Shown here piece by piece: positions 1 through 64,000 of a stretch of 64,000 nucleotides of DNA. The stretch's first letter is position 1; every line of letters begins with the position of its first letter. The notes below the pieces were generated by a model, which made no database searches, was not told the origin of the DNA, and saw only the letters and a program-made list of their open reading frames with translations. Origin of the DNA: Candidatus Magnetominusculus xianensis (GTDB taxonomy: Bacteria > Nitrospirota > Thermodesulfovibrionia > Thermodesulfovibrionales > Magnetobacteriaceae); contig LNQR01000001.1 in NCBI GenBank assembly GCA_001541255.1, forward strand, positions 1 through 64,000, read 5' to 3'. The position numbers and the translations under genes were made by a program.

Positions 1-2
1 AT

Positions 3-83
3 ATGATGGAGGTGAGTATGCGCCTGTTCGCAAGATTTAGAGTTAATGGAAATATTAATGAATTACTATCTATCTTTAGGTGA
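3..83 (+). other. possible tail of an upstream gene or a 21-codon small ORF
   Basis: The frame from position 3 is open from the window edge to a TGA at 81-83, so it could be the C-terminal end of an upstream gene. Alternatively the ATG at 18, preceded by GGAGGTG, would give a 21-residue peptide. I recognise no family, and the left context is missing, so coding status is undecided. Confidence 0.2.
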
Positions 84-105
84 TACTCTCAATATTATTC
101 AGTTC

Positions 106-133
106 TTGACATATCGCGGCTAAATAATATATC
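106..133 (+). promoter_or_regulatory. sigma70-like promoter for tpiA-secG
   Basis: A perfect TTGACA lies at 106-111. After a 16-bp spacer comes TATATC (128-133), which matches four of six positions of the -10 consensus. It lies 60-90 bp upstream of tpiA, and no other candidate as good was seen in this gap. Confidence 0.5.
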
Positions 134-194
134 ATTCTGAGGCTGTCTTAAGCGGCGGAACTTTGCGAATAACTGCTAACAATAAGGAGTGACT

Positions 195-935
195 ATGCGT
201 AAGCCATTTATAGCTGCAAACTGGAAGATGTATAAGACTACTGGAGAGACAAAAGATTTTATAACTAATTTTCTGCCTGCGGTTAAGGCCGTTGACAATG
301 TAGACATAGTGCTGGCACCGCCGTTTATATCCCTGTCATTGGCCGGTGATTTGTTAAAAGGAAGCAATGTGATGTTGAGCGCTCAGGATTTGTATTTTGA
401 GGCAGAGGGCGCATACACCGGCGAGGTCTCGGCAAAGATGATTCTCGATGTAGGCTGTAAGTGGGTCATTGTTGGACACTCTGAAAGAAGGCAATACTTT
501 AATGAGTCAGATGACTTTCTCAATAAAAAGACAAAGGCGGCGAAGGCAGCCGGGCTTGGCGTGATATTCTGCATCGGGGAATCATTAGATGAGCGCAACT
601 CCGGCAAGATGTTCGACATAATCAAACGCGAAGTCGAAGGCGGTCTCAAAGATGTAGACACAGACAATCTGGTAGTAGCATATGAGCCTATCTGGGCAAT
701 CGGGACGGGTGTGACGGCAACCCCTGACCAGGCGCAGGAGGCACATGCCTTTGTAAGAGACAGACTTAGGGACATGTACGGCGCAAAGGCCGATGATATA
801 AGGATACTCTACGGCGGCAGCGTAAAGCCTGACAACGTAACTGAGATAATGTCCAAGCCCGACGTAGACGGCGCACTTGTGGGCGGGGCAAGCCTCAAGC
901 CTGATAGTTTTGAAAAAATAGTGAAGTTCGGATAA
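195..935 (+). CDS. tpiA: triose-phosphate isomerase
   Basis: This is the cytoplasmic glycolytic and gluconeogenic enzyme interconverting dihydroxyacetone phosphate and glyceraldehyde 3-phosphate. The 246 residues are a normal length and span the whole TIM barrel. The substrate lysine is K11 in ANWKM, the electrophilic histidine H95 in VGHSERR and the catalytic base E164 in YEPIWAIGTG. The phosphate-binding YGGSV follows near the end. I chose ATG 195 because AAGGAG at 184-189 sits five bases upstream; the in-frame GTG at 189 overlaps that site. secG begins five bases after the stop, so the two are one operon. Confidence 0.97.
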   Translation: MRKPFIAANWKMYKTTGETKDFITNFLPAVKAVDNVDIVLAPPFISLSLAGDLLKGSNVMLSAQDLYFEAEGAYTGEVSAKMILDVGCKWVIVGHSERRQYFNESDDFLNKKTKAAKAAGLGVIFCIGESLDERNSGKMFDIIKREVEGGLKDVDTDNLVVAYEPIWAIGTGVTATPDQAQEAHAFVRDRLRDMYGAKADDIRILYGGSVKPDNVTEIMSKPDVDGALVGGASLKPDSFEKIVKFG

Positions 936-940
936 CACTG

Positions 941-1339
941 ATGGCGACATTACTTTTGATATTTCATGTGTTAGTGTGTGTTTTTTTGGTGTTGGTAGTG
1001 CTGGTGCAAAGTTCGAAGGGTTCGCAGATGGGGGCAGCGTTTGGCGGCTCAAGCCAGACGGTCTTCGGAGCAAGAGGCGGGCAGACGTTTCTTGCAAAAA
1101 TGACAACTATAGGGGCGGTAGTGTTCATGCTAACATCACTGCTGCTTGCGATAGTCGAGGCAAAGAAGACATCAATAATCGTCGGGCCGAAGCCTGCGGC
1201 ACAGCAAGCGCCGGGGACAAACACCAATATTCCATTCGGCGCTGCCGGAGTTAAGCCAGAAGACGCAGCAAAGCCGGAAGCTACTGAAGCACCCGCACAA
1301 AAACCGGCTGACACTCAACCCACGAAAGATAAGAAATAA
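941..1339 (+). CDS. secG: preprotein translocase subunit SecG
   Basis: SecG is the small auxiliary subunit of the SecYEG channel in the inner membrane. Residues about 2-22 and 52-70 form two hydrophobic segments, and the loop between them carries the family hallmarks SSKGSQMGAAFGG and a GARGGQTFLAK stretch. Beyond residue 80 the protein has a proline/alanine/lysine-rich tail that the short SecG versions lack, giving 132 residues in all. It follows tpiA by five bases with no clear ribosome-binding site, suggesting coupled translation. The tpiA-secG order is common in bacteria. Confidence 0.93.
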   Translation: MATLLLIFHVLVCVFLVLVVLVQSSKGSQMGAAFGGSSQTVFGARGGQTFLAKMTTIGAVVFMLTSLLLAIVEAKKTSIIVGPKPAAQQAPGTNTNIPFGAAGVKPEDAAKPEATEAPAQKPADTQPTKDKK

Positions 1340-1406
1340 AATAACAACGTCATGGATTATTTGGGGATGCCTGAATAATTCATGATGTAACCATGTACTA
1401 TATCTT

Positions 1407-1453
1407 TGCCAATTAAGCTTTGAGACTTCTAAGCTGTTTATAATCAATTGGCA
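1407..1453. terminator. inverted repeat between convergent secG and hicB-like gene
   Basis: TGCCAATT (1407-1414) is repeated in inverse as AATTGGCA (1446-1453), and an inner AGCTT/AAGCT pair could extend the fold. It lies between two convergent genes, where a bidirectional terminator would be expected. There is no clear T-run, so the role is uncertain. Confidence 0.3.
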
Positions 1454-1457
1454 TGGG

Positions 1458-1733
1458 CTAGACTACTACGGCTACCAGCACCTCGGAAAATATTTTTACC
1501 CCGGTCTCTTCACTTTCTGGTATGGGTTCGTTGTCTTCAGCCATGGTTTCCACTGTCATTTCCACTACTTCGCGTATGTTTTTGAGGGCTTCTTCCTGAG
1601 TATAGCCCCACGTAGCTGCTCCCTTAGTGTGCAGGGCAGGACAGTAAGCAAACCAGCGGTCTTCGTCCAGCTCTATCACGACTTTAAATGTATAAGTCTT
1701 GTTTTTGATTAAATTAACTTCGTGATTCACCAT
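1458..1733 (-). CDS. solitary HicB-family protein (antitoxin-like)
   Basis: The 91-residue product has the HicB partial RNase-H fold: a beta strand TFKVVIELDEDRWFAYCPAL, the small-residue turn GAATWGYT, then helix EEALKNIREVVEMTVETM and an acidic NEPIPE segment. HicB proteins normally neutralise the HicA mRNA interferase. No HicA gene flanks this one: secG is convergent on one side and the protease gene lies on the other. It lacks an added DNA-binding domain, and no good ribosome-binding site precedes its ATG. It may be an orphan antitoxin or have another regulatory role. It is a distant relative of the HicB at 62873. Confidence 0.75.
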   Translation of the reverse strand: MVNHEVNLIKNKTYTFKVVIELDEDRWFAYCPALHTKGAATWGYTQEEALKNIREVVEMTVETMAEDNEPIPESEETGVKIFSEVLVAVVV

Positions 1734-1823
1734 AGTATTATAGTTTAGCGTAAATGACCCTATCTTTTCAATGGAAAATTAGCTGTTGAAATTTTCAAAT
1801 GCGTTTGCCCTGGGGATATACTG

Positions 1824-1860
1824 TTAAAAAGCAGGGGAGGCAGCAGCCCCCCCCATTTTT
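1824..1860 (-). terminator. intrinsic terminator downstream of the protease gene
   Basis: A GGGG/CCCC-paired hairpin (1834-1854) has a run of As on one side and ATTTTT on the other. Read on the minus strand it is a G/C stem followed by TGCTTTTTAA, suitable for ending the protease transcript. The opposite strand also has a short T-run, so it may act in both directions. Confidence 0.5.
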
Positions 1861-1902
1861 GTAATGTGTAATGCTCTCACCACTATTACTTAAGTGCAGC
1901 AG

Positions 1903-4900
1903 CTACAGCGCAACCTTTCCCGGCGTATTAGTGTTCGTGTTCTTGCCGTTGCCAAGTTGGCCGTAATGGTTGTATCCCCATGTCCAGACTGTCCAATCCT
2001 TCTTCAGTGCTGCTGAGTGATATCCACCTCCGGCTATAGCTGCAACTCCGGTCAGACTAGTTACCTGTACAGGTTTATTGCTTGTCGTGTTCGTACCATT
2101 GCCTAACGCACCAACCACATTATATCCCCAATCCCACACAGTTCCGTCGCCCTTGAGCGCCATCGCATGGTAATATCCGGCGGAGACAGCAGTAACTCCG
2201 CTTAACCCCGTTACCTGCACAGGCTTATTGCTGTTAGTGTAACTACTGTTGCCTAATGCACCGCTGCCATTATATCCCCAACCCCACACGCTGCCATCGC
2301 TCTTCAGTGCTATCGAGTGGAACATGCCGCCGGAGATAGCAGTAACTCCGCTTAAACCACTTACCTGTACGGGCTTATTACTGCTTACAATTGAACCATT
2401 TCCTAATTCACCGTAACCATTATATCCCCAGCTCCAGACAGTTCCGTCGCTCTTGAGCGCCATCGAATGGTAACCACCGCTGGCGATAGCAATTACTTCG
2501 GTTAAACTGTTCAACTGCACAGGCTTATTGCTATTGGTATTGGTGGCGTTACCTAACTGACCATAAGCGTTGTAACCCCATACCCAGACAGTTCCATCGT
2601 TCTTTAGAGCCATTGTGTGGAACCCGCCAGCGGCAATAGCAGTAACTCCGGTTAAACCGCTTGCCTGGACAGGCTTATTGCTGTCAGTATTGGTGCCGTT
2701 GCCTAACTCACCTTCGTAGTTACGACCCCATGTCCAGACACTACCATCGCTCTTCAACGCTGCCGTGTGATAAATCCCAGCGGAAATGGCAGTGACTCCA
2801 CTTAAATCGCTTACCCGCACCGGTACATTACTGTTCGTAGTGGTAGCGTTGCCTAACATACCTGCATAGTTTAATCCCCATGACCAGACAGTACCATCGC
2901 TGCTCAACGCTACTGTGTGGTAATCCCCTGCGGCAATGGCAGCAATAGTAGTAGTGGTGATTGTAGCCAAAGGTGTTACACTGTTCGAGGCAGATGATGC
3001 GGCACCTGTGCCGACTGCGTTAGCTGCCTTTACCGTAAAGGTATAAGCAGTACCGTTTGTCAGGCCGATTACTGTAATCGGTGACGCAGTACCGGTTGCT
3101 GTCACGCCAGTGTTGGATGTTACCGTATATTTTGTTATCTCACTGCCACCATTTGATGTCGGCGCTGTGAAACTTACTGTTGCCTGAGCATTTCCGGGCA
3201 CAGCAGTAACTGCCGTCGGCGCCCCGGGGACTGCTGCAGGCGTTACACTGTTTGAAGCCAATGACGCTGTACCTGTACCGGCTGCGTTTGTTGCCTTTAC
3301 AGTAAACGTGTAAGCCGTGCCGTTTGTCAGGCCGGTTACTGTAATTGGTGATGCCGTACCGGTTGCTGTCACGCCAGTGTTTGATGTTACCGTATATTTT
3401 GTTATTGTGCTGCCACCGTTTGATGCCGGTGCTTTGAAACTAACTGTTGCCTGAGCATTTCCTGGTGTAGCAGTAACTGCCGTCGGCGCCCCTGGTGCAG
3501 AGGCCGCTGGTGTTATGCTGCTTGAAGAGGCAGACGCCGGGCCTGTACCATTGGCATTAGTTGCCTTAACAGTAAATGTGTAAGCCGTGCCGTTTGTCAG
3601 ACCTGTTACTGTAATCGGTGATGCCGTACCGGTTGCCGTCACACCGCCTGGGGTGGATGTTACCGTATATTTTGTTATCGCACTGCCACCGTTTGATGCC
3701 GGTGCTTTGAAAGATACCGAGACCTGAGCATTACCCGCTGTTACTGCAGTTATCACAGGTGCCCCCGGTACTGCTGCTGAAGAAGAGACAGTTACGGTGA
3801 CGTTTGCAGTGGTGCCGGAGCTGTCTTTTACGGTAATAGTTGTTTGACCGCCCGAAGCACCAGTAATTGTAACAGTTGAGCCATTTACGGCTGCCGTTGC
3901 AATTTGGGCGTTTGCAGAGGTGGCTGTGTATGGGGACTTCCCGCCTGAGACTGTAACAGCGCCAGACGCCCCGGCTGTTAATGACAAGGAACTCGGGTTC
4001 AGCATTAATCCAGTTTGCGGGTATGCTATTGTGTATGCGCCAAATCCTACTACGCCTGTAACCTGGGAGTACGCAATTCTGAAGTAGCCTTTTTCACCAA
4101 AAGACTTGCTCCATGAATTTTTTACTATAAAATACTGCTGTTCATCGTTGTATCCCACGAGTAATACGGCGTGATTTCCCTGATATGAGCCGCTTACGTA
4201 GCTGTAGATACCACCTTTGTAGTAATAGAAATCATAGTAAATCCTCAACGTAGTTACTACTGGGCCATACGTGTTGAGTGCATTTTTTAACTTATCAACA
4301 GTAGGGGCAGTAGTGGTAACCCATTGCCACGATGGGATTGTGTACGCAGCAGAGGTGCGGCTAGCACAGGCGCTTGAGCATGAACCATTGGCTGCCGTAT
4401 ACGCGTAGCATGACTCCACAGGGTCACCCGAGTTGCGTAAAAAGTCTGAGGCATAGTGGATATACCCACCGTTACAAGAACCGGCGCCGCTGCATGACAG
4501 CGTCACCTGCTCGGACAAGTCCAGCGCATTGGGAGTGTTGTTGTCCGCGCCCGGAGTATTGCTTTTCCTCAATGTATAGGATTCCAAGGCCGCCGTCGTA
4601 GCAAATGCCCAGCAAGAGCCGCAGTTTCCCTGATTTTTTACAGAAGTAACCCAGTTGCCGTTATTATTTCTCCAGTCAAGGCTTGTCGGCAGCGCTGCCG
4701 CTTCTGACAGCGGGGCAAGGGCTATTTTCCTATGGTCGCCTAAGTCCGGTTCAAGAAGTCCTAACAGGCCCTTTCTCTGCTGCTCGGTCATTGCTGATAT
4801 GTGTGTCTCACCTGAGTGCCACTGCGCCCCGGCTGCCTCAATAGCGGCCTTTAACTCTACCGGCCTTAGACTTTCACCAGCAAAAGCTACTCCTATTAAC

Positions 4901-4950
4901 ACACAAATCGATACTAACACTAACCCTGCTACTAAAATCGTCCTTTTCAT
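1903..4950 (-). CDS. secreted papain-like cysteine protease with Ig-like, FN3 and RCC1 repeats
   Basis: This 1015-residue exported protein begins with a signal peptide (residues 1-25, cleavage likely after AFA). A short propeptide-like stretch and a peptidase C1 domain (about 88-312) follow. The triad is complete: Cys113 in QGNCGSCWAF, His260 in GNHAVLLVGY and Asn278 in VKNSWS. Next come a bacterial Ig-like domain (about 315-393), three near-identical fibronectin III domains (about 395-665), and seven RCC1 repeats (about 668-1015) expected to close a beta-propeller. The start is preceded by AGGAGG. The protein probably cleaves or binds extracellular proteins; its target is unknown. It stands alone between terminators. 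Confidence 0.9.
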   Translation of the reverse strand: MKRTILVAGLVLVSICVLIGVAFAGESLRPVELKAAIEAAGAQWHSGETHISAMTEQQRKGLLGLLEPDLGDHRKIALAPLSEAAALPTSLDWRNNNGNWVTSVKNQGNCGSCWAFATTAALESYTLRKSNTPGADNNTPNALDLSEQVTLSCSGAGSCNGGYIHYASDFLRNSGDPVESCYAYTAANGSCSSACASRTSAAYTIPSWQWVTTTAPTVDKLKNALNTYGPVVTTLRIYYDFYYYKGGIYSYVSGSYQGNHAVLLVGYNDEQQYFIVKNSWSKSFGEKGYFRIAYSQVTGVVGFGAYTIAYPQTGLMLNPSSLSLTAGASGAVTVSGGKSPYTATSANAQIATAAVNGSTVTITGASGGQTTITVKDSSGTTANVTVTVSSSAAVPGAPVITAVTAGNAQVSVSFKAPASNGGSAITKYTVTSTPGGVTATGTASPITVTGLTNGTAYTFTVKATNANGTGPASASSSSITPAASAPGAPTAVTATPGNAQATVSFKAPASNGGSTITKYTVTSNTGVTATGTASPITVTGLTNGTAYTFTVKATNAAGTGTASLASNSVTPAAVPGAPTAVTAVPGNAQATVSFTAPTSNGGSEITKYTVTSNTGVTATGTASPITVIGLTNGTAYTFTVKAANAVGTGAASSASNSVTPLATITTTTIAAIAAGDYHTVALSSDGTVWSWGLNYAGMLGNATTTNSNVPVRVSDLSGVTAISAGIYHTAALKSDGSVWTWGRNYEGELGNGTNTDSNKPVQASGLTGVTAIAAGGFHTMALKNDGTVWVWGYNAYGQLGNATNTNSNKPVQLNSLTEVIAIASGGYHSMALKSDGTVWSWGYNGYGELGNGSIVSSNKPVQVSGLSGVTAISGGMFHSIALKSDGSVWGWGYNGSGALGNSSYTNSNKPVQVTGLSGVTAVSAGYYHAMALKGDGTVWDWGYNVVGALGNGTNTTSNKPVQVTSLTGVAAIAGGGYHSAALKKDWTVWTWGYNHYGQLGNGKNTNTNTPGKVAL
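1906..2949 (-). repeat. seven tandem RCC1-coding repeats
   Basis: Seven units of about 52 codons (about 156 bp) each carry the pattern SAG-YH-ALKSDG-VW-WG-N--G-LGN. The unit boundaries are visible at the recurring GGYH/AGIYH-type motifs. Units differ at scattered codons, so they are diverged duplications within one gene and not a recent expansion. Confidence 0.85.
2956..3768 (-). repeat. three tandem fibronectin III-coding repeats
   Basis: Three units of about 270 bp encode near-identical FN3 domains sharing SNGGS-ITKYTVTS and GLTNGTAYTFTVKA. They are more alike than the RCC1 units, which suggests more recent duplication or gene conversion. Confidence 0.85.
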
Positions 4951-5049
4951 GTTATCCTCCTGAGTTTTATTTTACAACCTTGATTTTAGGATAACAAATA
5001 GTTTGACCCTGAGTATGTCGTCTGAATTACATACCCTGTGTAATTCAAA

Positions 5050-5748
5050 CTACAAAATTGGAAAGTTTTCTAAAAAACTGGGAGAAAAACAAAACAGACC
5101 GTCTTCATTAGTGCTGAGATAGCCGTCAGTCTTCCATTGATTTATGGTAGCGGTGACTGTTTCACGCACCAGACCGCTCATATCGGCAATATCCTGATGG
5201 GTCAGCTTAATGGTTAAGACAATAGAGCCATTGTCCTTTTTTCCATAGCGGTTGATATAGTTTTTAAACAGCAGGCCCAGCTTCTGCGTGGCCTTGTTAT
5301 ATGACAGTCTCTCAATTATCTCATTGGCCTCCCGCAGGCGGAAGCACAACTCGCGCATCACACCAAACAGGAGTTTAGGCTGGGAATGGAGCAAGTGACA
5401 GAAATCATCTTTAAAAATCACTGCAATCAGGGTCTTTTCCATAGCACATACGGTGGCGCTGTTGGTCTTGCCGTCAATCAATGACATTTCGCCAAAATAG
5501 TCTCCACCTTGTCTGATTGCTACTATTGTTTCTTTGCCTTCTGCATTAAATATGCTGATTTTTACCCGGCCATATACAATCAGGTACATAAAATTATTGG
5601 TATCGCCCTCGTGCATAAATTTGGAGTTTTTACTATACTCGCGAATTTGTACCCTGCTGATAACATGCTGCAGCTCCTCATCGGACAAATGTGAAAAGAC
5701 CCTGCTGTTCTTTAATACGCCGATGAGCATCTTCACTTGTCTGTCCAT
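5050..5748 (-). CDS. Crp/Fnr-family transcriptional regulator
   Basis: The 232-residue protein has an N-terminal cyclic-nucleotide-binding-type beta-roll (about 10-125; GDYFGEMSLIDGKTNSATV), a dimerisation helix, and a C-terminal winged helix whose recognition helix lies in LTHQDIADMSGLVRETVTATI. The N-terminus has no Fnr-type cysteine cluster, so oxygen sensing through an Fe-S cluster is unlikely; the ligand is unknown. I prefer ATG 5748, which has GGGGGTG upstream, over ATG 5790, which has no ribosome-binding site. It is monocistronic, with intergenic regions on both sides. Confidence 0.9.
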   Translation of the reverse strand: MDRQVKMLIGVLKNSRVFSHLSDEELQHVISRVQIREYSKNSKFMHEGDTNNFMYLIVYGRVKISIFNAEGKETIVAIRQGGDYFGEMSLIDGKTNSATVCAMEKTLIAVIFKDDFCHLLHSQPKLLFGVMRELCFRLREANEIIERLSYNKATQKLGLLFKNYINRYGKKDNGSIVLTIKLTHQDIADMSGLVRETVTATINQWKTDGYLSTNEDGLFCFSPSFLENFPIL

Positions 5749-5955
5749 TACACCCCCGTTTTCAAGCCGCCGTATTTCCCTGTGGTACATTATGTCTGAT
5801 TATACTATTGAAAATCAAGGTTAATTCACAACCATGAGTTCCCCCAATAAATTGGAAAAAGACCCCACTCAAACCATGACAGAGTTCAAGATTAGACAAA
5901 AGAATCCTAATAGTCTAATGTTCAAGAAGCCTCTTAATAGCCGTAAATGGTCGCT

Positions 5956-5984
5956 GACCCTAATGAGTGTCACTAATTAGGGTC
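5956..5984 (-). terminator. hairpin at the end of the zeta-like operon
   Basis: GACCCTAAT (5956-5964) pairs perfectly with ATTAGGGTC (5976-5984) across an 11-base loop. The stem reaches the stop codon of the small gene at 5983, a typical place for a transcript-end hairpin. No strong T-run follows on the minus strand, so it may stabilise the 3' end and not terminate. Confidence 0.4.
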
Positions 5985-6177
5985 AACTCTCACGACTGCG
6001 ATGGTTTCGAGTGCCTTGCTTTTCGGAAAACTTCTTGACTATACATCCTCCTTCATACACAACCAGGGGGGTATTCGTTTTCTCGGCAATCTTTTTCGCT
6101 TTGGCAGCCGCACGCCGCAGCGCAATCTCTGCCTTAGCAAGATCAACATCCTGAGCCTGTATTTTTTCTTTATTCAA
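5983..6177 (-). CDS. small basic protein paired with zeta-like kinase
   Basis: The 64-residue product is largely one predicted helix (KAEIALRRAAAKAKKIAEKTNT), followed by PLVVYEGG-IVKK and a basic tail. Its ATG overlaps the stop of the zeta-like kinase gene (ATGA), so the two are translationally coupled. Small partners of this size commonly accompany stand-alone zeta-like P-loop proteins and are assumed to be antitoxins. That role is inferred from position only; I do not recognise the family. Confidence 0.65.
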   Translation of the reverse strand: MNKEKIQAQDVDLAKAEIALRRAAAKAKKIAEKTNTPLVVYEGGCIVKKFSEKQGTRNHRSRES

Positions 6178-6698
6178 TCTTTTTCTCCTTCATCGAGAAG
6201 TTTTGGCCGCTCACCAGAATTGTCAAAAACAATCCATGCGTCCACCAATTGTTTGTAAAGATGCTGAAAGTTGTGCCAGCCTTTTTCATACCTGCATCTG
6301 ATGGTCTTTACGGGAACATTGTGCCCGCCTTGTTTTACACGATTTTTTACCCGTTCCACCGCGGTCGCAACATTTGTCAGATAAAGGAAAATCAGTTTTA
6401 TTTTATAACCAATTCGCCGCCATTGAGGGATCATTGTTGCGTATATTCTGCCGCTTAAAGTTGTTTCAAAGGCAAAGCTCTCACCTTTTGAGACATGTCT
6501 TTTGATTTCATCGAGCATGATTCTTCCAGCATGAAAAGAGGCTTTTTCGGGGAAAAACGGGGAAATACCCGACGCAATAAGATCCGCATTCACAAAGACG
6601 GGACAGTGTGCCTCCCTTGGCAGAAATTCAAGGGCAAAAGTTGTTTTACCTGCGCCGTTCGGGCCGGCAATAATAATTATCTTCTTGTCTTCATTCAT
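6174..6698 (-). CDS. zeta-toxin-like P-loop kinase
   Basis: The 174-residue protein has Walker A GPNGAGKTT at residues 13-21, then NADLIASGISPF and FETTLSGR. These match the zeta/PezT fold, in which a P-loop kinase phosphorylates UDP-N-acetylglucosamine or another small substrate. Zeta toxins act in the cytoplasm and block peptidoglycan precursor synthesis. This compact version is of the chromosomal AAA-annotated type, whose substrate is mostly untested. The gene leads a two-gene unit with the small protein at 5983. No epsilon-type antitoxin precedes it. Confidence 0.8.
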   Translation of the reverse strand: MNEDKKIIIIAGPNGAGKTTFALEFLPREAHCPVFVNADLIASGISPFFPEKASFHAGRIMLDEIKRHVSKGESFAFETTLSGRIYATMIPQWRRIGYKIKLIFLYLTNVATAVERVKNRVKQGGHNVPVKTIRCRYEKGWHNFQHLYKQLVDAWIVFDNSGERPKLLDEGEKD

Positions 6699-6747
6699 AT
6701 GACTTACTTTTCACAAAATCAGGCATAGCTTGTCAAGCTAAAACAAA

Positions 6748-8661
6748 TCATCCAACGTCCGCATTAGCCCTTAATGCCGAAATGTCTTTAATCGAGGCGC
6801 AGACACACCTCCCCCTTAAAACATCCTCACGCAGCGGCGAAAGCCCTAACAGCGCAGGAAACTCAGTGCCGTCTTTGCGAACCCCTGTAACGGTAACTTC
6901 ACTAACGTTAATTCCGCTGTGCATTTCAGTCTGCTTAAAAAAAGAGTCTCGTTTAGCAGGATGACCTGCCCGTATGCTTTTAGGAACCAGTATATCAATG
7001 CACTTACCGATGAGTTCACCGCTGTCGTATCCAAATGTCCTGTCTGCCATAAGATTGGATAGTATTATCTCCCCTGTCTGGTTCACTACCAGTATTCCAT
7101 TGGGAGAGGATTCGATTATGTCATGGTACCAGGTTTCGGTTTCCTTCAACATCCTCTGCTGGGTATTGAGCTTGCTGGCAAGCTGGCGCGTTGCCTCAAG
7201 CAGTTCATTGGTACGCAGATTACGGGTAAGGATTTCTATATTCATCGCAATTATGGGCATCAGCTCATCAAGTAGTAACAGGGCGTCTTTGCTGAAGACC
7301 GCCATACCTGCCAGTTCTATAACCCCAAGCGCCACAGCATTTTGTATAATAGGCAGGACAATTATCTCCTTTGGTAAAGCCTCGCCTGCTCCCCAGTTGA
7401 TTTTTATATCTGAACCTGACGGGCCGGATTGACCGGTTATTTTAATCGGTGCCTGCTCAAAGGCACACTGCCCAACTAGTCCCTGCCCGATGGCAAAGGT
7501 CTTTTCCTTTACAACACAGCCATATCCCCCGGCTGAACGAAGCATATTACTTTCCTTGTCAAAGACATATAACACGCCATAGGCCGCACCAACTAAAGGG
7601 GCAAGATGAGACAGCAATTGCACAGCCAGCTCCTCAAGCGTCACGGCCTTTTGAAGCACCGAGGAGATCTGAGAGATGTGCGACTTTATTGCAGCACGGG
7701 ATTCAAGCTCCTGTGCATACTGCTTAAGCTCCTGTTGAACCTCCTCCCGTTGTCTTACAACTGCCCTCAAACGCCTGTTCCAAATGACAACAAAAACGAT
7801 TATAACAATCAATGCCCCGGCAATAGGGCCAACTATCCTCCAGTTGATTACCTGCTGATACTCAACCGTAAGCCACCGGTCATTTATCACTGTCTTTTCC
7901 TTCTTAGACATGCCAGACAGGGTTTTATCAAGGGCTGATGCGAGGAGAGGCCAGTCTTTTCTTATGCCAAAGGCCATATCATAGTGGTAAGGGGTATGCC
8001 CTGCGATTTTAAGGTTATTAAGCCCAAGCCTGTCAATGTTATAAGATACGATTGCCATATTGTCTATTAACACATCAATTTTTCCCGCGGAAAGGTCTAA
8101 TAGGGCAGTTTTTATATCAGAAATCGAAATCAACGGCATATTCGGGTAGTCACGCTTGATGCGTGTCTCGACTATCAACCCTTTTAACACGGCAACCTTA
8201 AGGCCCTCAAGATTGTCTACTCCACTTATGCGCCGAACATCCTTACGTGTAACAATAACAGCGGCAAATGTGGAGTATGGCTTTGTGAACAGGATACTTT
8301 TTGCGCGTTCCGGGTCAGGTGAAATCTTGGGGATCAGGTCTATTTCACCTTCTTTCATTTTCTTCATAGCGGCACCAACATTAAGGCCTGGCACAAGGAC
8401 AATTTCGATACCGAGGCGTTTGGCACAAGTTTCTATAAAGCCAGCGCTGATGCCGGAGTAGACCCCTGTTTCGTCTATGAATTCATAGGGTGGACGAGCT
8501 GAATCTACCCCTAAACGCATCTTCCTGCCCTTGATAAATTCCTTTTCCTCCTGTGTCAATCCAATGTTGTCTGGCACGGGCTCTGGTGTTACAGTACCGG
8601 CAAAAACCACAGTCATCAAAATTATAAGTATGCCTGTCTTTATATATCGCCTTAACGCCAT
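6748..8661 (-). CDS. periplasmic-binding/GAF/PAS sensor protein without kinase domain
   Basis: The 637-residue protein has a signal anchor (about 8-24), an extracytoplasmic SBP family 3 domain (about 32-270) of the amino-acid-binding type, a membrane helix (about 278-298), a short coiled coil, a GAF domain (about 345-490) and a PAS domain (about 510-630). It ends after the PAS and has no histidine kinase, GGDEF or HD-GYP output. Its ATG overlaps the stop of the hybrid kinase gene (TAATG), and the two GAF domains are clearly related, each ending in [10 protein letters not shown]-like sequence. The likely role is as a ligand-sensing partner of that kinase, which is inference. Confidence 0.88.
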   Translation of the reverse strand: MALRRYIKTGILIILMTVVFAGTVTPEPVPDNIGLTQEEKEFIKGRKMRLGVDSARPPYEFIDETGVYSGISAGFIETCAKRLGIEIVLVPGLNVGAAMKKMKEGEIDLIPKISPDPERAKSILFTKPYSTFAAVIVTRKDVRRISGVDNLEGLKVAVLKGLIVETRIKRDYPNMPLISISDIKTALLDLSAGKIDVLIDNMAIVSYNIDRLGLNNLKIAGHTPYHYDMAFGIRKDWPLLASALDKTLSGMSKKEKTVINDRWLTVEYQQVINWRIVGPIAGALIVIIVFVVIWNRRLRAVVRQREEVQQELKQYAQELESRAAIKSHISQISSVLQKAVTLEELAVQLLSHLAPLVGAAYGVLYVFDKESNMLRSAGGYGCVVKEKTFAIGQGLVGQCAFEQAPIKITGQSGPSGSDIKINWGAGEALPKEIIVLPIIQNAVALGVIELAGMAVFSKDALLLLDELMPIIAMNIEILTRNLRTNELLEATRQLASKLNTQQRMLKETETWYHDIIESSPNGILVVNQTGEIILSNLMADRTFGYDSGELIGKCIDILVPKSIRAGHPAKRDSFFKQTEMHSGINVSEVTVTGVRKDGTEFPALLGLSPLREDVLRGRCVCASIKDISALRANADVG

Positions 8662-11600
8662 TATATAGCTGCCCCCACAGCTTGCGCTATTTCTCTGAGC
8701 TTGACCAGCGCATCCTCATAATCAAAATTCGCTATACTTGCCTGCACCCTTTTTGCCGACGTTCCATGTCCCACAGACTTAAGCATATCAACTACGCCGT
8801 CTATCATATCGGCGGCCTGTGAATCGTCATCCGCCAAAAATGCCGCAAGTTTGCTCATCTCAACAGTGAGGACATTCATGTTCACAGCAACTGCCGCCTT
8901 TGCCGCTTCAACCCCTTGCGGCATCCCTATTGAAATCCTGCCCAGAAGGTCATAGAGTTCCATCTCTGTCTCTTCAATCGCCTGTGGCAGGGCATCTGCC
9001 TCACCCCTGTTTAAAATACCTTCTACATTAGCCGCCAACCCGAACATCTTGGTTGCCCCGATGTTACCGGCAAGCCCCTTTAGTGTGTGGGCCTCACGTG
9101 TTGCCGTTTCAGTATCGTTTATGTCTATGGCCGATTTAATCCTTGTTATTACGTCTGACTGTGTCTCCTTAAAACGCCCGATTAGTTTACGCAGCAGTGT
9201 TATGTTACCGCCAACGCGGTTTAAGGCAGTTTCTATTTCAAGGCCGTCTATCTTTGGCAATGTGCTGTCTTTTGCCGACGCGTTGACCACGCTTAGTTCA
9301 GCCGATTCAGCAACGGCGTTCTTCGGCTTTACCCAGCAGGCCAATGTCTCAAAGAGCTGCCCTATATCAATAGGTTTGCCAATATGAGCGTTCATCCCGC
9401 ACTCAAGACACTTTTCCCTGTCTCCGGCCATAGCATTGGCAGTCATGGCCAGTATGGGAAGTTCAGCAAACCGTTTATCCTCCCGAATCCTGCGTGTGGC
9501 CTCAAAGCCGTCCATCACAGGCATCTGGCAATCCATAAGCACAGCATCATATGGGGCAAGTCCAACTTTCTCAACTGCCTCCACACCATTACCGGCAACA
9601 TCTACACGCATCCCCGCGCCCTCGAGAATCTCAAGCGCCAGTTCCTGATTGACAGGGTTGTCCTCAACAAGCAATATGTATGCGCCACGCATGAGCTGTT
9701 CAGCCTCTTTGAAATTATCCTGCTTATGTTGTTTGCGTTGGCGCTGACCGGCACTTTTGCCAAAGGAGTTAAGTATACTGTCAAGCATCGTTGATGGGCT
9801 TACGGGTTTGACCAGCAGCCCTTCTATCCTAGTGCCCTGTAACTGATACATCAGCTCGTCTTTGCTGTATGCTGTAACCATTATAAACGATGGTGTGTTG
9901 GATAGATTTGCATCTGCACGAATGCGCCTTATGGCTTCTATACCGTCCATCTCAGGCATCTGCCAGTCCATAAGCACAAGCCCATATGGTTTGTGTTCAG
10001 TGCGTGCACGCTCAAGTTCAGCAATAGCCTCCATGCCGCTGTTTACGGCTGCTGCTTCAAAATTCAGGGCAACTAACATAGAAAGCATAATTTCTCTGGC
10101 GCTTGAGTTATCGTCAACTACCAGAATGCGCAGTCCCTGCATGTCTGCAGTTGCGTCTGAGAGTATGCGCTGTCCGGTTTGCACTCCGAATTTAGCGGTA
10201 AAATAAAACGTACTGCCAACACCAGGGGTACTCTCTACACCGATTTCTCCATCCATCATCTCTACAAGGCGCTTACTGATTGTAAGCCCCAGTCCCGTGC
10301 CCCCGTACTTGCGCGATGTAGAGCCGTCTGCCTGAGAAAAGGCCATAAATAATTTCTTGCGCTGCTCTTCGGTAAGGCCAATCCCAGTGTCTGTAACATT
10401 GAAACGCAGCCATATTTCAGACGATGAGTCAATGGCACAGGCAGCGGCGCGCTGTACTCCAACTGTGACTTCTCCCTTTTCAGTGAATTTCACGGCATTA
10501 TTGACAAGGTTAGTCAGCACCTGCCCAAGCCTCAGCGAATCACCTATCAGGGCAGACGGCACATCGGTTCCTACGTCAAAAATCAGCTCTAATCCCTTGT
10601 CCTGAGCCTTTATTACTGAGACATCAGCAAGGTTTTCCATAACGTCGTCAAGATAGAAGTCTGCATTTTCAAACTGCAGCTTGCCAGCCTCTATTTTGGA
10701 GAAATCAAGTATATCGTTAATAATACCCAGGAGATTCTTGGCGGCAGATTCCACTTTTTCAATATAGTTACGCTGTTTTGCATCGAGTTTTGTCTGCAGC
10801 GCCAGATGTGACATGCCAATAATGGCATTCATCGGGGTGCGGATTTCGTGGCTCATATTTGCAAGGAAATCTGACTTCATCTTGGTTGCTTCCTCTGCAA
10901 TTTCTGTAGCGCGCCGCAACTGCGTCACATCAAAAAACCAGCCCAGTATGCAGTCGTCACCTGCATATTTTACGTGGATATATGAACACATCACCCAGAT
11001 ATCCATGTGATCTGCTGTCCTTATGCCAATCAGCTGGTTAAGTATGTCTTCACCGCTGCCCAGCCGCTCTGTTATTTCGTCAAAGACCCGCTCGTCCTGG
11101 TAGAACTGCCGTGGAGTAAGTCCGGCGATTTCTTCCAAAGTGGCATGAAGCATCTTTGCATATGACTGGTTAGCAAAGATAATCATACGCGTTTTGGCAT
11201 TAATAATGCGTACCGCCACAGGGCTGGACTCCAGCATATAGCGCATCAGGCGCTCATTTTCGCGTATGGTGTCTTCGGCTTGTTTGGCCTCGGTGATGTC
11301 CTGCGTTACACCGTACATGTCTGTTGCTTTACCGTTTGCGTCTCTTACCACACGGCCAAGCGCGTGAATCCAGACCACACGTCCATCGATGGGGCGCTTA
11401 TAGGCATAGATTGCGTTATATTCCGGCACTCGTCCCTCAACTGCCGCATGAAAGTTCTCAAGCGTCTTTTCTGAGGCTGCCTTATCTCCGGCTTCAACAT
11501 TTACAAACCATTCTTCCATAAGGCTATAGCGCCATCCCTCGCGCGGTATATCGCCAAACACATTTACTGACCGCTCTGATGAGTTATACCAGCCAGAGCC

Positions 11601-13343
11601 GTCCAGAGGGACATGCCAATAGCCTGCCTTTGCCAGGTCAAGCGCCTGGTCACTTAGGAAACCGGCCAGACGTATCTGCTCTTCAGTCCTCCTACGGTCT
11701 GTAATATCATGAAACACGATGACTGAGCCTACTATTTGGTCTGCCTTGTACACCGGAGTGGTTGAATATTCTACCGGCAGCGGCGTACCGTCCTTGCGCC
11801 ACAGTACTTCAGTGTCAATCTTTCTGGGCAGCCCGTCCTGACTTGTCAGAAACATGGAACATTCACCTATGGGAAAGACACCGCCGTCTGGATATGCGTA
11901 GTGCATTAGCCTGTGCATACGCTCCCCTATTAGTTCATCTTCGGTATAGCCTAGTAATAGCGGGACGGCAGGGTTTACAAAACTCATCCTCCCGTCTGTG
12001 TCCAGACCTACGATGCCGTCACTTACAGAGGTCAGAATCAGACGGCTTCGCTCCTCGGCGTGAGCCAGAACTTCTTTGCTTGCCTCTAAATCATCACCGC
12101 GTGCCTTCAACTGCGCTTGAGAAAGTGCAAGGTCTCTTGCCGTGGCCTGGCTTATTTCAAGTAGTTCACGAGTTTCGATATTTGCCGAGAGTATCTCTAT
12201 ATTCATCGCTATAACAGGAAGCATGGTATAGAGGAATCCTTTATGTCTTTCGTTAAATTCCCCCAGCGTTCCAAGCTCTATAACTGCCTGAACCTCTCCT
12301 TTATGTAGTATCGGGACTATCAGGACATTTCTGACAGCAAGCCTCCCTAACCCAAAAGGTACGGCTATATTATCACCAGTTGATAAATCCAGAGAAACCA
12401 CACGCTTGTCAAGTGCGGCTTGTCCGACAAGTCCCTGGCCCAAATTAATTGTCTGCCCGCCGTCAACATCCTCACAGGCATATCCGCCATATCTAAACAA
12501 AGATTTACGTGTCTGGTCACATACATAAAACGCGCCGTATACCAGATTCATGACCGGAGCCAGACTTGATATAAGTACGCTGCCAAAATCTTTATACGTC
12601 TTGCATGTCTGCAGCGCCTGAGCGATTTCCGTCTGCCGCGATTTCTCATCTGAATCTATCCGGACGCTCTCTGCCTGAACCTGCTTTGCACTGTAGTCTT
12701 TGTATGTCTTCAGGAGCTTAAGCCATGAGCCAATCATTACAATGATAACTATGAGCATAATTATGATAGTAGTATATACACGCTTTTGCTGCTGTTCGAT
12801 GGCATCTTTAATTGCAGTCTTCATGAATACGACAGCTTTATTAATACCTTCGTGATATAAGGTCTCTTGCCCAACATATTGACTGCTGGATAATAAGGCT
12901 GCCGCCTCTTTTAATTTACCTTCGTTGACTAAATTAAAGGATTGTCTTTCCATTTTGACAAGCTCAGAGTTAGCTGCGTCTGTTGATGCAATACTGTTGA
13001 CAAGCTGTTTTTCCGGCAATAGTTTCATTGCCTCTTTGATAGCTGCATCAAGAACGGGGACGGCATCTGAATACCGCTTTTCCCACTGCTGATCACCGGA
13101 AGCAGCCCCCATGCGGGCAGACATTGTCAACACCTCATCCTTTTCCAGGATAATGCCGACAAGCTCCTGAAGGCGAAAATACTTTGCCTTTACCAGACCA
13201 ATATCCCTGATAGAAGCAAAGCTCTGCCACATTACTACGGCAAAAAACAGCAGCGTAGAAAGTAGTACTACGATGAACAATCTTTTCGGGCTTTTCGGGC
13301 TTTTCGGGCTTTTCGGGTACACAACCCCTTTATCGGAAGCCAT
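8661..13343 (-). CDS. hybrid sensor histidine kinase with GAF, three PAS, two REC and HPt domains
   Basis: This 1560-residue phosphorelay protein has two membrane helices (about 22-41 and 190-208) flanking a helical periplasmic domain. A GAF domain (about 245-385) and three PAS domains (about 430-550, 565-690, 695-810) follow. The HisKA domain has phospho-accepting H832 in SHEIRTPMN, and an HATPase extends to about 1052 with a GGTGLGL lid. Two receivers carry D1126 and D1271, and the C-terminal HPt has H1419. All phosphotransfer residues are present. The N-terminus carries a fourfold Pro-Lys-Ser repeat. The output regulator is unknown. The 6748 gene is coupled downstream. Confidence 0.95.
13282..13317. 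repeat. four perfect 9-bp tandem repeats (CTTTTCGGG)
   Basis: CTTTTCGGG occurs four times in a row inside the 5' end of the hybrid kinase gene and encodes a repeating Pro-Lys-Ser. The unit is a multiple of three, so copy-number change would lengthen the cytoplasmic N-terminus without a frameshift. Confidence 0.9.
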
Positions 13344-13392
13344 CAGGCAATTATACCAGATTTATTAGCAATATTTATATCGGCACGCGCAG

Positions 13393-14349
13393 TTAAGCGT
13401 ATGAACCGGTTCTCTCTACCCGCCGCGCAATTTCACTGGCGTAGCGAACTCCAACCGTAGAGGCATGTTCCTTTAGCCATTGGGTAAGACTTGTCTGACC
13501 AGTCGGCTGAGAACGTACGTACAGCAGATTACTCTTGAGGCCTTCTATCTCCTCCCGTGTAATCAGTATATCCCCTGTTATTTGTTTCATAAACCTGCCG
13601 AAGTAATATCCCAGGTCGTCTGAGATAGGCACGATTCGCCTTCGCTTGCCGATGATTTCCCCGATGGTTTCAACCAGCTCTCTAAAGGCAAAGGTCTCAG
13701 GGCCTATGGCGTCTATAATTATATTTTCCTTTATCTTACCCATGTCAATGGCCAGCTCTGCAAGGTCTTTGACATATATGGGCTGCAGCTTGTAGCTGCC
13801 ATCACCGAATATGCCAAACATGGGAAAATTCCTCAGAGACCATGCGATATTGTTGATTAAAATATCCTCCCTGCCGAACAAGACCGCAGGGCGCAAAATG
13901 GCGTAGGACATCCCGGAGTCAACCAGCGCACGCTCCAGCCTTGCCTTCCCGCTGAAGTACTCCAGAGGTGAGTCCTCTTTTGGATTTGTTATGCTTATGT
14001 GGACAATCCGCTTGACTCCGGCCTTTTTAGCCGCATCAAAAAGTGTCAGCGTGTTGTCAACGGCATCTGCATGTTTAAACAGCTTATGATTAAACCTGAC
14101 CCAGTATGTGTTATACAAGCAATCGGCGCCCTTGAGTGTGTCTGTGAGGAGTTCAGGTTTGTCAAAATTAAACGGAAACACCTCGATGTTGCCGCCAAAA
14201 GAATTAGGCCGGTCGGGCGAATTAGTTATGGTCTTCACTTTAACCCCGGCGTGTATCAGCAATTTAGCAATATACTTACCTGAATATCCAAATGCCCCTG
14301 TAACTACATGAACCCCTGATACTGCACCAGTACCGATTTGATATTTCAT
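13393..14349 (-). CDS. NmrA-like NAD(P)-binding Rossmann protein
   Basis: The 318-residue protein has an N-terminal dinucleotide-binding motif GAFGYSGKYIA after strand VHVVTG, then the atypical short-chain dehydrogenase pattern of the NmrA and complex I 39-kDa subunit type (VKRIVHISITNP, LRPAVLFGREDIL). The canonical YxxxK is absent; YFSGK at the equivalent place may substitute. The substrate is unknown. I start it at ATG 14349, which has AGAGGGA upstream; the ORF extends to 14445 without a ribosome-binding site. It is divergent from the rubrerythrin gene. Confidence 0.82.
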   Translation of the reverse strand: MKYQIGTGAVSGVHVVTGAFGYSGKYIAKLLIHAGVKVKTITNSPDRPNSFGGNIEVFPFNFDKPELLTDTLKGADCLYNTYWVRFNHKLFKHADAVDNTLTLFDAAKKAGVKRIVHISITNPKEDSPLEYFSGKARLERALVDSGMSYAILRPAVLFGREDILINNIAWSLRNFPMFGIFGDGSYKLQPIYVKDLAELAIDMGKIKENIIIDAIGPETFAFRELVETIGEIIGKRRRIVPISDDLGYYFGRFMKQITGDILITREEIEGLKSNLLYVRSQPTGQTSLTQWLKEHASTVGVRYASEIARRVERTGSYA

Positions 14350-14475
14350 AATACGTCCCTCTTTATAGTGAGTTAATAACCGCTTATAGATTATAGTAGC
14401 ATATTCAATTTTGAATTTAATACACTTGTGAATTAAATTAAACATATCTGGTATCGTCTGTGTGCTATATTTTTG

Positions 14476-14505
14476 TTGATTATGTCAGAGAGAATAGTCT
14501 ATAGT
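14476..14505 (+). promoter_or_regulatory. promoter of the rubrerythrin gene
   Basis: TTGATT (14476-14481) and TATAGT (14500-14505) are separated by 18 bp, and the second differs from the -10 consensus at one position. The rubrerythrin start is 36 bp downstream. No PerR-like operator was recognised. Confidence 0.5.
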
Positions 14506-14541
14506 TTTTGTCACAATAATTAATCTAAGGGGGTATTGTTT

Positions 14542-15084
14542 ATGAAGAAATTTGTATGTACCGTATGTGGTTATGTGCATGAAGGGTCAGCGCCGCCGGA
14601 TAAGTGTCCACACTGTGGGGCTGCTGCTGATAAATTCATCGAAAAGAGTTCAGAAGGTCTTCAGTGGGCAGACGAACACAGGATAGGTGTGGCAAAAGGC
14701 GTGGATGCAGAGATATTAGAAGGCCTCAGGGCCAACTTTATGGGAGAGTGTACAGAAGTAGGGATGTACCTTGCCATGAGCAGACAGGCCGACAGAGAGG
14801 GACTTCCAGAGGTTGCCGAGGCATACAAAAGGATAGCCTTTGAAGAGGCCGAGCACGCGGCCAGGTTTGCCGAACTCCTCGGTGAGGTATTAGTTGCAGA
14901 CACGAAGGCAAATCTGAAAGCCCGTGTTGACGCTGAAAACGGCGCATGTAAAGGGAAAAAAGACCTTGCCACTAAGGCCAAACAGTTAAACCTCGATGCC
15001 ATCCATGACACTGTACATGAAATGTGTAAAGATGAAGCACGTCACGGTCAGGCATTCGAGGGGTTGTTAAAGAGATATTTTTAA
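14542..15084 (+). CDS. reverse-type rubrerythrin (rubredoxin domain first)
   Basis: The 180-residue cytoplasmic protein carries an N-terminal rubredoxin-like iron site (C6, C9, C22, C25) and a C-terminal ferritin-like diiron four-helix bundle with [20 protein letters not shown] and DEARHGQAF. The rubredoxin-first order is the reverse of classical rubrerythrin and is typical of peroxide-reducing enzymes in anaerobes. The expected role is removal of hydrogen peroxide with electrons from an NADH-dependent reductase. ATG 14542 is chosen because AAGGGGG sits eight bases upstream; a TTG two codons earlier is less likely. Confidence 0.93.
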
Positions 15085-15150
15085 TTCCAATCTGTACTAA
15101 CACAGCGCAGGGGTAAGTCTTACTATGGGGCAAGTCTTAGCTGGGTCTTT

Positions 15151-17034
15151 GTGATCTTAGACGAGGTAGTGCTTTTTTTGCGAAAAGTGCCGCCCTTTCA
15201 GTTTCTTAGCGAAAGGGCACTCAGCGGCATGATTAAGGGTATAGCATCAGAGTTTTACCCGAAGGGAGCCGTAATTGCCAGAAAGGGCGGTCAGGGTGAT
15301 GACTATCTGTACGTCATAAGAAAAGGCGGGGCAAAGAGGTCTTTAGACTATGGAGGGCAAGAGGTGTTAGTCGATTACAAGGGCGAAGGCGATGTATTCG
15401 GCTACCTTTCTCTCTTTGGCGAGGATGTGCCCTGGACCAACATCACGGCCATAGATGACACCATATGCTATCTGATGGGAAAGGACAGGATTAAAAACCT
15501 CATCGATACGGACGATGAGGCAAGGAAACTGTTCTCAAGGTCATTTTTACACACCTCTGATGCCGTTAAGCAAGACCAGTTTACCTATAGCTGCGGTGAA
15601 AAGATACTCTTTAGCACCCATGTTGGAGATGTGGCAAAGAGGAATCTTGCAACTGCCCCGGAGAACATATCCATCAAAGAGGCAGCCAGGATTATGACCG
15701 AACGTCACACTGGTTCCCTAATATTCCTCAATAAACAGGGCGCCCCTATCGGTATTGTTACTGACAGTGACATGCGCAACAAGGTAGTCGCACAGGGCAT
15801 GGATGTAAACGCGCCGGTTAGTACAGTGATGAGCAGTGATCTGCACACTGTAGACGCCGGGGACTATTGCTACGAGGCAGTCCTAAAGATGGTCAAAAAT
15901 AACATACACCATCTCGTGGTATTGAAAGAACAACACCTGTGGGGCATACTAACAAATCACGACCTGATGCTTTTGCAGGGCACCTCTGCACTTGCCATAG
16001 TACGAAATATTGAGAGCCAGTCATCTGTCAACGGGCTTATTCCCGTCTCCGGCAAGATAGACGGCGTCTACAACATGCTCCTTAGCGACGGTGCCAAGGC
16101 CAGTAATATCCTGAGAATCATCGCTGAGATAAATGACAGGCTCGTAAGAAAGGTAATAACGCTGACCGAAACAGAACTAGGTCCACCGCCGGTGGCCTAT
16201 GCATGGATAGTTTATGGCAGTGAGGGCAGGAAAGAACAGACATTTAAGACCGACCAGGACAATGCGATTATCTATGGTGACCCAGCAGATGAACATGAAG
16301 CCCATGCCGCAAGGGACTATTTCTCACGTTTTTCGGCATTAGTGCGCGATGGTCTACTCAAAGTAGGCTTTCCGGCGTGCCCTGCCAACTACATGGCCTC
16401 TAATCCTATATGGCGTCAACCGCTTAAAATTTGGAAAAAGTATGCTATCAAATGGACTGCCACTCCTACGCCGAAGGCCGTTCTTAACACTGTAACGCTC
16501 TTTGACTCCAGGGCTATTTATGGAGATGAGAGCCTGTTAACGGCATTCAGACAGCGTCTTCAGTCCAATATAACCGACAACAGGCTGCTGCTTGGCAAAG
16601 CGGCAAGCCTCTCCATAAGAAACGCCCCACCGATTGGTTTCCTCAAGGCCTTTGTCGTTGAAAAAAGCGGCGAACACAAGGACATGCTAAATCTGAAAAT
16701 AAAGGGAATCACACCGGTAGTTGACCTGCTCAGGCTGTTTACCCTTGAAAAAGGTCTCAGCATAACTCCCACGCTAAAACGCATAGAGGCGCTCATGGAT
16801 ACCCACTCCATAGTAAAAGAGTATGCCGAAGAGCTTGTCCATGCCTTTGAGTTTATCATGCTGCTGAGAATCCAGCACCAGTATGAAAAGATAAGAAAAG
16901 GTCTGCCGCCGGATAACTTTATCATGCCAGATAAACTGACAAATCTTCAGAAAAGAACAATCAAGGAGGCATTTCAAATCATAGCAAAAATACAGGCTAC
17001 GGTCATAGAGCGCTACAGAGATATGATATGGTAA
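15151..17034 (+). CDS. cNMP-binding/CBS/DUF294 nucleotidyltransferase-like protein
   Basis: The 627-residue protein has an N-terminal cyclic-nucleotide-binding-like domain (about 12-120) and two CBS motifs (about 165-285). A DUF294 nucleotidyltransferase-like domain follows with GSEGRKEQTFKTDQDNA near 352-371, then the DUF294 C-terminal helical domain. The GlnD-like active-site aspartates (TDQDN) are present, so nucleotidyl transfer to a protein partner is possible, though the family is untested. It begins with GTG and has no clear ribosome-binding site, so the start is provisional. It leads an operon with an exonuclease, DUF485 and an acetate-type symporter, a recurrent arrangement suggesting control of solute uptake. 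Confidence 0.88.
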   Translation: MILDEVVLFLRKVPPFQFLSERALSGMIKGIASEFYPKGAVIARKGGQGDDYLYVIRKGGAKRSLDYGGQEVLVDYKGEGDVFGYLSLFGEDVPWTNITAIDDTICYLMGKDRIKNLIDTDDEARKLFSRSFLHTSDAVKQDQFTYSCGEKILFSTHVGDVAKRNLATAPENISIKEAARIMTERHTGSLIFLNKQGAPIGIVTDSDMRNKVVAQGMDVNAPVSTVMSSDLHTVDAGDYCYEAVLKMVKNNIHHLVVLKEQHLWGILTNHDLMLLQGTSALAIVRNIESQSSVNGLIPVSGKIDGVYNMLLSDGAKASNILRIIAEINDRLVRKVITLTETELGPPPVAYAWIVYGSEGRKEQTFKTDQDNAIIYGDPADEHEAHAARDYFSRFSALVRDGLLKVGFPACPANYMASNPIWRQPLKIWKKYAIKWTATPTPKAVLNTVTLFDSRAIYGDESLLTAFRQRLQSNITDNRLLLGKAASLSIRNAPPIGFLKAFVVEKSGEHKDMLNLKIKGITPVVDLLRLFTLEKGLSITPTLKRIEALMDTHSIVKEYAEELVHAFEFIMLLRIQHQYEKIRKGLPPDNFIMPDKLTNLQKRTIKEAFQIIAKIQATVIERYRDMIW

Positions 17035-17720
17035 AGCGCCTCAACAGGCTGTTCAACCTCTCAAGGGGTAACAGTTACCGTAACGCCCAAATAGCATCCC
17101 ATGACTTTGTATCAGTTGACCTTGAGCTTACCGGCCTTGATGACAAACGCGACGCTATACTCTCCATAGGCGCTGTAAAAATGGCAGGAGGCAAGATTCT
17201 CCTCTCAGAGTGTTTTTACAGGCTTATCAACCCCAAAATCCCATTTCACGGCCCAAGCATTACGATTCACGGCATTACACCGGCAGACGTTCACGCCTCA
17301 GACGGTATAGAGAAAGTGCTGCTGGAGTTCATCGATTTCTGCGGGGATGATATTATATTAGGGCACTGTGTGGAGATTGATATGGCCTTTTTAGGCAGGG
17401 AAATCAGAAAACTCACGGGAAGGCCGTTCAGAAACAAATCTGTGGACACTCTGGCCGTTTATAAATGGTTGTCACACAGACACTACCATGTGGATAACGC
17501 TCCAAGACACCCGTCACTTTATGAAATAGCCAAACATTTTTCCATATCAACTGAAATAGGCCATAACGCCATGATGGACGCCTACATAGCAGCCCAGCTT
17601 TTTCAACGCTTTACCCATGACCTTCAGCACTGTGGTGTACAAAAGATTGGCGATTTGCTGAGAATTGGAAATCCATCCAAAGGAGGTATACACACCCCGG
17701 GGGAGTTTAGTAATTTCTAA
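17028..17720 (+). CDS. DEDDh 3'-5' exonuclease (DnaQ-like)
   Basis: The 230-residue protein has the RNase T/DnaQ exonuclease fold. Exo I is VDLELTGLD (Asp and Glu metal ligands), Exo II lies in GHCVEIDMAFL, and Exo III is GHNAMMDA, supplying the catalytic His and the last Asp. It lacks any polymerase or GIY-YIG fusion, so it is a stand-alone enzyme that might trim DNA or RNA. Its ATG overlaps the end of the DUF294 gene by seven bases (ATGGTAA), showing tight coupling. Its place in a symporter operon is conserved in other bacteria but unexplained. Confidence 0.9.
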   Translation: MVKRLNRLFNLSRGNSYRNAQIASHDFVSVDLELTGLDDKRDAILSIGAVKMAGGKILLSECFYRLINPKIPFHGPSITIHGITPADVHASDGIEKVLLEFIDFCGDDIILGHCVEIDMAFLGREIRKLTGRPFRNKSVDTLAVYKWLSHRHYHVDNAPRHPSLYEIAKHFSISTEIGHNAMMDAYIAAQLFQRFTHDLQHCGVQKIGDLLRIGNPSKGGIHTPGEFSNF

Positions 17721-17747
17721 TTACCTAAGACAAAAAGGAGGATGCAC

Positions 17748-18050
17748 ATGAGCAGCACCAGCTTCAATTATAAGGAAGACCCAGATTTCAAAAAACTCAC
17801 AGGACAGAAATCCACTATATCTTTAGTGCTAACCATACTTGAACTTACATTCTACTTCGGGTTCATAGGACTGATAGCCTTTAACAAGCCATTTCTGTCA
17901 TCCATGCTGACAGAGCGTATCACTATCGGGATTCCTATAGCCGTTGGTGTTATTGTGATGTCGTGGATATTGACCGGGATTTATGTTCGCTGGGCAAATA
18001 ACACCTATGACGTGCTGGTAAAGAAAGTAAGAGATAAGGTGGAGGGATAA
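17748..18050 (+). CDS. DUF485 small membrane protein (symporter partner)
   Basis: The 100-residue protein has two membrane helices (about 26-46 and 62-82) and the family-typical N-terminal DPDFKKLTGQKS plus IYVRWANNTYD after the second helix. DUF485 proteins (YjcH type) accompany ActP-like acetate/cation symporters in the inner membrane and probably assist them. AAGGAGG at 17735-17741 fits ATG 17748 and lies too close to ATG 17742. It ends four bases before the symporter gene. Confidence 0.92.
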   Translation: MSSTSFNYKEDPDFKKLTGQKSTISLVLTILELTFYFGFIGLIAFNKPFLSSMLTERITIGIPIAVGVIVMSWILTGIYVRWANNTYDVLVKKVRDKVEG

Positions 18051-18053
18051 GGC

Positions 18054-19751
18054 ATGGCACAGTCAATCATTGGGCAGGTTCATCCGGTCTCAATAACGTT
18101 TTTTTTGTTGTTTGTAGTCAGCACTCTGGGCATCACATATTGGGCAGCAAAGCGGACAAGGACGACGAAGGAGTTTTACGCAGCAGGAAGGAGCATCACA
18201 GGGTTTCAAAACGGCCTGGCGCTGGCGGGGGACTATATGAGTGCCGCCTCGTTTTTAGGAATCGCCGGACTGGTTTCAACAAAGGGCTATGACGGTCTGA
18301 TATACTCGGTTGGCTGGCTTGTAGGCTGGCCGATAATCATGTTTCTGATAGCAGAGCCGCTGCGCAATCTGGGCAAGTACACATTTGCTGACGTAGTCGC
18401 CTTCCGGCTAAAGCGTATGCCTATCAGGACGTCGGCTGCTGCTGGGTCACTAGTCACCGTGTTATTTTATCTGATAGCCCAGATGGTTGGGGCAGGCACA
18501 CTGATAAAGCTGATGTTTGGGCTTCCTTATGAATGGGCAATAATAATAGTAGGGTGCCTGATGATAGCCTACGTACTATTTGGCGGTATGCTGGCCACCA
18601 CATGGGTGCAAATCATCAAGGCAGTACTTTTACTTGGAGGGGCTACTTTACTGGTAATTATGACACTGTCCAAGTTTGGGTTTAATTATGGGGCGCTCTT
18701 TGGCACTGCCGCAGAAAAATATGGGCCAGAGTTCCTCCAGCCTGGAGGACTTATTACAAGTCCAATTGATGCGTTTTCTCTGGGACTTGCCCTGATGTTC
18801 GGCACCGCAGGTCTCCCTCATATACTCATGAGGTTTTACACAGTGCCAGACGCCAAAGAAGCAAGAAAATCGGTCTTCTATGCCACGGGGTTCATCGGCT
18901 ACTTTTATATCCTGACGGTGACAATAGGCTTTGGCGCCGCAGTGATAGTAGGCAAGAAAGTTATAATGGCCATAGACAAGGGCGGTAATATGGCAGCCCC
19001 TCTCCTTGCCGAGGCACTTGGCGGTCATGTGTTTCTTGGATTTCTGGCCGCTGTAGCATTTGCTACAATATTGGCAGTAGTGGCCGGCTTAACGCTGGCC
19101 GGTGCTTCAGCGCTGTCTCACGACCTCTATGTGGGTGTAATAAGAAGAGGCCAATCCAATGAAAATGATGAGGTAAAGGTTGCAAAGTTGGCCACAATCG
19201 GGCTTGGTGTTTCTGCAATGCTGCTAGGCATACTGTTTAAGGGGCAGAATGTGGCCTTTATGGTAGGGCTTGCCTTTGCAGTGGCGGCCAGCGCAAACTT
19301 CCCGGCGCTTGTCATGTCTATAATGTGGAAAAACTTCTCTACCAAGGGCGCTGTTGCCAGCATCTGGACAGGTCTTATTCTGGCAACCGGGCTAATTATC
19401 ATAAGCCCGACAGTGTGGGTTGACGTATTCCACTCAAAAGAAAAGGCCGCCATAGAAAAGCAAATAACCGAGTCTGAGACACAGTCAAAGGCTAAGGTAG
19501 AAGAACTCGAAAAGGCCGCCGCTGACCCAAAGGCCATCTCCGAGGAGAAGGCCCAACTGGACGCCAAGAAAAAGGAAATCAGCGCTCAAATGCCGAAGGC
19601 ACTGTTTCCTCTTAAAAACCCGGGGCTGATATCCATGGGCGCTGCCTTTTTAACAGGTATTTTAGTGTCGCTGATGTCGAGAGAGCCTGAAGCGCAGGAA
19701 AAGTTCGAAAAGGAAAAACTTCGGGCTTATATTGGTATCGGCGCAGAGTAG
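18054..19751 (+). CDS. sodium:solute symporter, acetate permease (ActP) type
   Basis: This 565-residue inner-membrane transporter of the SSS family has about 13 hydrophobic segments and the signatures [20 protein letters not shown] near the N-terminus and [14 protein letters not shown] in the middle. The preceding DUF485 gene supports monocarboxylate (acetate) uptake with sodium. Unusually, a charged coiled-coil insertion of about 60 residues (about 462-520, rich in Glu and Lys) separates the last two membrane segments. Substrate assignment is by family and context. Confidence 0.9.
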
Positions 19752-19770
19752 TCATTGGTATCGTATTTTA

Positions 19771-19830
19771 GATGGGGTGCAGGGGACAAGTTCCCTGCCG
19801 GGAGTTTGAGGGCAGAGCCCTCATTCTTCA
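19771..19830 (+). repeat. 60-bp intergenic repeat, copy 1
   Basis: This block matches the reverse complement of 21224-21283 at 59 of 60 positions. It contains internal dyads (GGGCAGAGCCC; GGGAAC-type pairing) and sits just after the symporter gene. It looks like a dispersed intergenic palindromic element, possibly used as part of a transcription terminator. Confidence 0.9.
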
Positions 19831-19837
19831 AAATCGA

Positions 19838-19862
19838 CTGGGAGAAGCAGCCCTTCTCCCAG
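19838..19862. terminator. bidirectional intrinsic terminator between symporter and M16 peptidase
   Basis: CTGGGAGAAG and CTTCTCCCAG form a perfect 10-bp stem with a five-base loop. CTTTAATTTAA follows on the plus strand and TCGATTTT on the minus strand. It separates the convergent symporter and M16 peptidase genes. Confidence 0.75.
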
Positions 19863-19869
19863 CTTTAAT

Positions 19870-21123
19870 TTAACAAATCCCTTTCAGGGCGCTCAAGGAG
19901 GCCGGACCCAGCAGTGTTATCACCTTTTTGGACGGATGTAAGAAGCCGTCTATGACATCACAGATATCTGAGAGTTTTACCTTATCAATGCCCCTTATGA
20001 TTGCCTGTGGCGGGTAGTATCTTCCATAGTATATCTCCTGTCTGGCTATGTTTTGCATCCTGCCAGAGGAGGATTCCATGTTAAGCAGGATGTTACCCTT
20101 TAACTGGCTCTTTGCCCTTTGGAGTTCCTTTTCTGTTAATGTGTCTTTCAGGGACTTTATTTCGTTTAATATCGTCTCAATGACTTCTACATATTTCTTT
20201 TTTCCAGTTGCCGCAAATATCCCAAACACACCTGTGTCATGGTATGACGACAAAAATGAGTATATCGTATAGGCAAGTCCACGGTTTTCCCTGATCTCCT
20301 GAAAAAGCCGCGAGCTTACACCAGCGCCAAGTATCGTGTTTAACAATAAAAATGGATAGCGCAGCATACTGTCCTGCTTTACACCCTTTACACCTATACA
20401 CAAATGCACCTCTGACAAGTCCTTCTTATGGACTTTAACACAACTGTTAAACTGCGCCGGTTGCTCCTCTTTGACTATTACCTGCTCTTTAGACTTATTT
20501 TTTTGAAATCCCAGCTTTTCATTAAACTGCCTTAATATAGATTCATAATCGATATTGCCAGCGGCGGAGATTACAATATCATTTACCCCATAGTGATTAT
20601 CCATATGCCTTACAAGGTCACCGCGCTCCAGTAGGTTCACCGTATCCTGAGTACCCAGTATATTCATTCCAAGGCCGTCTTTCCCCCATATATCCTCGTA
20701 AAACAGGTCATGGATGTATTCATCAGGGGTGTCTTCAACCATCTTTATCTCTTCGCCGATTATCTCCTGTTCCTTTTTTATGTCATCTTCCTGTAACAGT
20801 GAATTTAGATATATGTCAGAGAGTATGTCTATGCCCTGGCCAGTGAAATCTTTCAGGAGTTTTACGTAGAATGTGGTGTTTTCTCTGGACGTAAAGGCGT
20901 TGATGTCGCCGCCTATTGAGTCAATTTCTATTGCGATGTCCTTCTGTGTACGATGTTTTGTGCCCTTAAAAAGCATATGCTCAACGAAATGGGATATCCC
21001 GTTTTTGTCCAGCCGTTCATATCTCGCCCCAATCTTAACCCATATACCCATTGATACGGAGCGCACACCTGTCATCCGCTCCATTACTACCGGGATGCCG
21101 TTATCTAAAAAACCTTTTCTCAA
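19870..21123 (-). CDS. M16 (pitrilysin/MPP-like) zinc metallopeptidase
   Basis: The 417-residue protein has the inverted zinc motif HFVEH (H45, E48, H49) in GISHFVEHMLFKGT, followed by the downstream glutamate region EIIGEEIKMVEDTP. It is the single-subunit-length bacterial homologue of the mitochondrial processing peptidase. The start is TTG 21123 with GAGGGGAGA upstream. In many bacteria this gene follows rpsO-pnp, as here, but two terminator-like hairpins and a 60-bp repeat now separate it from pnp. The substrate is unknown. Confidence 0.92.
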   Translation of the reverse strand: MRKGFLDNGIPVVMERMTGVRSVSMGIWVKIGARYERLDKNGISHFVEHMLFKGTKHRTQKDIAIEIDSIGGDINAFTSRENTTFYVKLLKDFTGQGIDILSDIYLNSLLQEDDIKKEQEIIGEEIKMVEDTPDEYIHDLFYEDIWGKDGLGMNILGTQDTVNLLERGDLVRHMDNHYGVNDIVISAAGNIDYESILRQFNEKLGFQKNKSKEQVIVKEEQPAQFNSCVKVHKKDLSEVHLCIGVKGVKQDSMLRYPFLLLNTILGAGVSSRLFQEIRENRGLAYTIYSFLSSYHDTGVFGIFAATGKKKYVEVIETILNEIKSLKDTLTEKELQRAKSQLKGNILLNMESSSGRMQNIARQEIYYGRYYPPQAIIRGIDKVKLSDICDVIDGFLHPSKKVITLLGPASLSALKGIC

Positions 21124-21150
21124 GTTTCTCCCCTCTGAATTCTATTTAAT

Positions 21151-21176
21151 AAAAAAAAGGGATAATAGATTATCCC
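21151..21176 (-). terminator. strong intrinsic terminator or attenuator just upstream of the M16 gene
   Basis: On the minus strand GGGATAA pairs with TTATCCC across a four-base loop and is followed at once by eight Ts. It lies only 27 bases upstream of the TTG start of the M16 peptidase gene, with no room for a promoter between, so it must terminate or attenuate transcription entering that gene. Confidence 0.7.
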
Positions 21177-21223
21177 TCATCTTTACCTATGCCGCATATT
21201 TATTAATGGTCTCATAACCAACA

Positions 21224-21283
21224 TGAAGAATGAGGGCTCTGCCCTCAAACTCCCGGCAGGGAACCTGTCCCCTGCACCCCATC
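21224..21283 (-). repeat. 60-bp intergenic repeat, copy 2 (inverted)
   Basis: This is the inverted copy of 19771-19830, with a single mismatch, located between pnp and the M16 gene. The two copies bracket the M16 gene as a 60-bp inverted repeat. Confidence 0.9.
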
Positions 21284-21286
21284 TAA

Positions 21287-21303
21287 CGGGGCTTCGCCCC
21301 TTT
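21287..21303. terminator. short GC hairpin after pnp
   Basis: GGGGC and GCCCC (21288-21300) form a tight stem with a TTC loop directly after the pnp stop codon at 21308. A TTT follows on the plus strand. It probably ends or stabilises the rpsO-pnp transcript together with the adjacent repeat. Confidence 0.45.
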
Positions 21304-21307
21304 GAAT

Positions 21308-23407
21308 CTAGGTTGCAGTTTGTTTAGCAGCGTCTTTCATAGCTTCTTTACGGCTCAGTTTTATTTTGCCAGCCCTGTCTATCTCTATTACCTTTACCAC
21401 AACCTCATCGTCCTCTTTAAGCTCGTCGGTTACCTTGTTGACACGTTTGTCAGAGATTTGCGATATGTGTAAAAGCCCGTCCGTACCCGGGAGGATTTCT
21501 ACGAAGGCGCCGAAGTCCATTATCTTCTTGACCTTGCCCGTGTATATGCGCCCAACCTGAGCGTCTTCGACTATGCCCTCTACGATTGCCCTTGCCTTTG
21601 ACAGCGAGGCCTCGTCGTTTGAGGCTATGGTGACAATCCCCTCATCATTTATGTCTATCTTCACGCCCGTTTGCTCGATGATTCCCTTGATTACCTTGCC
21701 GCCTGAGCCGATTACGTCTTTTATCTTCTCAGCCTTTATTTTCATCTGGAATATCCTCGGTGCGTTCTTCGACAAGTCAGCGCGCGGTGCAGCGATTGCC
21801 TCACTTATCTTACCCAGTATGTGCAGCCTGCCAAGTCTTGCCTTTTCGAGTGCACCGATCATTATCTCTCTGCTGACACCTTTTATCTTTACATCCATTT
21901 GAAATGCAGTTATCCCTGTCGTAGTGCCTGACACCTTGAAATCCATATCTCCGAAGTGGTCCTCAAGACCTAATATATCAGTCAGCACCACAACCTTTTC
22001 GCCTTCTTTGATAAGCCCCATCGCAATGCCAGCAACAGGCGCCTTTATCGGCACACCGGCATCCATCAGGGCAAGCGTTGACCCGCATACCGAGGCCATC
22101 GACGACGACCCGTTGGACTCCAATATGTCTGACACGATGCGTATCGTGTATGGAAACTCATCAGCACCAGGGAGGACTGCCTTAATAGAGCGTTCAGCCA
22201 GTGCCCCATGTCCTATTTCTCTTCTACCGGGGGACCTCAACGGCTTCACCTCGCCAACACTAAACGGCGGGAAGTTATAGTGAAGCATAAAGGACTTGTA
22301 TGTATCGCCGTCGAGTGAGTCTACCCTTTGCTCGTCAGACGATGTCCCCAGGGTTACAGCGACAAGGGCCTGCGTCTCACCCCTTACAAACAGTGCAGAG
22401 CCGTGAGCACGCGGAAGCATGTTCAGATGACAGTCTATTTTTCTGACTTCATCCGTACCTCTGCCGTCTGCCCTTATGCCTTCGTTTAGGATTGAGTTTC
22501 TTACGAGGTCTTGCTCCAAGTGTTCGAAATATTTCGCGATTTCCCTGACATTGACTTCGGGGTCGGCGGTAGTCAGATGTTTGATTGTCTCATCGAGAAT
22601 ACCATCGAGGGTCTTTTGTCGTTTAAGTTTATCAGGGATTCTAATCGATTCCTGCATCTTTGCAATACAAGATTCTTTTACTGATGCGGCAAGGGCCTCG
22701 TTTTCTTTGACCTCGGCCACGGCGCGCTTTGGTTTGCCGACTTTCTCACGTAAAAGGTTTTGAGCGCCGATTATTTTTTTGATCTCTTCGTGGGCGCGGT
22801 CTATTGCCGCCACAAGCACATCTTCCGGTATTTCAAAACCGCCGCCTTCTACCATAGTCACGGCGTCAGCCGTGCCAGCAACAACCAGCGCCAAATCAAG
22901 CGAGGCCATCTCATCAAATCCGGGATTGATGACAATATTTCCATCAAGACGCCCTACCCTGACAGCCGCAACCGCGTCCTCAAACGGGATGTCTGAGATA
23001 AGTAACGCAGCCGATATTGCCGTTATGCCAAGTATGTCTGCAATGTTCTCATCGCCATAGGAAAGCACCGAGACGATGCCCTGCGTCTCTGAATTAAACC
23101 CCTTTTTGAACAACGGCCTTATTGGTCTGTCGATAAGGCGTGAGGTGAGGACTTCTTTTTCTGACAGCCTGCCCTCTCGTTTCAAAAATCCACCCGGTAT
23201 CTTACCGGCAGCATATGCCTTTTCGATATAATCTATCGTCAGTGGAAAGAAATCCTTTCCTTCGACGGTTGTCCTAGAGGCTACAGCGGTTGCCAGCACC
23301 ATCGTATCACCATACCTGGCAACGACGGAACCATCCGCCTGCTTGGCTATAAGCCCTGTCTCCAATATCAGATTCTTTTCGCTGATTATGACGTCTGTAG
23401 ATGTCAA
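21308..23407 (-). CDS. pnp: polyribonucleotide nucleotidyltransferase (PNPase)
   Basis: The 699-residue enzyme degrades RNA 3' to 5' with phosphate, as a ring-shaped trimer in the degradosome or alone. Two RNase PH domains flank a helical linker; the second carries FMLHYNFPPFSVGE and GRREIGHGALAERS. A KH domain (VIGSGGKVIKGI) and an S1 domain (GRIYTGKVKKIMDFGAFVEI) close the protein. The length is normal. It lies 11 bp downstream of rpsO, the classic arrangement in which RNase III processing of the leader controls pnp. Confidence 0.98.
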   Translation of the reverse strand: MTSTDVIISEKNLILETGLIAKQADGSVVARYGDTMVLATAVASRTTVEGKDFFPLTIDYIEKAYAAGKIPGGFLKREGRLSEKEVLTSRLIDRPIRPLFKKGFNSETQGIVSVLSYGDENIADILGITAISAALLISDIPFEDAVAAVRVGRLDGNIVINPGFDEMASLDLALVVAGTADAVTMVEGGGFEIPEDVLVAAIDRAHEEIKKIIGAQNLLREKVGKPKRAVAEVKENEALAASVKESCIAKMQESIRIPDKLKRQKTLDGILDETIKHLTTADPEVNVREIAKYFEHLEQDLVRNSILNEGIRADGRGTDEVRKIDCHLNMLPRAHGSALFVRGETQALVAVTLGTSSDEQRVDSLDGDTYKSFMLHYNFPPFSVGEVKPLRSPGRREIGHGALAERSIKAVLPGADEFPYTIRIVSDILESNGSSSMASVCGSTLALMDAGVPIKAPVAGIAMGLIKEGEKVVVLTDILGLEDHFGDMDFKVSGTTTGITAFQMDVKIKGVSREIMIGALEKARLGRLHILGKISEAIAAPRADLSKNAPRIFQMKIKAEKIKDVIGSGGKVIKGIIEQTGVKIDINDEGIVTIASNDEASLSKARAIVEGIVEDAQVGRIYTGKVKKIMDFGAFVEILPGTDGLLHISQISDKRVNKVTDELKEDDEVVVKVIEIDRAGKIKLSRKEAMKDAAKQTAT

Positions 23408-23418
23408 TATTTTCTCCT

Positions 23419-23688
23419 CTATTTTCTAATTCCTAACCGTTCGATTAGCGATTTATAACGTTTTATGTCTGTTGTTTTCAGATAGTCGAGGAGTTTTTTT
23501 CTCCTTGCAACTATCTTTAGAAGTCCACGCCGCGAGTGATGGTCTTTCGTATGGGTCTTGAAATGCTCGGACAAGTACTTCATTCTGTCGCTCAAGAGGG
23601 CTATCTGGACTTCCGGTGAGCCAGTATCCTTCTCATGTATCTTGTAATCCTTGATCATCGTATGCTTAGTCTCTTTCGTTTGAGACAC
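23419..23688 (-). CDS. rpsO: 30S ribosomal protein S15
   Basis: The 89-residue protein has the complete S15 signature, including [16 protein letters not shown], the DHHSRRGLL turn and the C-terminal [13 protein letters not shown]15 binds the central domain of 16S rRNA and helps to form intersubunit bridge B4. It starts at GTG 23688 with AGGGGTGA upstream. It is the first gene of rpsO-pnp. Confidence 0.97.
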
Positions 23689-23838
23689 AGTATCACCCCT
23701 TTTATTTATTAGTTGTATGCCTCGTTACATAGTACTGCCAGCATCTTACTAAGACTAACATATTCGATATAAATATGTAAAGAAACCGCTGCAAATTAAT
23801 TTATTTTACTATCACCACCACAATCTTCTGCTGTGAAT

Positions 23839-23988
23839 TCAATTTTTTTTGAGCAGCCTCCCGTCGTACCACGTGCTGTCCAGCGTATAATTTTCCTTGA
23901 CCCAGTCAGGAATGCCAACCGGGCTTATGTACATTGCACACAGATAGTTTATATAATAGTACATGTGGCGGCGGTTGCGCTCAAAGAC
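23839..23988 (-). pseudogene. possible decayed C-terminal gene fragment
   Basis: This minus-strand frame encodes about 49 residues, including HMYYYINYLCAMYISP and a tail TWYDGRLLKKN before TGA. It reads like the end of a real membrane or enzyme protein, but a stop codon (23989-23991) cuts it off upstream and no start codon fits well. It fills the gap upstream of the rpsO promoter. The family was not identified, so this is only a candidate relic. Confidence 0.3.
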
Positions 23989-24010
23989 TCAGGCAGCGGC
24001 TTGTTTGTGA

Positions 24011-24538
24011 ATGAAAAATTTAGACCTATCGGATTTGGGAAAGGGAGAAATCCCTGCTTTGACAAGGCATTTTGGTTCAATATTGGCCGAATGTGCGGCG
24101 GTGTGCCTTGAAGAGCAGGGGAATTACACTGGTGTTGGATTAAAAGTCGAGGGCGATTACGAGGAATTATTTAAACTCACGCTGCCGGAGGTTACACAGC
24201 AGATGAGAAATTGTTATAATGATAGGGAGGTGGCAACTGAGCATGGTGCATATGGGGTGGCAATTATGCTGATTCTTTCTCTGACTGAATATACGATTAT
24301 TGAAAGATCGAGAAAGGGCACTGCCTTTGACTATTGGTTAGGAAAGAAGGGTGATAATTATCTTTTCAATAATCGGGCACGTCTGGAAGTGTCGGGAATA
24401 CGTAAAGGTGACGACAGCGATATAATAAACAGATCAAGGATTAAAATAATACGTTTAATAAAACAGATAGAATCAATTCCAACTTTTATAATAATTGTAG
24501 AGTTCAGTAAGCCAAAGTCAAATATAAAGAAACTATGA
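24011..24538 (+). CDS. conserved protein of unknown function, first of a coupled pair
   Basis: The 175-residue product is soluble. It has an N-terminal helix region (IPALTRHFGSILAECAAVCLEEQG), then TEHGAYGVAIMLI and a conserved-looking core IIERSRKGTAFDYWLG followed by ARLEVSGI. The D--E-V-S spacing in that core is reminiscent of restriction-nuclease-like (PD-(D/E)XK) folds, but this is only a guess. Its stop overlaps the start of the next gene (ATGA). I believe the pair occurs together in cyanobacteria and other phyla; no function is known to me. Confidence 0.75.
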   Translation: MKNLDLSDLGKGEIPALTRHFGSILAECAAVCLEEQGNYTGVGLKVEGDYEELFKLTLPEVTQQMRNCYNDREVATEHGAYGVAIMLILSLTEYTIIERSRKGTAFDYWLGKKGDNYLFNNRARLEVSGIRKGDDSDIINRSRIKIIRLIKQIESIPTFIIIVEFSKPKSNIKKL

Positions 24539-24945
24539 ACGAAGTGATGACAACGCATAGAAAGGCTATGGATTACGCAGAGGAGGCCTTTTACTTTAAG
24601 CTCAAAGGAAACCCTGAGAGAGCGAAGGAGTTGTTTTTGCTTGCGTTTGAGTTAGAGCGAGAGGCGGCGGAATCATATAAAGAATCTGCGGTTGAGCCAA
24701 CGAGGTCTGTCTTATATCGCAGTGCAGCAACTCTTGCCTTTGATTGTGATGATTTTATTGAAGCGAAACGTTTAGCCGAAACTGCGCTCTCAGGCAGCCC
24801 ACCAGAAGAAATCGCGCAGGAATTAATTGATTTACTTAGAGAAATATATTTTAAATGCCATCCCGACGAAGAAGGCGGCCTTCCAATAGAGTCAATCCTA
24901 TTAAGAGGGGAAATGGCTGCTGCCAGTGAACCCGAACATATTTAA
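24535..24945 (+). CDS. TPR-like helical protein, second of a coupled pair
   Basis: The 136-residue product is almost wholly helical, with two or three TPR-like hairpins: AEEAFYFKLKGNPERAKELFLLAFELE, RSVLYRSAATLAFDCDDFIEAKRLAETAL and PPEEIAQELIDLL. It would serve as a binding partner of the preceding protein. The ATGA overlap shows coupled translation and suggests a fixed stoichiometry, as in toxin-antitoxin or enzyme-inhibitor pairs. The next gene begins inside its 3' end. Confidence 0.78.
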   Translation: MNEVMTTHRKAMDYAEEAFYFKLKGNPERAKELFLLAFELEREAAESYKESAVEPTRSVLYRSAATLAFDCDDFIEAKRLAETALSGSPPEEIAQELIDLLREIYFKCHPDEEGGLPIESILLRGEMAAASEPEHI

Positions 24946-26353
24946 TACTTATACACATAGTCGCATCAAATACTATGACGCGCTGGCCCGCCGTGCTGAC
25001 AGCACTCCAGGACTTGGCAGGTACTATCGCCGCAGGGTCATAGAGATTTACAGGCAGTTAGTTGGTGAGGGGCTTAGGGTCATCGAACTCGGCTCGGCAC
25101 AAGGGGAGCTGCTCTCGGCACTGAAGCCATCCTATGGAGTTGGCGTAGATTTCTCAGAGGAGATGGTAAAGCGCGCCCGTGCCTCGTATCCCCACATTAA
25201 CTTCATATGCAGCGACGCACATTTTCTCAATATAGAAGAGAAATTCGATGTAGTTATCCTCTCAGACCTGCTTCATGACTTGTGGGACGTAGAGGCAGTG
25301 TTTAATCAAATATCAAGGCTTACCGCGCCGCACACAAGGATAATGATTAATGTATACAGCCGCCTTTGGGAGATGCCCCTGAAGTTGGCCTCTGCTCTGG
25401 GATTGACTCATCCGCGCATAGAGCAAAACTGGCTCACGGTGGAGGATATTTCAAATATGCTCTACCTGCAGGACTTCGAGCTCATCGCACGCAGACGCGA
25501 GATACTGTGGCCAATGCCAGGGCTGCTCATAAGCAGTCTCTTAAATCGCGGTCTTGTCAAGACGTGGCCCATTAGTGAGTTTGCGCTGTCGAATTTTATT
25601 GTCTGCCGCCCTATGCCGGAGAAAATCGATGTTCAGCCAGTTGTATCAGTAGTAGTCCCGGCCCGGAATGAGGCCGGGAATATTGCGTCTATTTTCGAGA
25701 GGACGCCCCAGATGGGAAAATCTACAGAGTTAATCTTCGTAGAAGGCCACTCCACTGACAACACATACGAGGTTATCACAGATGAAATTTTAAAACACCC
25801 TGACGTAAATGCAAGCGTCTACCGGCAGAGCGGCAAGGGCAAGGGCGACGCCGTGCGCCTCGGTTTTGAGCGGGCAGCAGGGGATGTCCTGATGATTCTC
25901 GATGCCGATATGACAGTAGCCCCCGAAGACCTGCCCAGATTTTACCATGCCATCTACACAGGCAAGGGTGAGTTCATAAACGGCGTCCGGCTTGTTTACT
26001 CAATGGAGGACAACGCAATGCGCTTTTTTAATCAAATCGGGAATAAGTTTTTCAGCCTTGCCTTTTCGTGGCTCTTAGGGCAGCCGATAAAAGATACCCT
26101 CTGCGGCACTAAGGTTATTCGAAAAAAAGATTACGAAAAAATCGCCTTAAACAGGCCGTACTTCGGCGACTTTGACCCCTTTGGCGACTTTGACATGCTT
26201 TTCGGCGCAGCCAAATTAAACCTGAAAATCGTCGAAATGCCCATCAGATACAGACAGCGCACATACGGCACCACAAACATCCAACGCTGGCGCCACGGCT
26301 GGATGCTCCTGAAAATGGTGCTATTTGCCGCAAGCCGCATTAAGTTCGTATAA
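24926..26353 (+). CDS. bifunctional SAM methyltransferase/family 2 glycosyltransferase
   Basis: The 475-residue fusion has an N-terminal class I methyltransferase domain (about 20-200; SAM motif VIELGSAQGE near 52-61) and a C-terminal GT2 domain (about 230-475). The latter has VSVVVPARNEAGNI, an LDADMT metal/nucleotide site and a DPFGDFDMLFGA region, resembling dolichyl-phosphate-mannose-type transferases. No long membrane domain is evident. The GTG start at 24926 overlaps the preceding gene by 20 bases and has no clear ribosome-binding site, so it is provisional. It begins the surface-glycan cluster. Confidence 0.88.
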   Translation: MNPNIFNTYTHSRIKYYDALARRADSTPGLGRYYRRRVIEIYRQLVGEGLRVIELGSAQGELLSALKPSYGVGVDFSEEMVKRARASYPHINFICSDAHFLNIEEKFDVVILSDLLHDLWDVEAVFNQISRLTAPHTRIMINVYSRLWEMPLKLASALGLTHPRIEQNWLTVEDISNMLYLQDFELIARRREILWPMPGLLISSLLNRGLVKTWPISEFALSNFIVCRPMPEKIDVQPVVSVVVPARNEAGNIASIFERTPQMGKSTELIFVEGHSTDNTYEVITDEILKHPDVNASVYRQSGKGKGDAVRLGFERAAGDVLMILDADMTVAPEDLPRFYHAIYTGKGEFINGVRLVYSMEDNAMRFFNQIGNKFFSLAFSWLLGQPIKDTLCGTKVIRKKDYEKIALNRPYFGDFDPFGDFDMLFGAAKLNLKIVEMPIRYRQRTYGTTNIQRWRHGWMLLKMVLFAASRIKFV

Positions 26354-26458
26354 AGTAAACCTCTCCTGCTGTGAAAATTTGATCATCGGCAATACTGTCC
26401 AAAATGCTTTGCATAATCTACATATACTGTGTTAGAATTTCTCTAAACACTGCCGACT

Positions 26459-27589
26459 ATGAAACCACAGACTGCCGTCATAATTTGCAACTGGAACAAG
26501 AAGGACTACCTGTTACAGTGCATTGATTCGGTATTAAACCAGACATACCGGGCAATCGACGTCTATGTCGTGGATAATGCCTCTGATGACGGCTCTGCAG
26601 GGGCGGTCAAAGACACATACGGTAGTACGGTTAAACTTATCGAAAATGAAACGAACATGGGCGGCTCCGGCGGCTTTAATACGGGGATTACTGCCGCCAT
26701 GCACTCAGACTATGAATTTCTGCATCTCCTTGACAACGACACAAGGGCCGAATCTGACGCCATTGAAACCCTCGTTGACTTTATGATTAAACACCCGGAG
26801 GCCGCTATTGCCGGTTCCAAACTCTACTATATGGACGGCACGCCCGGCACTGTTCAGGAGTTCGGTGCATGGCTTGACTGGCAGGCTGCGTTTATCAGAC
26901 CAAATAGAAAAAACTATTCAGAAACGGCTCACGGCGAGTTGAACGATGACATAGAGGTTGACTACGTACCGGCGTGTTCGCTTATCGTGCGAACAGGGGC
27001 CGTCAAAAAAACCGGACTTCTCGACGAAAGTTATTTCCTCTACTGGGACGATATGGACTGGGCTTGGAGAATGAAATTAAATGGATATAAAATCTTTGCA
27101 GCGGCCAAATCCAAAGTCTCACACGCGATGAGTATATCAAGTAAAAAAAATCTCCTCACTACATACTATTTTTGGAGAAACAGGGTGAGGTTCTTCAGGA
27201 AATACGGGACTACCGCAACAATCGAAGCCTTGCTTGATGACTGCTTTACGGCCATATATACTTGTACTGCGTTTAATAAAACGAATACTAAGGAGATAAT
27301 CTACCGTGCGGTCATTGACGGACTCAAAGACATCGGCAGCAGGGCCGATTTTAAAAATAATGCCCCTGAACTTATATTGGACTCACCTGCCGTACTAACA
27401 ATGAATAACGCAAGCCCGGTCAGCGTAGGTCATGTGATTTTAGACGCAGATGCTGTTGATGACACAGTCACCTATATTGACGGCTATGGAAACACCATAG
27501 CAGCGGCTGAGGCGTGGAAACTTAAGCTGGCCTACCCTGCCGCTAAAGCTGGGTTTATTGATGAGCTAAGGAGGCAAAATCTTGTCTGA
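26459..27589 (+). CDS. family 2 glycosyltransferase (rhamnosyltransferase-like)
   Basis: The 376-residue GT2 enzyme starts with TAVIICNWNKKDYLLQCIDS and carries the conserved VVDNASDDGS, the LLDNDT metal-binding site and YFLYWDDMDWAWRMK, which typifies rhamnosyl- and galactofuranosyl-transferases acting on O-antigen or cell-surface polymers. The C-terminal 90 residues are extra and lack a recognisable domain. It overlaps the next GT2 gene by eight bases. Confidence 0.88.
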   Translation: MKPQTAVIICNWNKKDYLLQCIDSVLNQTYRAIDVYVVDNASDDGSAGAVKDTYGSTVKLIENETNMGGSGGFNTGITAAMHSDYEFLHLLDNDTRAESDAIETLVDFMIKHPEAAIAGSKLYYMDGTPGTVQEFGAWLDWQAAFIRPNRKNYSETAHGELNDDIEVDYVPACSLIVRTGAVKKTGLLDESYFLYWDDMDWAWRMKLNGYKIFAAAKSKVSHAMSISSKKNLLTTYYFWRNRVRFFRKYGTTATIEALLDDCFTAIYTCTAFNKTNTKEIIYRAVIDGLKDIGSRADFKNNAPELILDSPAVLTMNNASPVSVGHVILDADAVDDTVTYIDGYGNTIAAAEAWKLKLAYPAAKAGFIDELRRQNLV

Positions 27590-28475
27590 GAGCAATACAC
27601 CCCTTGTCAGCGCCGTAATAGTTTCCTATAACCGGAGGGATGACCTGCGTGAAACACTTCAAATGCTCTGCCAGCAGAATTATAAAAATATAGAGATAAT
27701 CGTCGTTGACAATGCCTCTGCCGATGGCACAGATGAGATGATTGGCGGCTTAGGGCTGTCAAATCTGCGGCTCATTCAGATGGAGAAAAACTTAGGCGTA
27801 AAGGCGTATAACATGGGGTTTGAGGCAGCACGAGGGGAATATATTCTGATTCTTGACGATGATTCTTTCCCAGCCCATAACGCACTTGAAAGAATGATAG
27901 ATAAATTTAACCGCTATCCCGCCATTGGCATAATCTCTTTTACCGTAAAAGACTATTCGACATTTAAGGATTCACCTGACGTAACAGACTCAAACGAACA
28001 GGAGCCAGCCTTCAGCGACGACTACATAATGTCATTTCACGGGGCGGGTGCCGGTGTCCGCCGAGAGGTACTTAAAAAGGCAGGCGGCTATCCAGAGGAA
28101 TTCTTCCTGTATTTTAACGAGACCGACATGGCCCTTCGCGTCTGGAACGCGGGCTTCAGAATCGAGAGTTTCCCTGACATCGTCTGTTTCCATAAGAGTT
28201 CCCAAATCAACAGGACATCAACGCGCGGGCCGTTTTACTATACCAGAAATATATTCTGGGTGATATGGAAAAATTACCCGGGCGTGTTGATGTGGAAGGC
28301 TACGTTGTTGATGCTCTATTATGTGTTTTATTATTCCTTCGAGCAGCGCACTTTAATATATATCAGGGCACTTTTTGACGCGGTCATTAACGCTGGTAAA
28401 ATTACACGCTCCCCAATTCAAATTGCAAAGAGGTTCAGAATGCACTATAAGACCCCTTTTACGATGTACAGATGA
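27582..28475 (+). CDS. family 2 glycosyltransferase
   Basis: The 297-residue GT2 enzyme has VSAVIVSYNRRDDL at the start, VVDNASADGT, the LDDDSF metal site, and FFLYFNETDMALRVWNAGF in the acceptor region. It begins at TTG 27582 with AAGGAGG eight bases upstream, inside the 3' end of the previous glycosyltransferase gene. The acceptor is unknown; the cluster context points to a surface polysaccharide. Confidence 0.88.
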   Translation: MSESNTPLVSAVIVSYNRRDDLRETLQMLCQQNYKNIEIIVVDNASADGTDEMIGGLGLSNLRLIQMEKNLGVKAYNMGFEAARGEYILILDDDSFPAHNALERMIDKFNRYPAIGIISFTVKDYSTFKDSPDVTDSNEQEPAFSDDYIMSFHGAGAGVRREVLKKAGGYPEEFFLYFNETDMALRVWNAGFRIESFPDIVCFHKSSQINRTSTRGPFYYTRNIFWVIWKNYPGVLMWKATLLMLYYVFYYSFEQRTLIYIRALFDAVINAGKITRSPIQIAKRFRMHYKTPFTMYR

Positions 28476-28987
28476 TGAAAAACATCCTCGTCATCAGGTG
28501 TACAAATCTCCAGCACCTTGACAAGGTGTTTTCTAAGCTCAGGACAGAATTCCCGGGCGCAAAGACCGCCCTTCTTACTCATCGGCACGGCGCGCTTCAG
28601 GCGGCTGACTACACTGATACTGTCATTGTCTATCCATACATAGAAAACTACGGTTTTTTCCGCAGAGTTAAATCACTGAATGACATGGGCTTCGACGCAA
28701 TAGTAGTACCGGTTGGAAACGTAAGCGGCTCAGGGTTTTTAAACGTATTCCTGTTCACGCTGACAATTAAGGCCAGGTCGCGTTTTATGTGCAATCTGCC
28801 GCTTGAGCTTAAACCCCTGTCCAGATTAAAAATCATAGGTCTGATGCTTAGAAACAGCTTATACACGCTGGCCTCACTGGTACTGTCGGCGGCGGCAGGC
28901 GCCATATTATTGGTTGGCTGGCCTGTGTTTGCTCTATTGACCAAGGGCAGGAAGAAAGGTCAAATTGCCACAAAAAACAAATACTAA
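28472..28987 (+). CDS. small membrane protein with heptosyltransferase-like N-terminus
   Basis: The 171-residue protein begins with MKNILVIRCTNLQHLDKVFSKLRTEFPGA, resembling the first Rossmann strand of family 9 glycosyltransferases, but it is far too short for a complete enzyme. A hydrophobic segment (about 135-157, LASLVLSAAAGAILLVGWPVF) anchors it to the membrane, with a basic tail after it. It overlaps both neighbours, so it is part of the glycan operon. It may be an accessory subunit. Confidence 0.65.
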   Translation: MMKNILVIRCTNLQHLDKVFSKLRTEFPGAKTALLTHRHGALQAADYTDTVIVYPYIENYGFFRRVKSLNDMGFDAIVVPVGNVSGSGFLNVFLFTLTIKARSRFMCNLPLELKPLSRLKIIGLMLRNSLYTLASLVLSAAAGAILLVGWPVFALLTKGRKKGQIATKNKY

Positions 28988-30668
28988 CTCTACCCAAATA
29001 ATCTTGTTCTGGCTGCCACATGCTGCCGTTATTGCCGCCCTGTTGTCCTTTTCGCTGATGTATTTTTTTCATATATACGATAAAGTCTTCAGCGGCGGTT
29101 CGTCTAAGTGGTTAACAGCAGCCAGGGCATTGCTGCTGATTAGTGTAAGTTTGCTGGTTTCTTATGTTATATTCGCCATTTCATCAAAAAAGCATAGAAA
29201 TGAAATCGTTGCAAACTCTATATTCATAATAGTGTTTTATACCTCGTGCATATACATTGCAGAGTACATAGTTCCATTTGAGCCGCTTCCTCCGTTTGAA
29301 TATTCACTGGAGGTGTACTCCAAATCTCAGATAACCCTTCAGCGTCTCATTGGGCGGCGTCTGACCATAAAAGATACGCGTTTCCGTGGGGCGGTACATC
29401 GTGAATCGTTTAATTCAACCGGCTGGCCGGACAAGGAACGCCTGCCTGCTGAGGCTGGTAAGCGGCAGATTGTCTTTATCGGGGATTCATTCCTGCAGGT
29501 GCGCTCCACTAATAATGCCGCATGGCTTGTCGAAGAAAAATTAAAACCCGCAGACAAGGACATCGAGATAATAAACATCTCACAGGACGATACAGACCCG
29601 CTGGACTATCGTTTCAGATTTTACGAGTTTGCGTTTGACTATAACCCGGCTCACATTGTTATATTTCTCTGTCTCGCAAACGATCTTGATATTAACTATA
29701 AATACACTCCGTACAAACACGAGCCATTTTATGTCTCAGACCAGGCGGTATTATATCTGGCATCAAGAGTAGAAAGGGGTGTGTTACGCGAGTTGATTCG
29801 CCTGAAAAACACAAACGTACTATTTACAGACAAAGGCAGCCTCATTAATGCCTTAAGGCCGTTTAAGCTGCCGGTTAATAAGCTCAATTTCATATATCTT
29901 GCCGTTGCTGCCCACAGCAGCGCATCACATGGGAAAGCATTCCCGCTTGAGGGCAGCTTCCCAAAGCTGCTTGCCGCCTTCTGCCAACTATGGCAGGACA
30001 GGGTAAGCGGCACACCTCCATCTATAAAGGCAAAACTTGCCGCTAAAGAAGATTACAGGAAATATGTAAGGTGCTATTCGCTGCCCAAAGAACAGCGCCT
30101 TGTCGCTGTTGCAAAACTCATTGCAAAACAGGACAATCCAGAATTAATTATCAGCAAACTCAGCCTCTTAGATGAAAAATTCCTTACTGAGTTCCTGCAA
30201 GAGCCAGACATGACATATGTATCTTTTCCAGCCATAGAAAAATTTGTTTACAACAAACCGGCCAGCTTTGACCAGTCTTCAACACAGGCCGTTACAGAGG
30301 CCGTAGATAATTACATGTTACTATTCATAGAGCTGCAGAATGAGGCCGTCAGAAGAAATGTCGGGCTTACGTTTGTACTTATCCCGGAGGCATCATTGAT
30401 TGACGAAGAGTACTATAATTTTTGGCTGCCTCTGATTGATTTTCGCAAAAAACTTGGAAATGTTCACTCATTAGGGATGGGGCTGTCGTCACGCCTTCCC
30501 GCCGCCGCTCAAACTATCAACCTCAACAATTATAAGAATGACTTTAATATGGGGTATTGGCACTTTGACGGCCACTGGAATGACAAAGGCAACGAAGCTG
30601 CAGCCGCCATAGTCTCCTCATATTTAAAAACAGCCAACGCAGTGCGCGCCTACGGCGTCATACAATAG
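28965..30668 (+). CDS. membrane-anchored SGNH-like hydrolase or O-acetyltransferase
   Basis: The 567-residue protein has three N-terminal membrane segments (about 11-36, 52-72, 82-104) and a large extracytoplasmic SGNH-like domain. Block I is FIGDSFLQV with Ser175, and the terminal catalytic pair is in HFDGHWNDKGN. Proteins of this design acetylate or deacetylate exported polysaccharides (AlgJ/AlgX-like). The start is TTG 28965 with GAAAGG upstream, overlapping the previous gene by 23 bases. It closes the glycan operon. Confidence 0.78.
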   Translation: MPQKTNTNSTQIILFWLPHAAVIAALLSFSLMYFFHIYDKVFSGGSSKWLTAARALLLISVSLLVSYVIFAISSKKHRNEIVANSIFIIVFYTSCIYIAEYIVPFEPLPPFEYSLEVYSKSQITLQRLIGRRLTIKDTRFRGAVHRESFNSTGWPDKERLPAEAGKRQIVFIGDSFLQVRSTNNAAWLVEEKLKPADKDIEIINISQDDTDPLDYRFRFYEFAFDYNPAHIVIFLCLANDLDINYKYTPYKHEPFYVSDQAVLYLASRVERGVLRELIRLKNTNVLFTDKGSLINALRPFKLPVNKLNFIYLAVAAHSSASHGKAFPLEGSFPKLLAAFCQLWQDRVSGTPPSIKAKLAAKEDYRKYVRCYSLPKEQRLVAVAKLIAKQDNPELIISKLSLLDEKFLTEFLQEPDMTYVSFPAIEKFVYNKPASFDQSSTQAVTEAVDNYMLLFIELQNEAVRRNVGLTFVLIPEASLIDEEYYNFWLPLIDFRKKLGNVHSLGMGLSSRLPAAAQTINLNNYKNDFNMGYWHFDGHWNDKGNEAAAAIVSSYLKTANAVRAYGVIQ

Positions 30669-30761
30669 TGTCTAATTGCATAAGTCTACGATAGTATCTG
30701 TACCGGTTTTCTGGCCATAAATCCTTCATATCAGGAAGTATATCACATATCGCTTATTTAA

Positions 30762-30863
30762 CACTACTTTGATTATTATAACAACGAACTCCCACATGCT
30801 ACGTTCGACGGCAAAACTCCTGCCGAGGTGTATAACTCAACAGCAATTATGAAGGCTGCTTAA
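30762..30863 (+). pseudogene. decayed C-terminus of an IS3-like transposase
   Basis: The open stretch encodes FDYYNNELPHATFDGKTPAEVY and ends in a TAA, which is the typical tail of DDE integrase-type transposases of IS3-related elements. A stop codon lies directly upstream (30759-30761), and no other part of the transposase is left. It is the relic of an insertion downstream of the glycan cluster. The rest of the 330-bp gap has no gene. Confidence 0.75.
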
Positions 30864-30915
30864 TGAATGGTTACAAAACCCTCATAGAGGGCTATATCTT
30901 AAATCCACTAAACAA

Positions 30916-30938
30916 TGGTATTGACATTGGGGTCCACC
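30916..30938 (+). mobile_element. probable terminal inverted-repeat remnant of the IS3-like element
   Basis: TGGTATTGACATTGGGGTCCACC resembles, in general form (TTGACA-TGGGGTCCAC), the ends of many IS3-family elements. It lies 53 bp beyond the transposase stop, the expected distance for a right end. No matching left end was found in the window. Confidence 0.45.
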
Positions 30939-30998
30939 TTAGTTTCGACTTTTTGGGCTCCTCAAGTAATCCCACATTTCGGGGACAAGATTTATGTG

Positions 30999-32033
30999 TC
31001 ATGTGATAAGGTCAATCTGTTGTATCGACCCGACAGCGCCGCTTTCCTTTAAGAACACCCCTGTGCTTCTGATCTGCCCCTGAAGTTTATTAGTCTCGTC
31101 TTTGTATGAGAAATTCGTCGGGAGAACTCCCAGGTTAATTGCCCCGATGTCTAATTCCTTCAGTGAGCTGAGTTTATCATCGGCACTGGCGTTCTTTGTC
31201 CACACACTTAGGGCATTATAAACTGGGTCATTTTCATCAATCCAGCCACTGTTGTCTGAATCAAACGCTGCCAGTTCAGAAAACCCGTTCCCCGTTGATG
31301 GGCCAAAGAGTTCTCTGCCGTTGTTAACTACACCGTCGCCATTTGTATCGAGGGCAAGAAACCCGCTGCCGGAACCGATGAAGCGTATATGCTTGCTTTG
31401 ACCGTCGCTGTTTAGGTCAAAGGCAACGGTTGGGCCTGTGAGCTGCGCGGCATTACCGGCAAAGTTCACAACAAGCGGGTCTTGTTTAACGCCGTTATCT
31501 GCATGAAAGTTTATGTTATTTTGCTGAATGAACTCACTGCTTAATGAAAGATTCATGGAGAATTTTATTTCCTTGCCGTCCGCTGTTTTAATTACACCAG
31601 AGGCGCTATATGCCAAATTCTGTTGTTCGACATAGGTCTCAGTTGAGCTGTATGAGACATCAACAGATGGTTCTGGCGGGGCAGCGTTTTGCCCAACACT
31701 TATGTTTTGTGAGTCTATAATACCCTTAATCGATTTAATGTCAATTTTCCTGCCGGTTAATTTCTCTAAAATAAGTTTAATAATCAGTGTCTTCATATCG
31801 CCCGTTAATAAGATGTCCTCGTCATCGGAATCTTCGGACTGAGATTTATGGGCATTCATTGCCTGTTCACTTATAGCAACTGAATCCCTTGAGGGTATGG
31901 TGATAGATGCAGCTCCAGTTACCGGCGCCCTCCTGCCGGTCCCAACACGAATGGAAAGGTTCTCGGTTTTTTCATACGACTGTGTCTGTTTGTACGCAGA
32001 TGACATGTTGATATTAGATTGTTCTACTATCAT
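30999..32033 (-). CDS. EF-hand/calcium-repeat-containing protein of unknown function
   Basis: The 344-residue protein has a disordered Ser/Gln-rich N-terminal half with VAISEQAMNAHK, a short Lys-rich helix, and a C-terminal region with two acidic calcium-loop motifs, DTNGDGVVNNGRE and DSDNSGWIDENDP. Similar proteins are annotated as VCBS- or EF-hand-like. No signal peptide is visible, so it may be cytoplasmic or leave by a non-Sec route. ATG 32033 is chosen for its TAAGGGA site; the frame extends nine codons further without one. Confidence 0.75.
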   Translation of the reverse strand: MIVEQSNINMSSAYKQTQSYEKTENLSIRVGTGRRAPVTGAASITIPSRDSVAISEQAMNAHKSQSEDSDDEDILLTGDMKTLIIKLILEKLTGRKIDIKSIKGIIDSQNISVGQNAAPPEPSVDVSYSSTETYVEQQNLAYSASGVIKTADGKEIKFSMNLSLSSEFIQQNNINFHADNGVKQDPLVVNFAGNAAQLTGPTVAFDLNSDGQSKHIRFIGSGSGFLALDTNGDGVVNNGRELFGPSTGNGFSELAAFDSDNSGWIDENDPVYNALSVWTKNASADDKLSSLKELDIGAINLGVLPTNFSYKDETNKLQGQIRSTGVFLKESGAVGSIQQIDLIT

Positions 32034-32046
32034 AGTTTTATCCCTT

Positions 32047-32070
32047 AAGTTATACGACAAGTTATACGAC
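32047..32070. repeat. 12-bp perfect tandem duplication
   Basis: AAGTTATACGAC occurs twice in tandem immediately upstream of the EF-hand gene start, in its 5' leader. Confidence 0.9.
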
Positions 32071-32183
32071 GTTTCTAAAGATTTTACCAGTGCTGCTTGA
32101 TTATACTATCGGCATAATGCCGGTCAAACTTTAATTCGCTGTTATAGCAATTAATCTATAGATTGCTGTATTATAGAACTCCG

Positions 32184-32762
32184 ATGATTGGATCACTCAG
32201 AGGAACGGTTTCGCGTAAGAAATCCGATATGGTTTTGATTGAGGTAAACGGTGTTGGTTACGAAGTACATGTACCCATAAGTGTACTTACCAGCTTACCC
32301 ACCGAGGGCCAGGGTGTGTTTCTGTACATCTATACACATGTGCGCGAGGATATACTACAGCTCTACGGCTTTCTTAAAGAGGAGGAAAGATTTATCTTTA
32401 TGAAGGTTCTGTCAGTCAGCGGTGTTGGGCCAAAGATAGCCCTCGCAGCGCTCTCAGGTCTTTCGGCTGAAAAATTCGCCTCTGCCGTAAATTCCAATGA
32501 CATTGATACGCTTACGGCAATCCCTGGAATCGGCAAGAAAACCGCCTCACGCATCGTCCTTGAACTCAAAGAGAAACTCCCTGTTTCAACCACTACGTTT
32601 GCTAACACAGATTACGAGGATGCCATGTCTGCCCTGCTCAATCTTGGATACAAGAGGACAGATGTCATTCATGTCCTCGATCAGCTTAACAAGAAAGGTG
32701 TTCGTGACATTGAGTCACTCTTAAAGGAATCCTTAAAATATTTGTCCAAGACCGAGCAGTAA
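32184..32762 (+). CDS. ruvA: Holliday junction branch migration protein RuvA
   Basis: The 192-residue protein has the full RuvA architecture: an OB-fold N-terminal domain ([17 protein letters not shown]), two helix-hairpin-helix motifs ([32 protein letters not shown]) and a C-terminal three-helix domain that binds RuvB. It tetramerises on four-way junctions. ATG 32184 matches the family start; seven codons upstream belong to a TTG extension without support. It is followed four bases later by ruvB. Confidence 0.97.
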
Positions 32763-32766
32763 TCCA

Positions 32767-33777
32767 ATGAAAGAAGAACGAACAATTCAATCACAAACAC
32801 TCTCTGAAGACGGTCAGAGTGACTACACACTCAGACCGGGGTCGTTTCAGGAATTCATTGGGCAGACGAGGATTAAGGAAAACCTGTGCATATTTATAGA
32901 GGCCGCAAGACGACGCGGTGAACCCCTTGATCATGTCCTGTTTTGCGGCCCTCCTGGGCTTGGTAAGACCACAATTGCAAATATCATAGCCAACGAACTC
33001 AAGGTAAATATAAAGACAACCTCCGGGCCGGTGCTTGAGCGTGCCGGTGATCTTGCGGCCATTTTAACAAACCTCTCGGACAATGATATTCTTTTCATTG
33101 ACGAGATACATCGCCTGCCCCGGATTGTTGAGGAGATAATGTACCCAGCCATGGAGGATTTTAAACTAGACATTCTTATTGGGCAGGGACCAAGCGCAAG
33201 GACGCTCAAACTAAATCTGCCGAGGTTTACACTAATCGGGGCAACCACAAGAACGGGGCTCCTAACCTCCCCTCTCAGGGACAGATTTGGCGTCATAAAC
33301 AGGCTTGAGTACTACGGTCATCAAGACCTTGTTGTGATAATCAACCGTTCGGCATCGATTATTGACATAGAGATTACTGATGAGGCGTCGTTGGAGATTG
33401 CCAGACGTTCACGCGGTACACCAAGAATCGCAAACAGGCTGCTAAAGCGCGTCCGTGACTTTGCACAGGTAAAAAACAACGGCGTCGTAGACCTGAACAT
33501 AGCCAAAGTTGCCCTTTCATCATTAAATATCGACAAGCTGGGACTTGACGACATGGACAGAAAGGTTCTTCTTACGATAATAGAAAAATTCAGCGGCGGC
33601 CCGGTCGGGGTAGAAACGATATCAGCCTCAGTGAGCGAGGACAAGGACACGATAGAAGACGTATATGAACCATATCTGCTTCAGGAGGGCCTGCTTGAGC
33701 GAACCCCACGGGGAAGGCTTGCAACCCCGTTTGCCTATGAACACCTGGGCAAGACCGCCCCTCGGAGGTTGTTTTAA
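32767..33777 (+). CDS. ruvB: Holliday junction helicase RuvB
   Basis: The 336-residue AAA+ motor has Walker [10 protein letters not shown], Walker [10 protein letters not shown], sensor [19 protein letters not shown] and the RuvB winged-helix C-terminus ending with [13 protein letters not shown]. It forms hexamers on both sides of RuvA and drives branch migration. The start and length match the family. No ruvC is in the window. Confidence 0.98.
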
Positions 33778-33778
33778 A

Positions 33779-34348
33779 GTGAAAGCACTGCTTCATATAT
33801 GCTGCGCTAACTGTGCAGTATTCCCGCTTGATGTGTTGAAAAAAAGGGGCATTGACGTAACCGGTTTCTGGTATAACCCTAACATTCATCCACTTACTGA
33901 GTACGCCCTGCGCCTGGATGCCGTAAAGCAGCTTGTCTCTCAGAATCCAGTTGAAATTCTCTACGACAATTATTACGGACTTGCTGACTTTATCGAAATC
34001 GCTGGATTAAAAGGAAAAGACAGGTGTGCTGCCTGCTACAAGATGAGGCTTACACAAACTGCTCAAAAGGCAAAAGAACTGGGCTATGATGCATTTTCAA
34101 CCACCCTACTCTACAGCATTTATCAGAAATATGAAACCATTGTTGACACAGCGTCTGAACTTGCCAACAGGTATTCAATCGAATTCTATGAAGAGGATTT
34201 CAGAAAGGGCTGGCATGACGGCATTGCGATGTCAAAAAAACTATCCCTCTACAGACAAAAATACTGCGGCTGCATATACTCAGAAATGGAGCGCTATGCG
34301 GGCAAGATGCAAAAGTCCATTGCCGGATTTCATATCGCTAAATGTTAA
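33779..34348 (+). CDS. queH: epoxyqueuosine reductase QueH
   Basis: The 189-residue protein belongs to DUF208/QueH, the non-cobalamin enzyme making queuosine from epoxyqueuosine in tRNA. The cluster-binding cysteines are visible: CC at 8-9 in HICCANC, C83 and C86 in RCAACYK, and a late YCGC. The start is GTG 33779 with GGAGG ten bases upstream; longer versions of the frame overlap ruvB. It follows ruvB by one base after the stop and is probably co-transcribed. Confidence 0.93.
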   Translation: MKALLHICCANCAVFPLDVLKKRGIDVTGFWYNPNIHPLTEYALRLDAVKQLVSQNPVEILYDNYYGLADFIEIAGLKGKDRCAACYKMRLTQTAQKAKELGYDAFSTTLLYSIYQKYETIVDTASELANRYSIEFYEEDFRKGWHDGIAMSKKLSLYRQKYCGCIYSEMERYAGKMQKSIAGFHIAKC

Positions 34349-34352
34349 GATT

Positions 34353-34961
34353 ATGTTTAAACAGGCTGTTATAGCGTTTTTTATTATAATCATAATGGGT
34401 GTGGCATCGGGGTCATCCAATGAGAAAATAGTTTTTCTTGGTGACAGTCTGACGGCCTATGCCGATTGGAACGAGTTATTTCCCAGTGACAACATAATAA
34501 ACCGGGGTATCAGCGGCAACACAACTCAGGATATTTACAACCGGCTTGGGGCTGTAATTAAGGATGCCCCGAAAAAGATATTTATCATGGTTGGCATAAA
34601 CGACATTATAAGAGGAAAATCTGTTGACGACTTAACCCTGACCTATAATAAAATATTAAAAGTTCTGATAAACAGGCTCCCCAATGCCGATATTTATGTC
34701 ATAAGCGTATTACCGGTAAATTTTAGTGGGGATTTATATAATTTATACGTTAATACAACTGTAATTGCTGCGAATGAAAGGATAAAACAATCGGTCAAAA
34801 AACATACTAAAAAGGATAAAGTAAAATTTCTGGACATATACGGGACATTCACAAAAAGCGGCACATCGGGGTTAATCCCGATGTATACGTATGATGGCAT
34901 ACATCTGACACATCAGGGATATTTAAACTGGAAACAGCAAATTCGGCCATATGTGAATTAA
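34353..34961 (+). CDS. exported GDSL/SGNH esterase-lipase
   Basis: The 202-residue protein has a signal peptide or anchor (about 1-22), block I FLGDSLTAY with Ser32, block III GINDI, and the Asp/His pair in YDGIHLTHQG, so the SGNH catalytic set is complete. It should hydrolyse esters in the periplasm, like TesA-type enzymes. It starts four bases after queH. Its 3' end overlaps the convergent Cys-rich gene by four bases. Confidence 0.88.
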   Translation: MFKQAVIAFFIIIIMGVASGSSNEKIVFLGDSLTAYADWNELFPSDNIINRGISGNTTQDIYNRLGAVIKDAPKKIFIMVGINDIIRGKSVDDLTLTYNKILKVLINRLPNADIYVISVLPVNFSGDLYNLYVNTTVIAANERIKQSVKKHTKKDKVKFLDIYGTFTKSGTSGLIPMYTYDGIHLTHQGYLNWKQQIRPYVN

Positions 34962-35140
34962 CCACCCTTGCCGCCTGACTTTTCTTTAAAACTCTGGCAA
35001 GATTTCCCCGATGCGTTAAAGACCTCCTGTGAGGGCATTACCTTACTCTTAAAGCCCATAAACCTGCAGCCATAGGGAAAACGCCCGTCCCATGTGACAA
35101 AAAAATGGCTGCATTTAAAGCAGTCTATCCTGTTTGCCAT
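34958..35140 (-). CDS. small Cys-rich conserved protein, possible metal-binding
   Basis: The 60-residue product has CFKCSHFFVTWDGRFPYGCRFMGFKSK followed by a further Cys in GKSCQSF. The spacing CxxC-x14-C-x16-C suggests one zinc or Fe-S site. Highly similar short proteins occur in Nitrospirota and deltaproteobacteria without known function. I use ATG 35140, next to the conserved core; the frame is open to ATG 35173, and neither start has a clear ribosome-binding site. Confidence 0.75.
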   Translation of the reverse strand: MANRIDCFKCSHFFVTWDGRFPYGCRFMGFKSKVMPSQEVFNASGKSCQSFKEKSGGKGG

Positions 35141-35324
35141 AGTTAATGCCAGCATTGAGCATGGTGTCGGCATTCATAAATAGTCACCGGGCATTTTCGA
35201 GAAAGCGCATTGCCTTCTGCATCTGTCCCTTTGCCTTAGAAGTGAACAACCATAGAGCAGACCATCCACTCGCGAAAAATAATATCACAATGTGATTCTT
35301 ATTTGCAATGACACTCCCCCTCTT

Positions 35325-35621
35325 TCATCGATTCTTAACTTCAACAGCAAATTTCAAACCTATACAGTCAAGAAGCGACGAGATGCTTGAAAGTTTTGGA
35401 TTTCCCCTTTCCGAGAGCATCCTGTACATGCTCTCCCTGCTTAGGTGTGCCTTTCTCGACACGTTTACGAATCCTCTGGCATCGGCGATATTGCGAAGGG
35501 CCAGTAAAAACGCTTCTTTAGAATTTTCCTATAGAGCGGCGTTGAGATACGCCACTGCCTCTTCAGGATCATTTAAGGATTCAAGTAAAGTGTCCTTGTA
35601 GTTAACTGTCCTTCTTGCCAT
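35325..35621 (-). pseudogene. HigA-like addiction-module antidote gene with in-frame amber codon
   Basis: Starting from ATG 35621, which has a perfect GGAGG upstream, the frame reads MARRTVNYKDTLLESL. It continues through a Cro/C1-type helix-turn-helix (VSRKAHLSRESMYRML, NPKLSSISSLLDCIGL) to a TGA at 35325. A TAG at codon 31 (35529-35531) interrupts it, where relatives continue through a helix. The two halves align with 97-100-residue putative addiction-module antidotes. No RelE/ParE-type partner is adjacent, so it is probably a dead orphan antitoxin. The stretch 35174-35324 beside it contains nothing I can assign. Confidence 0.75.
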
Positions 35622-35658
35622 TACTCCCTCCTATAATCACATGTAGCACTTCTTTCAC

Positions 35659-36798
35659 CTATTGTGCTTTATCTATAATATAAAATGTCCTGTCAATATC
35701 TTCGTGATTATTAAAGGCATGTGCCGAGATTCTCAGGTATTGCTGCCCGCCACGCAGCGAACAGATGATGTTGTTAGACAGCAGGTTTTTCATAATCAGC
35801 ACAGGGTCACCCGATGACGGCTTAAACGTCACAATCCCTGCCCTGGCCTTTGGGTCGGATGGGGTCAGGAGTTCCCAGCCGCGTCTGTGTACCTCATGTA
35901 TCGCATATGATGACAGCTCGATAACCCGCCTTTCAATTCTATCCATCCCAAAGCTCAGGAGCATTTTAAGGGCGGCATTAAAGGCCATTATCCCAAGCAG
36001 CATCGGGCTTCCATCGAGATATTTGTCAGCATTTGGCGCATAGTCCTGGTCAAAATCCTCGAAATCAAAAGGTTTTTTTACGCCAAACCAGCCTTTACAC
36101 GCTGGCTCGATTATCTGAAGCGCCCTCTCTGACATCCACACAAGCCCAACTCCCTCAGGGCCGCACATCCACTTATGCCCATCAGCGCTTAACCAGTCGA
36201 TGTTCATAGCTTCGGCGTCCATTGCCGCAGCCCCAATCCCCTGAATCCCGTCAACCACTAAGTACATATTGTTTTCACGGCAAAATTCACCAAGTTGTGC
36301 GATAGCTGCCTTCTGACCAGACAGATAGGAAACCCAGCTTATGGCGATGACTTTCGTGTGTTTATCACACATTTTTATATAATCATCAAGTGACACTTTA
36401 TATTTATATGACTTCACAATCTTTACATCGACACCATTTTTCCTCTGCAGAGACAGCCACGTCAGCCGGTTTGCAGGAAACTCACTATCGGCTATCACAA
36501 CGCCGTCGCCTTTTTGCCACGGGTAGCCTAAGATAAACGTCTGAATGCCGTGAGTCGTGTTTCTTGAGAGAAACACCCGCTCAGGTGAGCCGGAGACTAT
36601 GGCTGCGGCATTGTTCTTTGCCTCGGTGAGGATAGTGTTGTAGTCATAGCTTACACACTGCCCAAGCTCAGTCCATTCGGTGACGGCGTCTCTGACTGGG
36701 TCTGACACCATCTCAACCCCTGCAGAATTTAAAAATACGCACCGGTTGAGACCCTTAAACATTGTCCTGAATTGTTCGTACCATGCCTGTTCAGACAT
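35659..36798 (-). CDS. class V aminotransferase (cysteine desulfurase-like fold)
   Basis: The 379-residue PLP enzyme carries the Schiff-base lysine in SADGHKWMCGPEG and the preceding VVDGIQGIGA, where the Asp contacts the pyridine nitrogen, as in the isopenicillin-N epimerase and selenocysteine-lyase branch. There is no IscS/NifS-type catalytic Cys loop near the C-terminus that I can identify, so desulfuration is not assured. The PBECR-like gene lies immediately upstream with a three-base gap. The substrate is unknown. Confidence 0.85.
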   Translation of the reverse strand: MSEQAWYEQFRTMFKGLNRCVFLNSAGVEMVSDPVRDAVTEWTELGQCVSYDYNTILTEAKNNAAAIVSGSPERVFLSRNTTHGIQTFILGYPWQKGDGVVIADSEFPANRLTWLSLQRKNGVDVKIVKSYKYKVSLDDYIKMCDKHTKVIAISWVSYLSGQKAAIAQLGEFCRENNMYLVVDGIQGIGAAAMDAEAMNIDWLSADGHKWMCGPEGVGLVWMSERALQIIEPACKGWFGVKKPFDFEDFDQDYAPNADKYLDGSPMLLGIMAFNAALKMLLSFGMDRIERRVIELSSYAIHEVHRRGWELLTPSDPKARAGIVTFKPSSGDPVLIMKNLLSNNIICSLRGGQQYLRISAHAFNNHEDIDRTFYIIDKAQ

Positions 36799-36800
36799 CT

Positions 36801-37490
36801 TTATATATCCTCCTTATTTTTGGAATTTAAAATATAATCTGTCTGCCCGGCCAATGTCGCCATCTTGACAGTTTCGCCAGGGTTTGATAAAATATCATTA
36901 GTAGAAGGTGAGGGAAAGCGGAGCGTTTCGGACGTGGCAGAGCAGGACTCCTGCAAAGGAGGTGCATCGCTCGCCGTGGACTTCACCTTCCACATGCTTA
37001 CTGTATTTATCTCTTTATGCTTTTCTCTTACCTCTTCCACATAGTAAATGAACCCATTAATCTTCTTTCTATATAAGATACCATCTCTGCCAACGTCCGT
37101 TTTGTCTACGAGAGAGATTTTATCAGCAGCATTAACTATTTCAGGGATTCTTGAAATGTCATCTTTTGTTATACCTATCTGTCCTTTTGCTTCTTCTTTT
37201 TTTGCATCCCCATGCCTCCTTAAAATATGTCTTATTGAGTAATTATCAATTGCCCTGCTGTACTCGGCAACATTGAGACCTGTCTGTTCTTTAATCCTGT
37301 TGATTTGGTGTTCACTTAATGGATATGTTATTTTGTAAAGTTTGTTGTCGGGGTTATCTAATGTTTTATTATAAACGGTTTCAAAGCCTTCCTGATATGT
37401 CATCACAGTTGGTTTGTTGTTCTTGTTATTACCCGTTATGAGATTTACATGTTCTGGATAGTCTATGACTGTAGGCGTTGTCCTTAACAT
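36801..37490 (-). CDS. PBECR-like (barnase/EndoU/colicin E5-RelE-like) nuclease-domain protein
   Basis: The 229-residue product has a core (about 60-170) with YSIRHILRRHGDAKKEEAKGQI, ITKDDISRIPEIVN, a YRKKINGFIYYVEEVRE strand pair and a terminal TVSMWKVKS. This pattern matches the phage-derived PBECR nuclease superfamily, in which conserved His and Arg/Lys residues cut RNA. Such domains usually sit at the ends of phage head proteins or polymorphic toxins; here it stands alone with a disordered Ser/Pro-rich tail. The ATG at 37490 is preferred; a TTG at 37583 would overlap the TPR gene. No immunity gene is obvious. Confidence 0.65.
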   Translation of the reverse strand: MLRTTPTVIDYPEHVNLITGNNKNNKPTVMTYQEGFETVYNKTLDNPDNKLYKITYPLSEHQINRIKEQTGLNVAEYSRAIDNYSIRHILRRHGDAKKEEAKGQIGITKDDISRIPEIVNAADKISLVDKTDVGRDGILYRKKINGFIYYVEEVREKHKEINTVSMWKVKSTASDAPPLQESCSATSETLRFPSPSTNDILSNPGETVKMATLAGQTDYILNSKNKEDI

Positions 37491-37521
37491 AGCAGTTCCG
37501 GGCGGTTTGGTGTGTTCATAA

Positions 37522-39141
37522 TTAATTGCCTGCTGCCAGTTGCTCAAGGAGTTTGAGGTTGCGTGCGGCGTCTTCTGAGTCAAGGGTAAGCGCCCTCTTA
37601 AAATATCCGGCGGCCTCGTTCAACCGTCCCATGTTCATCAGGGCAACACCGGCGCCGTTATATGCCTCGGACATTGTGGGGGCTGCTGTTATTGCCCTTA
37701 GAAATACTTCATGTGACTCTTTAAGTTTGTCCTGCCGTAACATCACTAAGCCCAGGTGCAGGAGCGCCTCGGGGTAATCTGGTTTTATTGTGACTGCCAT
37801 TTTCAGCGACGATTCGGCCTCGCCAAGCCGCTGTGCATTATGCAGCGCATAGCCCAGACTGTAGTAGGCGAAATAGCTGTCCTTTGCCGTGTCCACTGCC
37901 CTTGTAAACAGTGTGACGCTGTTGCGCCAATATTTTAACTGCTTATTCGTAATGATAACAGACATGAGTATGGCGGCAGCAGCGGTAATCGCGGTAATTC
38001 GTCTTAGTGTGCCGGATGACAATGCCCCTGCTGGTACAGCCATTGACACTATAATAAACAATCCAACATAGGGCATATACGAATATCTGTCTGCCATGTA
38101 GGATATTCCCACCTTTACCGCCCCAATCGTGGGCAAAAGCGTACATATATACCAAAACCAGCCTGTAAAAAACCATGGTCTGTGCCTCATTTGCACAATT
38201 GCAAATACCGTAACACCAACTACAACAATAACCGCCCCGAAGACCTGCCACGCAGGATAGTCCGTTGGATGGCGGTACATTATGCCAAGCCCTGCCGGGT
38301 AAAACAGCCTTATTATATATTTAACATAGGAGACGACGACATTTTCCACTCGTAGTTTCAACGCCAATGTCGATAGTGTGGCAACTGAACCACCCGCCTT
38401 TTGCACATAAATAGTGATAACGCTTGCCAGCGCAGACAGCGCTACGAAGGGAAGCTTCTCTATTAACAATGAAGCGGCCAATGAAGTGGCAGGACGGGTA
38501 GTGTCAAAGCGGCCAAGCGGCCAGTAATCCAATAAAAGCAGCACCAAGGGCAGCGTTACAATGACCTGCTTTGACATCAGCCCGAGGACAAAACAACAAA
38601 GCACCACAGCGTATCTGCCCGGCGCTGGCCGCCTCACGTAAAACACATAGGCACACATGGCTGAAATCCAGAAGAAGGCGCTAAGCACATCCTTGCGCTC
38701 CGCCACCCATGCAACCGACTCCACGTGCATTGGATGAAATGCAAAGAGCGCCGCGATAAAAAAACTCCTCCACAGGGCGCCTGTGACCGACGAAAAAAAT
38801 AGAAACAATAATGAGGCATTCATGGCGTGAAAGGTAATGTTTGTAAGATGATGTCCACCCGGCCATAAGCCGAAAATCCATACGTCAAGCATGTGCGATG
38901 CCCATGTCACAGGAAACCAATTGCTGTACTGAGTTGATGTTACTGCCCACCCTAAATTACTTGTCGAAATCCCGCTTCGCACGTATGGATTTTCAAGTAT
39001 ATACTGATTGTCGTCATAAAACAGAAAGTCAAAGTCCTTGACTTGCAGGAATACTGAGAATATCGCACTGAACAGAATCAGGCAAATGACGATTTGAGTT
39101 CTAAGAAGTGGTTTACAGGATGGACTAAGGGTGGCGCTCAT
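37522..39141 (-). CDS. TMTC-like membrane protein with C-terminal TPR repeats
   Basis: The 539-residue protein has about 10-11 membrane segments followed by three TPR units (about 420-530). Conserved pieces such as YDDNQYILENP with its acidic pair in the first lumenal loop, FHPMHVESVAWVAERKD, and ADRYSYMPYVGL match bacterial relatives of the TMTC/GT-C O-mannosyltransferases. Those use polyprenyl-phosphate sugars to modify exported proteins. The TPRs probably bind the acceptor. It is likely co-oriented with the HD-GYP gene upstream, 15 bp away. Confidence 0.87.
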   Translation of the reverse strand: MSATLSPSCKPLLRTQIVICLILFSAIFSVFLQVKDFDFLFYDDNQYILENPYVRSGISTSNLGWAVTSTQYSNWFPVTWASHMLDVWIFGLWPGGHHLTNITFHAMNASLLFLFFSSVTGALWRSFFIAALFAFHPMHVESVAWVAERKDVLSAFFWISAMCAYVFYVRRPAPGRYAVVLCCFVLGLMSKQVIVTLPLVLLLLDYWPLGRFDTTRPATSLAASLLIEKLPFVALSALASVITIYVQKAGGSVATLSTLALKLRVENVVVSYVKYIIRLFYPAGLGIMYRHPTDYPAWQVFGAVIVVVGVTVFAIVQMRHRPWFFTGWFWYICTLLPTIGAVKVGISYMADRYSYMPYVGLFIIVSMAVPAGALSSGTLRRITAITAAAAILMSVIITNKQLKYWRNSVTLFTRAVDTAKDSYFAYYSLGYALHNAQRLGEAESSLKMAVTIKPDYPEALLHLGLVMLRQDKLKESHEVFLRAITAAPTMSEAYNGAGVALMNMGRLNEAAGYFKRALTLDSEDAARNLKLLEQLAAGN

Positions 39142-39156
39142 AATCCAGAGTCTATA

Positions 39157-41571
39157 TTAAGCTTTGATATTGACGGCATTATTTAATTTGTTGGTATTCG
39201 CTTTAGTGTCGTATTTGTTTTGCCGTGGTGACTGATTGTATTTGGGGGAATCTTTGAATGTGAAGCCCTTTTCTTTGAAGAGTCTCAGGCAGGCATCTAC
39301 AACGTAAATGTCGTAGAGAATCCCTTTGTTTGAGACTATCTCCTCTAGTGCGATATCCATGCCAAGCGATGGGCGATAGGGCCTGTGAGAAGACATGGCT
39401 TCAACAATATCAGCAACACAGATGATCCTGGCTTCTATAAGAATCTCTTCCCCCTTGAGCCCTTGCGGGTAGCCGGAGCCGTCTAACTTTTCATGGTGCT
39501 GGAGGACTATTTTATCGATAGGCCAGGGGAATTCCACGGTGCTTAGTATCTCATATCCTACAAAGGAATGGTTTTTAATCAGCATGAATTCGCTCTCGTG
39601 CAGTTTGCCAGGCTTGCTGAGAATTTCAGAGGGCACCCATATCTTCCCCACATCATGAATGGCACCGGCCATTCGTATCCCTTCTATTTGATGGTGTGAA
39701 AGCCCCATCTCAATTGCTATTGCCCTTGAAAGGTCTGCTACCCTGTTTTGATGACCGGCTGTATATGGGTCTTTTGCCTCAAGTGCCATTGAGAGGGTTT
39801 GGATCACACCGCCAAGCGCCTTTCTCAGGTTTTCAAAACTCTCGGCAAGGGTTTCCTCCGCCTGTTTGCGCTTAGTTATGTCAACCAAAACTGCTGTGAA
39901 GTATATACCTGTGCTTGCCTTCCACCTGGCTACAGAGAATTCGATAGGGAATTCAGAGCCGTCTTTTCTGAGTCCAAAGAGTTCTATCATCTCCCCGATG
40001 ACACGGGCTTCTCCAGTTTTCAGTACCCTGTCCATCCCTTCGATATGCCCCTTTCGAAACCTCTCCGGTATTATTTTAGCTACAGGTGCGCTTCTGATTT
40101 CATCGAACGTATAACCGAACATGTTTTCAGCGGCCTTGTTCCAGAAGGTTATATTGCCGCTGCTGTTTATGGTAATGATTGCGTTTTTTGTCGATTCCAC
40201 GACTGAACGGAAATGCTCTTCACGCTCTCTGATTTCAGCGTTTCTCTGGTTACGCACAATAACGCCGGAGATTGTATTTGCGATTGCGCTCAAAAACTCC
40301 TCTTCTTCAGAAGACCTCTTGTGGCCTTCAGTAATATACATGTTAAAGACGCCGAGGACTTTATTGTTATGTACAATGGGGATGCAGTAGTGCCCGTGAG
40401 GGGCCATAGTGTCATACCTTATTGTATGTCTTTCATCGACCGTTTCGGCATGGATTATCTCACCGGTTGAGGCGGCCAGCCCACAAAGGCACCTGCCAAA
40501 TGGGATCACATCACAGATTGTTAACAGGGGTTCACTATAATTGTGATGGGCACACAACACGAGTGTATGCGTTGTATCATCTACAAGATGTATCGACCCC
40601 TTGGATTGAAATGAAAACCTTGGAATGGACAATACCAGCTCAAGTACCTGCTGTAAGACATCCTTAAGCGGGATAGGTTCAATAGATATCTGTAGGATGG
40701 AATTAATAGTACCCTGAATCTGATAGTGGCGTACGATTTTTCCCTCAGCCTCTTTTTGCCATGTGATGTCTTCGATTACCTCAAGGAAATGACTGATGGA
40801 TTTGTCTTTATCGAAAAGGGGTATCGTTGTTAGCTTAAGAAAGTTCTTCCCCATCGGCCTTTCAACAGCAGTAGGCTCTCCGGTCATTAAAGACTCGGCA
40901 ACCTTGCAAAAGCTGCATACCTTTTCCATGCCGCCTTTGGCGTTGTCGGCTGCGTACTCCCCTACGGTCTCGTAACAGGGTTTTCCAACGATGTCTTTAG
41001 GTTGGAATCCTGTAATATTGTATAGAAAGCGGTTCATTTTTATAATATTAAATTCGCAATCCAAATAGGCGATGCCGAATGGTGCATTTTCAAAGATGGC
41101 CTCAAAGTCATCGAGAAGCTGTAAGTGCTTTTCTTCGACTGACTTTCGTTCTGACAATTCCTTTAAGAGCGAATGCTGTGTACGTTGCAAGTTTATGGAA
41201 CTATCTATTACTCCAATTAATTCATACAGGCTGAAGGGTTTATGCAGGAAAGACATGATGCCATTTTTGAAACACTTCTCGAAATCGACATCCCCCGCAT
41301 GACCAGTTACGGCAATTATGGAACAGGGGAAAGAGAACTGTTCTCTGAATTTATCAAGAAATTCAAGCCCATTCATTACGGGCATTTTCAGGTCGAGCAA
41401 TATAACGGAGGGCTGTACAGAGGTGCATACCAAAAGCCCCTCCTCGCCGTTAAAGGCATGATGCACATCATAGCCTTTCTTGCCAAGATGTTTGCTTATA
41501 ACATCGTGTACTACCTGCTCATCGTCTATGACTAGAATTCTGTACTTGGTCTCCAACACCCACTCCCGCAA
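39157..41571 (-). CDS. response regulator with PAS, GAF, PAS and HD-GYP domains
   Basis: The 804-residue protein has an N-terminal receiver (phospho-Asp about D60 in LLDLKMPVMNG), a PAS domain (about 155-275) with the cysteine cluster CSFC, a GAF domain, a second PAS and a C-terminal HD-GYP domain (about 600-760) with AIHDVGKI and HHEKLDGSGYP. It should hydrolyse cyclic di-GMP in response to phosphorylation and redox or ligand input. The frame starts at TTG 41571, but a TTG at 41556 with GGGAG upstream may be the true start. It is divergent from the 41673 gene. Confidence 0.93.
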   Translation of the reverse strand: MREWVLETKYRILVIDDEQVVHDVISKHLGKKGYDVHHAFNGEEGLLVCTSVQPSVILLDLKMPVMNGLEFLDKFREQFSFPCSIIAVTGHAGDVDFEKCFKNGIMSFLHKPFSLYELIGVIDSSINLQRTQHSLLKELSERKSVEEKHLQLLDDFEAIFENAPFGIAYLDCEFNIIKMNRFLYNITGFQPKDIVGKPCYETVGEYAADNAKGGMEKVCSFCKVAESLMTGEPTAVERPMGKNFLKLTTIPLFDKDKSISHFLEVIEDITWQKEAEGKIVRHYQIQGTINSILQISIEPIPLKDVLQQVLELVLSIPRFSFQSKGSIHLVDDTTHTLVLCAHHNYSEPLLTICDVIPFGRCLCGLAASTGEIIHAETVDERHTIRYDTMAPHGHYCIPIVHNNKVLGVFNMYITEGHKRSSEEEEFLSAIANTISGVIVRNQRNAEIREREEHFRSVVESTKNAIITINSSGNITFWNKAAENMFGYTFDEIRSAPVAKIIPERFRKGHIEGMDRVLKTGEARVIGEMIELFGLRKDGSEFPIEFSVARWKASTGIYFTAVLVDITKRKQAEETLAESFENLRKALGGVIQTLSMALEAKDPYTAGHQNRVADLSRAIAIEMGLSHHQIEGIRMAGAIHDVGKIWVPSEILSKPGKLHESEFMLIKNHSFVGYEILSTVEFPWPIDKIVLQHHEKLDGSGYPQGLKGEEILIEARIICVADIVEAMSSHRPYRPSLGMDIALEEIVSNKGILYDIYVVDACLRLFKEKGFTFKDSPKYNQSPRQNKYDTKANTNKLNNAVNIKA

Positions 41572-41672
41572 TGTCTGCCGCTCCTCTATGCTTGGCGCAC
41601 CTGCAACAACCCGTAGTTATATACTATTAATAACGGGGTGATTTTGTCAAACGTTCATCCTCCAAATTCCGT

Positions 41673-42761
41673 TTGCATTTTAGGGCTGTATATATTTATT
41701 CTATACCAGTGGGATTAGATGAGTTACGAAGACAGATAAAGCATAACTGCGATATATCTGATGCCAGATTCTGGGGGTATTACTCTATTTGTGGAATGCT
41801 CATGAGGATTCGCCAGTTGTACAGACAGGAACATGCCCTTATGCCCTGGGACAGCATACCAAATGACCTCATATTACCCTGGATTTCAGAACAGGAGGCA
41901 AAGTGGGAGCAGCTGGAGGACGAGCAATTTGGGAATATCTCAATAGACGGTATCGAATTGCCACCGTTTGAAGTTGAAAAAATAAACTCCATACTCACAC
42001 CAAACGGCCTTTTATACGGGGCTGGCTTCGGTATGCACAGGAAACCAACGTTTTTTCTGGGGAAATTATTACATATTGCCACGATTGACGGCTGTACCGC
42101 TTATTATATTGATGGCGAGCTCGAACGAGACCTGTTTGCATCCCCGGCAATGCTTCAGGGAAATAACATCTACATCAGGCTGCAACCGCTCTACGATTTC
42201 GTTTACGATAAAATCTCCACACTTCAGGGGCGAAGGCATGATTCCATTATTGCAGATACCTTCGGAGACATCAGACTAAAAAACCCCAATACAGATAACT
42301 TTCGTAAACGCTTTGAGGCCCTGTCCCTCAACGTATCCCAAATATTGCTCCTTCACGAGGCAGCCGAGTATGCCGAAGACAGTAGTAAGTGGCTTGAACT
42401 TCTTGGCGGCATAACTGACAGATTCGTTGAAATTTACCTCCGAGCAGCTAAAGACCTGCTGGCCGATACATCCATCAATGGTCCTCTCAGACACATCATA
42501 GACACACAAGATAAGACGCTGCTGGCCTTTTACACTATCTTATTAGACAATGTTAGAAAGGAGGTATTCCCGGAAATTTCAACCGCCTACGAAAAGTTCG
42601 CAAGCGGCAGCTCTGACTGGCAATCCATAGAACAGGCGCGCACCACTGGCTACAGTCGTGCAATGCAATTTAGACAGGAGATACTTACTCTATGGGAGAA
42701 CCAGCACAGCATCGGTGAAATCAACTCCTACATCAAACAATTTATAAAGAACATTTTATAA
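41673..42761 (+). CDS. conserved Sfum_1244-like protein of unknown function
   Basis: The 362-residue soluble protein starts with ELRRQIKHNCDISDARFWGYYSICGMLMRIRQLYRQE-type sequence and contains EEAKW/DGIELPPFEVE-like acidic blocks, GLLYGAGFGMHRKPTFFLG and TGYSRAMQFR. It resembles a family I know only as Sfum_1244-type hypothetical proteins of deltaproteobacteria and Nitrospirota. No catalytic motif is recognisable. The TTG at 41673 opens the frame; a GTG at 41709 just before the conserved block may be the real start. Confidence 0.72.
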   Translation: MHFRAVYIYSIPVGLDELRRQIKHNCDISDARFWGYYSICGMLMRIRQLYRQEHALMPWDSIPNDLILPWISEQEAKWEQLEDEQFGNISIDGIELPPFEVEKINSILTPNGLLYGAGFGMHRKPTFFLGKLLHIATIDGCTAYYIDGELERDLFASPAMLQGNNIYIRLQPLYDFVYDKISTLQGRRHDSIIADTFGDIRLKNPNTDNFRKRFEALSLNVSQILLLHEAAEYAEDSSKWLELLGGITDRFVEIYLRAAKDLLADTSINGPLRHIIDTQDKTLLAFYTILLDNVRKEVFPEISTAYEKFASGSSDWQSIEQARTTGYSRAMQFRQEILTLWENQHSIGEINSYIKQFIKNIL

Positions 42762-42768
42762 AGAACAT
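42741..42768. repeat. 14-bp perfect tandem duplication at a gene end
   Basis: TTTATAAAGAACAT is repeated exactly in tandem. The second unit contains the stop codon of the 41673 gene, so the duplication has altered the C-terminus (FIKNIL) of that protein. Confidence 0.9.
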
Positions 42769-42813
42769 CATGGGGTGCTTGACTTGATACAAGAATTATG
42801 ATTAAATACTAAC

Positions 42814-42951
42814 ATGGATAGAGTAAATTTACAGGAGAGAATAGCAGCCGCTATCGGGCAGTATGATAACGACACCGTAGACAAATCAACAATAGAACAG
42901 GAATCCCCCATATCCCCAAACTCATGGAAGACAACAGAAGACAGCAGATGA
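42814..42951 (+). CDS. possible 45-residue small protein coupled to the diguanylate cyclase
   Basis: An ATG at 42814 opens a frame encoding MDRVNLQERIAAAIGQYDND and a Ser/Pro-rich tail, ending at TGA 42949-42951. That stop overlaps the internal ATG at 42948 of the cyclase frame (ATGA). No good ribosome-binding site is seen, and its composition is mildly protein-like. It could be a small regulatory protein or a chance frame. Confidence 0.35.
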   Translation: MDRVNLQERIAAAIGQYDNDTVDKSTIEQESPISPNSWKTTEDSR

Positions 42952-43958
42952 AAGATGAAAACAAAAAGAAGGCAGCACTAATCGACGAACTCAAACTGGT
43001 GAGGCGCAAGGCAGCAGCGCTTGAAGAGTCACTGCAGGAGTGCATAAACTGTGAGGCAAACCTCCGGGAGAGCGAGAAAAGATTCCAAATCATGGCCAAC
43101 TCAGCGCCAGTGTTTATCTGGATGGCAAGCGTTGACGGCAGCCGATGGTTTTTTAATAAGGTCTGGCTTGATTACACCGGCAGGACTTTAGATGAAGAGA
43201 AAGACGACAACTGGATGGACAACATCCATCCGGATGACATAGAGGGTTTTCGGGAGTCCTATGCCATGGCAATCGGCATTCAAAAACCGTTTAAACTCGA
43301 CTACAGGCTGAGGCGCAACGACGGCGTCTACAGGTGGGTACTCGATACCGGTACCCCGCGATTCACCCATGAAGGTATGTTTGCCGGATTCATCGGCTCC
43401 TGTGTCGGCATATCAGAAAGAAAAGAGGCAGAGGAACAGCTTCAGCACATAGCACATTTCGACCTTTTAACTGACCTGCCCAACAGGTTTCTCTTTTTCG
43501 ACCGCATGAACCAGGCCATAGAGCAGGCAAAACGCTATAGTCACAGCATTGCCCTGTTGTTTTTAGACCTGAACCGGTTTAAATCGGTAAACGACACACT
43601 TGGACATCACGCCGGTGACATACTGCTTAAGGAAACCGCTAAAAGACTCACCAACTGTGTGCGGCACGTAGATACAGTTGCACGAATGGGCGGCGACGAG
43701 TTCAACATTATCCTGTCAAAAGTACACGAACGCTCAGACGTCCAATCAGTGGCCGAAAAGATAATAGATACCATATCAGTACCATTTTATATAGAAGGTA
43801 TGGAGTGTTCAATCGGTGTGAGCATCGGCATAAGCATGTACCCTATGGACTCATCAGAAACAGCTACTCTGATTCAACATGCTGATTTAGCAATGTACAA
43901 GGCAAAGGCAACGGGTGAGAGTTCCTACTATTTTAGCTGCGATAATCAAAGAGGCTAA
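42924..43958 (+). CDS. PAS-GGDEF diguanylate cyclase
   Basis: The 344-residue protein has an N-terminal coiled coil (about 8-50), a PAS domain (about 52-170; FIWMASVDGSRWFFNKVWLDYTG) and a GGDEF domain (about 180-340). The active motif GGDEF is intact, and the inhibitory I-site RHVD lies exactly five residues before it, so it should make cyclic di-GMP under product control. No membrane segment is seen. The start may be ATG 42924 or ATG 42948, the latter overlapping the small frame upstream. Confidence 0.92.
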   Translation: MEDNRRQQMKDENKKKAALIDELKLVRRKAAALEESLQECINCEANLRESEKRFQIMANSAPVFIWMASVDGSRWFFNKVWLDYTGRTLDEEKDDNWMDNIHPDDIEGFRESYAMAIGIQKPFKLDYRLRRNDGVYRWVLDTGTPRFTHEGMFAGFIGSCVGISERKEAEEQLQHIAHFDLLTDLPNRFLFFDRMNQAIEQAKRYSHSIALLFLDLNRFKSVNDTLGHHAGDILLKETAKRLTNCVRHVDTVARMGGDEFNIILSKVHERSDVQSVAEKIIDTISVPFYIEGMECSIGVSIGISMYPMDSSETATLIQHADLAMYKAKATGESSYYFSCDNQRG

Positions 43959-43961
43959 TAA

Positions 43962-45476
43962 TTAATCAGGCAGCACAACCGGAAGTCTGCCCTCGTATTG
44001 GAGCTGGCCTTTAAGACATTTTAAGACGGCAGTTGAGGCCTGTTTGGATGCCTCATATGCCGCTATCATAAAACCAGACTCCTTAAATTGACTCAACAGA
44101 TATGGACTGCCAAAGGATATGACGGCAGAGCGCCCTGCCCTTTCTATAAACGTCTTGATTGTATCTATCTCTGGCTGCGGGATGCCTGAGCTTCCCCGCC
44201 ACGCTGAAATATTTGTATATATTGCTACTAATAGTGTCAACCCGCTAATATCTCCCGTAATATCTCCTGAGATACCTCTTGCTGACAGACTCATATGATT
44301 CGTAAAATATTGCGTAAGGCAGGAGCTGCCGTGAAATTTCGACTCACCAGCCTCTATAAGAAGCGTCTTCGACGGCTCAGGAATAAATGGAGACTTACTA
44401 CCGGGCACAAGGGTAATAGATTTCTCTGTGATACGGGTTGATATGGCTGAATGGTCGTGCATGTCATTTAAGAGTGTAAGGGGTAATAGTGTAAGGGGGC
44501 GGTGTTTTGCCTTGAGTATCCTTTGGTAAGAGGCGGTAACTCTGTCACTGTCAAGTCTGCCGCGGCTGAGGCATTTAATAAGTCCCTCGACAGTCTCCAC
44601 GGCGTCAAAAGGGTGAAGCAGTATATCTGCCCCCGCATTCAGACACTTGGCCTCAACGTCTTCAATGTCCTTAAGGGCGTCCATATTAAGGGCGTCCGTA
44701 AGGATTAAGCCGTCAAAAGAGAGCTCGTCTCTCAGTATGCCTGAGAGGATTGTTTTAGATAGACTGGCAGGTGCCCCGTCAATCGCGGGAATTGCAATGT
44801 GCGCGGCCATAATGCTTGAGACACCTGCATTAATAGCCTCAGCAAATGGCACAAAATCTGATTCTCTGAGCTGCACCCCTGTTTTGCCAATTACCGGCAG
44901 GGCTATGTGCGAATCTATCTCAGTATCCCCATGACCCGGGAAGTGCTTGGCGCAGCTTATAAGCCCGGCAGCCTCCAATGTCTCTATGTACACCTTTCCA
45001 AACCATGCCACCGCGGCAGGGTCGCAGGAAAATGCCCGTGTGCAAATTATTGGATTTAATGGGTTTGTGTTTACATCCAGAACCGGTGTCAGCAGCATAT
45101 TAATTCCGATGTCTAAGGATTCCTGTGCGATGGCTGATATTGCAGCCTTGTACAGTGTGACATCATCCGGCGCATCCATATTTATAGCAGCTGCCATGGC
45201 CATTTGGCATGGGAAATGTGTAGCCCCCTCGATTTGCTGCCCAACGCCGCGCTCTATGTCGGATGCGATAAAAAGCCGTTGTTCGGACATCCCCTGCAGC
45301 TCCTTAATAAAGGCCTTAATATCCTCCTTAACACCGCCAAATATGATAAATCCGCCAATTCCATTTTTTACCAGTTCAACAATTGTGCGGCAGTAAGACG
45401 CAGAGCTTATGCTGTGCCCGTCAAGTCTGTTAACAATCAGTTGATACAATGCCCTGTGATGTGTGGCAGTCTGCAT
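43962..45476 (-). CDS. nagZ: beta-N-acetylhexosaminidase (GH3, NagZ-like)
   Basis: The roughly 505-residue GH3 enzyme carries KHFPGHGDTEIDSH, the N-acetyl-glucosaminidase signature containing the His general acid/base, and the nucleophile region LILTDALNMDAL. It should release GlcNAc from muropeptides in peptidoglycan recycling. It is longer than proteobacterial NagZ (about 340), with a C-terminal GH3-C-like domain of about 150 residues. No lipoprotein signal is visible. The frame is open to TTG 45494; ATG 45476 is used. Confidence 0.88.
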   Translation of the reverse strand: MQTATHHRALYQLIVNRLDGHSISSASYCRTIVELVKNGIGGFIIFGGVKEDIKAFIKELQGMSEQRLFIASDIERGVGQQIEGATHFPCQMAMAAAINMDAPDDVTLYKAAISAIAQESLDIGINMLLTPVLDVNTNPLNPIICTRAFSCDPAAVAWFGKVYIETLEAAGLISCAKHFPGHGDTEIDSHIALPVIGKTGVQLRESDFVPFAEAINAGVSSIMAAHIAIPAIDGAPASLSKTILSGILRDELSFDGLILTDALNMDALKDIEDVEAKCLNAGADILLHPFDAVETVEGLIKCLSRGRLDSDRVTASYQRILKAKHRPLTLLPLTLLNDMHDHSAISTRITEKSITLVPGSKSPFIPEPSKTLLIEAGESKFHGSSCLTQYFTNHMSLSARGISGDITGDISGLTLLVAIYTNISAWRGSSGIPQPEIDTIKTFIERAGRSAVISFGSPYLLSQFKESGFMIAAYEASKQASTAVLKCLKGQLQYEGRLPVVLPD

Positions 45477-45688
45477 AGTGTGGAAGTTTATCAAAAAACA
45501 CGCGGCAGTTACAACATTTTTTCCGTGATGGGAAAGATTTTCCTTGTAAAAGGGGAATTTTTACATATATGCAACTGTGTTGCGTTGGCAATTATAAGAA
45601 CGTGCTATATAAAATGAGTAAAACGCGGCAGCAATTTAGTTGCCAGCATTCTGGCACACTTATTGCAAAGAATAATAGCGGTTGAGCT

Positions 45689-45709
45689 TGGTTTAGATAT
45701 GCTAAACAC
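45689..45709. promoter_or_regulatory. dyad upstream of a small gene, possible operator
   Basis: GTTTAG (45691-45696) and CTAAAC (45702-45707) flank ATATG, and the outer GG/CC bases extend the symmetry. It lies about 35 bp before the ribosome-binding site of the 65-residue gene. A repressor-binding role is only suggested by position. Confidence 0.3.
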
Positions 45710-45742
45710 CAGCCAAACATATATAGCTTAAGGAGGTGTACG

Positions 45743-45940
45743 TTGAACGCAAAAGAGGTAGTGGTGATGAAAGGCTCTCGTCCACTAGATTTATTAGACG
45801 AAGACGAGCAAATGTCTACTATAATACAAGCACTTAGAAAGCATGGCAAGGTTGATTTACCTATGAATGCTCAGTTTGAAGAAAAAATTAAAGCAATCAG
45901 ACAGTCTGCAAACGAAATAAAGCTGCCCTACTACACATAG
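45743..45940 (+). CDS. small acidic hypothetical protein
   Basis: The 65-residue product has an acidic LDLLDEDEQMSTIIQALRKHG stretch and a helical QFEEKIKAIRQSANEIKLPYY tail. It starts at TTG 45743 with a perfect AAGGAGG six bases upstream and ends before a strong terminator, so it is very likely expressed as a monocistronic unit. No family was recognised. The size and composition would suit an anti-sigma-like or adaptor peptide, but there is no direct evidence. Confidence 0.65.
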   Translation: MNAKEVVVMKGSRPLDLLDEDEQMSTIIQALRKHGKVDLPMNAQFEEKIKAIRQSANEIKLPYYT

Positions 45941-45967
45941 AACTACTGCCATAATATCCCCCCCCAT

Positions 45968-46004
45968 GGCTGCCAAAAAACTGACAAGGTTTCTTTTGGC
46001 AGCC
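45968..46004 (+). terminator. intrinsic terminator
   Basis: GGCTGCCAAAA and TTTTGGCAGCC form a perfect 11-bp stem with a 15-base loop, followed by CTCCTCATTTT. It ends the transcript of the 65-residue gene and may also serve the convergent trpC. Confidence 0.8.
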
Positions 46005-46066
46005 CTCCTCATTTTAGGCTCACTCTAAGTATTTGCTAAAAAATTAAGAGTAATGCAGCGGCAGAC

Positions 46067-46849
46067 TTATTGTAAAAGTAAATGAATCTGACCGGCTATA
46101 TCACCAGATTTCATAAGCGATGTACCAACAAGAATGGCATCGACTCCGGCATCCTGAAGCATTTTGACCTGCTCGCGTGACTTAATCCCGCTTTCGCTTA
46201 CCACTATTTTAGTGTCGGGGATTTCTTTTATCAGGGTCAAAGTCGTATTGACATCTATTGTCATATTGGTCAAATCACGGTTGTTTATGCCGATAATTTT
46301 ACAATCGAGCGATAGTGCCATATCTAATTCACTGCGGTTATGTACCTCAAAAAGCACGTGTAAAGAACACTCGGCAGCAATACTCATCAGTCTGTAAGCC
46401 TGTTCCTTAGTCAAAGCGGCGGCAATCAACAGGACGGCGTCGGCCTTAAACAGTCTGGATTCGTAGATTTGATATTCGTCAAAGATAAAATCCTTTCTCA
46501 GGACAGGGCAGGTGAGAAATTCCTTTGCCGCTTCGATATATGACAAACGGCCTTTAAAAAAATCTTCCTCCGTCAGAATGGAAACTGCGTTGACCCTGCA
46601 TTGCTCATATGTATGGGCTATGTCTTTTAAATTAAAATTGTGGCGAATAATGCCTTCAGACGGTGAGGCGTGTTTGATTTCTGCGATTAATTTTATAGGC
46701 TCAGTTGTTGAACGCCTGACAGATGATTCAAAATCAATTGCTGTGGAGATATTAGCAACTGCCTTTTTAATCTCAGTAAGCGATAATATATTTTTCTGCT
46801 CAATCAGCCGTTGTGTTTTCTTTTCAATTATTTTATCAAGTATAGTCAT
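46067..46849 (-). CDS. trpC: indole-3-glycerol phosphate synthase
   Basis: The 260-residue TIM-barrel enzyme closes the indole ring in tryptophan synthesis. It shows IAEIKHASPSEG with the catalytic Lys, the VLRKDFIFDEYQIYESR segment, IGINNRDL and VVSESGIKS. The motif ends in SEG in place of the more common SKG, at a residue that varies between species. It is not next to other trp genes in this window. The leader region upstream carries an inverted repeat. Confidence 0.95.
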   Translation of the reverse strand: MTILDKIIEKKTQRLIEQKNILSLTEIKKAVANISTAIDFESSVRRSTTEPIKLIAEIKHASPSEGIIRHNFNLKDIAHTYEQCRVNAVSILTEEDFFKGRLSYIEAAKEFLTCPVLRKDFIFDEYQIYESRLFKADAVLLIAAALTKEQAYRLMSIAAECSLHVLFEVHNRSELDMALSLDCKIIGINNRDLTNMTIDVNTTLTLIKEIPDTKIVVSESGIKSREQVKMLQDAGVDAILVGTSLMKSGDIAGQIHLLLQ

Positions 46850-46860
46850 CGAATGGATGA

Positions 46861-46922
46861 GGGTGTGGCGATCGCCTCAAACGCAAGCATTAGCTTACAT
46901 CTGACACAAGCAAACCACACCC
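46861..46922 (-). promoter_or_regulatory. leader inverted repeat with GGCGATCGCC palindrome upstream of trpC
   Basis: GGGTGTGG (46861-46868) pairs with CCACACCC (46915-46922). Inside are the palindrome GGCGATCGCC (46867-46876) and a small AAGC/GCTT hairpin. Read on the minus strand it lies directly before the trpC start and directly after the lipoprotein gene. It could be a transcript-end hairpin, an attenuator or a copy of a dispersed palindromic element. Confidence 0.4.
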
Positions 46923-46929
46923 TATTCAG

Positions 46930-47295
46930 TTATTTATTAGCAGGCGCTGGTGCCGGAGCTGCCGCTGGTGCCGCAGGAGCAGGTGCCGGAGCTGCTGCCG
47001 CTGGTGATGCTGCCGGAGCCGTCGCTGGTGCCGCAGGAGCAGGTGCCGGAGCTGCTGCCGCTGGTGATGCTGCCGGAGCCGCTGGTGATGCTTCAGGTGC
47101 CGGGGCTGCCGGTGATGCCTCAGGTGCCGGGGCAGGTGCTGGCGCGGGTGTTGCCTCAGGCGTTGGCGCTGGTGTCGGTGCCTGTGTAGGCGCTGGTGTC
47201 GGTGTTGGCGATGGAGCCGGTGCTGGCGCTGGTTTACATGCCGCAAACGACATCACAAGCGCTGCAATAAGTGCAACGTACAATAGGTGCTTCAT
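46930..47295 (-). CDS. Pro/Ala-rich small lipoprotein
   Basis: The 121-residue product begins with a lipoprotein signal (MKHLLYVALIAALVMSFAAC, lipid Cys20). All the rest is a low-complexity chain of Ala, Pro, Ser and Thr with PAPA and PSPT periods. It would be an extended, flexible surface or periplasmic lipoprotein. GGAGG precedes the ATG. The DNA contains a 58-bp tandem repeat, so its length is likely to vary between strains. The opposite strand is also open, with a Gly/Ala frame that has no ribosome-binding site. Confidence 0.75.
   Translation of the reverse strand: MKHLLYVALIAALVMSFAACKPAPAPAPSPTPTPAPTQAPTPAPTPEATPAPAPAPAPEASPAAPAPEASPAAPAASPAAAAPAPAPAAPATAPAASPAAAAPAPAPAAPAAAPAPAPANK
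46963..47080. repeat. 58-bp perfect direct repeat with 60-bp period
   Basis: The 58 bases at 46963-47020 recur exactly at 47023-47080, within the Pro/Ala-rich lipoprotein gene. The unit is 20 codons, so gain or loss keeps the frame. Several shorter variants follow to about 47230. Confidence 0.9.
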
Positions 47296-47412
47296 TCTTT
47301 ACTCCCTCCTTCTTCTTTTAATCGGACCCTTCTACTAAAAGGTATAGTAATATAGCATAGGAATGGGATAATATACCAGCATTAAATTCAGAATTGTCTC
47401 AAATCATTTTTT

Positions 47413-48009
47413 ATGACCATTAACGGCGGATTATACAGGAAACTATCGGGGCTTCTGAGCGCCTCCGGCTATGGTTTAATATTTAATCATGAAAAAGATG
47501 ATTGCAGCCGTGCATTATTAATTAATGCAATAAGTTCTGCTATGAATATGCCGCAAATGTCGGGACTTAGGGCAATGGCATGGCAGTTGAGTGCGGAAAT
47601 CGCAAATACCGGCCCGTTTATAACACCCGGCAACAATGCAGTCTGTCCACAGTGTGAGAGTGTCTGCTGTCTGAACAAGTTTGGACGCTATGATATCGGA
47701 GATATTATTTACATGACCGCGCTGGGTTATCAGCCGGATGAGATTTTACACAATAACGAGCCGGAGTGCCTGCCTTGTAAGTATCTGTCGCACACTGGCT
47801 GTAGTGTATCACGTCAGTTGAGGCCGTTTCGCTGTAACTGGTTTTTTTGTACCCCCATGATTGAATACATGGAAAGCGGCAGTAAAAAGGCTTACAGAGG
47901 ATTTAACAGGCTGTTTCAGGACATCATCCAGCTTAGAAAAGCAATGCTTGATGAGTTTCACGCCGCCATCGTATTATTATTATCCGAATCAGAGTTGAAT
48001 AAACCCTGA
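47413..48009 (+). CDS. YkgJ-like cysteine-cluster protein
   Basis: The 198-residue protein has two cysteine groups: CPQCESVCC, then CLPCKYLSHTGCSVSRQLRPFRCNWFFC. This is the YkgJ/UPF0153 pattern, thought to bind zinc or an Fe-S cluster. The N-terminal 75 residues are helical and not part of the common domain. No function is established for the family. It is divergent from the lipoprotein gene and convergent with the CheY-like gene, seven bases away. Confidence 0.8.
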   Translation: MTINGGLYRKLSGLLSASGYGLIFNHEKDDCSRALLINAISSAMNMPQMSGLRAMAWQLSAEIANTGPFITPGNNAVCPQCESVCCLNKFGRYDIGDIIYMTALGYQPDEILHNNEPECLPCKYLSHTGCSVSRQLRPFRCNWFFCTPMIEYMESGSKKAYRGFNRLFQDIIQLRKAMLDEFHAAIVLLLSESELNKP

Positions 48010-48015
48010 CCAGCC

Positions 48016-48417
48016 CTACTGCCCATCATCTATCAGGCCATATTCCCTGAGCAATGCCATAAGTTTCTTCGTGTCGATGGGCTTAACCAGATAATCTGTA
48101 CAGCCGCCATTGTAGTATGCCTCGATTATGTCTTTTGGCGAATCAAGGGCTGTGGTCATGATTATCTTCGCCGTGGGGTATCTTTTTACGCGGCTCTCAA
48201 CCTCTCTCATTGCCTTAAGTGCCTCCATTCCGTCTAACACTGGCATCATTATGTCGAGACAGACAATGTCATATGGCGCGGCGTCTTCTAATGCCCGGGT
48301 AAAGGCATCAAGTGCCTCCCTGCCATTTTCGGAGACATCGCATATACCATATGGAGAGAGTAGTTTTTGGAGCAGTCTGCGTGATATTGGATCATCTTCG
48401 GTTATTAATACTTTCAT
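48016..48417 (-). CDS. stand-alone response regulator (CheY-like)
   Basis: The 133-residue protein is a single receiver domain: acidic pair in ITEDDPISRRLLQ, phospho-acceptor Asp in CLDIMMPVLDGMEALK, then TTALDSPKDI and the Lys in YLVKPIDTKK. The absence of an output domain suggests protein-protein signalling, in motility or a phosphorelay. It lies 31 bp downstream of the gene for a membrane protein and is probably co-transcribed with it. Confidence 0.92.
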   Translation of the reverse strand: MKVLITEDDPISRRLLQKLLSPYGICDVSENGREALDAFTRALEDAAPYDIVCLDIMMPVLDGMEALKAMREVESRVKRYPTAKIIMTTALDSPKDIIEAYYNGGCTDYLVKPIDTKKLMALLREYGLIDDGQ

Positions 48418-48448
48418 TTCACTCCTTTATATATTGTTTAGGTTGCGC

Positions 48449-48991
48449 TTACTTACCGTTTGCCAGCTCCTCAGCACCACTGAAAGCTGAATCCCGCATT
48501 TTAATGCTGTCACTGCGCTTAAGTTTTACCTCATATCCAAGGGCCATTGTTACAATTTCAGCGGCCTGTAACGACAACGTCCTGTATGCCGATTTTATTT
48601 CCACCTTGTACACAAAACAGGGCCACAGCAAGACAACTAAGATAATCGGGACAACAAAATCTTGTGTCTTTCGCGGCACAACGCCCTTTATCGTGTCCAT
48701 AATACAGTTATAGGCAAACTTAACTATAAAAATAACTACTCCTGTAAGAAATATCCCCGACGTAAGCGCCCATAGAATAAATGCCAGGGCAGAGCGGGCA
48801 CTGATGCCTTCCTCGTCACCTTCTCTGAGCTTATGGGCAAATTTCAGAGATTTTATTTCAACACATTCTATGCCCCAAAGACAATACAACCAGTAAAATG
48901 CCAGTATGAGCCATAGGTAAAACAAGGCTCGTACCAACAGAAACCTGTTCTCATATAAATACTGTAGAGGGCTGTCCGACCGCCTGTTCAT
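48449..48991 (-). CDS. hypothetical membrane protein with three helices
   Basis: The 180-residue product has three hydrophobic segments (about 18-42, 70-93 and 110-130). A basic, helical C-terminal part follows with AAEIVTMALGYEVKLKRSDS. I recognise no family. Its position just upstream of the stand-alone receiver suggests they act together. The 307-bp gap upstream (48992-49298) holds the SQR promoter and leader and no gene. Confidence 0.7.
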   Translation of the reverse strand: MNRRSDSPLQYLYENRFLLVRALFYLWLILAFYWLYCLWGIECVEIKSLKFAHKLREGDEEGISARSALAFILWALTSGIFLTGVVIFIVKFAYNCIMDTIKGVVPRKTQDFVVPIILVVLLWPCFVYKVEIKSAYRTLSLQAAEIVTMALGYEVKLKRSDSIKMRDSAFSGAEELANGK

Positions 48992-49122
48992 AAGTTTGCC
49001 TAACGCTGCAACACATTTTTATACTGCTGCACATGTACAGAATCGTACACAACTATATGATACATCATCATCAATAAATACATCAATAATTTAGACGCTG
49101 TGTATTAGTAAAATTATTTTAC

Positions 49123-49151
49123 TTGACATTTTCGCACAATTTTGATTTAAT
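49123..49151 (+). promoter_or_regulatory. strong sigma70-like promoter for the SQR operon
   Basis: TTGACA (49123-49128) and TTTAAT (49146-49151) are 17 bp apart, with an A/T-rich upstream region. This is the best promoter in the window. The 14-bp sequence TATTTTACTTGACA also occurs at the promoter of the actin-like gene (minus strand, about 59930-59943). The transcript would have a 5' leader of about 140 nt. Confidence 0.7.
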
Positions 49152-49167
49152 TAAAAGGAGTATTACA

Positions 49168-49205
49168 GGCGCACAGGCAGGCCCGGAGAGGTCACAAGCT
49201 GCGCC
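49168..49205 (+). ncRNA. possible structured 5' leader of the SQR operon
   Basis: GGCGCA (49168-49173) pairs perfectly with TGCGCC (49200-49205), enclosing G/C-rich sequence that can fold further. It lies early in the long leader. I could not match it to a known riboswitch; its purine-rich loops recall, but do not match, the GEMM c-di-GMP aptamer. Confidence 0.25.
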
Positions 49206-49298
49206 GCAAGTTACATGTTAAGCAAGATATCCATGGTAGCAGTGAGGCAGTTGGTATAATAACATACCCTCTAAATAACTAAAAGCGAGGTAGCTGAA

Positions 49299-50459
49299 AT
49301 GAAACGAATCGTAGTAATTGGAGGCGGCAGCGGCGGAGTTATGTTTTCTAACCGTATGAGAGGCGCATTCACTCCGGATGAAGTGGAAATTACAGTCATA
49401 GAAAGAAGCGAGAAGCATTTTTACCAGCCAGCCTTCACCCTGGTGGTGTTCGACCTGGATGACCCGGTCAATCTTATGAGACCTACAAAAGACCTGTTCT
49501 TTGAGGGAATCAAACTTATTCACGACGAGGCCACAAAAATTGACGCTGCAAATAACAAGGTATCCACTGCCAAAAGCGGTGATATATCATATGATTATCT
49601 CGTCATAGCTACTGGTGCCAGACTTATCTTCGATGAAGACCCTGAGGGGCTGAAAAGCGCCCTTGACAAGGGAACAAACACATTTAACTTCTATAAACTT
49701 GACGGGGCAATAAAACTTCGCGACGCCCTGAAGAGCCTCGATGGCGGTACAATTGTCTCATCAGTGTGTTCGATGCCCATAAAGTGCCCGGCGGCCCCGA
49801 TGAAGTTCATTATGATGGCAGAAGATATGATGAGGGAAAAGGGCATAAGGAATAAGTTTAAGTTTATATTTACAACACCAATGCCGGCAGTGTTCAGCAG
49901 AGAGCCATACGCCTCAAAGCTGAATTCAATATTCGCATCGAGGGGAATCGAGACAGTAGCAAACTTCAACCCCTCTGAAGTTGACTCAGACAAGGGCGTT
50001 TTAAAGGATTTCGGGAAAAAAGAGGTAAGATTTGACACCCTTACAATAACCCCACCTCATGGCGGTGAAGCGATAATAGATAACTCAGAAGGCGTCGGCG
50101 ACGCAGCAGGCTGGGTAACATGTGACAAAAACCTGATGGTGAGCAAGAAATACAGTAACGTATACGGTATAGGTGACGCCACAGACTTCCCTACATCAAA
50201 GACGGCCTCAGGCATAAGGAAACAGGCAAAGGTACTGGTAGCGCGCCTCGCGGCAGATATTACCGGAGTACCTACGAAGGCTGCATACGATGGCGAGATC
50301 ATCTGCCCTATGCTGACAAAAAATAAACGTGTCATGTTCGCGCACTTCAATTACACAGAGGCCATTTCACCAGCGATTGAAAGTTATGCCAATTGGGTAC
50401 TCAAAGTCCACATGCTCAGGCCGCTTTACTGGAATCTCATGTTGAACGCGTTAGTTTAA
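49299..50459 (+). CDS. sulfide:quinone oxidoreductase-like flavoprotein
   Basis: The 386-residue FAD protein has the N-terminal dinucleotide motif VVIGGGSGGVMFSN, the second motif VYGIGDATDFP and the SQR-specific cysteines C157, C163 (in KCPAAP) and C336 (in EIICPM). This resembles type III sulfide:quinone oxidoreductases, which oxidise sulfide at the membrane surface and reduce quinone. The C-terminal amphipathic region would bind the membrane. DUF1641 follows, the usual companion. It could also act on other sulfur compounds. Confidence 0.88.
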   Translation: MKRIVVIGGGSGGVMFSNRMRGAFTPDEVEITVIERSEKHFYQPAFTLVVFDLDDPVNLMRPTKDLFFEGIKLIHDEATKIDAANNKVSTAKSGDISYDYLVIATGARLIFDEDPEGLKSALDKGTNTFNFYKLDGAIKLRDALKSLDGGTIVSSVCSMPIKCPAAPMKFIMMAEDMMREKGIRNKFKFIFTTPMPAVFSREPYASKLNSIFASRGIETVANFNPSEVDSDKGVLKDFGKKEVRFDTLTITPPHGGEAIIDNSEGVGDAAGWVTCDKNLMVSKKYSNVYGIGDATDFPTSKTASGIRKQAKVLVARLAADITGVPTKAAYDGEIICPMLTKNKRVMFAHFNYTEAISPAIESYANWVLKVHMLRPLYWNLMLNALV

Positions 50460-50491
50460 CCTAACATGACTACATTTTTGAGGAGTGAGAG

Positions 50492-51202
50492 ATGGCAAAG
50501 AAAATAACACCTACAAATGGCACAGCCGCCTCAGCAACCGAGCAGATGGCTTTGCAGATAGACGAGCTATACGGGAAGTTTAAGATCATTGAGAACTTCG
50601 TCAGTGATGTTATGCCGGGCATGGAAAAGGCGATGAAGGAGATTAATGAGACCATAAACGACCTGAGAATAAAGTTCGAGAGGGATGAAACCCTTCAGCT
50701 CCTGAAGAGTATTGGTGACAATATCCCGACCTTTGTCGAGTTATTAAAGGTCATGAAGGCAGTCAAGGGGTTTGCCGATGACCTTTCCCCTGCCTCAGAC
50801 AAGGTAATGAAGGAACTGACACCGGCTATAAATACACTCAGATATGCCTACGAGAAAGACGAGACGATGGAGTTGTTACAAAAAACCGGAGAAAATATCC
50901 CAACTCTTATCAAACTGTTAGATTTTCTTGCATATTTTGACAAGAGCGGGGACCTTGACTTTACTCTTAAGACCGCGTTTGCCAAAGAGACTGAGTACAT
51001 GATAAGAGGTATGGAAAAGTGCGCGGTTCGCACAATGCAGCAACTTATAGAAAAACCCCTTAAGCCTGGCCTTAAGAACATATTCTCGTCGTTGAAAGAC
51101 CCCGAAGTCCAGAAGGGTTTTATACTGATGACCACCTTCGCCAGAAATATGCCTCAGTGTATGTTAGAGACTATCGAAGAAAGCGAAATAACCAAGAAAT
51201 AG
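50492..51202 (+). CDS. DUF1641 protein, SQR companion
   Basis: The 236-residue helical protein has two related halves (MEKAMKEINETINDLRIKFERDETLQLLKSIGDNIPTFVELL and ASDKVMKELTPAINTLRYAYEKDETMELLQ), which suggests an internal duplication. DUF1641 genes regularly follow SQR-like flavoproteins. The protein may tether or couple the flavoprotein. GGAGTGAGAG precedes ATG 50492, 32 bp after the SQR stop, so the two are an operon. Confidence 0.85.
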   Translation: MAKKITPTNGTAASATEQMALQIDELYGKFKIIENFVSDVMPGMEKAMKEINETINDLRIKFERDETLQLLKSIGDNIPTFVELLKVMKAVKGFADDLSPASDKVMKELTPAINTLRYAYEKDETMELLQKTGENIPTLIKLLDFLAYFDKSGDLDFTLKTAFAKETEYMIRGMEKCAVRTMQQLIEKPLKPGLKNIFSSLKDPEVQKGFILMTTFARNMPQCMLETIEESEITKK

Positions 51203-51224
51203 ACCCCAGGCACCCAGATACCGG

Positions 51225-51242
51225 CTCCCGCAAACGCGGGAG
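51225..51242 (+). terminator. GC hairpin between convergent SQR operon and bacteriohemerythrin genes
   Basis: CTCCCGC (51225-51231) and GCGGGAG (51236-51242) form a stem with an AAAC loop. No T-run follows, so it may be Rho-assisted or simply a 3'-end stabiliser. It lies in the 58-bp gap between the convergent genes. Confidence 0.45.
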
Positions 51243-51260
51243 TCAGGCCTATGCCTCTTA

Positions 51261-51668
51261 TCAGGATACACCTTTTTCTTTCAGAAACGGCGAATACTTT
51301 TTGTCTGTCCCCATTATATGTTTGGTCAGCCATTCCTTGAGGAAGTTTAACAGAGCTAAATCGACCATAGCCTTTCCTTCTTTGAATTGCTTTTGAAAAT
51401 CAACAATTTTTGCTATGAGGTCTTTATGTTCATGTTCATGTGCAGAGATCCATGGAAACGCAAGCTTGTTCAACAGCTTCTCTTCGGCTGTAAAATGGTA
51501 TCTCGTATAGTCTATCAGCTCCCCTATAACAGGTTCAATCACGGTGCTGCCCTTTTTTGCTGATACTGCGTCAAAAAGGCCGTTGAGAAGTTTTAGGATT
51601 TTTTTGTGATGCTCATCAAACTCCTTAATATGTACACTAAGACTTTCATTCCATGTGATCAGCGGCAT
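51261..51668 (-). CDS. bacteriohemerythrin
   Basis: The 135-residue protein is a single hemerythrin domain with the diiron ligands in place: His in FDEHHKK, YHFTAEEKLL, HEHEHKD, and the terminal WLTKHIMGTDKKY (HxxxxD). It reversibly binds oxygen at a diiron site, for storage, delivery or sensing. It is a close paralogue of the next gene, 19 bp upstream, and both follow an HD-GYP regulator. Confidence 0.95.
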   Translation of the reverse strand: MPLITWNESLSVHIKEFDEHHKKILKLLNGLFDAVSAKKGSTVIEPVIGELIDYTRYHFTAEEKLLNKLAFPWISAHEHEHKDLIAKIVDFQKQFKEGKAMVDLALLNFLKEWLTKHIMGTDKKYSPFLKEKGVS

Positions 51669-51687
51669 AAACCCTCCGTATTATGTT

Positions 51688-52095
51688 TTAAGATACACCT
51701 TTTTCTTTTAGAAATGATGAGTATTTCTTGTCTGTTTCCATTATGTGTTTTGTCAGCCATTCCTTTAGGAAATTCAGCAGCTCCAGGTCAATCATGGCCT
51801 TACCTTCTTTAAACTTTTTTTGAAAATCATTAATTTTTGATGTCAGATGCTCATGTTCTGCTTTGTGCCTTGCATATCCGGGGAACGAATATCTGGACAT
51901 TAACTTTTCTTCGGCTGCAAAATGGTAATTCTTATACGCTATTAACTCTACAAGAATAGGCGCTACAACAAGATTACCCTGTTTTTTTGTAACTGCATCA
52001 AAAAGGTCGTTAAGAAATCTTACGACATTCTTGTGATGAGTATCAAACTCCTCAATAGACACACTAAAAGTGTCATTCCAAGTAATTAGTTTCAT
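51688..52095 (-). CDS. bacteriohemerythrin (paralogue)
   Basis: This 135-residue hemerythrin shares the whole C-terminal half with its neighbour and retains all diiron ligands (FDTHHKN, YHFAAEEKLM, HKAEHEH, WLTKHIMETDKKY). The N-terminal half is more diverged, so oxygen affinity may differ. It lies nine bases downstream of the HD-GYP gene, suggesting one transcript for oxygen-binding proteins and a c-di-GMP phosphodiesterase. Confidence 0.95.
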   Translation of the reverse strand: MKLITWNDTFSVSIEEFDTHHKNVVRFLNDLFDAVTKKQGNLVVAPILVELIAYKNYHFAAEEKLMSRYSFPGYARHKAEHEHLTSKINDFQKKFKEGKAMIDLELLNFLKEWLTKHIMETDKKYSSFLKEKGVS

Positions 52096-52104
52096 AAACG
52101 GTCT

Positions 52105-53154
52105 TCACTCCTGAAATTTGAAATCTTTCCCGAAGACATTCAAACACGCATCCACAACATCGGGGTCATAGAGAACCCCTCTCCTGTCTGAAATCTCCCC
52201 GAGGGCCATGTCCAACCCCAGGGAAGGACGATATGGCCTGCCTGATGACATAGCCTCAACTACATCGGCGACATTTAATACCCTTGCCTCAACAAGTATG
52301 TTACTGCCGTTAAGTCCAAGCGGATAGCCTGAGCCGTTATATTTCTCATGGTGCTGCAAGACAATATCTGCCAGTGGAAATGTAAAGTCAATCTTTCTCA
52401 AAAATTCATAACCTGCCATCGCATGTGTCTTTACCACAGCACGCTCAATCTCGGTCAGCCCTGCCGGTTTTGTAAGTATTTCAGCCGGGACATGCATCTT
52501 GCCAATGTCATGAAGCATGGCGGCAATTTTTATTTTAAATATTATGTCCTCGGACAGGGACATCTCTGCCACAATCGCCTCAGACAGCCCTGCCACCCGC
52601 CTCTGGTGGTCTGCCGTGAAATGGTCTATGGTTGCGAGGGCATGGCTGGCGGCCTCAACCGCTCCCATAAGCATTCTCTTCATCTTTTCATAGCGGTCTC
52701 TCAGCAGCTGCACCTCGCGCTTAATTATCGAAGTATCATCTGTGGGGGTTTGTCTGCGGATTAATATCTTATTTAGCAAGTTGAACAAGTCATCCTTGTC
52801 GATTGGTTTTCTGACATAGGCATCTGCTCTGAGTTCTATTGCTTTTATCATGTATGATACATCGGTAAAGGCAGTTGTTATTACTACCGGTGTATCCGGT
52901 GAGCGTTGTTTGATGTTTTTTATCATCTCAATGCCGTCCATTATCGGCATTTTAATATCTGTGATTACAATGTCAGGCGTTTTGGCGATGAAAACCGACA
53001 GCCCTTCCTCTCCATCCATTGCCGTTAGGACTGTCTTAAAACGTCGTGTAAGAAACCTCATCAGTCCCTCTCTGATCTTATCGTCGTCCTCGACGTACAG
53101 GACAGAGACATCGATTAGCTCGGGTCTGTTTGAGGTGTCAGTGTTACCGTTAAT
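52105..53154 (-). CDS. response regulator with HD-GYP phosphodiesterase domain, probable AUU start
   Basis: The protein has a receiver (phospho-Asp in VITDIKMPIMDG), a short coiled linker and an HD-GYP domain with AAMLHDIGKMH, HAMAGYE and HHEKYNGSGYP, so it should hydrolyse cyclic di-GMP. The first ATG (53061) would cut off the first strand and acidic pocket of the receiver. The frame continues upstream through VLYVEDDDKIREGL to a TAA at 53166-53168, with no ATG, GTG or TTG. AAGGAG (53163-53168) sits eight bases before an ATT at 53152-53154, giving a complete 349-residue protein if AUU is used. A sequencing error or CUG start are alternatives. Confidence 0.85.
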   Translation of the reverse strand: MNGNTDTSNRPELIDVSVLYVEDDDKIREGLMRFLTRRFKTVLTAMDGEEGLSVFIAKTPDIVITDIKMPIMDGIEMIKNIKQRSPDTPVVITTAFTDVSYMIKAIELRADAYVRKPIDKDDLFNLLNKILIRRQTPTDDTSIIKREVQLLRDRYEKMKRMLMGAVEAASHALATIDHFTADHQRRVAGLSEAIVAEMSLSEDIIFKIKIAAMLHDIGKMHVPAEILTKPAGLTEIERAVVKTHAMAGYEFLRKIDFTFPLADIVLQHHEKYNGSGYPLGLNGSNILVEARVLNVADVVEAMSSGRPYRPSLGLDMALGEISDRRGVLYDPDVVDACLNVFGKDFKFQE

Positions 53155-53170
53155 TTTTTCTTCTCCTTAT

Positions 53171-53200
53171 TTCTTCAGGCTTCTTCAGGTTTCTTCAGGC
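53171..53200. repeat. three 10-bp tandem repeats (TTCTTCAGGY)
   Basis: TTCTTCAGGC, TTCTTCAGGT and TTCTTCAGGC run in tandem across the stop codon of the acetyltransferase gene and end just before the HD-GYP ribosome-binding site. Copy-number change here would alter the spacing between two coupled genes. Confidence 0.9.
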
Positions 53201-53653
53201 ATTATTAACATCTACTATCACCGCCTGTTCATCACAGCCAGGAAATTTTGAACAGCGAATACAATCTCCCCATATTTTATGTGGAAGCAGCGCCTTATCT
53301 ATCTCTCTAAACCCTAACTTCATAAAAAACCCCTTTACATAGGTCAGCGCAAACACCTGCCCTACCCCCAGGCCCTTGGCCTCATCCTTACAGCAGTCAA
53401 TAAGCCTGCGCCCTATACCTTGCCTTTGTGCAGAGTCACTTACGACCAGGGATTTTATCTCTGCCAAATCCTCCCATAATATATGCAACGCACATGCCGC
53501 AACAATATGGTCTGTCTCACAAACATAATAATCCCTGATATTCTCATACAGCTCATTTAAAGACCGCGGCAGCATCAACTCTCTGGAGGCATACTGGTTT
53601 ATTAGCTTATGTACATACCCTATGTCTGAAATAACTATTTTCCTGATTTTCAA
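53195..53653 (-). CDS. ArgA-like GNAT N-acetyltransferase
   Basis: The 152-residue GNAT protein has the acetyl-CoA loop QRQGIGRRL and a C-terminal stretch LPHKIWGDCIRCSKFPGCDEQAV. The latter resembles the short, kinase-less N-acetylglutamate synthases of epsilon- and deltaproteobacteria, so it may catalyse the first step of arginine synthesis. It begins at TTG 53653, inside the 3' end of the gamma-subunit gene (47-bp overlap). No arg genes are adjacent, so the substrate is inferred. Confidence 0.8.
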   Translation of the reverse strand: MKIRKIVISDIGYVHKLINQYASRELMLPRSLNELYENIRDYYVCETDHIVAACALHILWEDLAEIKSLVVSDSAQRQGIGRRLIDCCKDEAKGLGVGQVFALTYVKGFFMKLGFREIDKALLPHKIWGDCIRCSKFPGCDEQAVIVDVNNA

Positions 53654-54179
53654 CTATCTCGTATCCTTTTAATATAGCCCGTTTGTTAATAGACAGTGCC
53701 TTAAGCATACACTCAGACATATCACTTTCAATGGCGCTGAACAGGTCTTCCTTTGCCAGCAGGCCGGTGATGGCTGCCGCTGCCCCAAGCATTATCATGT
53801 TTGCCGCTTTGGTGTTGCCAAGCTCTCTGGCTAAAGCGGTAACGTTTATGCCAATCGCCCCATTGTGAATGCTGCTGTCGTGCGTTATCAGCGATGAGTC
53901 GTACAGCAGATAACCGTCTTTGTTGAGACGCGGAGTAAATTTCTGTAACGACGCCTCTGTAAACACCACAAGTATGTCTGCGGAACTAAACACCGGTGAG
54001 CCTATCGGCTCGTCAGAGATTACTACTGCACAATTAGCCGTGCCGCAGCGCATCTCAGCACCATAGGATGGAAACCAGGTCACATTTTTGCCATCCAGCA
54101 TCGCTGCACTGGCTATAACTTTCCCCATGAAAAGTATCCCTTGACCACCTGAGCCTCCTATTAAAATCCGTTTTTCCAT
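53607..54179 (-). CDS. 2-oxoacid:ferredoxin oxidoreductase, gamma subunit
   Basis: The 190-residue protein has GGSGGQGILFMGKVIASAA at the start and the WFPSYGAEMRCGTANCAVVIS block of the gamma domain of 2-oxoacid oxidoreductases (KorC/VorC type). With the alpha and beta subunits it converts 2-oxoacids and CoA to acyl-CoA, reducing ferredoxin. Its ATG lies seven bases after the beta gene stop. No alpha-subunit gene is next to it. Confidence 0.9.
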   Translation of the reverse strand: MEKRILIGGSGGQGILFMGKVIASAAMLDGKNVTWFPSYGAEMRCGTANCAVVISDEPIGSPVFSSADILVVFTEASLQKFTPRLNKDGYLLYDSSLITHDSSIHNGAIGINVTALARELGNTKAANMIMLGAAAAITGLLAKEDLFSAIESDMSECMLKALSINKRAILKGYEIVENQENSYFRHRVCT

Positions 54180-54186
54180 TTGCTGA

Positions 54187-54930
54187 TTACCCTGCGTATA
54201 TATCTTTAATAATTCCGCTTTTATAAACGCTCATCATCTCGTTTTTTATCCATTTCATAGAATCTGCCGGCGTGTAATGCCAGTCGGTTGGACACGGTGA
54301 GAGTATTTCAAGAAAACTGAACCCCTTCTTTTCAATCTGGTTTTCAAAGACTTTTCTTATCAGCTTCCTCGTAGCCAGGACATTTTTTATATCCTCAAGC
54401 GAGGTGCGCGCTACAAAGACCGCACCGTCTATTGTTGCTATCAGCTCTGATACCTTTAGCGGAAAGCCCTCATTCGTACTGGACTTGCCCTTAGGGGATG
54501 TAGTTGTCTGCTGCTTTAGAATCGTCGTTGGGGCCATCTGCCCGCCTGTCATGCCGTATGTGGCGTTGTTGATAAAAAATATTGAGAGATTATCCCCCCT
54601 GTTAGCGGCGTGAATTATCTCAGCCGTGCCGATTGCGGCTAAATCCCCGTCACCCTGATATGAAAACACTACAGCGTCCGGATGAACCCTCTTAAGGGCA
54701 GTAGCAACGGCCGGGGGTCTGCCGTGGGCACATTCTATCACATCGAAATTAAAATAATCGTATGCAAATACCGCACAGCCCACCGGGGCTATCCCTATAA
54801 CACGCTCCCTGATGCCTAGCTCATCAATGACCTCGGCTATCATCCTGTGCAGAATGCTATGTCCACATCCAGGACAAAACCGAAACGGTGTCTCAGTCAG
54901 GCTTTCAGGCCGTGTAAATACCTTTTTCAC
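54187..54930 (-). CDS. 2-oxoacid:ferredoxin oxidoreductase, beta (TPP-binding) subunit
   Basis: The roughly 247-residue protein carries RFCPGCGHSILHR, the TPP-binding GDGDLAAIGTAEI with Mg-binding NNATYGMTGGQMAPT, and the length of KorB/VorA-type beta subunits. I start it at GTG 54930, with AAGGATG upstream; the frame extends 25 codons further without family similarity. The usual alpha subunit and small ferredoxin genes, expected immediately upstream, are missing, since the next gene is a GGDEF protein 95 bp away. Confidence 0.9.
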   Translation of the reverse strand: MKKVFTRPESLTETPFRFCPGCGHSILHRMIAEVIDELGIRERVIGIAPVGCAVFAYDYFNFDVIECAHGRPPAVATALKRVHPDAVVFSYQGDGDLAAIGTAEIIHAANRGDNLSIFFINNATYGMTGGQMAPTTILKQQTTTSPKGKSSTNEGFPLKVSELIATIDGAVFVARTSLEDIKNVLATRKLIRKVFENQIEKKGFSFLEILSPCPTDWHYTPADSMKWIKNEMMSVYKSGIIKDIYAG

Positions 54931-55099
54931 TCCCACATCCTTTTCTTGCCTCTTAGTCTCGGGCAGTCTCGGGTGAATAATACCCCGCTTATGCAAATCA
55001 CACAATCTCAGTAATTATAACATATTACTATTATGTTTAACAGATAAATTAAAGAAAAATACGACAGCGGGGCAGATTCCAGCGGCCAGTAAACCCTTT

Positions 55100-56398
55100 T
55101 TATCCGACGCGCTGCTGCTTGCGCGATACCTTGTCGTCGTACATGCGTTTGTCGGCCTCTTTAAGGGCAGATGGGATGTCTCCGGCGCTATAGGCCGTTG
55201 CCGTCCCCAGAGATATAGACACCGGCATGTTGCCGCTGTTCTTGTTATACTGCTCCTGATATATCCTTATACGACCAATTGATTTGGCAGCTAATTCCTC
55301 ATCAGTCATGTTGAGAATAATCAGGAATTCATCTCCACCCGTGCGCGCTACTACATCACTCCCACGAAACGCCATCTTCAGCACATCTGATGCCCCCCTG
55401 ATAAGTTGGTCACCTGCCTCATGTCCGATTGAGTCGTTAACACGTTTCAGGCCGTCAAGGTCTGCTACTATAAAGCTGACCGGAAACAGCGGGCCATTGG
55501 CTATACGTCCTAACTCATCATCGAAGTAAGCACGGTTATAAAGCCCTGTCATGGAGTCGTGCGTGCTTTCGTATTTTAGTTTTTCCTCTTCTCTTTTACG
55601 CTCTGTAATATCCCTGGATATGCCTACGAATTCTTTGATATTCCCATCAGTGCTGATAATAGCCGAGATGACCACCTCTACAGGGATTATCCTTCCATCC
55701 TTGCAAACCTGTTCAATTTCAATCCTCTCGGAAAAGCTGTCTAATGTGCCGGTCTCACTGTAGAACGAAAGTTTCTGCATCAGAATGTCCTGAACATATG
55801 CGTATGACTTCGGCGTCAGGGCCTGGGCAAATTTCTCATTGATGGCCTCATCGACCGTAAACCCTCTCAAAGATGCTATCGACGGGCTTACGTATGTAAA
55901 ACTATCCAGCGAGGCATCAAGCGTCCAGATTACGTCGCTTACACTTTCAGCAATCAGCCTGAATCGCTCCTCGCTCTGCTGCAGCTCTGCCGACATGAGC
56001 TGCAGCTCCATCATGTCTTCATTCAGACGCTCATACGCCTGTTCAAGCTCAGCACGTGACTCACCCAATGTTACCACCATGGTGTTAAAGGCCTCCGCAA
56101 ACTCCCCCATAAATTCAACACGCTGGGAGAAATCACCAAGGGCAATCTGCTTAGTCTGCCATGTAAGGTGTTTTAGGCTTGAGTGGAGTGCCTTCAGGCT
56201 GCCAACAACCGGCCCCATCCCAGCCTGCCCCATCGTTTGGCTGAGGTCACCACTGCTAAGTGCCAGGGTGAAATGCCTGATTGCATCCAGATAGCTGGTA
56301 AGTCTGGCAAGCTGCACAGCATAGTCTACATCCGGAGGTACAACCGGGATGCGGCCTTTGGAAAGCTGCTCAAGAATAGACGCAACTCGCTCGTCCAT
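55100..56398 (-). CDS. HAMP-like/PAS/GGDEF diguanylate cyclase
   Basis: The 432-residue cytoplasmic protein has an N-terminal helical region and a HAMP-like segment (about 60-125), a coiled coil, a PAS domain (about 145-275) and a GGDEF domain (about 285-425). The I-site RGSD lies exactly five residues before the intact GGDEF, predicting feedback-inhibited cyclic di-GMP synthesis. Its ATG overlaps the stop of the V4R gene (TGATG), so the V4R protein may supply the signal. Confidence 0.92.
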   Translation of the reverse strand: MDERVASILEQLSKGRIPVVPPDVDYAVQLARLTSYLDAIRHFTLALSSGDLSQTMGQAGMGPVVGSLKALHSSLKHLTWQTKQIALGDFSQRVEFMGEFAEAFNTMVVTLGESRAELEQAYERLNEDMMELQLMSAELQQSEERFRLIAESVSDVIWTLDASLDSFTYVSPSIASLRGFTVDEAINEKFAQALTPKSYAYVQDILMQKLSFYSETGTLDSFSERIEIEQVCKDGRIIPVEVVISAIISTDGNIKEFVGISRDITERKREEEKLKYESTHDSMTGLYNRAYFDDELGRIANGPLFPVSFIVADLDGLKRVNDSIGHEAGDQLIRGASDVLKMAFRGSDVVARTGGDEFLIILNMTDEELAAKSIGRIRIYQEQYNKNSGNMPVSISLGTATAYSAGDIPSALKEADKRMYDDKVSRKQQRVG

Positions 56399-56931
56399 CA
56401 GTCCTCATTAACAACTGCTGTGAAGCGGCAGGTGCGGTCCCCCGTACACCAGCAGTCAACCTCTTTTACCGTAAAAGACTTACCTGAAAAGCTCTTTAAA
56501 ATAGCGGCAAGAAATCCCTCATCAAAGGTGCATAACTCTACTCCTGTATCAGGCAGCCCTGAGCAGTCCAGGTCCTCTGCCACTGTTACTGTTATACGGC
56601 CATTGTCCAGGTCTGCCTCTTCCACGCGAAGGATACCAATGCCCATATCTTTCAATACGCTCTGAAGTTTCTTGATTAGCTCATTTACATCTCCCTGGGG
56701 CCCGATGAGATTGTCGTAAATCGCCTTGCCCGCCAGAAAACCAGCCTCATGAAACACTCTGTCTGCCTCATCAGCGCCGTAGCGCTCCTCAAGTACATCC
56801 CTAAAACTGTACTGCATCAGACGGTAGACCTCTACCCGCATATTATGACCAAGATTAGGACGTCCTAATTCTAAATCCCCAAGCAAATCCCAATTGAACT
56901 TGTACTTGCGATTAATAATGCCCTCCGGCAT
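56398..56931 (-). CDS. V4R-domain sensor protein
   Basis: The 177-residue protein has the V4R (4-vinyl-reductase-like) fold in its C-terminal two thirds, ending in VDCWCTGDRTCRF, where the CxC and Cys are typical metal or ligand sites. V4R modules bind small hydrophobic or tetrapyrrole ligands. AAGGAGG upstream of ATG 56931 fixes the start. A 13-bp tandem repeat lies just before. It is translationally coupled to the diguanylate cyclase, a pairing that suggests ligand-controlled c-di-GMP synthesis. Confidence 0.88.
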   Translation of the reverse strand: MPEGIINRKYKFNWDLLGDLELGRPNLGHNMRVEVYRLMQYSFRDVLEERYGADEADRVFHEAGFLAGKAIYDNLIGPQGDVNELIKKLQSVLKDMGIGILRVEEADLDNGRITVTVAEDLDCSGLPDTGVELCTFDEGFLAAILKSFSGKSFTVKEVDCWCTGDRTCRFTAVVNED

Positions 56932-56944
56932 ATACCACTCCTCC

Positions 56945-56970
56945 TTTGTGTTTGGTCTTTGTGTTTGGTC
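56945..56970. repeat. 13-bp perfect tandem duplication
   Basis: TTTGTGTTTGGTC is repeated exactly in tandem in the leader of the V4R gene, next to its ribosome-binding site. Confidence 0.9.
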
Positions 56971-57077
56971 ACTCTGGTGTCTCGCACACACCGCATGTCA
57001 TCTTACCAACTGCTTGCAATAGTAACATATCTCACTTTATTGATGCAATACCTGGTGCATCATAAATAAATTGGCGC

Positions 57078-57989
57078 TTACTGTACTACCGCACTCATGC
57101 ACTTATAGGCGAGTTCTTTAATGGCTACTGAAAACGGTGACATTGGTTCGCTGAGAATTGCAGGTTTTGTCTTGAATAACGCGCGTTTTACGGCTTCGTC
57201 TGCTGGCAGTGTTATCATGACCTTTGCGTTTAAGTTTGTGTACTGCTTTACAAGGTTTTGGATTACCATGCCCGTGCTAACATCCCGCGCAGATTGAACC
57301 ATGTTGATAATAAAACTGGGGGTGAAGCGCGCAATTTTATTACGGGCAGATTCCACAGCCTTTTCGTCTATTTTTTCTGCCTCTTTGAGGAACTTTTCTA
57401 TAGTGTTTAAATGGGGATTTGCATCGACATCCTTTGCCTTGTCTATGAGTTCTGTGAACTGGTCGGCATATGTCTCCTTAAAATGAAATGTCAACAGCCT
57501 GAATATCGCTGTTTTAATAAAACCATATGCCTTCATCAATGATGTCACCTCGGGGGTGGTCACCAAAAGCCCGATTTGAGCTATGAACATAAAATCTACT
57601 ACGTTGTAGGCCGAACCCGCAGATAAATCCAGAATCACTACATCGCAGTCAAGTTTTGAAATGTGTCCTATCAGCTTGAGCTTCTGCTGGAATGGCATAT
57701 TGGCTATATCGGGGATTTTAGAGCCTCCGCAGATGAGCTTTAAGTTCGGTATATCTGTTTCGATGAGCGCCTTATCAAGGGTTTTTATATGTTTAAGGAC
57801 AAAATCGTCAAGGGAATAATCGTAACTCCTTACCCCCAGGATAACATGCAGATTTGCTCCACCCAGGTCAAGGTCAACGGCAATTGTCTTCTTGCCAGTG
57901 GCGGCTATAGCGATGGCAAGGTTGGCAGATATGGTGCTTTTTCCAACGCCCCCTTTTGGCCCTACTATGGCAATAACTTTCTTTGGCAT
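57078..57989 (-). CDS. MinD/ParA-type ATPase
   Basis: The 303-residue P-loop ATPase has the deviant Walker A GPKGGVGKST at 10-19, switch I DLDLGGANLHVILG and switch II VVILDLSAGSAYNVVDF. A helical insertion (about 185-225) and a C-terminal region without an obvious MinD amphipathic tail follow. FlhG, MinD and ParA are relatives; it positions or partitions a cellular structure. It is the last gene of an apparent operon with a receiver-like protein and an actin-like ATPase, and not with flagellar or par genes, so its cargo may be the actin-like filament. Confidence 0.88.
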   Translation of the reverse strand: MPKKVIAIVGPKGGVGKSTISANLAIAIAATGKKTIAVDLDLGGANLHVILGVRSYDYSLDDFVLKHIKTLDKALIETDIPNLKLICGGSKIPDIANMPFQQKLKLIGHISKLDCDVVILDLSAGSAYNVVDFMFIAQIGLLVTTPEVTSLMKAYGFIKTAIFRLLTFHFKETYADQFTELIDKAKDVDANPHLNTIEKFLKEAEKIDEKAVESARNKIARFTPSFIINMVQSARDVSTGMVIQNLVKQYTNLNAKVMITLPADEAVKRALFKTKPAILSEPMSPFSVAIKELAYKCMSAVVQ

Positions 57990-58016
57990 GTTATACGCTC
58001 CTGTCCATAATGTATT

Positions 58017-58535
58017 TCACTTTATATTGAGAAATCCTATAAGATTATCCAGCAGGACATCTGACTCAGATTGCCTTTTCTGCCCGGCAGCGGTATCGGT
58101 AAGGAGCATTTTAACTTTTGAGGCTATCAGCACAGGGTCAAACGGGGTATCCATACACCAGTCACTTACCACATCTTTTAAAATCGACGAATCCCTGCTC
58201 TCTGAGTTCCCTATAGCTAATACTTTAAATAGCAGCGCCTGCGCAAATAAATGTACACAGGAATTCCTGAATTTATCCAGTTCCCCTTGAAAATATCCCT
58301 TTGTATCCAGTACCACAACTGCTGGCTTATCCCTGGTAATCGTCTCTGTTGTATAGAGCAAATTCTTAAGCAGTATAGGCTCATGCTGTCCGCTGCTATG
58401 GTATGCAACTGGATATGTCGCGCCTGACGGCGTACCGCCTGTTGACACGGGAACATCAACCCATTTCTCAAGTGCCTTCTGTATCATGCTTCCTCTAATA
58501 GTATCGGCTGAAAAAACTACTATCTTAAGAGGCAT
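58017..58535 (-). CDS. receiver-like protein of unknown function
   Basis: The 172-residue product begins PLKIVVFSADTIRGSMIQKALEKW and has KPAVVVLDTKGYF and FKVLAIGNSES followed by a PFDPVLIASKVKMLLTD tail, the alternating beta/alpha pattern of receiver domains. The acidic pair at the first strand is missing and only one Asp lies at the expected phospho-site, so phosphorylation is doubtful. It is sandwiched between the actin-like and MinD-like genes, with gaps of about 20-27 bp, and may link the two. It is too diverged to name. Confidence 0.6.
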   Translation of the reverse strand: MPLKIVVFSADTIRGSMIQKALEKWVDVPVSTGGTPSGATYPVAYHSSGQHEPILLKNLLYTTETITRDKPAVVVLDTKGYFQGELDKFRNSCVHLFAQALLFKVLAIGNSESRDSSILKDVVSDWCMDTPFDPVLIASKVKMLLTDTAAGQKRQSESDVLLDNLIGFLNIK

Positions 58536-58557
58536 TTTTACCGTTGACAGCCCTGTG

Positions 58558-59814
58558 TTAACGAGACTCTGCCATGGCCATTACCAATGCACCTTTGGCT
58601 GTGGCATTAAGTGGTTCTCTTGCTACCCTGATTGAGGATATCTCAATCGGCAGCCTGATAGCATTGAGGGCCTTCTCAAATTTTTCCTTACAACCTTTCG
58701 GCATGGATGTGCCGCCGCTTAACACTATTGGAATTGGTTCGATGATCTTTGGGATATGATCAGAGGATGTTATCACATCCTGAATACTCCTTACGAGGTG
58801 ATTGATAAGGTCGTTATAATAGAGGTGCATGGTCAGCTCCAGCTTGTTTTTAGGCAATACGGAGAGGTCCAAAGACTCTTCTTTGATGACCTTTATCTTC
58901 GTGGCAGGCTCACCTACCTCAAGGCTAGACATCTCATCGATATAATCCCCACCCTTCTGAATACTGTACGTGATTACCGGTACAGACAAATATGACAGAC
59001 ACACATTACACATACCACCGCCCATGCTTATCCCAATGCCGGTGAAGTTTTCATCCGCCAGCTCGGACATCACCACAGCGAGGCCCTCGTTTATTGAAAC
59101 AGGCGTGTAACCAAGCGTCTCCAGATACATCTTGATTATTGATTCATGCCCGGTAATGATTACTTCCTTTTCTATCGGCTGACCGGGGATGCTGAAACAT
59201 ATTATTTCACCAAACTTCTTAGGTTTTTGAATCAGGGTGTTGATTATAGACTGTATGACGATAACAGCCTCGTCTTCACGCGGGCTTAGGAGACCTTTCT
59301 CCATCGATTTTCTCGTGTTGGAGTTAAACATATTGGCAAAGCCCTCAGCTGAGTAGCCGATTATATAGTAGCGCTTGTTATGTTCGAAAAACATGACATT
59401 GTTTTGTGTGAGTATCTGCTTGGTGAATTTGGACTGAGGTATTGTAAAAAACGCATTGAGCTGCTTAACCATTTGTATCTTATTGCCCTTGTTCTGAGCC
59501 ATGACTATGTTGCTTGTGCCAACGTCAAGTCCTACCGGACCCCATGGGCTTTCAGGTTCACCACCTACCCCCATCTCATGTGTAACAGTGGGTTTCTGGG
59601 CTGCCCTTACTGCTGATTCTATTTGCTGGTCTGAGACACTTGGCGGAGCTGGAGATGACTCCACGCGTGGAAGCTCAAATCTTATCGTATCGGGAGGCCT
59701 GCTTTGAGCTGGGGCTGCAACTACGTCAGCAGGCGGCGCGGGCGGAGTTTCAATCTCAGTAAGTCGCTGCTTTAACTTCTCTATCTCTTTTTGATAATCG
59801 CTTGCTTCTGCCAT
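58558..59814 (-). CDS. atypical actin-like ATPase with N-terminal coiled coil
   Basis: The 418-residue protein has a short coiled coil (about 8-22), a Pro-rich linker to about 90, then an actin/MreB/FtsA-fold domain. Phosphate-1 is VGLDVGTSN (94-102) and the adenosine motif is PIVLSGGTSMPKG (362-374). In phosphate-2 (261-270) the canonical catalytic Asp and Thr are replaced: ISMGGGMCNV. It should polymerise or bind nucleotide, but hydrolysis may be weak. It leads a trio with the receiver-like and MinD-like genes. Similar actin-like proteins occur in magnetosome clusters (MamK, Mad28), but orthology cannot be judged here. Confidence 0.85.
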   Translation of the reverse strand: MAEASDYQKEIEKLKQRLTEIETPPAPPADVVAAPAQSRPPDTIRFELPRVESSPAPPSVSDQQIESAVRAAQKPTVTHEMGVGGEPESPWGPVGLDVGTSNIVMAQNKGNKIQMVKQLNAFFTIPQSKFTKQILTQNNVMFFEHNKRYYIIGYSAEGFANMFNSNTRKSMEKGLLSPREDEAVIVIQSIINTLIQKPKKFGEIICFSIPGQPIEKEVIITGHESIIKMYLETLGYTPVSINEGLAVVMSELADENFTGIGISMGGGMCNVCLSYLSVPVITYSIQKGGDYIDEMSSLEVGEPATKIKVIKEESLDLSVLPKNKLELTMHLYYNDLINHLVRSIQDVITSSDHIPKIIEPIPIVLSGGTSMPKGCKEKFEKALNAIRLPIEISSIRVAREPLNATAKGALVMAMAESR

Positions 59815-59905
59815 ATTAATCCTCCATATTTTAGTATATCTCTATTCATCTCTATTTGTTCAGTTGCATTAAGTCGAAACTTGTGTTATCTTAAACGTGC
59901 AGTAG

Positions 59906-59935
59906 ATATTAATGCTATTTTACCTGTGTTGTCAA
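59906..59935 (-). promoter_or_regulatory. promoter of the actin-like gene trio
   Basis: On the minus strand TTGACA (59930-59935) is followed after 18 bp by TAATAT (59906-59911), about 90 bp upstream of the actin-like start. The 7-bp inverted repeat ATTTTAC/GTAAAAT (about 59917-59942) overlaps the -35 and could bind a regulator. The same TATTTTACTTGACA string is present at the SQR promoter. Confidence 0.5.
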
Positions 59936-59977
59936 GTAAAATATTTAAAATGTAAGGTAAGTTATTAAGCTAATACT

Positions 59978-61996
59978 GTGAAAAAAAACGATATGAAAGA
60001 GACCCTCGGCAGCGCTGAGAAGTCCCACAGCCATCAGATGCCGCTAGCCCCAGTTGCAGCGGAACTTCCCACTCCAAGGAAAGTATCCCAAAAAGTAATT
60101 GTCACCGGCCTGCCAAACAGCGGCAAGAGCCAGATATTTAACAACCTCACAGGTGAATACTCAATAGTTGCCAACTACCCCCTATCGACCGTATGCGTAA
60201 AACAAGGGCAATTCCGCATGGGCGATGAACAATATGAGGTCTATGACACGCCCGGGCTTTACTGCCTGTTCATCCATTCGGAGGACGAACTCGTAGTGCG
60301 TGACTTGATATTTCAGGAAAAACCTGATGTGTTACTTTTATGTATCGATGCAAACCTGCTTAAACAATCGCTTGCCCTGGCCGCCGACCTCATAGAGCTT
60401 CAAATCCCAATGGTAATAGCGATAAACGCCATAGATGAGACCGCAAGAAAGGGTCTGTGGATAGACTCCGCCACGCTGTCTCAAATCACCGGAGTTCCAG
60501 TGGTTGAGTCTATCGCTATAAAGGGAATCGGCACGAACAAGCTCAAAAGCGCGATTCAAAAGGCACGCGTTGGGAGCCTTTCAATTCACTACGGCGATAT
60601 TATGACAAGGGGCATCTCCACTGTGGAATCTCTTCTGCCTGAGGCACTTCCATATAAGCATAAAACGTCTATGTTAGCGCTGCTTAACGACCCTTTTCTG
60701 GATAACTACTTAATAGATAATGTCCCCGAAGAACAGCTCCAAAAGATACAAGACACTGTAGACGAGATTCAGGACTATTTTAAGGGTAATCTTGCCAGAA
60801 CCATAAATCATAAACGGGCAGAATGGGTAGATTCCGTAACAGAAAAGATAATCAGAAGGCAGGTGGCATTTGCAGGAAGGGTATCTGAGACGATTGCCCG
60901 GATGTGCCGGTCAGTAGTTTTTGGCGTGCCGATTCTTATGGGCATTATAGTTATCACATATTTTTTGGTTGTAAACGTAGCCGACTGGCTGTCTAAACGA
61001 CTGGATGCTATTCTTTGGGCACCGGTGCAGGAATACCTGAATGCGCTTATTCCATATCCATTTTGGAATGAATTCTTTATAGGCCAATACGGGGTGCTAA
61101 CGCTTGGTGTTGCGGGGGCAATATTAACAGTGCTGCCTATACTTTCGGTATATTTTATTTTATATAACATACTGGAGGACGTGGGATATATACCGAATCT
61201 AAGTGTCCTGTCAAGGCGCGTATTCGATAAAATAGGCTTGAGCGGGGCGTCGATTATGCCAATGGTGCTGGGGTTTGGGTGCAAGACAATGGCCACGCTT
61301 ACCGCAAAGACGTTGACATCGCCGAAGGAAAGGTATATTACCACCTTCTTAATAGCGTTTGCCCTGCCCTGCGCCCCGCAGATTGGGCTTAATATGAGTC
61401 TTTTGGGCAAAGTAGGGATAACGGCCTTTATCATAACCTTCTCCGTGCTTGCCACCATAGAGGCAGTAACCGGTCTCATCCTGAATAAAATTATCAAAGA
61501 GGACGACAAGAACTGTTTTATACAGGCGCTGCCAGCAATCAGAATGCCGAACCTGAAGGCCGTTATTAAGAAGACCTACTACCGTCTGTTCTGGTTTTTA
61601 GAGGAGGCGCTGCCAGCGTTTATGTATGCCGCCATTGCCATGTTTACGCTGGATAAGACAGGGTTATTAAAGGCTTCTAAGGTATTTCTTCAACCTGTAG
61701 TTGAAAGATTTATGGGGCTGCCAACTGAGATGGTAGACGCCCTTATTCTGGTAATCGCAAGGCGGGAGGCCGCCGCTAGTGTGATAATAAAGATGTCTGA
61801 AAACGGACACTTAAATTATGTTCAGAGCATCGTAGCCGTTGTCCTGACCACGATGTTTGTACCATGCATGGCCCATATAGGGATAATCGTAAAACAGCAG
61901 GGATGGAAGTCCACAGTATTTATGGTATTTACGATGACGATTACATCAGTGATTATTGCTGGGATTTTGAACAAACTATTACTATTATTTTTCTGA
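59978..61996 (+). CDS. feoB: FeoB-type ferrous iron transporter, divergent
   Basis: The 672-residue protein has an N-terminal GTPase (G1 GLPNSGKS 44-51, G3 DTPG 90-93, G4 NAID 150-153) and a C-terminal permease with about 8-10 membrane segments. The gate regions are unusual: GFGCKTMATLTAKTL and FALPCAPQIG in place of the usual GFGCN-P-type and SCGARLP sequences. It is thus a FeoB variant, with Fe2+ as the likely but untested substrate. A 40-residue N-terminal extension precedes the GTPase. It starts at GTG 59978 or ATG 59993, neither with a clear ribosome-binding site. It is followed by the FeoA-DtxR regulator. Confidence 0.87.
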   Translation: MKKNDMKETLGSAEKSHSHQMPLAPVAAELPTPRKVSQKVIVTGLPNSGKSQIFNNLTGEYSIVANYPLSTVCVKQGQFRMGDEQYEVYDTPGLYCLFIHSEDELVVRDLIFQEKPDVLLLCIDANLLKQSLALAADLIELQIPMVIAINAIDETARKGLWIDSATLSQITGVPVVESIAIKGIGTNKLKSAIQKARVGSLSIHYGDIMTRGISTVESLLPEALPYKHKTSMLALLNDPFLDNYLIDNVPEEQLQKIQDTVDEIQDYFKGNLARTINHKRAEWVDSVTEKIIRRQVAFAGRVSETIARMCRSVVFGVPILMGIIVITYFLVVNVADWLSKRLDAILWAPVQEYLNALIPYPFWNEFFIGQYGVLTLGVAGAILTVLPILSVYFILYNILEDVGYIPNLSVLSRRVFDKIGLSGASIMPMVLGFGCKTMATLTAKTLTSPKERYITTFLIAFALPCAPQIGLNMSLLGKVGITAFIITFSVLATIEAVTGLILNKIIKEDDKNCFIQALPAIRMPNLKAVIKKTYYRLFWFLEEALPAFMYAAIAMFTLDKTGLLKASKVFLQPVVERFMGLPTEMVDALILVIARREAAASVIIKMSENGHLNYVQSIVAVVLTTMFVPCMAHIGIIVKQQGWKSTVFMVFTMTITSVIIAGILNKLLLLFF

Positions 61997-62016
61997 TTTA
62001 TTCGGCTTTATTCGGC
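61997..62016. repeat. 10-bp perfect tandem duplication
   Basis: TTTATTCGGC occurs twice in tandem, overlapping the feoB stop codon region, and is followed by a similar CCCTTCGG. Confidence 0.85.
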
Positions 62017-62057
62017 GCCCTTCGGGGTGTGATCAACAAACAGGAGGTATCAGTTAA

Positions 62058-62804
62058 ATGAAAAATTCAGTGGAGATAGATGAGTACCTTGAGGCCCTAT
62101 GGCATATGAAAGAGGACGCTAAGACCTCGATAACCGAATTGAAGGCTGAAATAGGGGATAATTTCAGCAAGGAGATATTCTACGAATGTCTTAACGACAA
62201 CCTTGCAGCGGTATCTGATGACGATAAAACAGTAACGCTTACAACAAAAGGCGAGGAGCGCGCCAGACGCATAATCCGCGCCCACAGGCTTGCCGAAAGG
62301 CTGTTGTTTGACGTGATGGGAATGAGTAAAAACATTGAGGAGGGCGCTTGTGAGTTTGAACACATGGTTACGCCAGCCCTTGTTGACAGCATTTGCACAA
62401 TGCTTGGACACCCGAAGGAAAGTCCGCAGGGCCTGCCGATTCCACCCGGTGAGTGTTGTGAAAATGCCACCACTACAATAGAAAGCTCAGTCATACACCT
62501 CACTGAGCTGGAGATAGGACAAACCGCGCGCGTGGCATACGTAAACTGCAGAAAGGACCATGAGCTTCACAGATTAAACGGCCTTCAGATAAGACCCGGC
62601 GTATACATAAAACTCCACCAGACATATCCATCGTTTGTCATCGAGTGCGAAGGGTCTAATATCGCCTTAGATGATGAGATTGCCAATAACATCTGCGTGT
62701 GGCGCGAAAAGAAATATATGTCAAAGACTAATGACGCAGTGAAAAAACGCTCTATCTTCGGACGAGGCATAGGGATATTCAAAAAGTGTAGAAATGTCAA
62801 CTGA
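62058..62804 (+). CDS. DtxR-type metalloregulator fused to FeoA domain
   Basis: The 248-residue protein has an N-terminal winged-helix-like part starting EIDEYLEALWHMKE and a metal-binding/dimerisation part with RAHRLAERLLFDVMG, EEGACEFEH and MLGHPKESPQGLPIPPGECC. A FeoA (SH3-like) domain follows (about 155-220). The helix-turn-helix region is shorter and weaker than in DtxR. It probably senses Fe2+ and controls feoB, or assists FeoB directly. A C-terminal tail of about 30 residues rich in Lys and Arg ends in the sequence that is repeated at 63367. AGGAGGT precedes ATG 62058. Confidence 0.85.
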   Translation: MKNSVEIDEYLEALWHMKEDAKTSITELKAEIGDNFSKEIFYECLNDNLAAVSDDDKTVTLTTKGEERARRIIRAHRLAERLLFDVMGMSKNIEEGACEFEHMVTPALVDSICTMLGHPKESPQGLPIPPGECCENATTTIESSVIHLTELEIGQTARVAYVNCRKDHELHRLNGLQIRPGVYIKLHQTYPSFVIECEGSNIALDDEIANNICVWREKKYMSKTNDAVKKRSIFGRGIGIFKKCRNVN

Positions 62805-62806
62805 GA
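62765..62806 (+). repeat. direct repeat flanking the hicBA module, left copy
   Basis: AGGCATAGGGATATTCA (62765-62781), nine extra bases, and GAAATGTCAACTGAGA (62791-62806) span the end of the DtxR-FeoA gene. The same two blocks recur, joined, at 63367-63399, about 600 bp away beyond hicA. Confidence 0.9.
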
Positions 62807-62872
62807 GAACTAATACTCCAGCGCTTTAACACACGACAAAATGTTAAATTTTCTCAAAACAGGAGGCATATG

Positions 62873-63097
62873 ATGAGCGCTTATAAGTTTTCAGTGATAA
62901 CGGAAAAGAATGGCGAAGGCTATTTTGCTTTCTGTCCAGAGCTTCAGGGATGCTATACACAGGGGGATTCTTATGAAGAGGTTATGGAAAATATCAAAGA
63001 TGCAATTCGTCTCCACATTGAAGATAGAGTGGAAAACGGGGAAGAAATTCCACAGCCTGATTCAGTGAGTCTAACCCTGATGGAAATCGCAGTATGA
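62873..63097 (+). CDS. hicB: HicB antitoxin
   Basis: The 74-residue protein shows the HicB fold (KFSVITEKNGEGYFAFCPELQGCYTQGD, EEVMENIKDAIRLHIEDRVENGEEIP) and no extra DNA-binding domain. It should neutralise the HicA next to it. AGGAGG suits ATG 62873 better than ATG 62870. Its stop overlaps hicA (ATGA). The order hicB-hicA is the reverse of the E. coli hicAB order. Confidence 0.92.
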   Translation: MSAYKFSVITEKNGEGYFAFCPELQGCYTQGDSYEEVMENIKDAIRLHIEDRVENGEEIPQPDSVSLTLMEIAV

Positions 63098-63324
63098 GTG
63101 AGAAACTTCCAAGAGTGACCGCCGCTGATATAATCAAAATATTAGAAATGGTTGGATTTGTCTTTTCGAGACAAAGCGGAAGTCACAAAATATTTAAGAA
63201 TAAGGAAGGAAGGAGGACAACCGTCCCTTATCATTCAGGAAAAATCCTGAATCCGAAAACTTTATCAAGCATTCTCAGGGATGCTGATCTAACCGTTGAG
63301 AAATTCAAAGACCTATTGAGATAA
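63094..63324 (+). CDS. hicA: HicA mRNA interferase toxin
   Basis: The 76-residue protein is a dsRBD-like HicA: VTAADIIKILEMVGFVFSRQSGSHKIF with catalytic His31, then RRTTVPYHSGKILNPKTLSSILRDADLT. It degrades mRNA when free of HicB. It is coupled to hicB by an ATGA overlap. The next 166 bp contain the right copy of the direct repeat and no gene. Confidence 0.93.
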   Translation: MSEKLPRVTAADIIKILEMVGFVFSRQSGSHKIFKNKEGRRTTVPYHSGKILNPKTLSSILRDADLTVEKFKDLLR

Positions 63325-63366
63325 TCACACCCTCATGGTGAGAGGTCACACTCTGACTTCGTTAAA

Positions 63367-63399
63367 AGGCATAGGGATATTCAGAAATGTCAACTGAGA
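63367..63399 (+). repeat. direct repeat flanking the hicBA module, right copy
   Basis: This 33-bp copy matches both blocks of the left repeat (62765-62806) exactly, except that nine bases between the blocks are absent. It is not in a gene and is best read as a leftover piece of the DtxR-FeoA 3' end. Confidence 0.9.
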
Positions 63400-63490
63400 A
63401 AACTCCCCCAAAGTAAACTTTTCCGTCCATTGTACCGAACTAGCTTATGTATGGTGAAACTATGCGTAACAGGAGGACAGACTACAAACA

Positions 63491-64000
63491 ATGGATACAG
63501 GGATTTTCCTTCAGAGGATTTTACAAGGTGTTTTCGCTTTTGACTTCATCCACTTAACAGTGTACTTATTTGCGTTTGCAGCGATAAGGAGATACATAAA
63601 GCTGAGGCGACGGCGGCATAAGGCCATGAATCACCCTCAACCCCCTAGCGAGTTAGATAACAGTTTCAATATCGTACAGACTTGCAGCACCCCCAAGCCC
63701 CTGTCATGCGAATTGCCTGAGTCTGAGACAGCAGAACACTCAAAGTCTCTTGAGGAATATAAGGCCATTTTCGACAGCGTACCACTTGGCCTGGCATACT
63801 TAGATACCGAATTTAATGTCTTAAAAATGAACCGCTTCCTTTATGATTTTAACGGACTAAAACCAGAAGATGTCATCGGCAGGCCATGTTTTAATACCAT
63901 TGGTGAATTCGCAGCAGATAATTCCAAATGCGGCACGGCTAATGTGTGCAGCTACTGCAAAACATCAGATGCCCTTATGACCGGCAGGCAAACTGTTACA
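63491..64000 (+). CDS. membrane-anchored PAS sensor protein, truncated at window edge
   Basis: The frame starts at ATG 63491 and is open to the window end (170 codons). It has an N-terminal membrane segment (about 10-32; FDFIHLTVYLFAFAAI), a basic juxtamembrane stretch, a spacer and a PAS domain from about residue 97. The PAS includes GLAYLDTEFNVLKMNRFLY, IGRPCFNTIGE and CSYCKTSDALMTG, and is very close to the first PAS of the 39157 protein, sharing its cysteine cluster. The output domain lies outside the window. Confidence 0.8.
   Translation, partial: MDTGIFLQRILQGVFAFDFIHLTVYLFAFAAIRRYIKLRRRRHKAMNHPQPPSELDNSFNIVQTCSTPKPLSCELPESETAEHSKSLEEYKAIFDSVPLGLAYLDTEFNVLKMNRFLYDFNGLKPEDVIGRPCFNTIGEFAADNSKCGTANVCSYCKTSDALMTGRQTVT

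Follow-up and report, generated by a model that had tools for sequence, protein, structure and literature searches.

An open question about deep-branching magnetotactic bacteria is how they keep their magnetosome chains on a particular face of the membrane. In LBB01 (Ca. Magnetomonas plexicatena) and LBB02 (Ca. Magnetominusculus linsii), mad28, a hypothetical gene and mad29 have been printed, as has a feoAB region (PMC9376291), and XS-1 shows the order mad30-mad17-mad28-unknown gene (PMC10278575). Deletion of mad28 in RS-1 leads to misplaced chains, and in a two-hybrid assay Mad25 was the sole Mad28 partner in the set tested, a set that did not contain Mad29 (PMC12748827). HCH-1 belongs to Magnetominusculus; its Mad28 assembles into filaments and brings about a partial recovery of chains in a mamK mutant. 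Ser replacing Asp in the phosphate-2 motif is a printed feature of Mad28, and mad28 may exist as several divergent copies (PMC10653835). In E. coli, Mad28 favours curvature (PMC12713370). Mad29 is described in print with an ATPase domain.

Related proteins are known outside magnetosomes. MamK-like actins such as Bbp have been printed for bacteria without magnetosomes (PMC10580974), and haloarchaeal volactin, the namesake of a Pfam family, affects cell shape (PMC10869688). In the positioning protein TadZ/CpaE, an atypical receiver and an ATPase of the deviant-Walker type share one chain, which also carries an amphipathic tail (PMC13170226).

Three minus-strand genes and their iron neighbours

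The window, that is, the whole stretch of 64,000 nucleotides of Candidatus Magnetominusculus xianensis that was analysed, carries three tightly spaced minus-strand genes facing divergent plus-strand genes for FeoB and DtxR-FeoA. An earlier note had described this layout with a spacer of about 160 bp, and the ORF list bears out all five frames at its coordinates. The trio comprises an actin-like ATPase (58558-59814; 418 aa), a degenerate receiver (58017-58535; 172 aa) and a MinD/FleN-type ATPase with a deviant Walker A motif (57078-57989; 303 aa), with gaps of 22 nt and 27 nt, respectively; the actin and FeoB frames lie 163 bp apart. Genes for a V4R-domain protein (56398-56991, minus strand; PF02830, 48.7 bits) and a PAS/GGDEF protein (55100-56398, minus strand; GGDEF, 109.2 bits), which overlap by one base, follow the trio. 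These are genus-level neighbours, adjoining the trio in five of the six trio-bearing genomes of the genus and absent from G004. The Rfam scan of the window gave no match at gathering scores.

The actin matches PF25216 (Volactin) with 274.7 bits (cut-off 35) from residue 94 onward. The refuting case named in the earlier note, an ordinary MreB, FtsA or PilM protein, does not apply: MreB_Mbl reached only 11.7 bits, below its cut-off, no FtsA or PilM Pfam model scored, and the protein falls on a branch apart from MamK in a tree in which no MreB row was included. A MamK identity was rejected as well, at 34 bits against the cut-off of 400 of NCBIfam NF040964. The tree covers 15 of the 16 trio actins (the contig-cut copy of G004 was omitted), 11 of 15 actins linked to a penicillin-binding protein (PBP) and selected deltaproteobacterial actins. 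In it, the trio actins and the actins adjacent to man1-mamK in relatives form one branch (support 100/97), and the four MamK rows are split from the window-type actins by a 100/100 branch. The phosphate-2 motif has Ser in 57 of the 58 PF25216-type rows, including that of the window, and Thr in L151, while all four MamK rows have Asp. The PDB sequence search with this actin gave no match at E <= 1, and its AlphaFold model (mean pLDDT 51) was set aside. The tree, the phosphate-2 Ser and the printed region identify the window actin as Mad28 itself, and the magnetosome link suggested in the earlier note is thus sustained.

The middle gene product has no Pfam match. Its model (pLDDT 77) has a (beta-alpha)5 receiver fold, for which Foldseek returned the PhoP, FrzS and CpaE receivers. 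Among 28 aligned receivers (16 from trios, one from G566 and 11 of the 15 that are fused to a PBP, with G012 not represented), the phosphoacceptor Asp77 is kept in 27 and replaced by Glu in one. Inspected by eye, the same alignment has at most one acidic residue after strand 1 (position 11: Asp, Glu or Asn), and the Lys of the KP motif before the invariant Pro131 is found in none. The Pfam model Response_reg reached at best E 0.027, in one of the 28 members. With the set of acidic pair, Asp and KP Lys incomplete, a canonical receiver was rejected; the degenerate receiver of the earlier note has held, and the hypothetical protein is, as modelled, a pseudo-receiver in which the fold and aspartate are retained and the KP lysine is gone. 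Ordinary phosphorylation has probably been lost.

The third protein scores 61.7 bits with CbiA (cut-off 25.4) and 49.2 with ParA (27.1), and its best PDB sequence matches are FleN. The MinD model TIGR01968 gave 80.6 bits, below its cut-off of 212.9, and a 16-sequence alignment inspected by eye has no visible C-terminal amphipathic or MinD-like membrane-targeting tail. By its ATPase domain and its printed position in the mad28 region, the protein is assigned to Mad29.

FeoB (59978-61996, plus strand; 672 aa when counted from the earliest potential start codon) exceeds the Pfam cut-offs for FeoB_N (150.2 bits; cut-off 27), Gate (74.6; 29.6) and FeoB_C, and narrowly misses that of TIGR00437 (310.2 against 315.65). 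The true start may sit further in, since most relatives align only from residue 23-37 onward. Its orthologues include the feoB whose location agrees with the one printed for LBB01. The second iron gene (62058-62804, plus strand; 248 aa) encodes a DtxR-type metal-binding domain, Fe_dep_repr_C (PF02742; 80.7 bits, cut-off 27), fused to FeoA (PF04023; 43.2, cut-off 23). At E <= 1, no Pfam model for a DNA-binding domain matched its N-terminus, which leaves DNA binding by this protein putative. The two iron genes correspond to feoAB (mad17/mad30) of the published magnetosome region.

The divergent control region (59815-59977) contains blocks shared by six aligned genus members and absent in L115 of G012. 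Consensus scan and genus alignment place a promoter-like sequence for the actin operon (TTGACA-18-TAATAT) at 59906-59935 on the minus strand; its first hexamer is kept in all six members and its second in five, with TACTAT in L042. The scan on its own says little, because shuffled sequence gave more sites (14.8) than the region itself (12). The divergent iron genes are found in five genomes of the genus, with a contig break intervening in one, and also in G012. The proximity to iron uptake stressed in the earlier note is therefore real in some lineages but not general: in seven genomes from other genera that carry the trio (G007, G008, G013-G017) the FeoB orthologue lies off-contig or, in G014, 1.7 Mb away.

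Conservation of the trio and its magnetosome context

Of 19 family genomes, 15 (that of the window among them) have the trio with unchanged order and strand, as does G040, a Nitrospirota genome outside the family; this is beyond chance and makes the unit proposed in the earlier note a conserved one. The actin-receiver gap is 0-25 nt in all 16 trios, and the receiver-MinD gap runs from -1 to 150 nt in 15 of them and is 287 nt in G040. No match to the window actin at E <= 0.001 was found in 21 genomes of the order's other families. The trio is not strictly required, because two genomes do not show it whole: G018 (93% complete, MamK present) has only the wall-linked actin described below, and in G010 (92% complete) no receiver stands beside the actin.

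The statement that no mam gene is present is correct for the window but not for the genome, in which MamK reaches 469.4 bits (cut-off 400) and a mam/man cluster with mamK lies on another contig, C3. This contig also carries a mamP-type gene, in which two magnetochrome motifs occur, as well as mamM-, mamA- and mamQ-type genes, names that, apart from mamK, are our own reading. MamK and magnetochrome both exceed their cut-offs in each of the 12 family genomes whose completeness is 90% or more. About 0.6 kb separates the trio from man1-mamK in G007 (L095), and G040 has the trio and mamK on one contig, about 22 kb apart. The actins adjacent to man1-mamK in G013, G014, G016 and G017 sit within the trio-actin branch as recent duplicates. 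LBB02 carries the same trio as the window, so the system is not undescribed, as the earlier note had thought possible; its identity as the mad28-(pseudo-receiver)-mad29 unit of magnetotactic Nitrospirota is near certain.

A second actin-receiver pair and the possible roles of the trio

The same genome encodes a second actin-receiver pair, whose receiver is fused to a class A PBP; of the 19 family genomes, 14 have this fusion pair. None of the PBP-linked actins in the tree groups with the trio actins, although the tree does not resolve their own unity, and they may be one of the divergent mad28 copies in print. G566 has an unfused actin-receiver-PBP gene order, which rests on this single genome bin, since the receiver profile occurs in only one of 17 genomes of its class, G566 itself; it could reflect transfer or a mis-binned contig.

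Close relatives of the actin also occur in deltaproteobacteria. MamK and magnetochrome are both below cut-off or absent in 20 of 44 such genomes, eight of the 20 having partial magnetochrome matches under cut-off, and in these bins, which come without completeness figures, the lack can be due to incompleteness. Because of these relatives, a general bond between the actin family and magnetosomes does not hold. In 18 deltaproteobacterial genomes NCBIfam MamK is above cut-off and magnetochrome is not; since MamK-like actins such as Bbp occur without magnetosomes, MamK alone was not taken as proof of magnetotaxis. The receiver profile has no member in the deltaproteobacterial loci L048-L068 and L070, and these actins therefore do not always have the receiver as a partner. 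Outside the family, 14 more Nitrospirota genomes give weak PF25216 matches of about 18-38 bits, which in two of these genomes narrowly exceed the 35-bit cut-off. In full-text searches of open-licence papers we recognised no identification of the receiver or of the PBP-fused pair; as far as we found, these and the actin relatives in deltaproteobacterial genomes without MamK or magnetochrome over cut-off are new.

We consider it likely that the magnetosome chains are placed by filaments of Mad28, which the pseudo-receiver would couple to the MinD-type ATPase. Mad28 would be the filament former, Mad29 a nucleotide-driven positional switch of the MinD/FleN type, and the small receiver-like protein an adaptor linking filament to ATPase, so that the three proteins would jointly set the chains on the correct membrane face. 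Lying between mad28 and mad29, the pseudo-receiver is an obvious candidate linker; its action as an adaptor stands at about an even chance. FeoB and DtxR-FeoA would provide magnetosome-associated ferrous iron uptake and a putative metal sensor, retained next to the trio in the genus. The analysis itself establishes the identity and conservation of the genes, their genome context and, as a model, the receiver fold, whereas the adaptor role, the ATPase coupling and the iron co-regulation are inferred.

The actin-receiver pair could instead belong to a general cell-shape or envelope cytoskeleton, with the ATPase positioning wall growth or division and any magnetosome use indirect. The PBP-fused pair, the unfused order in G566, the actin relatives without MamK or magnetochrome over cut-off and the shape function of haloarchaeal volactin (PMC10869688) all fit this idea. 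We regard it as unlikely, however, given that the PBP-linked actins stand apart from the trio actins, that trio-type actins have been duplicated into the magnetosome cluster beside mamK, and that loss of mad28 alters chain position in RS-1 (PMC12748827). Less probable still is a pole-marking pair of receiver and ATPase, CpaE/TadZ- or FlhG-like, that serves pili or flagella and to which the actin is only incidental. FleN leads the PDB matches of the ATPase and CpaE receivers match the receiver fold, but the Pfam scan of the neighbours at 55100-63324 found no pilus or flagellar gene there, the ATPase has no visible amphipathic tail of the kind CpaE has, and no feature of the locus is as constant as the tight coupling of actin and receiver.

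An undescribed iron- or vesicle-positioning organelle apart from magnetosomes would agree with the divergent iron genes of the five genus genomes and G012. It is very improbable, as these genes belong to the printed magnetosome set (PMC9376291, PMC10278575) and the seven genomes from other genera that carry the trio have their iron genes elsewhere. The presence of MamK and magnetochrome in the genome also led us to reject an iron organelle with no relation to magnetosomes.

The presence in the same genome of a like actin-receiver pair wired to a cell-wall synthase suggests a possible source of the curvature preference of Mad28. Tentatively, and with somewhat more doubt than confidence, the Mad28-type actin and pseudo-receiver may be a modular cytoskeletal core whose outputs can be exchanged (in the magnetosome module a MinD-type ATPase; in a sister module of these cells, by direct fusion, a class A peptidoglycan synthase) and that predates magnetosomes or exists apart from them, the curvature preference being inherited from an envelope-guided actin. 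A Mad28-type or MamK-type match alone may not prove magnetotaxis.

Comparison with known systems

The closest described locus is that of LBB02, of the same genus, with the same genes in the same order and identities of 88% for the actin, 50% for the receiver and 86% for the ATPase. LBB01 has the same genes, but its FeoB lies 1.7 Mb off, whereas it is adjacent in Magnetominusculus. For both, the middle gene is printed as hypothetical (PMC9376291), where we read a pseudo-receiver. In XS-1 the iron genes adjoin mad28 and the unknown gene, as in the window and in G012 (L115); no mad29 is named in its small cluster (PMC10278575). The passages on divergent mad28 copies (PMC10653835) mention no receiver or PBP partner. 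MamK shares with the window actin the actin superfamily and the magnetosome gene set, and differs from it in profile score, in its separate branch and in the phosphate-2 Asp that is Ser here. Haloferax volactin shares PF25216, yet is archaeal and has a shape function. The TadZ/CpaE protein likewise combines an atypical receiver with a deviant-Walker MinD/ParA ATPase, but does so in one fused chain with an amphipathic tail, whereas the locus described here has two genes, no visible tail and an actin in addition.

The trio and its published counterparts

Checking of the open reading frames confirmed all five genes at the coordinates reported in the earlier note: on the minus strand the actin-like gene (58558-59814), the middle gene (58017-58535) and the MinD/FleN-type ATPase gene (57078-57989), with intergenic gaps of 22 and 27 nt, and on the plus strand feoB (59978-61996) and a DtxR-FeoA gene (62058-62804). 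The actin-like protein matched Pfam PF25216 (Volactin, 274.7 bits, cut-off 35) and did not match MreB_Mbl; its identity as MamK was rejected, as NCBIfam MamK gave just 34 bits against a cut-off of 400. Pfam CbiA, ParA and AAA_31 matched the ATPase, while FeoB and the DtxR metal-binding domain fused to FeoA exceeded the Pfam cut-offs; with its NCBIfam model FeoB scored 310.2 bits, just under the cut-off of 315.65. Among named relatives, the actin is closest to proteins of Nitrospirae bins and of Candidatus Magnetominusculus sp. LBB02, with 88% identity to the LBB02 protein over the part present.

The identity of the trio genes is nearly certain. According to PMC9376291, the magnetosome genes of Ca. 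Magnetomonas plexicatena LBB01 occupy three regions: the main cluster, 2.7 kb with feoA and feoB, which are homologues of mad30/mad17, and 2.6 kb with mad28, mad29 and a hypothetical protein; LBB02 is described as alike, and its genome (G004) has the same actin-receiver-MinD trio as the window. A relative assembled in one contig of 3,273,455 bases (G014) carries the trio near 406 kb, a FeoB orthologue at 2,146,185-2,148,098 and MamK at 2,425,480. These distances (1.74 Mb and 277 kb) roughly fit the 1.7 Mb and 276.8 kb printed for LBB01 in the same paper, and we infer that G014 is LBB01. For XS-1, PMC10278575 reports one contig that carries mad30, mad17 and mad28 along with an unknown gene; locus L115 in G012 is arranged in this way. 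The papers disagree on which of mad17 and mad30 is feoA or feoB, and "feoAB" is used here. The earlier note had made a sound observation and followed a good hunch, but the system it suggested might be undescribed is in print as the mad28/hypothetical/mad29 gene set. Neither the identification of the middle protein as a receiver nor the sister module fused to a penicillin-binding protein (PBP) was found in the papers covered.

The absence of mam genes, also claimed there, holds for the window alone and not for the genome (3,593,273 bases, 152 contigs). On another contig (C3), mamK scores 469.4 bits (cut-off 400) and is accompanied by putative man1, mamM, mamA and mamQ genes and by a putative mamP with two magnetochrome motifs; therefore, the organism is magnetotactic by gene content.

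Conservation and duplication of the actin

The window-type actin was found in all 19 genomes of the family, the window's own and 18 relatives, and in none of the 21 from other families of the order (E up to 0.001). A contiguous, same-strand trio occurs in 15 of the 19 (G000, G001, G003-G009, G011, G013-G017) and additionally in G040, where it shares a 63-kb contig with mamK; in G007 it lies about 0.6 kb from man1-mamK (L095). Among the trio-less genomes, G002 and G018 yielded the wall-linked actin alone, G012 has a receiver then an actin at a contig end, and G010 has two actins in tandem and, at another place, MinD followed by a 178-aa protein and then a divergent actin. MamK and magnetochrome each exceeded their cut-offs in 16 of the 19 genomes, and those lacking either are bins 56-84% complete.

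In G000, G001, G003 and G006 the trio has FeoB as its immediate neighbour, as it does in G004 across a contig break inside the actin gene. FeoB lies next to the receiver-actin pair in G012, at a distance of 3.5 kb from the G011 trio and elsewhere in G007, G008 and G013-G017; G005 and G009 gave no match past E 1e-60 (G002 was outside this search). A putative promoter-like site of the actin operon, TTGACA-18-TAATAT (59935-59906), is found in five of the six genus members, the sixth having TACTAT as the second hexamer. The trio and the iron genes may be co-regulated by iron. Beside the DtxR-FeoA gene, the window and G003 share a HicB/HicA-type toxin-antitoxin pair (window 62870-63324). A V4R-domain protein and a PAS-GGDEF protein follow the trio (window 55100-56991) in five of the six trio-bearing genus genomes, hinting at a c-di-GMP link.

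In an actin tree of 62 rows, one branch (100/97) held all 15 trio actins included, four man1-mamK-adjacent actins and three others; the PBP-linked actins fell outside it, with support insufficient to group them as one. Trio and mamK-adjacent actins were sisters in G014 (99/90) and G016 (98/88), and the copies of G013 and G017 nested within their genus; these are recent duplications into the magnetosome cluster. The deeper order is not argued because just 30 of 59 inner branches were starred and several end branches were long. An 83-aa actin fragment next to man1 at a contig end of G012 was excluded.

PF25216 exceeded 200 bits in six of 148 sampled Nitrospirota genomes, all from the window's family, and matched weakly in 14 others, two of them just above the 35-bit cut-off. 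It exceeded 200 bits in 34 of 193 genomes of the deltaproteobacterial class of G042 and was found in 10 of 345 from a phylum-wide sample (E up to 1e-20). Of 44 such deltaproteobacteria screened for both markers, 20 had neither MamK nor magnetochrome over the cut-off, 18 had MamK only and six magnetochrome; G223, a genome without MamK, consists of a single contig of 2,800,286 bases. The Nitrospirota result agrees with PMC9376291, which reports no magnetosome genes in non-magnetotactic Nitrospirota; the deltaproteobacterial result adds a caveat. G195, with MamK-type matches and no magnetochrome, warns against MamK as the only marker; its tandem MamK-type genes (L173, 7881-10734) score 459.9 and 375.7 bits (cut-off 400). 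At the six loci inspected (L049, L050, L057, L060, L064, L065) the actin adjoins an apparent hrpA helicase gene, with no receiver beside it. Other neighbours of Mad28-type actins include a canonical receiver (89.7 bits) 43 nt upstream in a deltaproteobacterial magnetosome cluster (L149 of G047, 11546-13277), an upstream STAS-like protein, judged by eye (L170 of G369), and a 416-aa MinD/ParA-domain protein with a ParA-like gene and an apparent ParB (L171 of G445, 6939-13150). In a deltaproteobacterium (L153 of G322, 1597-3907) a PF25216 actin is followed 433 bp downstream by a same-strand DtxR-FeoA gene, which may be coincidence.

The pseudo-receiver and its wall-linked relative

Typical of receivers are an acidic pair following strand 1, a phosphoacceptor Asp and a KP-motif lysine. 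The middle protein matched no Pfam family, and its AlphaFold model (10 sequences, mean pLDDT 77.2, pTM 0.70) consists of five alternating strand-helix units with one more helix at the C-terminus; it is unreliable at residues 28-49 and 150-159. With Foldseek, 196 PDB chains matched it (E up to 0.001); nearly all of the best 50 are receivers, led by PhoP (1mvo, 1.5e-7) and including those of FrzS and CpaE, and the family profile also picks up ordinary receivers at E around 1e-9. By eye, 27 of the 28 aligned members have Asp77 at the phosphoacceptor position and one has Glu; none keeps the KP lysine, all keep the KP proline, and the acidic-pair position holds at most one acidic residue, with Ser9 invariant. 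Predicted fold and motifs identify the middle protein as a pseudo-receiver. Stand-alone trio receivers, 16 in all, share a short conserved C-terminal tail of L..L..xL type, missing in the PBP fusions, where the chain continues into the enzyme.

Such a fusion stands in the window's own genome on contig C2 (L074), where a two-gene unit (12931-15147 and 15147-16214) consists of a paralogous actin (57% identical) followed by a pseudo-receiver/class A PBP fusion, composed of a same-family receiver, a hydrophobic segment and transglycosylase and transpeptidase domains. This order occurs at 15 loci in 14 of the 19 family genomes, receiver and PBP forming a single reading frame at all 15; Pfam domains were checked in the own copy and the others assigned by 58-88% identity to it. 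At 13 of these loci the actin and receiver genes are -1 to 54 nt apart, and the actin of the G002 copy is broken by a stop. An unfused order, with actin, receiver and PBP as separate genes, rests on a single deltaproteobacterial bin (L169 of G566, 7647-11121), which has neither MamK nor magnetochrome over the cut-off. PMC10653835 mentions that mad28 may be present as divergent copies. At a distance of about 6 kb from the operon of the second actin, L074 also carries CRISPR adaptation and type III-like genes (591-8845), apparently with two tandem cas1-type genes (both by eye).

A possible adaptor between filament and ATPase

In the literature, Mad28 forms filaments in vivo and in vitro (PMC10653835) and prefers curvature (PMC12713370), and mad28 loss in RS-1 leads to misplaced chains (PMC12748827). 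The pseudo-receiver may link Mad28 to the Mad29 ATPase, as its homologue is physically joined to the PBP in the second module; an adaptor role has perhaps an even chance. The Mad29-type ATPases keep an intact deviant Walker A motif (KGGVGKS; KGGIGKS in two), and the PDB sequence matches of the window protein are best with FleN, followed by archaeal MinD and after it other site-determining proteins. The window-type ATPase shows no visible amphipathic tail, its chain stopping soon after the last conserved block, in contrast to MinD and CpaE, which possess one. In TadZ/CpaE, as PMC13170226 describes, an atypical receiver and a deviant-Walker ATPase localise the pilus machine.
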